Shown one piece after another: positions 1 to 37,805 of a DNA stretch of 37,805 nucleotides. Each line of letters begins with the position of its first letter. The stretch's first letter is position 1. A program made the translations under genes and the position numbers. The DNA lies in assembly GCA_900319075.1 (NCBI GenBank), contig ONMZ01000030.1, forward strand, positions 1 to 37,805. Reading direction: 5' to 3'. The notes beneath the pieces are model-generated. The model saw nothing but the letters and a program-made list of their open reading frames with translations, ran no database searches and had not been told where the DNA came from. Source of the stretch: an uncultured Eubacteriales bacterium. Lineage in GTDB: Bacteria > Bacillota > Clostridia > Oscillospirales > Ruminococcaceae.

Positions 1-20
1 GGTATTCCTTTAGGCATAAA

Positions 21-106
21 AATGCCCCCCTTCCGTTAGATTTCTAATTGGTATATTTCTATTATACCACATTGTCTAACAAAAGGGGAGCATTTCATTG
101 AAATGC
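21..106. repeat. Nested imperfect palindrome at left edge
   Basis: Three nested arms are seen: 21-32 pairs with 83-94 (one mismatch), GTTAGA at 35-40 pairs with TCTAAC at 75-80, and GGTATA at 50-55 pairs with TATACC at 63-68. A second small hairpin (GCATTTC/GAAATGC, 90-106, loop ATT) overlaps the right arm. It could be a small mobile palindrome, or the folded end of an upstream transcript. No U-tract follows, so it is not a classical terminator. Confidence 0.5.
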
Positions 107-116
107 TTTGGGGCAA

Positions 117-171
117 AACTTTTATATGGCTACACGTCTTATGCGCCGGGGGATTTGTTAATATAAAAGTT
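117..171. repeat. 11-bp perfect inverted repeat before the first promoter
   Basis: AACTTTTATAT at 117-127 is repeated in inverted form at 161-171, directly abutting the -35 box at 173. The placement would suit an operator or a DNA/RNA hairpin. No function can be assigned. Confidence 0.4.
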
Positions 172-172
172 C

Positions 173-201
173 TTGCAATTTCATATATTGTGTGTTATAA
201 T
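173..201 (+). promoter_or_regulatory. Sigma-A promoter for the small membrane protein and proS
   Basis: TTGCAA (173-178), a 17-base spacer and TATAAT (196-201). It lies 31 bases upstream of the GTG start at 233, so the leader would be about 25 nt. Confidence 0.75.
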
Positions 202-232
202 CCTTTTGTATGTATTTTGTGAGGTGATATGG

Positions 233-535
233 GTGAATAAGGAGCTTGTAGAGCTGCTTTTAAAGTATATGGGCGGCATAGTTATCGTAATGGGACTTAT
301 CCTGCTGGCCTGCCTGCTTACCCCTAAGATCGCCCGTAAGATCGAACAAAACCGCAGCAGCGAGGGTGAGGACGAAAACGCCCCCGAGGGAACAGACCCC
401 AAGGACTATACCGTCAAGGGTCCCTTTGACCCCCAGAAGCTGGACGAGTACGATCTTAATTACAAAATTTATAATAAGGATATATATGGAGTTGATTTCA
501 GACATGGGAAAAAACAAAAACGAAAAGATGGTTGA
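233..535 (+). CDS. Small single-pass membrane protein of unknown function
   Basis: I do not recognise this family. The GTG start at 233 is chosen because GAGGTGAT (221-228) sits at Shine-Dalgarno distance and a sigma-A promoter lies just upstream. The more upstream TTG in this frame overlaps the -35 box. The 100-residue product has a short N-terminus, one hydrophobic segment at about residues 13-30, then a charged, acidic and proline-containing tail (about 35-75) and a strongly basic C-terminus, as expected for a membrane-anchored protein with a cytoplasmic tail. Its 3' end overlaps the start of proS in another frame, so the two genes are cotranscribed and probably translationally coupled. 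No enzymatic motif is visible. Confidence 0.7.
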
Positions 536-1964
536 TGCCATCACATCAATGGATGAGGATTTTGCAAAGTGGTATACCGACATATGTAAGAAAGCAGAGC
601 TTGTGGAGTATACCAGCGTTAAGGGCTGCCTTGTGATAAGACCCTACGGCTACGCTATCTGGGAGAATATCCAAAAGGATCTTGACGCAAGGTTCAAGGC
701 GCTTGGACACGAAAATGTGTGTATGCCTATGTTTATCCCCGAAAGCCTTTTGCAAAAGGAAAAGGATCATGTTGAGGGGTTTGCTCCCGAGGTGGCATGG
801 GTCACCCACGGGGGAAACGAAAAGCTGGAGGACAGGCTGTGCGTAAGACCTACCTCTGAGACCCTGTTTTGCGAGCATTATGCCAATATAGTCCATTCAT
901 ACCGTGATCTGCCAAAGCTGTATAACCAGTGGGTATCGGTGGTGCGCTGGGAAAAGACCACAAGACCTTTCCTTCGTTCAAGAGAGTTTCTGTGGCAGGA
1001 GGGTCACACTATCCACGAAACACCACAGGAAGCTATCGAGGAAACAAGAAGAATGCTTGACTGCTATGCGGATTTTTGCGTAGAATCCCTGGCTATCCCT
1101 GTTGTAAAGGGACAAAAGACCGAAAGCGACAAGTTTGCAGGTGCAGAATCCACCTACGCTATCGAGGCGCTTATGCACGACGGAAAAGCTCTCCAGGCAG
1201 GCACCTCCCACTATTTCGGCGACGGCTTTGCAAGAGCCTTCGGTATCCAGTTCACCAACAGAGAAAATAAACTCCAGTACCCCCACCAGACATCATGGGG
1301 CGTGTCCACAAGGCTTATCGGCGGTATAATAATGACCCACGGAGACGATAACGGACTGGCTCTGCCCCCTGCCGTTGCACCGATCCAGGTGGTCATAGTC
1401 CCTATCGCTTTCCATAAAGAGGGCGTGCTTGAAAAGGCAAAAGAGCTTGCCGACTGCCTTAAAAATGCAGGCGTAAGAGTTAAGCTGGACGACAGCGATA
1501 ACTCACCCGGCTGGAAGTTTGCTGAGTATGAGATGAAGGGCGTTCCTGTGCGTATCGAAATAGGACCCAAGGATATAGAGAACAGCCAGTGCGTTGCAGT
1601 AACAAGACATAACAGAGAAAAGACCTTTATTACCCTGAACGAGGGGCTTGAAGGCTTTGCAGAGGCTGTGAAAGAGCGCTTGAAGGCAGTCCACGACGGA
1701 CTTTATCAAAGAGCGCTGGAAAACCGCCAGAAGCGTACATATTCCTGCAAAACCCTGGATGAGATCACAAAGGCGCTTGAGGAAAACGGCGACGGCTTTG
1801 TTAAGGCAATGTGGTGCGGCGACGAGGCTTGCGAGGATAAGGTCAAGGAGCTTACCGGCGTGGGCTCAAGATGTATCCCCGACGATCAGGAGCATCTGAG
1901 CGATACCTGTGTGTGCTGCGGAAAGCCGGCAAAATGTATGGTCCTTTGGGGCAAAGCGTATTGA
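486..1964 (+). CDS. proS: Prolyl-tRNA synthetase, eukaryote/archaeal-like type without editing insertion
   Basis: Class II aminoacyl-tRNA synthetase that charges tRNA-Pro in the cytoplasm. Motif 2 is clear ([20 protein letters not shown], in two overlapping pieces). The protein passes from the catalytic core straight to an anticodon-binding domain (around '[11 protein letters not shown]') without the roughly 180-residue INS editing domain of the E. coli type. The C-terminus is the zinc-binding extension typical of this class, with paired cysteines (CGDEAC and CVCC) and a final GKAY. Length is 492 residues, normal for the type. ATG 486 has AAGGA five bases upstream; ATG 504 (MGKNK...) is an alternative with a more distant GGAG. 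The start overlaps the preceding small gene by 50 bases. Confidence 0.95.
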
Positions 1965-1977
1965 TGATAAAAATTTG

Positions 1978-2018
1978 TATCCCTTTTCTGCCGATAATGG
2001 CGGAAAGGGGATATTTTT
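1978..2018 (+). terminator. Rho-independent terminator of proS
   Basis: A 15-base stem (1978-1992 with 1999-2013, including G-U pairs) and a 6-base loop are followed by TTTTT. It starts 13 bases after the proS stop. Confidence 0.85.
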
Positions 2019-2038
2019 GTGCCCTGCCGCCCCACCGC

Positions 2039-2067
2039 TTGCAATGTGGGAGAATATGTTGTATAAT
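2039..2067 (+). promoter_or_regulatory. Sigma-A promoter for the sigma/anti-sigma operon
   Basis: TTGCAA (2039-2044), a 17-base spacer and TATAAT (2062-2067). The implied leader is about 115 nt and contains a possible small hairpin (CAGGGC 2110-2115 with GCCCTG 2148-2153). A second TATAAT at 2161-2166 has no good -35 for sigma A; a sigma-specific autoregulated promoter there is possible but unproven. Confidence 0.65.
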
Positions 2068-2188
2068 GTCAAAAAGAATGTGTGTATTTTTATAGACTGC
2101 ATAAAAAGACAGGGCGAAATTTGTGCAGTTTTTCACCATAAAAATCTGCCCTGATAAACGTATAATAAAATGACAAAGGGGGATAACA

Positions 2189-2725
2189 ATGACCGACGCT
2201 GAGTTTGACAGGGCTGTGGAACTTGTGGCAAAAAGAGAAAAGGACGGTCTGAAAATAATTTATGATGCCTACGCTAAACGGATATATCAGGTCATTTACG
2301 GTATCGTGAAAAATCCCCACGATTCACAGGATCTGACTGCGGATCTGTTTATGAAACTGTGGGACGATCCCTCGTCCTACCGCAGCGGGAACGGACATAA
2401 ACGCTATCTTACGGTCATGGCTAAAAACCTTGCCCTTGACTTTCTCAGGAAAGCAGGACGGCAAAGCTTTGAAATAGACGCAGGGGAAAAAGAATATGTT
2501 ATCCCCGACGGCGGTGACGTGGAAAAGGATGTAACAGAGAAAATGAGCTTTACACGGGCTCTTGAATACCTTAATCCTAACCAGCGCAGGGTGGTGGATA
2601 TGCATATAGGTATGGAAATGACCCTGCGTGAGATAAGTGAGGCGCTTGATATGCCTATGGGAACGGTATCGTGGAATTACCGAAGTGCGATACAAAAGCT
2701 TAAAAAGATCTATAAAGGAGGGTGA
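2189..2725 (+). CDS. ECF-type RNA polymerase sigma factor
   Basis: Alternative sigma factor of the sigma-70 superfamily with only regions 2 and 4. Region 2 is seen at about residues 15-85 (core-binding helix around 'SQDLTADLFMKLWDDP', then the -10 recognition part). Region 4 is at about residues 120-175, with a helix-turn-helix around 'LREISEALDMPMGTVSWNYR'. Length (178 aa) is typical of ECF factors. ATG 2189 follows a G-rich Shine-Dalgarno stretch (AAAGGGGG). The next gene encodes a membrane protein whose N-terminus would be cytoplasmic, the usual arrangement of an ECF factor with its anti-sigma factor. The signal and regulon are not visible in the sequence. Confidence 0.9.
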   Translation: MTDAEFDRAVELVAKREKDGLKIIYDAYAKRIYQVIYGIVKNPHDSQDLTADLFMKLWDDPSSYRSGNGHKRYLTVMAKNLALDFLRKAGRQSFEIDAGEKEYVIPDGGDVEKDVTEKMSFTRALEYLNPNQRRVVDMHIGMEMTLREISEALDMPMGTVSWNYRSAIQKLKKIYKGG

Positions 2726-2730
2726 GAGCT

Positions 2731-3411
2731 ATGGCTAACAGAATACAAAAAGGCTACCGCAGCCATATGGAGCAAAACTCTCCCGATATGGATAAAATGT
2801 GGGAAAAAATACAGCAGCATATAGACAGCCAGCCCCAAAAACCTGTGCAGACCGTACAGGAAAACCAGCCTGAGCCGGAAATGAAACGCAGGCGTATAGG
2901 CTTTGTAAAGTATGCCGCAGCCGCAGCCTGCCTTGTGGCAGTGGTGGCAGGAACAGTCGTATTTATGAACTCAAAGCAGGATAAAGTCCCTGCCGACAGC
3001 GAAAAAGCTGTGGTCGTCCCGGCAAGCAGCGCCCCGTCAGCACAGGAAAAAGAGGAAGGCAAAGATGATAAAAAAGAATTGCAGCCGGCGCAGGATCAGA
3101 TCAGGGAGGAAACTGCCGATAAAGCCCCTGTAAAAGCACAGGAGAAGGCCATCAACAGATCCGAGGATCAGGCCGCAGCTTCCTCGGCAAGCGCAAGCTC
3201 GGGCATAAGCACTAAATTCAGAGAGCTGATGCTCAGCCCGGAGTATACCAATTCCGACCGTGAGGGTAAGCTGAAAGCGGCGGAAAACCTCGCAAAACAG
3301 CTTAAAGAAAAAGGCGAGATAGAGGAATATGTGCTGAAAAAGAAAGACACAGGGGACAGAATAGAGCTTAAAGTGAACGAAGATGAGACCAGAGTTATCA
3401 TGATAAGGTAA
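2731..3411 (+). CDS. Probable membrane-anchored anti-sigma factor
   Basis: A 226-residue protein starting at ATG 2731, eight bases after AAGGAGG; the in-frame GTG at 2722 overlaps that Shine-Dalgarno and is rejected. The N-terminal roughly 50 residues are charged and helical (MWEKIQQHI region), as in cytoplasmic sigma-binding domains. One transmembrane helix follows at about residues 55-77 (AAAAACLVAVVAG...). Then comes a low-complexity, Ala/Lys/Glu/Ser-rich extracytoplasmic linker (about 80-160) and a small charged C-terminal domain. The assignment rests on topology and on the gene lying five bases after the sigma gene. No zinc-binding HxxxCxxC motif is present, so this would not be a ZAS-type anti-sigma factor. 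Confidence 0.7.
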   Translation: MANRIQKGYRSHMEQNSPDMDKMWEKIQQHIDSQPQKPVQTVQENQPEPEMKRRRIGFVKYAAAAACLVAVVAGTVVFMNSKQDKVPADSEKAVVVPASSAPSAQEKEEGKDDKKELQPAQDQIREETADKAPVKAQEKAINRSEDQAAASSASASSGISTKFRELMLSPEYTNSDREGKLKAAENLAKQLKEKGEIEEYVLKKKDTGDRIELKVNEDETRVIMIR

Positions 3412-3431
3412 AAATTTTTTCTCCTCCCCCC

Positions 3432-3460
3432 TTGACAAATAGAAAATAATGTGCTATTAT
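3432..3460 (+). promoter_or_regulatory. Sigma-A promoter of the T-box/trpB transcript
   Basis: Consensus TTGACA (3432-3437), a 17-base spacer and TATTAT (3455-3460). Transcription would start near 3467, at the beginning of the T-box leader. Confidence 0.85.
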
Positions 3461-3466
3461 GGCAAC

Positions 3467-3750
3467 ACCAAATGAATATTTGCCACAAACCATTGATCGA
3501 GAGTAAGTAACTTTGTGCACCCGATTTAAAGAGAGCCGTGGATGGTGAGATCACGGTATTCGGACATATTGAGAATGGACTCGTGAGGGCGAACTGAAAA
3601 GGCGAGAGCTGAATTAGGTAAGACGTAGAACCTGCGTTAAGGGTGCGGCGTATGATGGTACGTTAAACAGCAGCGATGCTGATATTGGGTGGCACAGCAG
3701 GAATAAATGTCCTGTCCCATTATAGAAATGGGGCAGGTTTTTTTATTTTT
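3467..3750 (+). ncRNA. T-box leader, probably tRNA-Trp responsive
   Basis: The leader carries the hallmarks of a T-box riboswitch. A stem I with an AGAGAGCC-type base lies near 3530. A T-box sequence (GGGTGGCACAGCAGG, 3687-3701, a slightly degenerate form of the GGGTGGNACCGCG consensus) follows. An intrinsic terminator (CCTGTCCCAT 3711-3720 pairing with ATGGGGCAGG, then TTTTTTTATTTTT to 3750) ends it and competes with the antiterminator. The probable specifier codon is TGG at 3576-3578 in the context GAATGGACTC, which matches tryptophan and the downstream gene. The specifier call is inferred from position and context, not from a folded model. Confidence 0.88.
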
Positions 3751-3785
3751 CCGTGCCCTCCGCAATTACAGAAAGGATGAGTGTT

Positions 3786-5162
3786 ATGAAAAACGAAAAA
3801 ACAATCCCCTACAAGATCTATCTTGAAGAAAATGAAATGCCAAAACAGTGGTACAATATGCGTGCGGATATGAAAAATAAGCCCGCACCCCTGCTCAACC
3901 CTGCAACCTTGCAGCCTTGTACCCTGGATGAGCTGAGCCATGTGTTCTGTACAGAGCTTGCAAAGCAGGAGCTTGACGACACAACGCCTTATATCGACAT
4001 TCCGCAGGAGATCCTGGACTTTTACAAGATGTACAGACCCTCTCCCCTGGTGAGAGCTTACTGCCTTGAAAAAGCCCTCGGAACACCTGCAAAGATATAT
4101 TATAAATTCGAGGGAAACAACACCTCCGGAAGCCATAAGCTCAACAGCGCCATCGCTCAGGCGTACTACGCTAAAAATCAGGGGCTTAAAGGCGTTACCA
4201 CCGAAACAGGTGCAGGTCAGTGGGGAACAGCCCTTTCAATGGCTTGTGCATACCTGGGACTTGACTGTCAGGTGTATATGGTAAAGGTGTCCTACGAGCA
4301 AAAGCCTTTCAGACGTGAGGTAATGCGTACCTACGGGGCAAACGTAACTCCGTCCCCCTCTATGACCACCAACGTGGGAAGAAAGATAAACGCCGAGTTC
4401 CCGGGAACAAACGGCTCTCTGGGCTGTGCTATCTCCGAAGCTGTCGAGGCAGCTACCACCCAGGAGGGATACAGATACGTGCTTGGCTCGGTGCTTTCAC
4501 AGGTGCTGCTCCACCAGTCCGTTATCGGTCTTGAATCGAAGATAGCAATGGACAAATACGGCATCAAGCCGGATATGATAATCGGCTGCGCAGGCGGCGG
4601 TTCCAACCTTGGAGGACTTATCTCCCCGTTCATGGGCGAAAAGCTCAGAGGAGAGGCTGACTACCGGATAATTGCTGTTGAGCCTGCGTCCTGTCCGTCC
4701 CTTACAAGGGGTACCTACGGCTACGATTTCTGTGACACAGGTGCTGTCTGCCCGCTGGCTAAGATGTATACCCTGGGAAGTACCTTTATGCCTTCCCCCA
4801 ACCACGCAGGCGGACTTCGCTACCACGGCATGAGCAGCGTACTTTCACAGCTTTACGCTGACGGCCTTATGGAAGCCCGCAGCGTGGAGCAGACCAGCGT
4901 CTTTGCTGCCGCAGAGCAGTTTGCAAGAACAGAGGGTATCCTTCCGGCTCCCGAAAGCAGCCACGCTATCAAAGTTGCTATCGACGAGGCTCTCAAGTGC
5001 AAGGAAACAGGCGAGGAAAAGACTATCCTCTTCGGACTTACCGGTACAGGCTATTTCGATATGTATGCCTATGAAGCGTTCAACGACGGCAAAATGAGCG
5101 ACTATATCCCCACCGATGAGGAGATCGCCGCAAGTGTTTCAAAAATGCCCAAGGTCGACTGA
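3786..5162 (+). CDS. trpB: Tryptophan synthase beta subunit, TrpB2 type
   Basis: PLP enzyme expected to condense indole and serine to tryptophan. ATG 3786 lies eight bases after AAAGGA. The 458-residue protein is longer than TrpB1 (about 400) and has the extended N-terminus of the TrpB2 group. Lys118 in SGSHKLN is the Schiff-base lysine. 'ETGAGQWG' carries the catalytic glutamate. GCAGGGSNLGG binds the PLP phosphate. No trpA or other trp gene is adjacent, so it probably works alone, perhaps salvaging indole, which is plentiful in the gut; that last point is inference. The T-box upstream means expression should rise when charged tRNA-Trp is low. Confidence 0.93.
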   Translation: MKNEKTIPYKIYLEENEMPKQWYNMRADMKNKPAPLLNPATLQPCTLDELSHVFCTELAKQELDDTTPYIDIPQEILDFYKMYRPSPLVRAYCLEKALGTPAKIYYKFEGNNTSGSHKLNSAIAQAYYAKNQGLKGVTTETGAGQWGTALSMACAYLGLDCQVYMVKVSYEQKPFRREVMRTYGANVTPSPSMTTNVGRKINAEFPGTNGSLGCAISEAVEAATTQEGYRYVLGSVLSQVLLHQSVIGLESKIAMDKYGIKPDMIIGCAGGGSNLGGLISPFMGEKLRGEADYRIIAVEPASCPSLTRGTYGYDFCDTGAVCPLAKMYTLGSTFMPSPNHAGGLRYHGMSSVLSQLYADGLMEARSVEQTSVFAAAEQFARTEGILPAPESSHAIKVAIDEALKCKETGEEKTILFGLTGTGYFDMYAYEAFNDGKMSDYIPTDEEIAASVSKMPKVD

Positions 5163-5198
5163 TCTTTAAATATAATTTCCTTCCCATAATATAATCCA

Positions 5199-5239
5199 GG
5201 GAGCTGCCGCAGGGTGAAGTGCCGCAGCTCCCTTTTTTT
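5199..5239 (+). terminator. Rho-independent terminator of trpB
   Basis: GGGAGCTGC...GCAGCTCCC stem (5199-5233, one internal mismatch) followed by TTTTTTT. Confidence 0.85.
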
Positions 5240-5271
5240 GCGCCCATTTGGGGACCTTTGCCGCTGGGCAT

Positions 5272-5311
5272 AAAAAGAGCCCTGCGCCCTTTTTCAGAGT
5301 GCAGAGCTCTT
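5272..5311 (-). terminator. Terminator of the secDF operon (minus strand)
   Basis: Read on the minus strand, AAGAGCTCTGC (from 5311) pairs with GCAGGGCTCTT (to 5275) and is followed by a short U-tract (TTT at 5274-5272). It faces the trpB terminator across the convergent gap. Confidence 0.65.
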
Positions 5312-5355
5312 GTTTGTTTAAGTAAGGGGAGCTGTCCCCGTTTGTGCGCCCGAAG

Positions 5356-6333
5356 TTATCTTCTCTGTGACTTCTTTTCCTTCTTTGCAGCCTTGCCCTT
5401 GCCCTTTTTGGCTTTGTGCTTTTCCCACATTACCCAAAGAGTAGGAGCGATGCAGTTTGATGAGTAAACACCTGCGATCATACCGATTATAAGCGGGAAT
5501 GCAAAGCTGATTATGGAAGAAACTCCTGCGATAAGGCATACAACACATACCGTAGCCATCGCCAGGACCGTCGTTACCGTGGTGTGTATCGAACGTCCCA
5601 TAGTCTGTGTAATGGAAAGGTTCACCAGCTGGTCAAGCTCATACTTGCTGCCCACAAGCTTTTCGTTTTCTCTGATACGGTCATAAATAATGATCGTAGC
5701 GTTGATAGAGTAGCCCAGGATAGTAAGCAGTACAGCCATGAAGTTTGCGTTGATGTCAAACCTGCAAATAACAAAGCAGCCGTAAACCATACACATATCG
5801 TGTGTAAGTGCCACTACCGAGAATACACCTGCGGATATACCGCCGATCTTTCTGAATCTGAAACCGATGTAGATTATGGTGATGACTGCGGCGAATGCAC
5901 AGGCAACCAGACATTTCAGGAAAAAGTCCAGACCGTTTGAAGCGGCAACGTCGGTGGACTCCAGAAGCTTTACGTCGTTGTCCTTGAACTTCTCTGTGAG
6001 TGCAGTCTTGATGGAGTTTTGCTTGTCGTCGCTGATACCCTCCTTGGAGGAGAACTGGATCTTTATCGTCTTGGATTTTGACGAGGTGTCCTCGCCCAGG
6101 GTTATGGTGCATTTATCGGATACCGTGTCGCCTACGGTCTTTTCAATATCCTCGCTCTTGAGATCCCCTGTGTATGAATATGTGAGGATCGTACCGCCCT
6201 TGAACTCGATAGCTACGTTGAGCTTGATGGCGATCGTCAGCACTGCGAAAGCCACAATGAGCAGACAGGATATCGCATAGAAGATCTTGCGCTTTTCATA
6301 GACCTTTAAGATCTTTGGTTCTTTTTTATCCAT
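5356..6333 (-). CDS. secF: Protein translocase subunit SecF
   Basis: Membrane partner of SecD that uses the proton gradient to pull secreted proteins through SecYEG. The 325-residue protein has an N-terminal transmembrane helix (about 18-38), an extracytoplasmic P4-like domain (starting around 'AIEFKGGTIL'), then five transmembrane helices and a lysine-rich C-terminus. The TM motif reads GYSINATIIIYDRIREN; the aspartate found after SIN in most SecF proteins (SINDT) is alanine here. ATG 6333 has GGAGGTG about 10 bases upstream. The start overlaps the end of secD by 8 bases, so the two are translationally coupled. Confidence 0.94.
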   Translation of the reverse strand: MDKKEPKILKVYEKRKIFYAISCLLIVAFAVLTIAIKLNVAIEFKGGTILTYSYTGDLKSEDIEKTVGDTVSDKCTITLGEDTSSKSKTIKIQFSSKEGISDDKQNSIKTALTEKFKDNDVKLLESTDVAASNGLDFFLKCLVACAFAAVITIIYIGFRFRKIGGISAGVFSVVALTHDMCMVYGCFVICRFDINANFMAVLLTILGYSINATIIIYDRIRENEKLVGSKYELDQLVNLSITQTMGRSIHTTVTTVLAMATVCVVCLIAGVSSIISFAFPLIIGMIAGVYSSNCIAPTLWVMWEKHKAKKGKGKAAKKEKKSQRR

Positions 6334-7732
6334 CTATCTTAGCACCTCCATACAGTTTGCGGTTTCTGAGGAACTTGAACTTGGAAAGAGATGCCAGCAT
6401 AAGTCTTGAACAGAAGATACCGAATACAAAGTTAAGTATAATACCTACCAGCAAGGTAAAGCCCAGCGAGTAGATCGTACCTGCGGTGGATGCGCCGAAA
6501 ACAGCGAAAAGCGGGCTGAGCAGCGTTCCGAACACGCTGTCTGTTGGTCCGAACGCACCCATAAGGATAACCGCTACGAAAACTACTGTGATGTTGCCGT
6601 CGAAAACTGCGCTCCATGCACGCTTGTAGCCAAGCTCAATAGCGCCGTTAAGGGTCTTGCCGTTGTTAAGCTCTTCCTTGATACGCTCTGCGGTGATAAC
6701 GTTGGCGTCAACGCCCATACCGATGGCAAGAATGATACCTGCGATACCCGGGATAGTAAGGGTAAAGGAGGGCAGATTTCCGAAAAAGCCGGAAATGCAG
6801 GCGATAGTACCTACGACCTGTCCGAAAAGTGCAATAGAAGCTACAAATCCCGGCAAACGGTAAAAGATCATCATGTATATGGCGATAATGCAAAAGGCTA
6901 TAACACCTGCAAGGAGCATTGCGTTAAGCGCACCCTCGCCAAGAGAAGCGGAAATGATGTTTGTGCTGGTGGTGGAAAGCTTGAAGGGAAGCGCACCTGC
7001 GTTTATCTTGTTTGCAAGAGAGCTTGCCTCGTTCCAGGTAAAGTTACCTGTGATGCGGCAGTTTCCGTCTCTTATAGGCTCGTTTACCTTCGGAGCGGAA
7101 ATACAGTTATCGTCCATCCATATGGATATCTGACCGCCTGTTGCGGAAAGCTCTGTGGTGGCGTCTGCAAAGGCTTGTTTACCGCTGTCGTTAAGCTCAA
7201 GGCTTACTGCAAAGCCGGAATTTCCGTTGGAGTTGTCCGAATAAGCCGTTGCCTTTTTAACGTCCTTTCCCGAAAGGACCTGAGTGCCTGTTGCCTCGGA
7301 ACCCTTGCGGAATGTAAGCAGGGCAGTTTCACCCAGCTCTGCCACGGCAGCCTCAGGGTCAAAATCGGATTCTCCTGCCTGCCATGGGAAAGATACGATA
7401 ACTCTCTTTTTGGAGTAGTCTACATAGACCTCGCTGTCTGTGATGTTAAGTCCCACAAGTCTCTGCTCGATAATAGCCTTTGCAGCATCCATATCGTCGT
7501 TGGTAATATCCTCGACCTTAGGCTGATCGCTGCCCTCGGCAGGAGCTGCGGGTTCAAAGGTGGCATTTACACCGCCCTGGATATCTATACCCCAGCGGAT
7601 CTCGTCGGCACCTTTGATATAGGTGTGTTTGGTGTCTCCATAATAGCTGTGCACTCCGAAAAATGTCAGATAAGCGAAAGCCAGAATGCATATCAAAACG
7701 ATGAAAAACACCGGTTTTTTAACTTTTTTCAC
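6326..7732 (-). CDS. secD: Protein translocase subunit SecD
   Basis: SecD of the SecDF proton-driven export motor. The start is taken as GTG 7732 because AGGAGG lies seven bases upstream and the next residues (VKKVKKPVFF) give a normal basic N-terminus followed by the first TM helix. Longer in-frame starts (ATG 7753, GTG 7828) would include the Shine-Dalgarno in the coding sequence. The 468-residue product has TM1, a large periplasmic-type P1 region beginning at 'WGIDIQGGVN', then a six-helix-type membrane domain. The proton-relay motif 'GMGVDANVITAERIKEE' keeps its aspartate, unlike the partner site in SecF. Confidence 0.94.
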   Translation of the reverse strand: MKKVKKPVFFIVLICILAFAYLTFFGVHSYYGDTKHTYIKGADEIRWGIDIQGGVNATFEPAAPAEGSDQPKVEDITNDDMDAAKAIIEQRLVGLNITDSEVYVDYSKKRVIVSFPWQAGESDFDPEAAVAELGETALLTFRKGSEATGTQVLSGKDVKKATAYSDNSNGNSGFAVSLELNDSGKQAFADATTELSATGGQISIWMDDNCISAPKVNEPIRDGNCRITGNFTWNEASSLANKINAGALPFKLSTTSTNIISASLGEGALNAMLLAGVIAFCIIAIYMMIFYRLPGFVASIALFGQVVGTIACISGFFGNLPSFTLTIPGIAGIILAIGMGVDANVITAERIKEELNNGKTLNGAIELGYKRAWSAVFDGNITVVFVAVILMGAFGPTDSVFGTLLSPLFAVFGASTAGTIYSLGFTLLVGIILNFVFGIFCSRLMLASLSKFKFLRNRKLYGGAKIDG

Positions 7733-7846
7733 CTTTTTTCCTCCTAATTTCATGTTCCGCAAAAGCGGAGCTGTATAGTTCGTCCCGGGCATCAGCAGCC
7801 TGTGGCTTTTATGCCGCCGGATCTGCACATATACATTGGCTATTAA

Positions 7847-7875
7847 ATTATATTACTTTTTTCCCGAAAAGTCAA
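7847..7875 (-). promoter_or_regulatory. Sigma-A promoter of secDF (minus strand)
   Basis: Minus-strand TTGACT (7875-7870), a 17-base spacer and TATAAT (7852-7847). It leaves a leader of about 108 nt before the secD GTG. Confidence 0.8.
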
Positions 7876-7951
7876 GTGTTTGCTCACTAAAGAAAGCGAA
7901 TCTATCACTATTTCAAAAATCAGCCTCTGTCACCTTGCTTTTAGAGGGCTT

Positions 7952-7980
7952 TTGACTTTTGAACGCAAATGTGATATAAT
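7952..7980 (+). promoter_or_regulatory. Sigma-A promoter of tex
   Basis: TTGACT (7952-7957), a 17-base spacer and TATAAT (7975-7980), about 52 bases upstream of the tex ATG. Divergent from the secDF promoter. The sequence between 7876 and 7951 shows no other feature. Confidence 0.82.
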
Positions 7981-8031
7981 ATTCGGGTAAATAACCCCCT
8001 TGTGGGGGGATCGTGAAACGGAGTATAAAAA

Positions 8032-10176
8032 ATGGATATTAACGCTGCACTCGCAAAGGAATTTGGTCTGAAAAAAGAACAGGTGGACAACACCGTAGCC
8101 CTTATAGACGACGATAAGACCATACCCTTTATCGCCCGGTACAGAAAAGAAGTCACAGGTTCCCTTGACGACCAGGTGCTTCGTGAACTTTCCGACCGCC
8201 TTAACTATCTTCGCAATCTTGAAAAGCGCAAAGAGGAGGTCAGAGCCTCTATCACCGAACAGGAGAAAATGACCGACGAGCTTGAAAAAGCCATAACCGA
8301 CGCCATGACCCTTGTGGAGGTTGAGGACATCTACCGCCCCTATAAGCCAAAGAGAAAAACCAGAGCAAGCGTCGCAAGAGAAAAGGGACTTGAAGATCTT
8401 GCCGCTTTTGTGCTCAACCAGGGTGAAGGCGACCCGAGTGCAGAGGCTGAAAAGTATATAAATGAGGAAAAAGGCGTTGCAAATGCACAGGATGCACTTC
8501 AGGGGGCAATGGATATTATCGCCGAGGACGTTTCCGACAGCGCCGAGCTGAGAAAATATCTCAGGACTCTTTTCAGCCAGATAGGAAAAATAAGCTCCGC
8601 AGCATCGGCTGATGATGCGGATACCGTGTATCAGAATTACTTTGAGTTCTCCGAGGGGGTTTCAAGGATCGCCGGACACCGTATACTTGCCATCGACCGT
8701 GGGGAAAAAGAGGGCGCTTTAAAGGTGAGCGTGGACGTCCCCCAGGGAGCAGGTGAAAGAGCTGTCACCTCACGCTATGTAAAAAACGAGTCTGCCTGTG
8801 CAAAGCTTGTGGAGCAGGCTTGCGTTGACAGCTATAAGCGCCTTATCTATCCCTCTATCGAGCGTGAGATACGTTCCGAGCTTTCTGAAAAAGCGCAGGA
8901 GGGCGCAATAAAAGTGTTCTCCTCAAACCTCCGCCAGCTTCTTATGGCACCCCCCGTAAAGGGTACCGTGACTTTGGGTCTTGACCCGGGTTATGCCCAC
9001 GGCTGCAAAATTGCCGTGGTGGACGAGACCGGAAAGGTGCTGGATACCAGCATAGTTTACCTTACTCCCCCAAGAAAGGAAACGGAAAAGGCAAAGAGGA
9101 TAATATCCCGAATGATCGAAAATTGCGGTGTGACCACCATCGCCATCGGTAACGGCACCGCCTCAAGAGAGTCAGAGCAGTTTATTGCCGAGCTTCTTAA
9201 AGAGATCCCTCAGAAAGTTTCCTATATGGTAGTGTCCGAAGCGGGGGCTTCCGTTTATTCCGCCTCAAAGCTTGCCGCTGAGGAGTTCCCGGACTATGAC
9301 GTTTCGCTGCGAAGCGCAGTTTCCATCGCCAGAAGAATGCAGGACCCCCTTGCGGAGCTTGTAAAGATTGACCCCAAGGCTATCGGCGTTGGACAGTATC
9401 AGCACGATATGCCCAAAGCCCGTATGGACGAGGCTCTTAAAGGAGTGGTAGAGGACTGCGTGAACTCTGTGGGCGTTGACCTTAATACAGCCTCCTATTC
9501 GCTGCTTTCCTATATTTCGGGAATAAACAGCACCGTTGCAAAAAACATCGTTGCTTACCGTGAAGAAAACGGAGCGTTTACCGACAGAAAACAGCTTATG
9601 AAAGTGGCAAAGCTGGGAGCAAAAGCCTTTGAACAGTGTGCAGGCTTTTTGCGTGTGCCGGGAGGGAAAAATCCCCTTGACAATACAGGCGTCCACCCCG
9701 AGTCCTACGGTGCGGCAAAAGCTCTTATTGAAAAATGCGGCTTCTCCGTGGCGGATATGGGAAATAAGGAGCTTATCGACAGCAAGGTGAAAAAAGAGGG
9801 CATAAGCACCCTTGCTTCCTCTATCGGAGTAGGCGTCCCCACCCTTGAGGACATTGTGAAAGAGCTTGAAAAACCGGGACGTGACCCCCGTGACGAGCTG
9901 CCCCCTCCTCTTATGAGAAGCGGCGACGTTATGGAGCTTTCCGACCTTAAAGAGGGTATGGAGCTTATGGGCACCGTGCGTAACGTAATAGACTTCGGAG
10001 CCTTTGTGGATATAGGCGTCCATGAGGACGGATTAGTGCATATCTCCCAGATGTGCAACAAGTTCATCAAACATCCCCTTGAAGTGGTCAAGGTAGGGGA
10101 CGTTGTAAAGGTCTGGGTGCTGGGCGTTGACCTGAAGCGTAAACGCATATCCCTTACAATGAAACAGCCTAAATAA
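8032..10176 (+). CDS. tex: Tex-family S1 RNA-binding protein
   Basis: Cytoplasmic nucleic-acid-binding protein related to Bordetella Tex and eukaryotic Spt6, linked to transcription and RNA metabolism. Domains in order: an N-terminal helical region (about 1-300), a YqgF/RNase H-like domain starting at 'GLDPGYAHGCKIAVVDETG' (about 320-450), helix-hairpin-helix repeats ('DLNTASYSLLSYISGI' and 'FTDRKQLMKVAKLG', about 485-560), and a C-terminal S1 domain ('GTVRNVIDFGAFVDIGVHED', about 640-712). The length of 714 is normal. ATG 8032 follows a CGGAG Shine-Dalgarno. Monocistronic between its own promoter and terminator. Confidence 0.95.
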   Translation: MDINAALAKEFGLKKEQVDNTVALIDDDKTIPFIARYRKEVTGSLDDQVLRELSDRLNYLRNLEKRKEEVRASITEQEKMTDELEKAITDAMTLVEVEDIYRPYKPKRKTRASVAREKGLEDLAAFVLNQGEGDPSAEAEKYINEEKGVANAQDALQGAMDIIAEDVSDSAELRKYLRTLFSQIGKISSAASADDADTVYQNYFEFSEGVSRIAGHRILAIDRGEKEGALKVSVDVPQGAGERAVTSRYVKNESACAKLVEQACVDSYKRLIYPSIEREIRSELSEKAQEGAIKVFSSNLRQLLMAPPVKGTVTLGLDPGYAHGCKIAVVDETGKVLDTSIVYLTPPRKETEKAKRIISRMIENCGVTTIAIGNGTASRESEQFIAELLKEIPQKVSYMVVSEAGASVYSASKLAAEEFPDYDVSLRSAVSIARRMQDPLAELVKIDPKAIGVGQYQHDMPKARMDEALKGVVEDCVNSVGVDLNTASYSLLSYISGINSTVAKNIVAYREENGAFTDRKQLMKVAKLGAKAFEQCAGFLRVPGGKNPLDNTGVHPESYGAAKALIEKCGFSVADMGNKELIDSKVKKEGISTLASSIGVGVPTLEDIVKELEKPGRDPRDELPPPLMRSGDVMELSDLKEGMELMGTVRNVIDFGAFVDIGVHEDGLVHISQMCNKFIKHPLEVVKVGDVVKVWVLGVDLKRKRISLTMKQPK

Positions 10177-10184
10177 AACAATAT

Positions 10185-10225
10185 CACCCGGGAAACGCCG
10201 TCAAGAAGCTTTCCCGGGTGTTTTT
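10185..10225 (+). terminator. Rho-independent terminator of tex
   Basis: An 11-bp perfect stem (CACCCGGGAAA 10185-10195 with TTTCCCGGGTG 10210-10220) followed by TTTTT. It may also stop the convergent nitroreductase transcript, but the U-tract on that side is poor. Confidence 0.88.
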
Positions 10226-10242
10226 GTTATTCGTCCCTTTTG

Positions 10243-10761
10243 TCAGTCCACGTAGTAGACACGTCCGTCCTTTCTTGGAGCAGCCTCTTTGCTCTGTGCA
10301 GGGTGCCCAATGATGCAAAATCCCACGCCCATAAGATCGCCGCTGATCCCCCATTTTTTCAGCAAAGCCTTTCCCTGTTCGCTTTCAAACACCTGTCTGC
10401 ACCTGTGTATCCAGCATGACCCCAGACCCAAAGAGTGTGCAGCCAGACACATATTGCCAAGAGCAAGGCTCCCGTCCTCCACTGCGGTGCTTCTTTGTGC
10501 GTCTGCAAGAACGCAGATAACGCAGGGCGCACCGTAGAAGGGATCGCCGTCAAAGCCCATTACCTGCCCGTTAAGTGCTGACAAAAGATCTCGTGTTTCC
10601 CTGTCCCTTACCGCCACAAATACCGGTGCCTGTGCACCCATGCCGTTTGGGGCATAAAGACCGCACTTGAGTATCTGCTCAAGCTCCTCGTCTGTCACCT
10701 GCTCGCCTGTGTACTGTTTAATGCTCCGCCTTTGGATCATCGCTTCAATTACGCTGTTCAT
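10243..10761 (-). CDS. Nitroreductase-family flavoprotein
   Basis: FMN-dependent oxidoreductase of the nitroreductase fold, 172 residues, a short single-domain form. The N-terminal FMN-phosphate motif 'RRSIKQYTGEQVTDEELEQ' and the sequence 'LYAPNGMGAQAPVF' are clear, and the C-terminal half has the usual 'LAAHSLGLGSCWIHR' and 'GVGFCIIGHP' stretches. The natural substrate cannot be deduced. ATG 10761 has AAGGAGG nine bases upstream; the longer frame reading into the upstream gene is rejected. It overlaps the end of the XRE/S24-type regulator gene by 17 bases, so the two form an operon and the regulator probably controls it. Confidence 0.9.
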   Translation of the reverse strand: MNSVIEAMIQRRSIKQYTGEQVTDEELEQILKCGLYAPNGMGAQAPVFVAVRDRETRDLLSALNGQVMGFDGDPFYGAPCVICVLADAQRSTAVEDGSLALGNMCLAAHSLGLGSCWIHRCRQVFESEQGKALLKKWGISGDLMGVGFCIIGHPAQSKEAAPRKDGRVYYVD

Positions 10762-11362
10762 CCTTGTTTTCCTCCTTATCCATCTCTCTTCGTATCTCAA
10801 GCACCTTTCCCATAACGATTATGTCGCTGTGATAGTCGTCAAGATATATTGTCGGCGCAGTATTCTCTGCACTCAAAACAAGCACGCTGCCGTTGAACCT
10901 GTGGGTGCGGAAGGTGATCTTCCCGTCCTTTCTTATGGCGTAGGTATAGCCCTCCTGCTGAAAATCGGCGCATTTGTGCACCAATACCAGATCCCCCTGT
11001 TTGATGTGAGGGAAATTGTCCCTGTCGGTGCAAATATAAAAGGTAAGCTTGCTGCTGTCCCCGCCTGCGTATACCACCGGGCGGTGTGCCACCACCTTTC
11101 CGCTGTGATCCTTAACGGGGATCTTTGCTATGTTCCCCGGGTCATAGCTGTATTTTGCCGAGCTCTCGTATCCCATGAGCCAGCCCTCGGATACACCCAG
11201 AGCCTTGGATATGGCTGCAAGCTTGTCCGCCTTCGGGGAAAACCTCCCTGCCAGATATGAACTTATAAACGATTTTGAAATGCCTGTCATCCGGCACAGC
11301 TGGTGCTGACGCAGGTTCTTTTCTTTCATCACGCTTTCAAGCCGCTGGGAAAAAATGCTCAT
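10745..11362 (-). CDS. XRE/S24-type transcriptional regulator, protease-dead
   Basis: A 205-residue two-domain repressor-like protein. Residues 1-65 form a Cro/CI helix-turn-helix ('QHQLCRMTGISKSFISSYLAG'). Residues about 95-190 resemble the S24/LexA-CI C-terminal fold ('IKQGDLVLVHK', 'TYAIRKDGKITFRTHRF'). The catalytic serine expected in the GDSMxP motif is missing: the sequence reads DRDNFPHIKQGD, so RecA-type self-cleavage is unlikely. ATG 11362 has GGAG five bases upstream. It is cotranscribed with the nitroreductase, and an inverted repeat in its own promoter suggests autoregulation (inference). Confidence 0.85.
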   Translation of the reverse strand: MSIFSQRLESVMKEKNLRQHQLCRMTGISKSFISSYLAGRFSPKADKLAAISKALGVSEGWLMGYESSAKYSYDPGNIAKIPVKDHSGKVVAHRPVVYAGGDSSKLTFYICTDRDNFPHIKQGDLVLVHKCADFQQEGYTYAIRKDGKITFRTHRFNGSVLVLSAENTAPTIYLDDYHSDIIVMGKVLEIRREMDKEENKDEQRN

Positions 11363-11388
11363 ACACACTCCGCCTTTTTACGTTGTTC

Positions 11389-11403
11389 TATGATAGGATC
11401 ATA
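11389..11403 (-). promoter_or_regulatory. Putative operator overlapping the -10 box
   Basis: Perfect inverted repeat TATGAT-AGG-ATCATA. It covers the -10 element of the regulator promoter, so a dimeric repressor bound here would block transcription. The obvious candidate ligand is the XRE/S24-type protein itself. Confidence 0.5.
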
Positions 11404-11426
11404 CCACATTTGCCGCCTTTTGTAAA
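11398..11426 (-). promoter_or_regulatory. Sigma-A promoter of the regulator-nitroreductase operon
   Basis: Minus-strand TTTACA (11426-11421), a 17-base spacer and TATGAT (11403-11398). Confidence 0.78.
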
Positions 11427-11463
11427 GTAAAAGTTTTGAAAACCATACCCTTGCCGGAGATGT

Positions 11464-13539
11464 TCAGATCCTTATTTCCACCCTTGCACAGCTGCAGCCG
11501 CAAAGTTTCTCGCTGAGGGGGTCCGGCTGTGATACACCGGCATAAAGGGTAAATTCCTTTGAATATACCGCCCTTTCGCCCTTTTCGTTTACCGCCGTAA
11601 ACATACTTTTATCAAGGTCAAGGCTGACCGTCTTTTTCTCTGCCGGCATAAGATGTACCCTTTCAAAGCCGCAAAGCTTGTGGTTTGGCACAGCCTGCTC
11701 GCAGCGGTCTTTGATGTAAACCTGTACCACCTCGTCCACCTCAAAGCTGCCGGTATTCTCTATTTCCACCCTTGCGGTGAAGTCCGAATAGGAAAGTCCG
11801 CCGCAGCGCACCTTTGAGTAGGTGAGCCCGTAGCCGAAAGGATAAAGCACATTTCCCTGTACGTAGCGGTATGTACGGTCTTTCATTGAATAGTCCTCGT
11901 ATTGCGGCAAAGCCTCAGCGTCCTCATAGAAGGTGACAGGCAGCTTTCCCGAGGGCGAAATGTCCCCGAAAAGGATCTGTGCAAGGGCTTTTCCTCCCTC
12001 CGAGCCGCTGTACCATGCGTGTATCACCGCATCTGCGTCAACAAGGGTGTTTATTGCGCTTCCTGCGGCGCATACCACCACAAGGGGCTTGCCTGTGGAC
12101 ATGAGCTTTTCAAGGAGCGTCCTTTGGCTCAAAGGCAGCATAAGGTCTGTCTTGTCCCCCGAACCGTATTCGTTTCCTGCATCTCCCTGTTCACCCTCGA
12201 TAGATGCGTCCAGCCCCACACAGGCGACCACCACATCGGCGTTTTCCGCCGCAGCCATAGCCTCGGCATATCTGTCCCCCGCAAGGCTTATCTGAGAGAT
12301 CCTGTCCCTGTAAAGATGACACCCCTCTGCAAATATCACACGGCCTGAGAACCTGTCCTGTATGCCTGTAACAAAGGTGGTGTATCTGTCTGCCTTGGGG
12401 GTATAGTTCCCCTCAAGAGCGGTCGTGCTGTCCCCGTGAGGCCCGATGACTGCAATTGTGTGTATCTTCCCCTCGTCAAGAGGCAGCAGACCGTTGTTTT
12501 TCAAAAGCACCATTGACTTTTGTGCAGCCTCCAGCGAAGCTTCCTTGTGCTGTTTGCAGCAAACGGCGGTGTAGGGAATATCAAAGTGTTCGGTGCTGTC
12601 CAGCATACCCAGACGTATCCTTGTCCTCATGGCGTGGATACAGGCTTGTCTTATTGCCTCTTCATCCACAAGGTCTCTTTCGTAAGCCTCAAGCAGATGT
12701 TCGTAGGTGCAGCCGCAGTTCACATCGCACCCTGCGTTTATGGCCATTGCTGCCGATTCCTCGGCGGATGAGGTTATCTTGTGGGCTTCGTGGAAATCTC
12801 TTATCGCCCAGCAATCGGAAACAAAGTATCCGTCAAAGCCCCATTGTTTCAGCTTGTCCATAAGATAGGAGCTGGCGCAGCAAGGCTCGCCGTTGACAGC
12901 GTTGTATGCCCCCATAACGCCCTCTACCTTTGCCTCTTTTACCAGCCTTTCAAAGGCAGGAAGATATGTCTCGTTAAGGTCTTTTTCACTTACCTTTGCG
13001 TTAAATCCGTGGCGGGTCTCCTCGGGACCGCTGTGTGCGGCAAAATGCTTTGCACACGCCGCAGCAAGCATGGTCTTTTCGTCCCCTTGTATGCCCTTGA
13101 CGTATTGTATACCCAGCTCGGCGGTAAGATAGGGATCCTCTCCGTATGTCTCCTGTCCACGCCCCCAGCGTGGGTCACGGAAAATGTTGATGTTGGGAGC
13201 CCATAGGGTGATCCCCTTGAACTTGTCCACGTCCCCGTATTTTGTGTACCACTTGTACTTTGCCCTGGCCTCGGTGCCTGTCACCCTGCCGGCGGTGTGC
13301 AAAAGCTGCCTGTCAAATGTGGCAGCAAGCCCGATAGCCTGAGGGAAAAGCGTTGATATGCCCGATCGGGAAAAGCCGTGAAGCCCCTCTCCCCACCAGT
13401 TGTATGCCTTTATCCCAAGGCGCTTGACCTCGTCGGATTCGTATTTGAGCAAGCCTGCCATTTCCTCCACCGTAAGCTCGTCCACAAGCGCCTCGGCTCT
13501 TTCCTGTGCACTTAATGTTTCGTCAAGATATTTTTTCAT
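11464..13539 (-). CDS. Glycoside hydrolase family 3 (beta-glucosidase/beta-xylosidase type)
   Basis: A 691-residue GH3 enzyme. The N-terminal (beta/alpha)8 domain carries 'RDPRWGRGQETYGEDPYL' (residues 121-138) and the nucleophile Asp242 in 'GYFVSDCWAIRDF'. A second alpha/beta sandwich domain starts at about 330 ('QKSMVLLKNNGLLPL'), and a fibronectin III-like C-terminal domain closes the protein. No signal peptide is seen, so it probably acts in the cytoplasm on imported oligosaccharides. Substrate (gluco- or xylo-) cannot be settled from sequence; the layout is close to clostridial xylosidase/glucosidase members. ATG 13539 has AGGAGG upstream. It has its own promoter and no clear terminator, so it may read into the regulator gene on the same strand. 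Confidence 0.93.
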   Translation of the reverse strand: MKKYLDETLSAQERAEALVDELTVEEMAGLLKYESDEVKRLGIKAYNWWGEGLHGFSRSGISTLFPQAIGLAATFDRQLLHTAGRVTGTEARAKYKWYTKYGDVDKFKGITLWAPNINIFRDPRWGRGQETYGEDPYLTAELGIQYVKGIQGDEKTMLAAACAKHFAAHSGPEETRHGFNAKVSEKDLNETYLPAFERLVKEAKVEGVMGAYNAVNGEPCCASSYLMDKLKQWGFDGYFVSDCWAIRDFHEAHKITSSAEESAAMAINAGCDVNCGCTYEHLLEAYERDLVDEEAIRQACIHAMRTRIRLGMLDSTEHFDIPYTAVCCKQHKEASLEAAQKSMVLLKNNGLLPLDEGKIHTIAVIGPHGDSTTALEGNYTPKADRYTTFVTGIQDRFSGRVIFAEGCHLYRDRISQISLAGDRYAEAMAAAENADVVVACVGLDASIEGEQGDAGNEYGSGDKTDLMLPLSQRTLLEKLMSTGKPLVVVCAAGSAINTLVDADAVIHAWYSGSEGGKALAQILFGDISPSGKLPVTFYEDAEALPQYEDYSMKDRTYRYVQGNVLYPFGYGLTYSKVRCGGLSYSDFTARVEIENTGSFEVDEVVQVYIKDRCEQAVPNHKLCGFERVHLMPAEKKTVSLDLDKSMFTAVNEKGERAVYSKEFTLYAGVSQPDPLSEKLCGCSCARVEIRI

Positions 13540-13577
13540 GCCTTACCTCCTGTTTGCGTTGATTTTTTCTTACTAAG

Positions 13578-13606
13578 ATTATAACCTTTTTGCCCGGTAA
13601 AATCAA
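13578..13606 (-). promoter_or_regulatory. Sigma-A promoter of the GH3 gene, flanked by an inverted repeat
   Basis: Minus-strand TTGATT (13606-13601), a 17-base spacer and TATAAT (13583-13578). A 9-bp inverted repeat (GTTGATTTT 13558-13566, AAAATCAAC 13599-13607) spans it, with one arm over the -35 box and the other downstream of the start site. Confidence 0.78.
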
Positions 13607-13623
13607 CCTGAAATGGAAATTTT

Positions 13624-13675
13624 CCTCCCCGCCCCGGGGCTTTTTCTTCCCCCCCGTCCCCCCTTTTGCTTTTTC
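13624..13675. other. Polypyrimidine/polypurine tract with G-runs on minus strand
   Basis: Between the divergent GH3 and asnB promoters, four C-runs (13627-13630, 13632-13635, 13649-13655, 13658-13663) give G-runs on the minus strand that could form a G-quadruplex. The rest of the intergenic stretch to 13767 shows nothing recognisable. Confidence 0.35.
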
Positions 13676-13767
13676 CCTTTTTGAGCACACAGTGCATAAA
13701 TGTTTCCCTCGCATGAGAAAAGTTTTGTAGAAAATGAAGGATTGCAATAAGAATTATGCAAAAACGA

Positions 13768-13796
13768 TTGACTTTTAATCCCGCTTGCATTATAAT
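13768..13796 (+). promoter_or_regulatory. Sigma-A promoter of the purF-remnant/asnB transcript
   Basis: TTGACT (13768-13773), a 17-base spacer and TATAAT (13791-13796). It is about 300 bases upstream of asnB, so the transcript has a long leader that includes the purF remnant. Confidence 0.82.
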
Positions 13797-13914
13797 CATA
13801 TAGGTGATAATCGGGGAGTATAAAGTTTTTTGATACGATCATCCCCAAATCGAGATTTTGAACATTTCGGTGGAAGAGCAAATCAAACTTTTATTTTTTA
13901 AAGGCGGTGGGCGC

Positions 13915-14049
13915 ATGATAGGTATGCTCCATGAAGAATGCGGAGTGCTGGGGATCTTTGAGCCAAAGCGGGCAAATATTGCTGACAGAGTGTATTTCGG
14001 CCTGCTTTACCGGCAGATACCCCGAAGATGTCTCCGGCGCAGGAACTAA
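13915..14049 (+). pseudogene. N-terminal remnant of amidophosphoribosyltransferase (purF)
   Basis: The reading frame from ATG 13915 gives MIGMLHEECGVLGIFEPK and continues to VYFGLLY. This matches the start of PurF, including the propeptide and the catalytic cysteine context (HEECGVFGI...YYGLYALQHRG). Similarity stops after about 30 residues, exactly where ALQHRGQE should follow; the rest is unrelated and ends at a stop at 14049. It has no good Shine-Dalgarno. It is read as the broken 5' end of a deleted purF, now lying in the asnB leader. Use as a short leader peptide is possible but unsupported. Confidence 0.6.
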
Positions 14050-14100
14050 AAATAAGTTCGACGAAAAAATACATAAATGAGAATTTATGAGGTGATATAG

Positions 14101-15984
14101 ATGTGTGGAATAGTTGGATTTACCAACAAGACGAAAAATGCGGACGCAATTATCGGGAAAATGATGGAAAGGATAAGGCATCGTGGACCTGATGCAGGGG
14201 GGAAGTACGTTGACGCAGACGTTGCCCTTGGGCACCGCAGGCTGAGCATAATCGACATATCCTCTTCAGGGGATCAGCCCATATTCAACGAGGACAGAAG
14301 CATGGTGCTGGTGTTCAACGGAGAGATATACAACTATCGTGAGATCCGTGACGAGCTTGTAAGATCGGGGCATATCTTTGCCACAAATACCGACTCCGAG
14401 GTGCTGGTGCACGGCTATGAAGAGTACGGCACAAAGCTTCTTGGCAAGCTCAGAGGAATGTTTGCCTTTGTTATCTGGGACAGTAAGAAAAAAGAGCTTT
14501 TCGGTGCAAGGGACTTTTTCGGCATAAAGCCCATGTACTATGCCCTTATGGGTGAAACGTTCATGTTCGGCTCGGAGATAAAGAGCTTTCTTGAGCACCC
14601 CGATTTCAAAAAAGAGCTTAACGAAGCTGCCCTTGAAAACTACCTGACCTTCCAGTATTCACCCACCGGCGAGACCTTTTTCAAAAACGTCTTTAAGCTT
14701 ATGCCTGCCCACTATTTCAAATATAACAGCGGCGGGCTGGAAATAAAGCGTTATTGGGACATCGCCTTTGAAGAGGATAAAAACAAGAGCCTGAAAGACT
14801 GGGTAGATGATATATCCGACACCTTCCGTGATTCTGTATCGGCCCATAAGATAGCGGACGTAGAGGTGGGGTCGTTTCTTTCCAGCGGAGTGGATTCAAG
14901 CACCGTTGCGGCGGTCGCCAACGTGGATAAGACCTTTACCGTGGGATTCGGAAAGGACGAAAAGTATAACGAGATCGGCTTTGCCAAGGAGTTTTCAAAA
15001 GCCATCGGCAAGGATAATTACAGCAAGGTGATTAGCCCCGAGGAGTATTGGGGAAGCCTTGAAAAGATACAGTATCATATGGATGAGCCCCTTGCGGACC
15101 CCTCGGCAGTAGCGCTGTATTTTGTTTGCAATATTGCCTCTGAAAAGGTCAAGGTGGCGCTTTCCGGCGAAGGAGCAGATGAGATCTTCGGCGGATATAA
15201 TGTATACAGCGACCCGGGCGGGACCCTTTACGATCGGCTGCCCCGGTTCTTTAAAAGAGGCGTGGGCAAGCTTGCACAAAAGCTGCCTGCAAAGCGAGGG
15301 GTAAACTTTTTTGTGCGTAAAGGCAAAACGGTAGAGGAAAGATTTATCGGCAACGCATATATGTTCACCCCCGCCGAGCGTAAAGAGCTTTTGAAAATAA
15401 CCACCTCCGCCCCCGACCCTATGAAGATAACCGGGCATTATTACAAACGGGTGAAAAAAGCGGACGACGTCACAAAAATGCAGTATCTTGACCTGCATCT
15501 GTGGCTTTCGGGGGATATCCTGCTAAAAGCGGATAAAATGAGCATGGCAAACTCTCTTGAGGTAAGGGTGCCTTTCCTGGATAAAAAGGTCATGAAGCTT
15601 GCCGAGGGCATACCTGTTAAGTACAGAGTCACCCGGAAACAAAAAACACAGCAGACAAAATACATCACCAAATATGCCATGAGACTTGCGGCAAAAAATA
15701 ATACTCCCAAAGGGACGGAAAAGACCTCGGAAAAGAAAAAGCTGGGCTTTCCCGTACCAATAAGGGTGTGGCTCAGACAGGACAAGTATTACGCCATTGT
15801 CAAAGATGCATTTGAAAGCCAAAGCTCAAAAATGTTCTTTGACACAGCGCTGCTTGAAAAGCTCCTTGAGGATCATAAAAACGGCAAGGCGGACAACAGC
15901 AGGAAGATATGGACGGTGTTCACGTTCCTGATATGGTACAGGGTGTATTTTGAGCATAACGGAGAATATGCACAGACGGTGTAG
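14101..15984 (+). CDS. asnB: Asparagine synthase (glutamine-hydrolysing)
   Basis: Makes asparagine from aspartate, ATP and glutamine-derived ammonia. The N-terminal class II glutaminase domain starts with the nucleophile Cys2 (MCGIVGF) and contains 'RHRGPDAGG' and 'VLVFNGEIYNYREIR'. The C-terminal synthetase domain has the ATP pyrophosphatase loop 'SSGVDSS' at about residue 261 and 'ALSGEGADEIFGGY' further on. The length of 627 is normal for this type. ATG 14101 has GAGGTGAT just upstream, and the start must place Cys at position 2. It is transcribed from the promoter at 13768 through a leader that includes the purF remnant. Confidence 0.96.
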   Translation: MCGIVGFTNKTKNADAIIGKMMERIRHRGPDAGGKYVDADVALGHRRLSIIDISSSGDQPIFNEDRSMVLVFNGEIYNYREIRDELVRSGHIFATNTDSEVLVHGYEEYGTKLLGKLRGMFAFVIWDSKKKELFGARDFFGIKPMYYALMGETFMFGSEIKSFLEHPDFKKELNEAALENYLTFQYSPTGETFFKNVFKLMPAHYFKYNSGGLEIKRYWDIAFEEDKNKSLKDWVDDISDTFRDSVSAHKIADVEVGSFLSSGVDSSTVAAVANVDKTFTVGFGKDEKYNEIGFAKEFSKAIGKDNYSKVISPEEYWGSLEKIQYHMDEPLADPSAVALYFVCNIASEKVKVALSGEGADEIFGGYNVYSDPGGTLYDRLPRFFKRGVGKLAQKLPAKRGVNFFVRKGKTVEERFIGNAYMFTPAERKELLKITTSAPDPMKITGHYYKRVKKADDVTKMQYLDLHLWLSGDILLKADKMSMANSLEVRVPFLDKKVMKLAEGIPVKYRVTRKQKTQQTKYITKYAMRLAAKNNTPKGTEKTSEKKKLGFPVPIRVWLRQDKYYAIVKDAFESQSSKMFFDTALLEKLLEDHKNGKADNSRKIWTVFTFLIWYRVYFEHNGEYAQTV

Positions 15985-15991
15985 AAACTCC

Positions 15992-16020
15992 TTGACAAAC
16001 ATAATACATCGTTGTATAAT
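15992..16020 (+). promoter_or_regulatory. Sigma-A promoter of carAB
   Basis: Consensus TTGACA (15992-15997), a 17-base spacer and TATAAT (16015-16020), immediately after the asnB stop. Confidence 0.88.
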
Positions 16021-16037
16021 ATTCTTTTGGAAGAGCT

Positions 16038-16071
16038 GCGTCCTTAGTGTGAAACATTAGGGACGCTTTTT
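16038..16071 (+). terminator. Terminator/attenuator hairpin in the carAB leader
   Basis: GCGTCC...GGACGC stem (16038-16066, extended by TTAGTG/CATTAG pairs) followed by TTTTT. It lies downstream of the carAB promoter and 29 bases before carA. It can therefore end asnB read-through, but it would also attenuate carAB transcripts. No PyrR-type binding loop or alternative antiterminator was recognised. Confidence 0.75.
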
Positions 16072-16099
16072 CAAGGTGAAAAATTAAGGAGTCGAGGAT

Positions 16100-17191
16100 A
16101 TGGAATATAACAGAAAACTGATCCTGGAGGACGGACAGGAGTATTACGGATACGGATTCGGCGCAGACTGCGACAAGGTGTGCGAGATAGTTTTCAATAC
16201 CTCAATGGTGGGTTATCAGGAAATAATCTCCGACCCTTCGTATACATATCAGGCTGTGGTCATGACCTACCCCCTTATCGGCAACTATGGTATGGCTGAC
16301 GACGATTACGAAACAAAGATCCCTACCATCGGAGCCTTGGTTGTGAGAGAGTATAATGACGAGCCCTCAAATTTCCGCTGCAGCAAGACCCTTTCACAGG
16401 TCATGAAAGAGTATAACGTTCCGGGGATCATTGGGGTGGATACAAGAAAGATAAACCGTTCCATAAGAGATCTGGGAAGCCGAAAAGCCCTTATCACAGG
16501 AGCGGATACCCGTCTGGAGTGGGGAATGAAGATCCTGGAGCAGACAAGTATCCCCACGGACGCAGTGAGAAAGGTGAGCTGTAAAGAGCCATGGCTCTCA
16601 CGCACAGAGCATGAGCGGTATACTGTTGTAGCCATCGACTGCGGAATGAAAATGAATATAGTGCGCTCGCTGAATAAGCGTGGGTGCAAGGTAATAATCG
16701 TGCCCTGGGATACCCCTGCAAAAGAAATAGAAAGATATAAGCCCGACGGGGTGTTTATCTCCAACGGTCCGGGGGACCCCACAGACGTGCCCCCCGTTAT
16801 CGAGACCATAAAACAGCTGCGTGGAAAGTATGTTATCTTTGGCATCTGCCTCGGACACCAGATAATATCCCTTGCATACGGCGCAAAGACCTATAAGCTC
16901 AAATTCGGACACCGTGGTGGAAACCACCCTGTAAGAGATCTGGCAACAGGGAAGATAGAAATAACCTCCCAGAACCACTCTTATGCGGTGGATATGGAAA
17001 GTCTGAAAGATACTGACCTGACACCCACTCATATAAACCTGCTTGACAACACCATCGAGGGGGTCGAGTGTGCAAAGGATAAGGTGTTCAGCGTCCAGTA
17101 TCACCCCGAGAGCGCACCCGGTCCGCAGGACAGTGCGTATCTGTTTGACAGATTTGTTGAGCTTATGAAGGAGGTCAGGGGAAATGCCTAA
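16100..17191 (+). CDS. carA: Carbamoyl-phosphate synthase small subunit
   Basis: Glutaminase subunit supplying ammonia to CarB for carbamoyl phosphate, the precursor of pyrimidines and arginine. The N-terminal CarA domain ([13 protein letters not shown]...) is followed by a class I glutamine amidotransferase domain with the triad Cys250 (FGICLGHQ), His335 and Glu337 (QYHPES). Length 363, normal. ATG 16100 has AAGGAG upstream. It overlaps carB by 8 bases. Confidence 0.97.
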
Positions 17192-20100
17192 AAGAACAGA
17201 TATAAAAAAGATATTGGTCATAGGTTCCGGCCCTATCGTCATCGGACAGGCGGCGGAGTTCGACTATGCAGGCACCCAGGCTTGCCTTGCCCTTAAAGAG
17301 GAGGGCTATGAGGTCATTTTGTGCAACTCCAACCCTGCAACTATCATGACCGATACCGCCATTGCGGATAAGGTCTATATGGAGCCTCTGACCCTTGAAT
17401 ACTGTGCAAAGATAATAAGATATGAGCGCCCTGATGCTATACTGCCCAATATCGGCGGACAGACAGGCCTTAATATCGCCATGCGCCTTGAAAAGAAAGG
17501 CGTGCTGAAAGAGTGCGGCGTGGAGCTTTTGGGAACAAAGAGCGACTGTATCGAAAAAGCCGAGGACAGAGAGCTGTTTAAAGAGCTTTGTACACAGCTT
17601 GGAGAGCCTGTGCTCCCCTCGGATATAGCAAATACTATGGAACAGGGACTTGAGGTGGCAAAAAAAATAGGCTACCCCGTGGTGCTGCGCCCTGCGTTTA
17701 CCCTTGGCGGTACAGGCGGCGGCTTTGCCGATAATGAAAGCGAGTTCAAAACGGTAATGAAAAACGCCCTTGCCCTTTCCCCCGTCCACCAGGTGCTTAT
17801 CGAAAAAAGCATAAAAGGCTTTAAAGAGATCGAGTATGAGGTGATGCGTGACGCAAACGACACCGCCATTACTATCTGTAATATGGAAAACCTTGACCCT
17901 GTGGGTATCCACACAGGCGACTCTATCGTCGTTTGTCCCTCACAGACGCTTACCAATAAAGAGTATCATATGCTGCGTGACAGCGCCTTGAAACTTATCA
18001 GAGCCCTGGAGGTGAACGGCGGCTGCAACGTGCAGTTTGCCCTTGACCCGGATTCTTTCCAGTATTACCTTATCGAGGTAAACCCCAGAGTTTCCCGGTC
18101 CTCAGCCCTTGCCTCGAAAGCAAGCGGATACCCCATAGCAAGAGTTTCGGCAAAAATAGGCGTGGGAATGACACTTGATGAGATACAGATCGCAAATACC
18201 CCTGCGTCCTTTGAGCCTGCCCTTGACTATGTGGTAACAAAAATGCCAAGGTTCCCCTTTGATAAGTTCGCCGATGCAAATAACTCCCTGAGCACCCAGA
18301 TGAAAGCTACCGGCGAAGTGATGAGCGTAGGAAGAACTATCGAGGAGAGCCTGCTGAAAGCTATACGCTCCCTGGAGATAGGACTTTTCCACCTTGAACA
18401 TAAACGCTTTGAATATATGAAAAAAGACGGTCTGCTTGACTATATAAAAATAGGCACCGATGACCGTATCTATGCCATCGCACAGCTTTTAAGACTTGGT
18501 ACCGGCGAGGAGGAGATCGCCGCCGCCACAAAGATAGACCCCTTCTTTATCCGTAAGCTGAAAAATATTATAGATGAGGAAGAAAGGCTCAAAGCCCATA
18601 AGGGCGAGCGTGACGAGCTTTATAAAGCAAAAAGAATGGGCTTTTCCGATAAGGAGATCGCTTTGCTGTGGGATATGCAGGAAACCGAAATCTTTGCCCT
18701 GCGTAAAAAGCTTGGCATAACCCCTGTCTATAAGATGATAGATACCTGCGCCTCCGAGTTTGAAAGCTATATCCCTTATTTTTATTCCACCTATGAGCAG
18801 GAAAACGAGTCTGTGGTCTCTGATAAGAAAAAGATAATTGTCCTTGGTTCGGGTCCTATCCGTATCGGACAGGGAGTAGAGTTTGACTATTCCACCGTCC
18901 ATGCAGTAAAAACCATAAAGGCAGCAGGCTACGAGGCTATCATAATCAACAATAACCCCGAAACGGTGTCCACCGACTATACCTGTTCGGATAAGCTGTA
19001 TTTCGAGCCTCTGTGCGTCGAGGACGTTATGAACGTTATCGAGCTGGAGCACCCTGAAGGTGTCATTGCCACCCTTGGCGGTCAGACAGCCATCAACCTT
19101 GCTCAGCCTCTTAATGACCTTGGAGTAAAAATAATCGGTACCGACTGCGCTGCCATCGACAGGGCGGAAAACAGAGACTCCTTTGAAAAGCTGCTTATGG
19201 ATCTTAATATACCCCAGCCCAAAGGACAGGCTGTCACCAATATCGAAGCAGGCATAAAGGCAGCCGAAGAGATAGGCTATCCTGTGCTTGTGCGCCCAAG
19301 CTTCGTCCTTGGGGGACGTGCTATGCAGATAGTCGCAAAGGAAGAGGCGCTGCGCCATTACCTTAAAACTGCCGTTGAGATAGACGAGGATAAGCCTGTG
19401 CTGGTGGATAAGTATATCCGGGGCAAAGAAGTGGAAGTAGACGCTATCTGCGACGGAAAACAGGTGTTTGTGCCGGGTATAATGGAGCTTGTTGAGAGAA
19501 CGGGCGTACATTCCGGCGACTCCATAAGCGTGTACCCCTCTTTCAGCATTTCTCAGAAGGTCAAGGATACTATACTTGAATATACAAGAAAACTGGGACT
19601 TGGCATAGGCATCATAGGGCTTTTCAATATCCAGTTCATCGTTGACCCTCAGGATAATGTGTATATCATCGAGGTTAACCCAAGATCCTCAAGAACAGTG
19701 CCGTTTTTGTCCAAAGCCACCGGCTACTCGCTGGCTGACATAGCTACCCTTGTCAACCTGGGCAAGAGCCTTAAAGAGCAGGGCATAACCCAGATATATC
19801 CAAAGGAAAAGGAACGCTATTACGTTAAAGTCCCTGCCTTTTCCTTCTCCAAACTCAGCGGTATGGACGCTTACCTATCGCCTGAGATGAAGTCAACGGG
19901 AGAGGCTATCGGCTACGACAAAAAGCTCCATAGGGCAATGTACAAAGCGCTTATCGCTTCGGGCGTGCATATGCAGAACTACGGAACGGTGGTCGTTACC
20001 CTTGCCGACGAGGACAAGCAGGAGGCGCTGCCCCTGGTCAAGAGGTTTTATAATATGGGCTTTAATATCGAAGCTACCGTCGGAACAGCCAACTTTCTCA

Positions 20101-20366
20101 AAGAGCACGGTATAAAGACCCGTGTGCGCCGCAAGATAAGCGAGGGCAGCAAGGATATCCTTGATTCTATCCGTTCGGGATATGTAAGCTATGTGATCAA
20201 CACAAGGGCGATCCTTTCGGGAGTGCATTACGAGGACGGCGTGCAGATACGCCGCTGCGCTATCCAGAACAACGTGACCATGCTCACGTCCCTGGATACG
20301 GTGAGAGTGCTGCTTGATGTGCTTGAAGAAATGACAATGGGTATTTCCACAATAGATGCTGAATAA
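17184..20366 (+). CDS. carB: Carbamoyl-phosphate synthase large subunit
   Basis: ATP-dependent synthetase joining bicarbonate, ammonia and two ATP to carbamoyl phosphate. The 1060-residue protein shows the internal duplication of the family. Each half begins with a similar glycine-rich start ([20 protein letters not shown] at about 10; [20 protein letters not shown] at about 550) followed by an ATP-grasp domain. The C-terminal allosteric MGS-like domain is at about 930-1060. The start is fixed by AAGGAGG upstream and by the coupled overlap with carA. HypF, encoded 14 kb downstream, uses carbamoyl phosphate, so this enzyme can also feed that pathway; this is general metabolism, not a specific link. 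Confidence 0.97.
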
Positions 20367-20372
20367 AAAAAG

Positions 20373-20406
20373 ACCGATGAGAGCGTTATGCTTTCATCGG
20401 TTTTTT
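20373..20406 (+). terminator. Rho-independent terminator of carAB
   Basis: ACCGATGA...TCATCGGT stem followed by TTTTTT, seven bases after the carB stop. Confidence 0.85.
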
Positions 20407-20478
20407 GTTATTGCGACAAATTAGAGTTTGTGGGTCTGAACGACCTATAAGGGCTTGCCAAAGACAAGACAGGTTTTT

Positions 20479-20790
20479 CGCCCAGCCTTTTCTCGTAAAA
20501 AAGGCTGGCGGGTCGAGGGCGGCGCCCTCGTCGCTCTCCGCAGAGAGCGAAATCCCCCTACATCGTGCGCTCCGCAAGGGGTGAATTTCAAAACAGTCCG
20601 GTGGACGGGCTTGCGGGTCGAGGGCGGCGCCCTCGTCGCTCTCCGCAGAGAGCGAAATCCCCTTACATCGTGCGCTCCGCAAGGGGTGAATTTCAAAACA
20701 GTCCGGTGGACTGTTTTGGAAGAGGGGACGCCCTGCAAGAGAGGGCGTGCCCCTTTGAAAAGCGCAAAACTCTCTTCCCTCAATCCGCCT
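20479..20790. repeat. GC-rich repeat island with a duplicated 99-bp unit
   Basis: Two direct copies of a 99-bp unit lie at 20508-20606 and 20613-20711, with one mismatch (C at 20558, T at 20663). Each copy holds two palindromes, GAGGGC-GGC-GCCCTC and CGCTCTC-CGCA-GAGAGCG. A hairpin with CAGCCTT/AAGGCTG arms (20479-20510) precedes them and a GGGACGCCCT/AGGGCGTGCCCC hairpin follows at about 20726-20755. Both strands are open in places, but the codons only reflect the repeat. The rest of 20407-20886 shows no gene. Confidence 0.8.
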
Positions 20791-20886
20791 GCAAAAAGGC
20801 GGCTTGAATCTCATATAATGAGCACCTATGACCCCTTCGGGTGCACAACTATTATTTTGATAATAATATAAATTCTGATTTATAGC

Positions 20887-20921
20887 AAAAAAAGGCTGAT
20901 GCAATTTGCATCAGCCTTTTT
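20887..20921 (-). terminator. Terminator of rpsB-tsf, bidirectional
   Basis: Perfect 9-bp stem GGCTGATGC/GCATCAGCC (20894-20902, 20908-20916) with a run of seven A before it and five T after it, so it works for the minus-strand rpsB-tsf transcript and could also stop plus-strand transcription. Confidence 0.88.
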
Positions 20922-20934
20922 GATAAGTTCTGAA

Positions 20935-21855
20935 TTACTTTATCATTGAAGCAACTTCGTCAGCGAAGTTATCTTCCTTTTTCTCAACGCCCTCGCCACG
21001 CTCAAAACGAACGTACTCTACAACGTCGATCTTTCCGCCGAGCTTCTTAGCAACGCTGTCAACATAAGCGCCGACAGTCTGCTTGTCGTCCTTAACGAAA
21101 GCCTGCTCAAGCAGACAGTTCTCGGAATAGAACTTGCCGAGTTTGCCCTCGATGATCTTGACCTTGACCTGCTCAGGCTTGTTAGCCATCTTAGGATCAT
21201 CAGCCATCTGTGCGAGCTGGATCTTCTTCTCCTCCTCAAGAGCGTCAGCGGGAACAGCTGCTCTGTTGAGGTAAGATGGGTTCATAGCTGCGACCTGAAG
21301 TGCACAGTCCTTACCTGCTGCAAGCAGATCAGCGTTGTCAGCTGCGATGTCGGATTCAAGCTTTACGATAACAGCGATGCTTCCGCCGCCGTGAACGTAA
21401 GGAACGAGGATACCCTCAAATCTCTTGAAACGTCTGATGACCATATTCTCTCTGATCTTGATAAACAGGTTCTGGAGAGCCTCTTCAACAGTTGTATCGC
21501 CGCCTGCGATCTTGCAAGCCTTGAGAGCCTCAACATCAGCAGGGTTCTGCTCGATAACAGTCTTTGCAGTTGCAGCAACGAAATCCTTGAACTCCTGGTT
21601 ATTTGCAGCGAAGTCTGTCTCGATGTTTACCTCGAGCACGCAGCCTGCATTACCCTCGACAACAGCTGTGCAGATACCCTCTGCAGCAACTCTGCCGCTC
21701 TTCTTAGCCTGTGTAGCCAGACCCTTCTCACGAAGAACGAGTATAGCCTTTTCCATATCGCCGTCTGTTTCAACAAGAGCCTTCTTGCAGTCCATCATGC
21801 CGACACCTGTTGCTGTCATAAGCTCTTTTATTTCCTGTACAGATACCTTACCCAT
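20935..21855 (-). CDS. tsf: Translation elongation factor Ts
   Basis: Nucleotide exchange factor that regenerates EF-Tu-GTP. The N-terminal UBA-like domain has the family signature (ELMTATGVGMMDCKKAL...), followed by the dimerisation/core domain ('VLEVNIETDFAANN', 'HGGGSIAVIVKLE'). The length of 306 is normal. ATG 21855 has AAGGAGGA upstream. It follows rpsB with a 79-base gap containing a weak hairpin (GGCAGA...TCTGCC, about 21890-21920), an arrangement that is nearly universal in bacteria. Confidence 0.96.
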   Translation of the reverse strand: MGKVSVQEIKELMTATGVGMMDCKKALVETDGDMEKAILVLREKGLATQAKKSGRVAAEGICTAVVEGNAGCVLEVNIETDFAANNQEFKDFVAATAKTVIEQNPADVEALKACKIAGGDTTVEEALQNLFIKIRENMVIRRFKRFEGILVPYVHGGGSIAVIVKLESDIAADNADLLAAGKDCALQVAAMNPSYLNRAAVPADALEEEKKIQLAQMADDPKMANKPEQVKVKIIEGKLGKFYSENCLLEQAFVKDDKQTVGAYVDSVAKKLGGKIDVVEYVRFERGEGVEKKEDNFADEVASMIK

Positions 21856-21934
21856 TTATATTTCCTCCTTGTTTTTATCGTCAAAACAAGGCAGACAAAT
21901 TATAAAACTTATCTGCCCTGCACATTGTCATAGA

Positions 21935-22687
21935 TTATTCAGCAGTTTCTTCCTCTGTTTCCTCGACCTTCTCGGTCTCCTCCTCGGAAGCCTCAGCAGC
22001 GTCCTCGCCCTGTCTGCCTTCAATGATAGCGTTAGCCATGCAGCCTGCGATAAGCTTTACAGCTCTGATAGCGTCATCGTTTCCGGGGATAACGTAATCA
22101 ACATCGTCAGGATCGCAGTTTGTATCTACGATAGCTACCACCGGGATACCCAGCTTCTTAGCCTCTGCAACAGCGATCTTCTCTTTTCTTGGGTCAACAA
22201 CGAAAAGTGCGCCCGGCAGCTTCTTCATGTTCTTGATACCGCCAAGGAATTTCTCCAGCTTTTCGATCTCCAATTTGAGCTTTGTAACTTCCTTCTTTGG
22301 CAAAAGCTCAAATGTGCCGTCCTCTTCCATCTTGTTGAGCTGCTCAAGTCTCTTGATACGCTGCTGGATGGTCTTGAAGTTGGTCATCATACCACCGAGC
22401 CATCTTGCGTTTACATAGTGAGCGTCTGCTCTGGTAGCCTCTTCCTTAATGGAATCGCCGGCCTGCTTTTTGGTACCTACGAAAAGTACCTCGCCGCCCT
22501 GTGCTGCCACATCACGGACAAACATATAAGCCTCTTCAAGCTTCTTTACTGTCTTTTGCAGGTCGATGATGTAGATGCCGTTTCTTTCTGTGAAAATGTA
22601 CGGTGCCATTTTCGGGTTCCATCTTCTTGTCTGGTGACCAAAATGTACACCGGCTTCAAGAAGCTGCTTCATTGATACTACTCCCAT
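21935..22687 (-). CDS. rpsB: 30S ribosomal protein S2
   Basis: Ribosomal protein of the 30S body, 250 residues. Signature stretches are '[22 protein letters not shown]' (split), '[15 protein letters not shown]' and '[19 protein letters not shown]'. The last 30 residues are an acidic Glu/Thr-rich tail. ATG 22687 has AGGAGGT seven bases upstream; an internal ATG at codon 6 is the start in some relatives. Confidence 0.96.
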
Positions 22688-22814
22688 TGTAGTAACCTCC
22701 TGTTTGGTTTTTGATTTCCGCCTTTCGGCGTGCTTACCTCCTCCGGAGCGTCACACTTGCCTCAACCCGTTTTTCAGCGGGACCAACGGCAACAAACGCA
22801 TCCGTGCGAATTGC
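22688..22814 (-). promoter_or_regulatory. Structured leader of rpsB
   Basis: The 127-nt leader contains several short hairpins on the minus strand, for example CCCGCT-GAAA-AACGGG and GCCG-AAA-GGC. Together with a ribosomal-protein operon this fits a feedback-controlled mRNA leader, but I do not recognise a named motif. Confidence 0.35.
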
Positions 22815-22820
22815 TCTGAT

Positions 22821-22849
22821 ATTATACCATATTTTCATATCTATTGCAA
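22821..22849 (-). promoter_or_regulatory. Sigma-A promoter of rpsB-tsf
   Basis: Minus-strand TTGCAA (22849-22844), a 17-base spacer and TATAAT (22826-22821). Confidence 0.82.
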
Positions 22850-22863
22850 GTTTTATCGCCCCG

Positions 22864-23154
22864 TCATTTCAACAAATTTTCAACAAGAAAACTTTTTGTT
22901 TTTGTGGATATTGTCTTTTGCTCAAAGTCTACAAGTATTATATCTTCTCCGATAAGCTGTATGTCGGTACATTTTATTACAATATCGTCATCTCTGCCCA
23001 TTATCCCAAAGGCCCTGGGCTTACCATAAACCACAAGAGAGACGATCTTGCCCGACACAGTATCAAGCTCCGCATCGTCCACAAAGCCAAGCTTCATACC
23101 GGAGCGAAGATCCACCACTTCCTTGTTTCTAAGACCTGAAAAGCTGCATATCAT
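22864..23154 (-). CDS. YlmC/YmxH-family PRC-barrel sporulation protein
   Basis: A 96-residue protein with the PRC-barrel layout of YlmC/YmxH: an N-terminal 'GLRNKEVVDLRSGMKLGFVDDAELD', a central beta-rich stretch 'GKIVSLVVYGKPRAFGIMGR', then 'DIVIKCTDIQLIGEDIILVDF'. The family is usually found beside sigG in spore formers; the molecular role is unknown. ATG 23154 is chosen because AGGTG lies six bases upstream; GTG 23163 overlaps that site. It starts 17 bases after the Spo0A-like gene on the same strand and probably shares its transcript. Confidence 0.85.
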   Translation of the reverse strand: MICSFSGLRNKEVVDLRSGMKLGFVDDAELDTVSGKIVSLVVYGKPRAFGIMGRDDDIVIKCTDIQLIGEDIILVDFEQKTISTKTKSFLVENLLK

Positions 23155-23171
23155 AGTTTTCACCTCAGAGA

Positions 23172-23942
23172 CTATATATGCAGCTTATGGCTTGGGCTAT
23201 TCTCAAAAATGCCGGAGGTGTCTGCGGAGAACAATTGGACAAGGGCGCTTATAAATTCAAGGTTAGTGGGTCTCTTTCCACGGTCGTACAGGTCTTTCAT
23301 ACAAAGTGACAAAAGCTCTTTGTCAGATGTGTCCCAGCAGCTTTTCACAGCGATCCTTATGGAGTGCTCCACGCTTTTGACGGATATATTGTATTTCTTT
23401 GCTATATAGTCATATATGTAGCCGTGAAGTCTGGCTTTTCCGCCGGAGCCTGAAATAATGGCAGCAACGCTGTCGCAGATATAGATATTTCCCCGCTGCT
23501 TTTTAGAGCTGTTGAGTTTGAGCATAAGGCTGTATACCCGGCGATACAGAAGCTCTCCACGGGTGCTTTGGTCCTTTTCGTCAAACAGTATTTTGTTTAT
23601 GCTTTTTACCACGGCGGCAACATCATATGGGTGATGAAAGCTGTCTTTTATTTCATCCAGCATTTTACCGGGTTCCATCCAGGGATCCTCGTATGTTCCT
23701 ATATTTATTATAGGATAGGTGATAAATTTGACTTTTGCAGACATTATAAGTTCACGCACAGCATCAAGCCCTATCTTGCTGACATTGAGGATCGTAAGGT
23801 CGGGCAGCAGGTCCGCAAGGGTTATTTTAAGCTCCATAGGGCAGTTTTTACAGACTTTGCATTGGTAGTCAAATTCACTTATAGCCTTTATAAGACGTGA
23901 GTGCTGTCCTGTATAATCTTCTGCGATAAGGATGGTTTTCAT
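23172..23942 (-). CDS. Spo0A-like regulator with a degenerate receiver domain
   Basis: A 256-residue protein with the two-domain plan of Spo0A. The N-terminal receiver-like domain (1-120) begins KTILIAEDY, so the acidic pair remains. The phospho-acceptor aspartate is replaced: the strand reads PDLTILNVS with Asn53 where Spo0A has Asp. Three cysteines (28, 31, 34) form a CxxCxxC run in this domain. The C-terminal half (about 140-250) matches the Spo0A DNA-binding domain, notably 'YIYDYIAKKYNISVKSVEHS' and 'IRIAVKSCW'. It is therefore likely a DNA-binding regulator not controlled by the usual phosphorelay. ATG 23942 follows AAGGAT; the longer in-frame start overlaps the promoter. It lies between sigG and ylmC. 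Confidence 0.78.
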   Translation of the reverse strand: MKTILIAEDYTGQHSRLIKAISEFDYQCKVCKNCPMELKITLADLLPDLTILNVSKIGLDAVRELIMSAKVKFITYPIINIGTYEDPWMEPGKMLDEIKDSFHHPYDVAAVVKSINKILFDEKDQSTRGELLYRRVYSLMLKLNSSKKQRGNIYICDSVAAIISGSGGKARLHGYIYDYIAKKYNISVKSVEHSIRIAVKSCWDTSDKELLSLCMKDLYDRGKRPTNLEFISALVQLFSADTSGIFENSPSHKLHI

Positions 23943-24024
23943 GAGTGGATCCTTCTTTATTTTTATGAGTGTTGAATTAGCTGATGTACTTTGGTTTGGC
24001 ATAGTATATTCTGCATATTCTGCA

Positions 24025-24053
24025 AGTATATCATATTTTTCTGTGCAAATCAA
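24025..24053 (-). promoter_or_regulatory. Sigma-A promoter of the Spo0A-like gene
   Basis: Minus-strand TTGATT (24053-24048), a 17-base spacer and TATACT (24030-24025). A direct repeat of GCAGAATAT follows near the start site. Confidence 0.65.
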
Positions 24054-24139
24054 ATCATAGGGAACAAAGAAGAAATAAGTTGCCATATAATCAAAGAAAA
24101 TTTACGATTTGTTAAAAAATGCCGAAAATCCAGTCGAAA

Positions 24140-24172
24140 AATAAGGAAGGAGCAGCTTTAAAACTGCTCCTT
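24140..24172 (-). terminator. Terminator overlapping the sigG stop codon
   Basis: On the minus strand AAGGAGCAG (24172-24164) pairs with CTGCTCCTT (24155-24147). The stem includes the last codons of sigG and the loop holds the TAA stop. A modest U-rich stretch (TTATTTTT) follows. Confidence 0.65.
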
Positions 24173-24928
24173 TATCTTGTCCAGTGCTCCTTTTTCAAGT
24201 CTTGATACCTGTGCCTGTGAGATACCTATGGTTTTGGCGACCTCCATCTGTGTGGCGCCTTTAAAGAATCTGAGATATAATATCTGTTTTTCACGGGGTT
24301 TAAGGGAGGCGATAGTCTCCTTTACGGAAAGCTCATCAAGCCATGTTTTATCGTCGCAGTTGTCTTTTATCTGGTCAAGGACATAAAGAGTATCTCCCGA
24401 GTCGGAATACACCGGGTCGTAAAGGGACACCGGCTCGCTTACCGATTCCATTGCTGTAACGATGTCACAGCGTTGTTCTCCTGTTTCCTGTGCAATTTCG
24501 GTGGGGGTAGGCTCACGCCGTAGCTTTTCGGTTAGCCTTTCCTTGGCAAGCATGGACTTGTACGCAAGGTCACGCAGAGAGCGGCTGACCCTCATGGGCT
24601 GGAAGTCCCGAAGGTACCGCCTTACCTCTCCGGCAATCATAGGGTGGGCGTAGGAGGAGAACTTAACTGCAAATTTCGGATCAAAATTATCTATTGCCTT
24701 GATAAGCCCCACAACTCCCACCTGAAAAAGATCGTCGGCACAATCGCTCCTGCCGGTAAACCTTTGCAAAACGCTGAGCACAAGACGCAGGTTCCCGTTT
24801 ATAAGCTCCTCTCTGGCTTTTTTATCGCCCTTTCTCGTCTTTTCCAAAAGATCAAGCTTTTCCTGTTCTGTGAGCACCTTGAGAGAGTTTGTATCAACAC
24901 CGCTTATCTCCACTTTGTTGAACTGCAT
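24158..24928 (-). CDS. sigG: Forespore-specific RNA polymerase sigma factor SigG
   Basis: Late forespore sigma factor directing spore maturation genes. The 256-residue protein has the SigG N-terminal signature (KVEISGVDTNSLKVL), region 2 ('NLRLVLSVLQRF', 'DDLFQVGVVGLIKAIDNFD', 'RRYLRD'), the 'MRVSRSLRDLAYKS' stretch shared by SigF/SigG, and a region 4 helix-turn-helix ('MEVAKTIGISQAQVSRLEKG'). ATG 24928 has AGGGTGAT upstream. No sigma-A promoter is evident, which fits forespore-specific transcription by SigF/SigG, although I could not point to a convincing SigF/SigG site. Confidence 0.93.
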   Translation of the reverse strand: MQFNKVEISGVDTNSLKVLTEQEKLDLLEKTRKGDKKAREELINGNLRLVLSVLQRFTGRSDCADDLFQVGVVGLIKAIDNFDPKFAVKFSSYAHPMIAGEVRRYLRDFQPMRVSRSLRDLAYKSMLAKERLTEKLRREPTPTEIAQETGEQRCDIVTAMESVSEPVSLYDPVYSDSGDTLYVLDQIKDNCDDKTWLDELSVKETIASLKPREKQILYLRFFKGATQMEVAKTIGISQAQVSRLEKGALDKIKEQF

Positions 24929-24948
24929 ATCATCACCCTTTTTTGTTT

Positions 24949-24962
24949 AGCCGTTAACGGCT
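24949..24962. repeat. 14-bp perfect palindrome upstream of sigG
   Basis: AGCCGTTAACGGCT lies 20 bases before the sigG start codon. It could be a protein-binding site or a small mRNA hairpin near the ribosome-binding region. Confidence 0.45.
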
Positions 24963-25070
24963 GTGGTTATGTAAAAGGGCAGGTGCTTATGTGTATTATT
25001 TCCCTTTGCAGGCTTATTATTCATATAAAAAAGAAAAGCAGCAGGGACTGATGCCGGGGCGCAGATGGAC

Positions 25071-25100
25071 TTGACAAAATGAGGCGAAATGTGATATATT
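25071..25100 (+). promoter_or_regulatory. Promoter of the hydrogenase-like/nitrogenase-like operon
   Basis: TTGACA (25071-25076), an 18-base spacer and TATATT (25095-25100). This is the only convincing promoter seen upstream of the regulator-hydF-hydE-H-D-K-H-D-K-hypFCD gene string. Confidence 0.75.
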
Positions 25101-25133
25101 GTAATTATAGTAATATGAGTAATATGGTACTAT
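25101..25133 (+). promoter_or_regulatory. Triple 9-nt repeat at the transcription start (operator candidate)
   Basis: Three consecutive 9-base units (GTAATTATA, GTAATATGA, GTAATATGG; 25101-25127) follow the -10 box directly. An overlapping inverted repeat ATAGTA (25107-25112)/TACTAT (25128-25133) is also present. Their position over the start site suits a repressor site. Confidence 0.45.
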
Positions 25134-25153
25134 TTCCGAAACGGAGGTTTATA

Positions 25154-25402
25154 ATGGAAACGAGAGTTGCTGTTATAGCCGTGATCGCTGAGGACTATGA
25201 AGCTGCCGGACAGATAAACGCTGTGCTGCATGAGTATGGCGAGTATATAATCGGCAGGATGGGACTGCCTTATCGGCATAAGGGAATGTATATCATAAGC
25301 GTGGCGATAGATGCCTCGCAGGATAAGATCAACACCCTTGCCGGCAGGATAGGCAGGATCAGCGGAGTGACGGCAAAAACTCTCTATTCGGGCAGGCAGT
25401 AA
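25154..25402 (+). CDS. TM1266-type iron-only hydrogenase system putative regulator
   Basis: An 82-residue protein with the ACT-like/NikR-C-like layout of the TM1266 family: 'RVAVIAVIAEDYEAAGQINAVL', 'YIIGRMGLPYRHKGMYIISV' and 'LAGRIGRISGVTAKTLYS'. Members of this family sit next to [FeFe]-hydrogenase maturation genes and are thought to regulate them; the ligand is unknown. ATG 25154 is taken because CGGAGG lies seven bases upstream; the longer frame begins inside the promoter. It is the first gene of the operon, ahead of a terminator-like element and hydF. Confidence 0.85.
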   Translation: METRVAVIAVIAEDYEAAGQINAVLHEYGEYIIGRMGLPYRHKGMYIISVAIDASQDKINTLAGRIGRISGVTAKTLYSGRQ

Positions 25403-25422
25403 AAACAGAATAACCTTTATCT

Positions 25423-25540
25423 CCTGACGCTGAAATTATTATTGAGGCGAAAGCTTGATAGATGTAAAAACAGGGTATGCCCATTACAGGGGCATAGACT
25501 GTTTATGTGCAGTTTATCCGTCAGGGTGAACTGTTTTTTT
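25423..25540 (+). promoter_or_regulatory. Candidate riboswitch/attenuator between regulator gene and hydF
   Basis: A strong intrinsic terminator ends the element: CAGTTTATCC (25510-25519), loop GTCA, GGGTGAACTG (25524-25533), then seven T. CCTGACG at 25423-25429 is fully complementary to CGTCAGG at 25519-25525, which spans the terminator loop and arm, so the two pairings exclude each other. Between them is a long hairpin (AAACAG..TATGCCC..GGGGCAT..CTGTTT, 25468-25504). No promoter is seen after it, so hydF and all later genes must be read through it. The fold does not match any riboswitch class I know. Confidence 0.55.
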
Positions 25541-25591
25541 ATTGCATGACCCACAGAGAGGATCTTAAAAGAAAGGAAGCGCAGATGTATT

Positions 25592-26788
25592 ATGGGACTT
25601 AACGATGTTCCTTCCTCGGAGCGTTTGCATATCGGTTTTTTCGGAAGACGAAATGCAGGCAAGTCAAGTATTGTGAATGCGGTGACCGATCAGGGGCTTT
25701 CCCTTGTGTCTGATGTGGCAGGGACCACGACCGACCCGGTATACAAGGCAATGGAGATCTTGCCCCTGGGACCGGTGGTCATAATCGACACAGCAGGCAT
25801 TGACGATGAGGGAGAGCTTGGTCAGATGCGTGTAAAGAGCACGAGAAACGCCCTTAACCGCACAGATATAGCTGTGCTTGTAACCGATCCCGGGGTGGGT
25901 ATCGGGCCCTGGGAAAGAGAGCTTATCCAGCTTTTTGAAAAAAAACAGATACCCTTTATAATTGCCGTAAACAAAACCGATATGGCAAAAGCGCAGGTGC
26001 AGGGTGAAAACTGTGTATACGTAAGCGCAAAAACAGGAGAGGGTATCAAAGCGCTGAAAGAAAAGCTGGGGGCTTTGGCGGAAAAGCCGGGACGAGAAGC
26101 AAGAATAATCGGGGACAAGCTGAAAAGAAACGATCTTGTGGTGCTTGTGGTGCCTATTGACGAAAGCGCACCCAAGGGCAGGCTTATACTGCCCCAGCAG
26201 CAGACCATAAGAGATATCCTTGATGCAGATGCCTGCGCTTTGGTGGTAAAGGATACCGAGCTGGGGGATACTTTAAGGACTATCGGCAAAAAGCCAAGGC
26301 TGGTGATAACCGATTCTCAGGCTTTTGCGGTGTCAAACGAACAGACACCGCCTGATATAATGCTGACCTCATTTTCTATCCTTATGGCAAGGTACAAGGG
26401 CTTTCTTGATACCGCCGTTGAGGGCGCAGCTGCCATAAGCCGCCTTCAGGACGGTGCAAAGGTGCTTATCTCTGAGGGCTGTACCCATCACAGGCAGTGC
26501 GGAGATATCGGCACGGTGAAGCTGCCTGCCATGCTGAGAAAGTTCACGGGAAAGGATATTTCTATCCAAACCTCATCAGGGCGTGAGTTTCCCGATGACC
26601 TTTCAAAGTATTCTCTGGTGATACACTGCGGCGGATGTATGCTTACTCCCAGGGAGATGAGCTATCGTATGAAGTGCGCCTCAGACCAGGGGGTGGCTTT
26701 TACAAATTACGGTGTGGCTATTGCCTTTATGACAGGGATATTAAAACGCAGCGTGGAGATATTTCCCCACCTTTATGAGAAACTGTGA
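25592..26788 (+). CDS. hydF: [FeFe]-hydrogenase maturation GTPase HydF
   Basis: Scaffold GTPase that carries the diiron subcluster and hands it to apo-[FeFe] hydrogenase. The N-terminal Era-like GTPase domain has the P-loop GRRNAGKS (residues 18-25), 'GTTTDPVYK' and 'VVIIDTAGIDD', and an 'NKTD' motif. The C-terminal part has the [4Fe-4S] ligand set CTH ... HCGGC, the two parts about 45 residues apart. Length 398, normal. ATG 25592 matches the family start (MGLNDVPSSERLHI), but its Shine-Dalgarno (GGAAG) is about 12 bases away. A five-codon reading frame starting at ATG 25584 lies closer and overlaps the start. Confidence 0.94.
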   Translation: MGLNDVPSSERLHIGFFGRRNAGKSSIVNAVTDQGLSLVSDVAGTTTDPVYKAMEILPLGPVVIIDTAGIDDEGELGQMRVKSTRNALNRTDIAVLVTDPGVGIGPWERELIQLFEKKQIPFIIAVNKTDMAKAQVQGENCVYVSAKTGEGIKALKEKLGALAEKPGREARIIGDKLKRNDLVVLVVPIDESAPKGRLILPQQQTIRDILDADACALVVKDTELGDTLRTIGKKPRLVITDSQAFAVSNEQTPPDIMLTSFSILMARYKGFLDTAVEGAAAISRLQDGAKVLISEGCTHHRQCGDIGTVKLPAMLRKFTGKDISIQTSSGREFPDDLSKYSLVIHCGGCMLTPREMSYRMKCASDQGVAFTNYGVAIAFMTGILKRSVEIFPHLYEKL

Positions 26789-26796
26789 GTGATGAT

Positions 26797-27864
26797 ATGG
26801 AAAACAAAAAGCTGATAGATATACTTGAAAAAAACAGACACCTTGAGCGTGAACAGTGGATAGCCCTGCTTGACACCTTTACCGATGAGGACAGAGCATA
26901 CGCAGCTCAAAAAGCTGCAAAGACCGCAGTAAGCGTGTTCGGAAAGTCGATCTATATCAGAGGCATCGTGGAGTTTTCAAACGTATGCAAAAACGACTGC
27001 CTTTATTGCGGAATCAGAAGATCAAATACCAAATGCGAAAGGTACCGCCTTAGCAAGGATCAGATCCTTGACTGCTGCCATGCGGGATATGAGTACGGTT
27101 TTCGCACCTTTGTGCTGCAAAGCGGCGAGGACAAAAGCTTTACCACGGATAAGCTGTGCGATATAGTTTCAGCTATAAAAAAAGCACATGGCGACTGTGC
27201 GGTGACACTCTCTGTCGGTGAGCTGGAACACGAGGACTATAAGAGGCTTTTTGATGCAGGTGCAGACAGATATCTGCTGCGCCACGAGACCGCTGACGAG
27301 AAGCATTACGGCAAGCTCCACCCGGGCGAGATGAGCTGGCAGCACAGAATGAAATGCCTTGAAGATCTTAAAGAGATAGGATTCCAGACCGGCTGCGGAA
27401 TGATGGTGGGTTCACCTTTTCAGACAAGCGGAAATTTAGCCGACGATCTTTTGTTTCTGGAGCGTTTCAAGCCCGAAATGATAGGTATGGGACCGTTTAT
27501 TCCCCATAAGGACACTCCCTTTTGGGACAAGCCCGCAGGCAGTTATGAGCTTACGCTGTTTTTGATAAGCCTTTGCAGGCTTATGCTGCCCGATTGTCTG
27601 ATACCTGCAACGACTGCCCTTGGTACCATAAGACCTGACGGCAGGGAAAAGGGAGTGCTTGCAGGTGCAAATGTAATAATGCCCAATCTTTCACCCATAG
27701 ATGTGCGAAAAAAATATCTGCTTTATGACGGCAAGATATGTACAGGCGATGAATCTGCACAGTGCAGAGCCTGTCTTGAAAGACGAATGGAGTCGATAGG
27801 CTACAAAGTTGAGATAACAAGAGGAGATCATAAAAGTTATGATAAAAATAGCGATATACGGTAA
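26797..27864 (+). CDS. hydE: [FeFe]-hydrogenase maturation radical SAM enzyme HydE
   Basis: Radical SAM enzyme of the BioB-like fold that acts in building the H-cluster diiron subsite. The CxxxCxxC SAM-cluster motif is at Cys64/68/71 (CKNDCLYC). A C-terminal Cys-x7-Cys-x2-Cys set ([12 protein letters not shown]) matches the auxiliary cluster site found in some HydE proteins. Typical HydE stretches include '[13 protein letters not shown]', '[10 protein letters not shown]' and '[15 protein letters not shown]'. ATG 26797 is used; GTG 26785, overlapping hydF, is an alternative. The gene ends 26 bases inside the first NifH-like gene. PylB or BioB are less likely because of the close HydE-specific motifs and the hydF neighbour. 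Confidence 0.92.
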
Positions 27865-28591
27865 AGGCGGCATAGGTAAGTCCACTACCGTTTCTAACTT
27901 GGCAGTTGCCATGGTAAAAAAGGGACTTAGGGTCATGCAGATAGGCTGTGACCCAAAGGCGGACTCGACCTCGCTTCTCAACGGGGGCAGGAGAATAAAG
28001 ACTGTGCTTGAGCTTATCAGAGAAAAAGGAGATGCCCTTGAGCTTGAAGATATGGTCACCGTAAGCGATGAAGGAGTTTTCTGCGTTGAGGCAGGCGGAC
28101 CTGTACCGGGGCTTGGCTGTGCAGGGCGAGGCATAATCGCTGCACTTGAAAAGCTTGAAAAGAAAGGCGCATACGAAAAGTACAAGCCGGATGTGGTGCT
28201 TTATGATGTGCTGGGCGATGTGGTGTGCGGCGGCTTTTCCATGCCCATGCACAGAGGCTACGCTCAAAAGGTGTTTATTGTCACCTCAGGAGAAAAGATG
28301 TCCTGCTATGCGGCAGGCAATATCGCCATGGCAATAGAAAATTTCAAGGGCAGAGGCTATGCACAGCTTGGAGGTTTTATCCTCAACAGACGAAATGTTG
28401 AAAACGAGCTTGAAAATGTACAGTCCCTTGCAAAGGATTTTGATACAGTCATTGTTGGTGAGCTTGAACGAAGCGGGCTTGTACAGGAATGTGACAGGCT
28501 GGGAACTACGGTGATGAACAAGTACCCCGAAAGCAGTATGGCAAGACAGTATGAAAAGCTGGCGGACGAGATAATGAAAGGTTTTGAGTGA
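27839..28591 (+). CDS. NifH-like ATP-dependent reductase, module 1
   Basis: A 250-residue iron-protein homologue that would bind ATP and pass electrons to a component-1-like partner. The P-loop GKGGIGKST is at residues 8-16, the switch I motif CDPKADST at 37-44, and the two [4Fe-4S] ligands are Cys94 (GLGCAGRGI) and Cys130 (VLGDVVCGG), closely matching Cys97/Cys132 of NifH. A homodimer with one bridging cluster is expected. It is shorter than true NifH (about 290) at the C-terminus. ATG 27839 has GAGGAGAT upstream. It overlaps hydE by 26 bases and is one base from the next gene. It belongs with the divergent group IV-type NifH-like proteins rather than nitrogen-fixing NifH, as no nifB/E/N is present. 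Confidence 0.92.
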
Positions 28592-28592
28592 T

Positions 28593-29921
28593 ATGCTGAA
28601 AAAAGCAGGAGGCGAGCTTGCAAAGCCGCAGGGTATAAAAATAACACAAGCCGCTTTTCCACGTCCCTTTGAAGGGGGCCTTGAATATAATCCCCCGGCA
28701 AGGGGCGATTGGAACATTGTACACATAGGTTTGCTGATACCCCAGGCTCACCAGATATACTTCTGTGCACAGGGCTGCCTTCGGGGCGTAGTGCAGACTA
28801 CGGCGGAAATGGGCGCTATGGACAGGCTTTCCTGGGCATATCTTTGTGACGAGGACTACGCAGACGGAAGCATGGAGTATAACATAATAGATTCTGTCAC
28901 ACAAGTCATAAAACGTATGGAGCAAAGACCACCTTGCATACTTGTTTTTTTAAGCTGTATGCACCTTTTTGCCGGGGTGGATTTTGATATAATAATCGAG
29001 GAGCTTGAAAGCAGATTTGCCGGGGTGGATTTTGTAAAATGCTATATGACACCTACCATGCGTTTCAGCGGACTTGCTCCCGTGCCGACAATGTATAAAC
29101 AGCTTTTTGTACCTTTGCACAGGACCACAAAGGACGGAGGAGTCAACATTATTGGGTACAACTGGGCGTTTGAGGAAGAGTGTGAACTTGTAAAGATAAT
29201 AAAAGGATCCGCAAGAGTGCTTCGCCAGCTGCCTGTTTGTGAAAACTATGATCAGTACCTTGAAATGGCAAGATCGTCACTTAATATAACAGTCATTCCC
29301 GAGGCTTTGCCGGCGGCGGAGGAGCTTGAACAAAGGCTGGGACAAAGGCATTTGTATCTGCCTGTAAGCTGGAATTTTGAGAAGATAAGGGATAATTATA
29401 AGGCGCTTTGTAAAGAGCTTGGGGTGGCAATGCCCGATCTTTCCTTTGAGGAAAACGCAGCAAAGCAAGCCTTGAAAAAGGCGGCAAAGGCGCTCGGCGG
29501 CAGGCCTGCTGCGGTGGATTTTACAGCTGCACATAAACCCTTTGAGCTCAGCGCTCTGCTGCTTGACAACGGCATCGACGTAAGGCGTATCTTTGTGGAT
29601 GTTATAAGCGGGGAAGACAAGGAAAGCTTTGAGTATATAAAAGAGCATTACCCAGATGTGGAGGTATTTCCCACGGTGGATTCGTCAATGAGATTTTTCG
29701 CCTCCCAAGAAAAAGAAGAAAACAAATACTTTGCCATAGGTCAGAGAGCAGCATATTTCTGCTGCACCAATTACTTTGTAGATATGGTAGGCGCAAGGAG
29801 CTGTTATGGCTTTGACGGCATTACAAAACTTGCCGGTGAGATCGTCCGTGGTGCAGATGTTCCAAAGGACACAAGGGCGGTTATTCAGCACAAGGGAGCG
29901 GGGTGTCAGAGCTGTCTATGA
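28593..29921 (+). CDS. Nitrogenase component 1-like protein, larger subunit D1
   Basis: A 442-residue protein of the NifD/NifK/BchN-type oxidoreductase superfamily, too divergent to name. Cys58 and Cys62 (FCAQGC), Cys85 and Cys122 (LSCMHLFAGVDFD) lie where NifD has its P-cluster ligands Cys62, Cys88 and Cys154; 'SCMHLFAGVD' resembles the NifD 'TCPVGLIGDD' stretch. A second Rossmann-like segment follows 'GYNWAFEEECELVK', and the C-terminus has 'FCCTNYFVDMVGARSCYGFDGI'. NifD is normally about 480 residues or longer. ATG 28593 starts one base after the H1 stop, and the next gene overlaps by ATGA. D/K labels here are by order and size, not proven homology. Confidence 0.82.
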   Translation: MLKKAGGELAKPQGIKITQAAFPRPFEGGLEYNPPARGDWNIVHIGLLIPQAHQIYFCAQGCLRGVVQTTAEMGAMDRLSWAYLCDEDYADGSMEYNIIDSVTQVIKRMEQRPPCILVFLSCMHLFAGVDFDIIIEELESRFAGVDFVKCYMTPTMRFSGLAPVPTMYKQLFVPLHRTTKDGGVNIIGYNWAFEEECELVKIIKGSARVLRQLPVCENYDQYLEMARSSLNITVIPEALPAAEELEQRLGQRHLYLPVSWNFEKIRDNYKALCKELGVAMPDLSFEENAAKQALKKAAKALGGRPAAVDFTAAHKPFELSALLLDNGIDVRRIFVDVISGEDKESFEYIKEHYPDVEVFPTVDSSMRFFASQEKEENKYFAIGQRAAYFCCTNYFVDMVGARSCYGFDGITKLAGEIVRGADVPKDTRAVIQHKGAGCQSCL

Positions 29922-31057
29922 TACATTATGCAAGAATAATATCATGCTATACAGCGGACACGTCCGGCGTCTGTTCAGCGCTTTATGAGCTGGGGGGAAT
30001 GGTGGTCGTCCACGATGCCTCTGGCTGCAATTCTACCTACGCTACCCATGATGAGCCCAGATGGTATCAAATGGACAGCATGATCTATGTTTCGGGACTT
30101 ACCGAGATAGACGCAGTTATGGGCAACGACGAAAGGTTTATAGATGACGTGTGCCAGACGGCACAGAAATTGAAACCGAAGTTCATTGTGATATGCGGTT
30201 CGCCAATGCCTGCAATGACCGGTACTGACTTTGATGCCCTGGCAAGGGTCATACAGAGCCGATGCAAAATACCCACCCACCCCATGCACACAAACGGCAT
30301 GAAAAGCTATATTTCGGGTGCGTCGGAAGCTTTTGAGATGCTGGCTCTCAATTACTGCACCTGCACAGGCAAAAAGAAAAATTCGGTGAACATTATCGGT
30401 GCAACACCTCTTGACCTTTCAAGGCAGGAGATAGTAGATTCAATATGGACATGGCTTGGCAAATGCGGCTTTGAGAAAGGCTGCTGTATGGCAATGGGAA
30501 GCAGTCTTGATGACCTTAAAACGGCAGGAGATGCAAGTGTAAATCTGGTGGTCTCGTCAAGCGGTCTGAGGGCGGCAAAAGTTCTGATGGAAAGGTTCGG
30601 AACACCCTATGTTGTCGGTATACCTCTGGGGGAACAATACGCAAAGGCCCTGGGCGAGGATCTGCACAGGGCAGCCGCAGAGGGAAAACAGATACTGTCC
30701 TGTACTGTGCGTGATGAAAGCTGTGAAGAATGCGGCATTGTCGTTGTAGGCGAAAGCGTATATGCAGGCTCTTTGGCAAGGAGCATAACGATGACCACAG
30801 GCAAGCCGGTGAGAGTTATCCACACCCTTGATACCTTCCCGGAGCTTGCTTTGCAATGGGATAAAAAGCTGGCGGACGAGGATAAGCTTGAACAGGAGTT
30901 TTCAAGGTGCAGCTGCGTTGTGGCTGACCCCCTGTTCAAACCCATAGTTCCTGCAAATGCAAAGTTTGTACCAATACCTCATGAGGCATTTTCGGGAAGA
31001 TGCTTCAGAAAGGATATACCGGATCTGGTGGATAAAAATCTTGGATTGGAGTTATGA
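29918..31057 (+). CDS. Nitrogenase component 1-like protein, smaller subunit K1
   Basis: A 379-residue protein of the same superfamily, with the NifK/NifN-like N-terminal run '[24 protein letters not shown]' and 'DEPRW'. Cys37 and Cys93 ([19 protein letters not shown]) are placed like the two conserved P-cluster cysteines of component-1 subunits. ATG 29918 overlaps the D1 stop (ATGA), and it aligns without gaps to the start of its paralogue K2; GTG 29903 is a longer alternative with a nearby AGGGAG. Several further cysteine pairs (CTCTG, GCCMAMG, CEECG, CSC) make it cysteine-rich. It probably pairs with D1 as a heterodimer or heterotetramer. Confidence 0.82.
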
Positions 31058-31058
31058 T

Positions 31059-31820
31059 ATGATAAAAATAGCTATATACGGAAAAGGCGGTATCGGAAAA
31101 TCTACCGTTACGGCAAACCTTGCGGCTGCGTTTGCAACTCTGGGCAAAAGGGTCATTCAGATCGGCTGTGACCCTAAGGCGGATTCGACGATCAATCTTC
31201 TGGGAGGTGAAGCGCTCACACCGGTCATGAACTATCTGCGTGAGCATGACGAACCTTCGGGTATAGAGGAGATATCCAAGATCGGCTACAAGGGGGTCCT
31301 TTGCATCGAAACAGGAGGTCCCACTCCCGGTCTCGGCTGTGCCGGCAGAGGCATAATCACGACCTTTAATCTCCTTGAAAGCTTCGAGCTTTACAAAAAA
31401 TATAAGCCTGATGTGGTGCTTTACGATGTTCTGGGAGATGTGGTCTGCGGAGGCTTTGCCGCACCCATAAGAGAGGGCTATGCCTCACAGGTGCTTATTG
31501 TCACCTCGGGGGAAAAAATGGCTTTGTATGCTGCAAACAACATAAACAGCGCTGTGAATAATTTTGCCGACAGAGGATATGCAAAAGTCAGAGGGATCGT
31601 TTTCAACCGGCGCAACACCCCTAACGAAGAAGAAAAGGTAAACGAATTTGTGCAGAAAAACGGCCTTGAAATAATTGCCGAGATACCACGAAGCGATGAT
31701 ATAATAAAATTTGAGGACGAGGGAAAAACAGTCGTTGAGGGCGATGCTGAGCTGGAGGTATCAAAGCGCTTTTTGGCTCTGGCACAAAAGCTGATAGAAG
31801 AGGATACGGAAAATGAATAA
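31059..31820 (+). CDS. NifH-like ATP-dependent reductase, module 2
   Basis: A 253-residue paralogue of H1 with the same start ([16 protein letters not shown]), switch I (CDPKADST, 37-44) and cluster ligands Cys94 (GCAGRGII) and Cys130 ([10 protein letters not shown]). It differs mostly in the surface segments (45-75) and the C-terminal third. ATG 31059 is chosen because GGAG lies seven bases upstream and the coding start matches H1 exactly; the frame is open further upstream only within K1. It is one base after the K1 stop and overlaps D2 by 8 bases. The pair H1/H2 came from a duplication or from joining two related modules. Confidence 0.92.
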
Positions 31821-33108
31821 TGCTTTTTTTATAACTGCGTCTGAGCTTGCACAGGCGGGCTTTGAAAATATACCCGATGAGCTGCAAAGCGCAAAACATC
31901 TTATATATTCCTCTCCTGCCACGCTGGCTTTTAACTCTCCCGGAGCGCAGGGCTTCGGCGTAAAAAGAGCAGGTCTTGCCATACCCGGATCGGTGATGCT
32001 GCTTGTGTCGCCCGGCTGCTGCGGAAGAAACACTACCCTCCAGTCAAGGCTCTGCGGCTATCAGGATAGGTTTTTCTATCTTCTGCTTGACGATACGGAC
32101 ATCGTTACGGGAAGGCACCTTACCAAGATACCGGAAGCTGTCAGGGAAGTATATGAGTTCTGCGACAAAAAACCCAGCGCAGTGATGATATGTATAACCT
32201 GCGTTGATGCACTTCTTGGCACGGACATGGAAAGGGTGAGCCGAAAGTGCGAGGAGCTTGCAGGGGTGCCTGTTGTGCCCTGCTATATGTATGCTCTTAC
32301 AAGAGAGAAAAAGCTTCCCCCCATGGCGGCTGTGAGGAAGGCGGTATATTCACTTCTCAAGCCCCGGAAAAGAGCTTCGGCGGATATGAATATACTCGGT
32401 TTTTTTTCGCCGCTGAATGACGACAGCGAGATATATGAGCTGCTGAAAGGGGCAGGCATCAAAAATATCCGTGAGATATCACGCTGTGAAACATTTGAAG
32501 AATATGAAAAAATGTCTCAGGCAAATTTTAATCTTGTGCTTAATTCAGAAGCTCGTTATGCGGCGCAGCAAATGGAAGAGACCCTTGGCATACCGTATAT
32601 CGAGATGATGAGAATGTATCATATAGATAAGATCCATAACCAGTATATGTCCCTTGCAAATGCGATAGGTGCAAAGTTTGACGACACCGTATATTACAAT
32701 GGGACAAAAAAAGAGATAGAGAAATTTAAGAAAAAATACGGCGGTATAAACTTTGCGATAGGCGAGTTTCTCAATGCCGATTCCCTTGAACTTGCCTGGG
32801 CGCTGCTCAGCTATGGGTTTGGTGTCTCGGAGATCTACGCAACGGTGGGCGAGCGCAACTTTGTGTTTGTGAAAGCGATAGCAAAACTCAGCCCCCAAAC
32901 GAAGATCTTTTCAAACCTCTCGCCTACAATGCTGGATTACGAACCAAGCGGTAAAAAAATAGATATATGCATAGGAAACGACGCAGGGTATTATCACGCA
33001 GATGTGCCTGCCGTCGACTGGAATGAGGAGCGCCAGCCCTTTGGATATTCAGGTGTAAGGCTGCTGTTCAAAAAGCTTGATGAAGCGCTGAAAGGAGCGG
33101 GAAAATGA
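31813..33108 (+). CDS. Nitrogenase component 1-like protein, larger subunit D2
   Basis: A 431-residue superfamily member equivalent in position to D1 but clearly diverged. Cys69-Cys70 ([11 protein letters not shown]) and Cys127/Cys130 ([17 protein letters not shown]) fall in the P-cluster-like positions; the adjacent double cysteine and the CxxC differ from the D1 pattern. The N-terminal part '[18 protein letters not shown]' resembles the entry segment of NifD/NifE-like proteins ('HGPVGC' region). The C-terminus '[19 protein letters not shown]' is unlike D1. ATG 31813 overlaps H2; the gene ends in an ATGA overlap with K2. Whether D2 is catalytic or a scaffold is unknown. Confidence 0.8.
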
Positions 33109-34160
33109 AAAAACTTCTGAAACTTCTTTCACCCTTTGCACCGGATCAGTCGGGCGCAGTGGGCGTGCTTTATGAGCTTGGCGGACTTGTGGTTATCTGC
33201 GATGCAGGGGGCTGTGCAGGAAATATTTGCGGCTTTGATGAGCCAAGGTGGTTTTTCAAAAAAAGTGCTGTCTTCAGCGCAGGGCTTCGTGATATGGACG
33301 CTATCCTCGGACGTGATGATATGCTCATCGCAAAGACCGCAAAGGCTGTGGGTCAGACTGATGTGAAGTTCACAGCCGTTGTGGGCACCCCTGTGCCTGC
33401 GGTCATAGCGACCGACTACCGTGCGCTGAAAAGAATGGCTGAAAACAAAACACATCTGCCCTCGGTCTGCATTGACTGCACCGGAACAAGGCTTTACGAC
33501 GACGGGGAGGAAAGAGCGTATCTGGAACTGTTCAAAACTTTTGCATCGGAAAAATATGAAACCGTAAAAGGCAAAACAGGCATTATCGGCTGTACACCTC
33601 TTGCAACGGGATATATGACACCCGGGATATTTGAAAAGTCGTTTGGAGAAAACGCTGTTTGCTTTGCAATGGGCAGCGGGCTTGATGAGATACAAAAGGC
33701 TTCACGGTGCGATAAAAATATTGTCATCTCAACAGGCGGTATAAAGGCTGGTGAATATTTGAAACAGCAATTCGGCATTGAATACACCACCGATTTCCCT
33801 GTGACACCGGCTATGGAAAAGGTGCTTGAAAACGATCTTTCAGACAAAAAGATACTTGTTGTACATCAGCAGTTTGCGGCAAACAAAATGCGTGAGCTTA
33901 TAAAAAACAAGTATGAATGCAGCGTTGATGTGGGGACCTTTTTCAAGCTGTTCGGCGAGTTTGCCGGCAAGGGGGACTTCTTTATCCCGGACGAACAGCA
34001 GCTTCTTGAAAAGGTCAGCGCAGGGGGCTATGATGTGGTCATTATTGATAATATCTGCCACCGTGCGCTGAAAGACTGTGAATGCCGGCTGATCGACTTT
34101 CCCCACTTTGCAGTTTCCGGCAGACTTGATGAAAACGGAGGACAGGTATGCCTTGCTTGA
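33105..34160 (+). CDS. Nitrogenase component 1-like protein, smaller subunit K2
   Basis: A 351-residue paralogue of K1. The first 94 residues align with K1 without a gap: 'LYELGGLVVICDAGGC', 'DEPRW' and 'TPVPAVIATDYRAL' all have K1 equivalents. Cys37 is kept, and Cys32 and Cys42 are added. The K1 cysteine at position 93 is Val here (AVVGTPVPA), so one P-cluster-like ligand is missing. The C-terminal part ends 'NICHRALKDCECRLIDFPHFAVSG'. ATG 33105 follows AAAGGAG and overlaps the D2 stop as ATGA. The end overlaps hypF by 13 bases. The missing ligand suggests a different cluster or a non-catalytic role. Confidence 0.82.
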   Translation: MKKLLKLLSPFAPDQSGAVGVLYELGGLVVICDAGGCAGNICGFDEPRWFFKKSAVFSAGLRDMDAILGRDDMLIAKTAKAVGQTDVKFTAVVGTPVPAVIATDYRALKRMAENKTHLPSVCIDCTGTRLYDDGEERAYLELFKTFASEKYETVKGKTGIIGCTPLATGYMTPGIFEKSFGENAVCFAMGSGLDEIQKASRCDKNIVISTGGIKAGEYLKQQFGIEYTTDFPVTPAMEKVLENDLSDKKILVVHQQFAANKMRELIKNKYECSVDVGTFFKLFGEFAGKGDFFIPDEQQLLEKVSAGGYDVVIIDNICHRALKDCECRLIDFPHFAVSGRLDENGGQVCLA

Positions 34161-36433
34161 TCATAAGACTTTACGGCATTGTTCAGGGCGTAGGCTTCAG
34201 ACCCTTTGTTGCAAGGACCGCACGCTCTATGGGCGTGCTTGGGACGGTGGCAAATAAAGGCTCCTGCGTGGAGATATTTGCACAGGGGGAAAAGGAAGTT
34301 CTTGATAGGTTTGTATACGCTGTAAAAAACCGTGCTCCGGAGCGTGCGGCGGTCATCTCTGCCGATGTAAGACAGGTAAAGGACAAAAGCTTTGACTCCT
34401 TTGAGATAATCCAAAGCGAAAAGGAGGAAGGGGCAATATTTGTTTCGCCGGATATCGCCACCTGTGATAAATGCCGAAGGGAGCTGTTTGACAAAAACGA
34501 CAGACGGTATCTTCACCCGTTTATAAACTGTACCCAGTGCGGTCCACGGCTGACGATCCTTGAAGCAATGCCCTATGACAGGGAAAGAACCACCATGAAA
34601 AGCTTTCCCATGTGCCCCGATTGTGAGTACGAATACACTCATGCTCACACCAGAAGATACGACGCCCAGCCTGTGTGCTGCAACGACTGCGGACCGCAGG
34701 TGTATATTGTACACAGGGAAATAAAGGGCGGTGACGCCATAACATTTGCACGCAAAAGCATAATGGAAGGAAAGATAATCGCAGTTAAAGGTATAGGCGG
34801 CTTTCACCTTTGCTGCGATGCAGCTAACGAGCAGGCGGTGGGCAGGCTGAGAAAACTGAAAAACCGTCCTGCAAAACCCTTTGCGGTCATGATGAAAGAC
34901 ATGGATACCGTTGAGCGTGAATGCCATGTGCTTGAGGGACAAAAGGAATTTCTGACCGGCTACCAAAAACCCATACTGCTTCTTGAAAAGAAAGAGGAGG
35001 GGGAGCTTTGTCCCGGCGTTTCTCCGGACAATCCCACAGTAGGTGTCATGCTGCCCTATGCACCGGTGCAGATGCTTTTGTTTGATTACCCTGACGAGGT
35101 AAAAATGACCGACTGCCTGGTGATGACAAGCGGCAACGTTTCGGGAGCGCCTATCTGCCGAAACGATGAGGATGCACAAAAACAGATCGGCTCCTACTGT
35201 GATCTGATGCTTTCTCACAACAGGGAAATACTTATCCGTGCAGACGATTCGGTGATGGACTGGTTTGACGGCAAACCGTATATGATACGCCGAAGCCGTG
35301 GATTTGCACCCCTGCCGGTCATGGTGAGCAAGGAAAAAGAGGTAACATCTCTTGCAATAGGAGGAGAGCTTAAAAACACCTTTTGCATAGGCAAGAACAG
35401 ACTGCTGTATCTGTCATCGTATGTGGGAGATATGGCGGACATAAGAACGGTAAACGCCCTGAAAGAATCCGTGGGACGAATGCAGGAGCTGCTTGAGGCT
35501 CAGCCGACGATCTGTGTGTGCGATATGCACCCTAAGTATAATACCGTTACCGTCGCACAGGAAACAGGCTTGCCGCTGGTGAGGTTGCAGCACCATTACG
35601 CTCATATCCTTTCCTGTATGGCGGAGAACGACTGCGATGAAAAGGTCATTGGTGTTTCCTTTGACGGCACAGGCTACGGCACGGACGGCACCATATGGGG
35701 AGGCGAGATACTCGTTTGCGATACCCACGGATTTGAAAGATCAGCAAGTATAAAGCCTTTCAAACAGGTGGGAGGAGATGCTTCCTCAAAAGAGGGCTGG
35801 CGTATCGCTGTTCAGCTGATAAGGGATTCCTGGGGCGAGAAAGCACAGAAGGTATGCAGCGAACTTGGTATCTGCGATGAAAAAACATTCAAGCTGCAAT
35901 CGGTAATGGCGGACAAGGGTATAAACACCGTCACTTCCACCAGCGCAGGCAGGCTTTTTGATGCAGTGAGTGCGATCCTCGGTATAAGGAGGAGTTCCAC
36001 CTTTGAGGGCGAAAGCTCAATGAGCCTTGAATTTGCAGCCGAGAGATTTGAAAAGCAGCAGGCGGAGTGTGAAAAGACAGCTGCACGCATCAACGGCAGC
36101 GGCTTTGAAACGATAGATACGACCTCGCTTGCGGGTGAGATAGCAAGGCGTTTTATTGACGGCGAAAGTGCCGAAAAGCTTGCCTTTGTTTTCCACACCT
36201 CACTTGCGGACGGTATAGTAAGATGCTGCGAAAGTATCAGCCGGAAAACAGGCGTAAAAAAATGTGCATTAAGCGGAGGAGTGTTCCAGAACAAGCTGCT
36301 TTTAAGGTTGGTAAAGCAGCAGCTCCGGGAGCTTGGCTTTGAGGTGCTTATCCATTCCCTTGTCCCGGCAAACGACGGTGGGATCGCCCTTGGGCAGGCT
36401 TATTATGCACTTTGCAATTGTAATAACGAATAA
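34148..36433 (+). CDS. hypF: Hydrogenase maturation carbamoyltransferase HypF
   Basis: Transfers a carbamoyl group from carbamoyl phosphate to the C-terminal cysteine of HypE, the source of the cyanide ligands of [NiFe] hydrogenase. All domains are present in the 761 residues. An acylphosphatase domain (1-90, 'YGIVQGVGFRPFV') comes first. A double zinc finger follows with Cys106/109, 128/131, 156/159, 178/181 in the exact CxxC-x18-CxxC-x24-CxxC-x18-CxxC pattern. Then come a YrdC-like domain (about 200-385) and a Kae1-like domain (about 400-755) with the metal ligands in 'HHYAHILSCM' and 'SFDGTGYGTDG'. ATG 34148 has GGAGG upstream and overlaps K2, tying hypF to the nitrogenase-like genes. Confidence 0.96.
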   Translation: MPCLIIRLYGIVQGVGFRPFVARTARSMGVLGTVANKGSCVEIFAQGEKEVLDRFVYAVKNRAPERAAVISADVRQVKDKSFDSFEIIQSEKEEGAIFVSPDIATCDKCRRELFDKNDRRYLHPFINCTQCGPRLTILEAMPYDRERTTMKSFPMCPDCEYEYTHAHTRRYDAQPVCCNDCGPQVYIVHREIKGGDAITFARKSIMEGKIIAVKGIGGFHLCCDAANEQAVGRLRKLKNRPAKPFAVMMKDMDTVERECHVLEGQKEFLTGYQKPILLLEKKEEGELCPGVSPDNPTVGVMLPYAPVQMLLFDYPDEVKMTDCLVMTSGNVSGAPICRNDEDAQKQIGSYCDLMLSHNREILIRADDSVMDWFDGKPYMIRRSRGFAPLPVMVSKEKEVTSLAIGGELKNTFCIGKNRLLYLSSYVGDMADIRTVNALKESVGRMQELLEAQPTICVCDMHPKYNTVTVAQETGLPLVRLQHHYAHILSCMAENDCDEKVIGVSFDGTGYGTDGTIWGGEILVCDTHGFERSASIKPFKQVGGDASSKEGWRIAVQLIRDSWGEKAQKVCSELGICDEKTFKLQSVMADKGINTVTSTSAGRLFDAVSAILGIRRSSTFEGESSMSLEFAAERFEKQQAECEKTAARINGSGFETIDTTSLAGEIARRFIDGESAEKLAFVFHTSLADGIVRCCESISRKTGVKKCALSGGVFQNKLLLRLVKQQLRELGFEVLIHSLVPANDGGIALGQAYYALCNCNNE

Positions 36434-36453
36434 TAAAAATGGAGGTATAAATT

Positions 36454-36660
36454 ATGTGTGTAGGTTTATCGGCAAAAGTGGTCGACCTTAAAGACGGTAC
36501 GGCGGTGATCGACGCAAGCGGAGCAAAAAGAAGCGTCAGCGCAGAGCTGCTTGACGATCTGGAAATAGGCGATTACGTAATGGTACACGCAGGTGTTGCC
36601 ATCGCAAAGATCACCGACGATGACGAAAATGAAACCAATAAGATCATGGAGGAACTGTAA
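36454..36660 (+). CDS. hypC: Hydrogenase maturation chaperone HypC
   Basis: A 68-residue HypC/HybG/HupF-family chaperone. The N-terminal Met-Cys (MCVGLSAKV) provides the essential Cys2 that holds the Fe(CN)2CO unit with HypD and docks on the target precursor. The rest is the small OB-like barrel ('VIDASGAKRSVSAELL', 'IGDYVMVHAGVAIAKI'). ATG 36454 has GGAGG upstream; the gene is 20 bases after hypF and its stop overlaps the hypD start by one base (TAATG). In other organisms HypC delivers to a [NiFe] hydrogenase large subunit, which is not encoded here. Confidence 0.95.
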   Translation: MCVGLSAKVVDLKDGTAVIDASGAKRSVSAELLDDLEIGDYVMVHAGVAIAKITDDDENETNKIMEEL

Positions 36661-37706
36661 TGGAAAACTTGAACGGTCTTTCCCCAAAGGAGATCCTGCA
36701 AAGCTATAACGGCAGAAAACTGCGGATCATGGAGGTCTGCGGCACCCACACTCACGAGATATTCCGCCTTGGGATAAGAAAGATACTTCCCGAAAGCATC
36801 GAGCTTATCTCCGGACCCGGGTGTCCTGTGTGCGTGACACCTGTGGGGTTTATTGACGAGGCGTGCTGTCTTGCGCTTGAAAAGGGGTGCGTGATCTGCA
36901 CCTTCGGCGATCTTATAAGAGTCCCCGGAACACAAATGAGCCTTGCAGATGCAAGAAGCAAGGGCGCACAGATAAAGACCGTATACTCGCCCCTTGACGC
37001 CGTGGAATTTGCAAAGGATAATCCCGACAAGCAGGTGGTGTTTCTTGCCGTCGGGTTTGAGACCACAACGCCCTCTGCTTGTATAGCGGTAGAACAGGCA
37101 AAAAAACAAGGGCTTGACAATTTCTCCATTCTGTGTGCAAACAAGACCATGCCAAACGCTTATCAGGCTTTAAAGGGAAGCGCCGATGCTTTTCTTTTCC
37201 CCGGTCATGTTAATGCCATAACGGGAAATACCGCCTGCCGTGAGCTTTGCAAACAGGGTGTGAGCGGAGTCGTTGCAGGCTTTACCGCAAAGGAACTGCT
37301 GACGGCGCTTGCGGTAACGGTGACGCTGCTGCAAAAGGGTGAGCCGTTCTTTGTAAACTGCTATCCGAGAGTCGTTAAGGAAGAGGGAAGCCCTGCGGCG
37401 CAAAAGCTTATGGCAAAGGTAATGGAGCCTTGCGACAGCGAGTGGAGAGGCCTTGGCGTGATAAAAATGTCGGGCATGAAGCTGCGTGACGAGTATGCGG
37501 AATTTGACGCACGCAAAAAGTACAGCCTGCCCGAAATGAAAGGCAAGCCAAACCCTGCCTGCCGCTGCGGCGATGTTTTGCAGGGCAAGTGCAAGCCAAG
37601 CGACTGTAAGGTGTTCGGCAAGGTTTGTACACCGCAGCACCCCGTAGGTGCTTGTATGGTCTCCGGCGAAGGCGCTTGCTCGGCATATTATCAGTACGGT
37701 ATGTAA
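36660..37706 (+). CDS. hypD: Hydrogenase maturation Fe-S protein HypD
   Basis: Redox Fe-S scaffold on which the Fe(CN)2CO group is assembled with HypC and HypE. The 348-residue protein has Cys27 in CGTHTHE (iron-binding cysteine), GPGCPVC with Cys55/Cys58, 'VGFETTTP', 'PGHVNAITG' and the C-terminal [4Fe-4S] ligands in the 'CRCGDVLQGKCKPSDC' region. The length is typical and the gene is complete. ATG 36660 has GGAGG upstream. hypE, the usual next partner, is not found before the window ends. Confidence 0.96.
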   Translation: MENLNGLSPKEILQSYNGRKLRIMEVCGTHTHEIFRLGIRKILPESIELISGPGCPVCVTPVGFIDEACCLALEKGCVICTFGDLIRVPGTQMSLADARSKGAQIKTVYSPLDAVEFAKDNPDKQVVFLAVGFETTTPSACIAVEQAKKQGLDNFSILCANKTMPNAYQALKGSADAFLFPGHVNAITGNTACRELCKQGVSGVVAGFTAKELLTALAVTVTLLQKGEPFFVNCYPRVVKEEGSPAAQKLMAKVMEPCDSEWRGLGVIKMSGMKLRDEYAEFDARKKYSLPEMKGKPNPACRCGDVLQGKCKPSDCKVFGKVCTPQHPVGACMVSGEGACSAYYQYGM

Positions 37707-37744
37707 GATAAATCAGAATTTACCGCAGCACCCTTGCGTGGCAG

Positions 37745-37781
37745 CTGGGGGAAACCCTTTTGGAGAAGGGTTATCCCCCAG
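37745..37781. repeat. Palindromic intergenic repeat after hypD
   Basis: CTGGGGG-AAACCCTT ... AAGGGTTAT-CCCCCAG forms a long stem-loop, followed by ACCCCCTTCC rather than a T-run, so it is not a standard terminator. It looks like a dispersed palindromic intergenic repeat, like the GC-rich island at 20.5 kb but of different sequence. The window ends 24 bases later with no further gene. Confidence 0.6.
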
Positions 37782-37805
37782 ACCCCCTTCCTAAACCTCT
37801 TAATG

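Follow-up and report, generated by a model that had tools for sequence, protein, structure and literature searches.

Gene organization of the locus

The window, that is, the whole stretch of DNA analyzed here, is an entire contig of 37,805 nucleotides (positions 1–37805). It carries a 12-gene operon on the + strand in the order TM1266-hydF-hydE-nifH1D1K1-nifH2D2K2-hypF-hypC-hypD, and all frames are open. The first gene (25154..25402) encodes an 82-aa putative iron-only-hydrogenase system regulator of the TM1266 family (TIGR03959, 103 bits against a cut-off of 60.8; PF21699). It is followed by hydF (25592..26788; TIGR03918, 553 bits against 325.55), which encodes the GTPase scaffold for the [2Fe] unit of the H-cluster, and by hydE (26797..27864; TIGR03956, 559 bits against 254.6), which encodes the radical-SAM H-cluster maturase and whose product aligns with solved HydE chains. 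Module 1 consists of nifH1 (27839..28591; PF00142, under the nifH and CfbC cut-offs), encoding an Fe-protein-like ATPase, nifD1 (28584..29921; PF00148), encoding a nitrogenase component-1-like subunit that marks HydG-less genomes, and its partner nifK1 (29903..31057; PF00148). Module 2, which is linked to the Hyp genes, comprises the corresponding ATPase gene nifH2 (31059..31820; PF00142), the component-1-like nifD2 (31813..33108; PF00148) and its partner nifK2 (33105..34160; PF00148). The last three genes are hypF (34148..36433; TIGR00143, 790 bits against 466.1), for the carbamoyltransferase that feeds cyanide synthesis, hypC (36454..36660; TIGR00074, 59.2 bits against 48), for a chaperone with its N-terminal Cys2 present, and hypD (36660..37706; TIGR00075, 410 bits against 192.8), for the Fe(CN)2CO scaffold.

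A preliminary description of this DNA had placed hydE to hypD, together with hydF, closely packed on one strand, and all of these genes were found where it put them, with gaps of −26 to +20 bases from hydF to hypD. Its range of 26797..37706 was right for the genes within it but began too late, because hydF at 25592 and the TM1266-type gene at 25154 lie upstream. The second nifH was likewise present, with its correct start at 31059. HypF, HypC and HypD had been called complete, and all three exceeded their NCBIfam cut-offs.

The contig ends 99 bases 3' of hypD (37707..37805), at the place where hypE comes in sister loci. No HypE over cut-off was detected in the own genome, which is 86.65% complete; hypE adjoins hypD in 11 of 16 type-A loci (defined below), and HypE exceeded the cut-off at locus L003 (Ruminococcus sp. 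FC2018). The missing HypE is probably an effect of the contig end. The gene order, whose uniqueness to this contig had been named as a sign against the earlier reading, was identical in 7/7 loci of named relatives, and this recurrence rules out an order arisen by chance.

Sequence relationships of the nitrogenase-like modules

As had been described, the NifH cysteines are intact: C94 and C130, which we take to be the cluster ligands, were present in 21/21 NifH1 and 16/16 NifH2 sequences examined. In profile searches, NifH1 and NifH2 scored 305.3 and 311.4 bits with the nifH model (cut-off 394.35), 308.7 and 296.2 bits with the CfbC model (cut-off 402), and 182 and 209 bits with the BchL model (cut-off 345.15). 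The BchB model gave 56.4 bits for NifK1 and 35.6 bits for NifD2 (cut-off 490.35), and with the NifD, NifK, NifE and NifN models the four D/K proteins were far under the cut-off or had no match. These scores under the curated cut-offs reject membership of the canonical nitrogenase, CfbC and BchL families. The earlier view that this is not a canonical dinitrogen-fixing nitrogenase was thus borne out, and the NifH proteins were not assigned to a characterized clade by the nifH, CfbC and BchL cut-offs, Mar having no model in this search.

The cysteines of the D and K proteins had been called P-cluster-like, which proved correct only in part. Invariant residues were C61, C65, C125 and C441 of NifD1 and C42 of NifK1 (27/27), as well as C70, C127 and C130 of NifD2 and C37 and C42 of NifK2 (16/16). 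The full P-cluster set, compared in what we assume to be the nitrogenase numbering, was absent, as judged by alignment for NifK1 and by eye for NifK2 and the other ligand equivalences. The NifK1 column aligned with the cysteine of the NifE motif TCVPALIGDD does not hold Cys, and just 10/27 NifK1 proteins have the nearby C98.

NifD1 formed a single clade of 27 (support 100/100) in the D tree, which omits one NifD1 fragment of 7 aa, and NifK1 a single clade of 27 (100/99) in the K tree. NifH2, NifD2 and NifK2 each formed a single clade of 16 with support 100/100; in the NifH tree, the G180 NifH1 row is a mis-extracted 698-residue frame with a very long branch. The best solved relatives of NifK1 were NifE chains, and those of NifD2 were a nitrogenase alpha chain and then NifE; the NifD1 query (A1) had no solved relative at E 0.01. 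The models of NifD1 and NifK1 had mean pLDDT values of 62.1 and 69.5. All 50 matches listed in a fold search with this low-confidence NifD1 model were nitrogenase-family chains, and a Mar chain was one of the many nitrogenase-type matches listed. The matches suggest a nitrogenase-type fold for NifD1 and place it no further. The modules share with NifEN and NifDK the component-1 family and a NifH partner, and NifE chains rank with the best solved matches to NifD2 and NifK1; they differ from these systems in their low scores and in the NifE-type cysteine lacking from NifK1.

Two arrangements of the locus

Membership of the NifD1 group was set at more than 300 bits with A1 (lowest member 317, next below 249), a threshold chosen after the scores were seen and with which the tree agrees. 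In 16 genomes, designated type A, the NifD1 group is accompanied by a second nif module and Hyp genes, and in 11 genomes, designated type B, both are missing. An iron-chelate-type ABC importer was found in 10/11 type-B loci and 0/16 type-A loci. In addition, hydE and/or hydF were present in 15/16 type-A and 8/11 type-B loci, compared with 0/7 loci of other NifHDK modules. HydF residues C297, C303, C346 and C349 were conserved in 17/17 sequences examined.

The locus is similar to the HypCDEF system for [NiFe]-hydrogenase maturation in that it encodes HypC, HypD and HypF, to which sister loci add HypE, and in that HypC, HypD and HypE keep invariant cysteines (HypC Cys2 in 16/16 examined). It differs in that the [NiFe] large subunit (PF00374, E 1e-5) was matched in 0/16 type-A genomes, which rejects a [NiFe]-hydrogenase as the client of the type-A hyp genes, and in that type-A HypD forms a separate clade (support 100/100) apart from 20 other HypD, which come from 18 of the 36 further genomes with HypD and from G426 and G480. 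An association of the hyp genes with such a hydrogenase in relatives had been named beforehand as counter-evidence. These data make it highly improbable that the locus encodes an ordinary nitrogenase-like reductase of group IV (CfbCD of the F430 type, or Mar) adjoining hyp genes for a [NiFe]-hydrogenase. The high scores of NifH1 and NifH2 with the nifH and CfbC models are in line with such an enzyme, but they stay under the cut-offs, as do the D/K proteins for every cut-off among the matches listed, and neither the lacking client nor the separate HypD clade fits it.

Absence of HydG in genomes with the NifD1 group

The own genome encodes HydA (341 bits) with the motifs TSCCPGW and EVMACPGGCINGGG; by eye, a NuoF-like frame adjoins its gene. 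No HydG match over cut-off was obtained in this genome (86.65% complete). Among the 243 genomes of the class sample, 163 had both HydA and HydE, and 13 of these had no HydG. The NifD1 group occurred in 10/13 of the HydG-less genomes versus 0/150 of those with HydG (Fisher 1e-13, uncorrected for kinship). The exclusion also held within families (exact probability 4e-5) in a table of 40 of the 163 genomes, which covers families with NifD1-group members or exceptions plus f2 and f3; G223 of family f40, which has HydA and no NifD1, HydE or HydG, lies outside it. HydG over cut-off was found in 0/17 further genomes of a replication set and hence in 0/27 NifD1-group genomes of the class sample, the order sample and the named relatives combined. 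HydA, examined in the own genome and in the class-sample members of the NifD1 group, was present in 10/10 of these members. The replacement of HydG by NifHDK-1 at the genome level, in genomes keeping HydA and HydE, is therefore strongly supported.

On the HydE tree, which was built without the G178 row, six changes of HydG state were required, at least four of them forced by starred branches, indicating that the HydG/NifD1 swap occurred more than once. HydE sequences with and without HydG differed at only 2 discriminating positions in 435 columns; HydE of the NifD1-group genomes G050, G106, G119, G173, G319 and G364 is missing from the 22 rows, the G178 row, a wrong ORF of 224 aa, stayed among the 18 HydG+ rows, and some others are short at the start. 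Since HydE is hardly altered, its substrate is likely similar in HydG-less genomes; the differences are too sparse for a new substrate to be recognized.

HydG can be absent without NifD1, as three genomes with HydA and HydE but without HydG (G057, G140 and G185) had no NifD1 match and HydG was also missing in 8/20 same-family genomes without NifD1. Nor is HydA proof of local maturation, since HydE and HydG were both missing in 61 of 230 HydA+ genomes. NifD-like modules outside the pattern occurred with HydG in G063, G117, G131, G231 and G396 and without it in G125, which also has no HydE, and in G366. They were not counted as NifD1-group members. Where included in the D or K trees (G117 only in the latter), all lay outside the 27-member D1 and K1 clades; the G231 D protein groups with NifD2.

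The nif-like and Hyp proteins might instead build the cofactor of another enzyme, with HydG loss unrelated and the co-location of hydE and hydF reflecting shared anaerobic regulation only. The genomes without both HydG and NifD1 are compatible with this, as are L033, L041, L047 and L048, where hydE and hydF both lie outside the stretch, and the link of these proteins to HydA maturation is one of genomic context. We nevertheless consider it improbable given the exclusion of HydG by NifD1 across the sample and within families, the several changes of HydG state on the HydE tree, and the hydE and/or hydF genes in nearly all type-A loci.

Similarly small is the chance that NifHDK-1 serves to reduce an imported compound (iron chelate, heme or corrinoid) as a supply of iron, with the CO and CN of the H-cluster coming from free or other sources. 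In genomes that have HydG or lack HydE, related NifHDK modules do adjoin importers of the FecB/C/E type (L036, L043, L044, L045 and L052), and the importer binding protein resembles binders of iron chelates and similar compounds, all under the NCBIfam cut-offs. HydE and HydF alone, without HydG, gave about 1% activation according to the available text of PMC9431212. But this explanation accounts neither for the loss of HydG nor for the exchange, in type A, of the importer for dedicated Hyp genes and NifHDK-2.

Proposed bypass of HydG

The preliminary description had read the locus as a nitrogenase-like reductase or carrier. That outline stood, though it missed the absence of HydG beside an [FeFe]-hydrogenase and the variant with an ABC importer; because the genome has this hydrogenase without HydG, a more specific proposal can be made. 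The set of HydE, HydF, HydA and the TM1266-type gene, with HydE nearly unchanged, corresponds to the known HydE/HydF/HydG system for [FeFe]-hydrogenase maturation, from which the NifD1-group genomes differ in having nif-like modules of another family and no HydG. In the available text of PMC11736057, HydG makes [Fe(Cys)(CO)2(CN)] for HydE. From gene content and distribution, we think it probable that NifHDK-1 replaces HydG as the source of the Fe-CO-CN precursor for HydE and HydF, an organometallic Fe-CO/CN unit being our best guess for what the nitrogenase-like system handles. The feedstock of NifHDK-1 would be made by the Hyp proteins and NifHDK-2 in type A and imported in type B. We hold the individual steps below with less certainty than the replacement itself.

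In type A, HypF and HypE would convert carbamoyl phosphate to cyanide, and an Fe(CN)2CO unit, which HypC to HypF produce (PMC9431212, available text), would be held by HypC-HypD. ATP-driven NifH2-D2K2, acting as a NifEN-like scaffold and reductase, would receive this unit from HypD, supply or exchange ligands, possibly with CO from CO2 reduction, and release a mobile Fe-CO-CN species. NifH1-D1K1 would then take up this species and, by low-potential reduction, hand an Fe(CO)2(CN)-type synthon to HydE, after which HydE and HydF would complete the cluster and insert it in the normal way. In type B, an imported iron complex would enter at the NifH1-D1K1 step, the first two steps being skipped.

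Several observations count against the bypass, among them the HydG-less genomes without NifD1, the HydA+ genomes that have neither HydE nor HydG, and the 86.65% completeness of the own genome. The ligands are mismatched, Fe(CN)2CO having two CN and one CO and the synthon one CN and two CO. HypD is missing in 9/11 type-B genomes, so that cyanide would need another source there unless it is imported. The own HydA has Ile in one H-cluster motif in place of the usual Met. At 5/16 type-A loci nifH1 is not in the stretch, and the two modules may therefore share one NifH.

Dos Santos 2012 (PMC3464626) noted nitrogenase-like sequences next to hydrogenase maturation genes in several Firmicutes, Coprococcus catus among them, and the available portion of that report mentions neither the missing HydG, the missing NiFe client nor the importer variant. 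No published proposal of a HydG bypass was found in a literature search. If the bypass is real, the H-cluster has a natural source of CO and CN besides HydG, and an unassigned Clostridia group of nitrogenase-like proteins gains a function. It would also be relevant to where the CO of Hyp-type maturation comes from, a point described as elusive in the available text of PMC6802093.

A broader picture, which is conceivable but doubtful, is that the assembly lines of nitrogenase, [NiFe]- and [FeFe]-hydrogenase have merged: HypCDEF and a NifEN-like module would make a mobile Fe-CO-CN compound, another nitrogenase-like module would reduce it to the H-cluster synthon, and type-B organisms would import it from neighbours through the ABC transporter as a shared metabolite.

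Organization of the nif-like operon

The window is the entire contig C46 (positions 1–37805) of a 2.26-Mb genome consisting of 58 contigs (completeness, 86.65%). A TM1266-family gene, hydF, hydE, nifH1, nifD1, nifK1, nifH2, nifD2, nifK2, hypF, hypC, and hypD are located in this order at positions 25154–37706 of the plus strand, and the intergenic distances from hydF to hypD were −26 to +20 bases. HydF, HydE, HypF, HypD, HypC, and the TM1266 protein surpassed their curated cut-offs. Both NifH proteins matched PF00142 and the four D/K proteins matched PF00148, and each of the six remained below the cut-offs of all its listed NCBIfam models. When genome contigs were searched with NifD1, seven loci (Ruminococcus, Clostridia, and Clostridiales) were obtained. 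The identical 12-gene order was found in 7/7 loci, so that the arrangement noted in the preliminary description recurs in other genomes. In the listed open reading frames at positions 20455–20871 of the window, a block of approximately 33 residues occurs twice in tandem; therefore, this intergenic stretch probably contains a direct DNA repeat.

HypE was found after hypD in locus L003, over its cut-off, and was present in 11 of the 16 loci carrying both nif modules and hypF/C/D (type A). No HypE match over the cut-off was obtained in the window's own genome (86.65% complete), and no HypE was seen in the 2.2 kb downstream of hypD in L009. The contigs of the window, L005, L006, and L007 end within 300 bases past hypD, and the break of four assemblies at this point (37707–37805 in the window) suggests an assembly-breaking repeat. 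In L008, hypE was matched in two pieces, and an acetyltransferase-like frame recognized by eye (19185–20675) lies between hypD and hypE.

Presence of HydA and absence of HydG

HydA of the same genome (locus L002) is encoded by a 582-residue frame containing TSCCPGW, EVMACPGGCINGGG, and IPCTAKKFE. We take these segments to be the H-cluster motifs, with Met being usual in the last one; IPCTAKKFE, the second H-cluster motif, has Ile at the usual Met position. A NuoF-like frame, recognized by eye, adjoins HydA, and such a neighbor is the arrangement of the bifurcating HydABC types. A search for HydG in this genome gave no match over the cut-off, the sole match being HydE itself (60.6 bits).

In a class sample of 243 genomes (completeness of at least 90, plus the window's genome within the count), HydG, HydA, HypD, and HydE were found in 159, 230, 43, and 166 genomes, respectively. 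NifD1 was detected in 15 genomes at E 1e-6, 10 of which exceeded 300 bits (strong matches). HydA and HydE occurred jointly in 163 genomes, 150 with HydG and 13 without. Strong NifD1 was present in 10 of the 13 HydG-less genomes, whereas it occurred in 0 of the 150 HydG-positive genomes (Fisher 1e-13, uncorrected for kinship). The within-family exact probability was 4e-5 in a table of 40 of the 163 genomes, in which families f1, f5, f38, and f40 each contained both states without exception. The HydG-less genomes with HydA and HydE but without strong NifD1 were G057, G140, and G185, and HypD was found in none of the three; the G185 assembly has a completeness of 91%. When weak matches were included, a NifD-like match appeared in 4/150 HydG-positive genomes. 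At the limits used, 61 of the 230 HydA-positive genomes lacked both HydE and HydG; 0.8- to 0.9-Mb genomes of one genus (f9/g15) are among them. A few species with HydA and without maturases are mentioned in the accessible text of an earlier survey (PMC3226654).

A replication sample of 346 genomes of the order (completeness of at least 85) gave 15 NifD1 matches at E 1e-25, 13 of them strong, including 3 already in the class sample. HydG over the cut-off was found in none of the 17 genomes comprising the 10 new strong ones and 7 named genomes; the best other matches in these searches reached approximately 181 bits, and we infer that they are ThiH-like. The two weak NifD1 genomes differed, G396 being HydG-positive and G366 HydG-negative. 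Among 20 same-family genomes without NifD1, 12 had HydG and 8 had none. In both samples and the named genomes together, HydG was found in 0/27 strong NifD1 genomes, of which the HydA search covered the 10 from the class sample. Replacement of HydG by the NifHDK-1 group at the genome level is well supported.

Two types of nif-like loci

Type A comprised 16 genomes and type B comprised 11 genomes having module 1 (nifH1/nifD1/nifK1) only. FecB/FecC/FecE-like importer genes were present in 10/11 type-B loci, the remaining one (L054) being on a contig of 6.2 kb, and in 0/16 type-A loci. The nifH1 gene was missing from the stretch in five of the 16 type-A loci (G050, G119, G138, G173, and G413). HydE and/or HydF were encoded in 15/16 type-A loci, 8/11 type-B loci, and 0/7 loci of other NifHDK modules. 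HypD was present in all 16 type-A genomes and in two of the 11 type-B genomes (G426 and G480). In both of these, the NiFe large subunit was matched in part (model positions 1–70, approximately 50 bits), and the contig bearing this match also carries HypD. No NiFe large subunit was found in the 16 type-A genomes.

The binding protein of the importer resembles binders of iron chelates, heme, and siderophores. In L033 (12266–13321), the reading frame for the FecE-like ABC ATPase includes a TM1266-type domain. The FecE frame had 351–374 residues in 7 of the 10 type-B loci and 262–270 elsewhere; therefore, this fusion is probably common in type-B loci. Further NifHDK modules beside FecB/C/E-type importers, with no hydE or hydF nearby, were seen in L036, L043, L044, L045, and L052, whose host genomes were HydG-positive or without HydE.

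Phylogeny and conserved residues

NifD1 proteins from the 27 genomes formed a single clade (100/100) separate from six NifD-like proteins of other genomes, and NifK1 likewise formed a single clade (100/99). NifD2, NifK2, and NifH2 formed one clade each (100/100), as did type-A HypD against 20 other HypD proteins (100/100). Types A and B were interleaved: either type required 4 changes in the D tree, and in the K tree type A required 3 and type B required 4, of which the starred branches forced only 1 to 3. Therefore, judging from these trees, the importer and the Hyp/second-module part were apparently swapped more than once. The HydE tree needed 6 changes of the HydG state, at least 4 of them forced. 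By the chosen criterion, HydE of HydG-less and HydG-positive genomes differed in 2/435 columns (40 rows, one of them bad).

The invariant Cys residues were C61, C65, C125, and C441 of D1 and C42 of K1 (27/27), and C70, C127, and C130 of D2 and C37 and C42 of K2 (16/16). C94 and C130 of NifH were kept in NifH1 (21/21) and NifH2 (16/16). Cys2 of HypC was invariant (16/16), and the last Cys of HypE, C335, was present in the 11/11 examined. The predicted fold of D1, a low-confidence model, matched nitrogenase component 1. The best solved relatives of D2 were a nitrogenase alpha chain and then NifE, and those of K1 were NifE.

A possible route to the H-cluster precursor

According to the accessible text of the cited papers, HydG converts tyrosine to CO and CN and passes an [Fe(Cys)(CO)2(CN)] synthon directly to HydE, which reduces it and is proposed to dimerize it, with completion by HydF and the glycine cleavage system (PMC11736057); Fe(CN)2CO is made by HypC, D, E, and F (PMC9431212), with HypC/HypD as the assembly site (PMC6802093). 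HydG is gone, HydE and HydF are kept, HydE is nearly unchanged, and a dedicated Hyp set has no [NiFe] client. These features would be explained most simply if the Hyp proteins supplied an Fe-CN-CO unit and the nif-like modules converted and delivered it. The reduction of CO2 to CO is among the reactions open to nitrogenase proteins. A putative route from Hyp through module 2 and module 1 to HydE is plausible. The exchange of Hyp and module 2 for the importer suggests that the substrate of module 1 can also come from outside the cell; as a bold hypothesis, type B may import an organometallic precursor.

No proposal of such a HydG bypass was found in the titles and abstract openings of the papers listed in a literature search, with subscription papers mostly outside its reach. 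In the accessible portions of earlier reports, the absence of hydG in some acetogens is left unexplained (PMC9431212), and the 2011 ProPhylo genome counts (HydF 200, HydE 189, and HydG 179) are given with no comment on HydG loss (PMC3226654). Dos Santos et al. (2012; PMC3464626), in the part accessible, described NifHEN-like genes that are present as two closely linked copies in Coprococcus catus and Dorea longicatena. For C. catus, along with other Firmicutes, the same paper reported an association with hydrogenase maturation proteins and suggested that a role in assembling metalloclusters is possible. D. longicatena is listed among isolates assayed for H2 in the available text of another study (PMC12578642).
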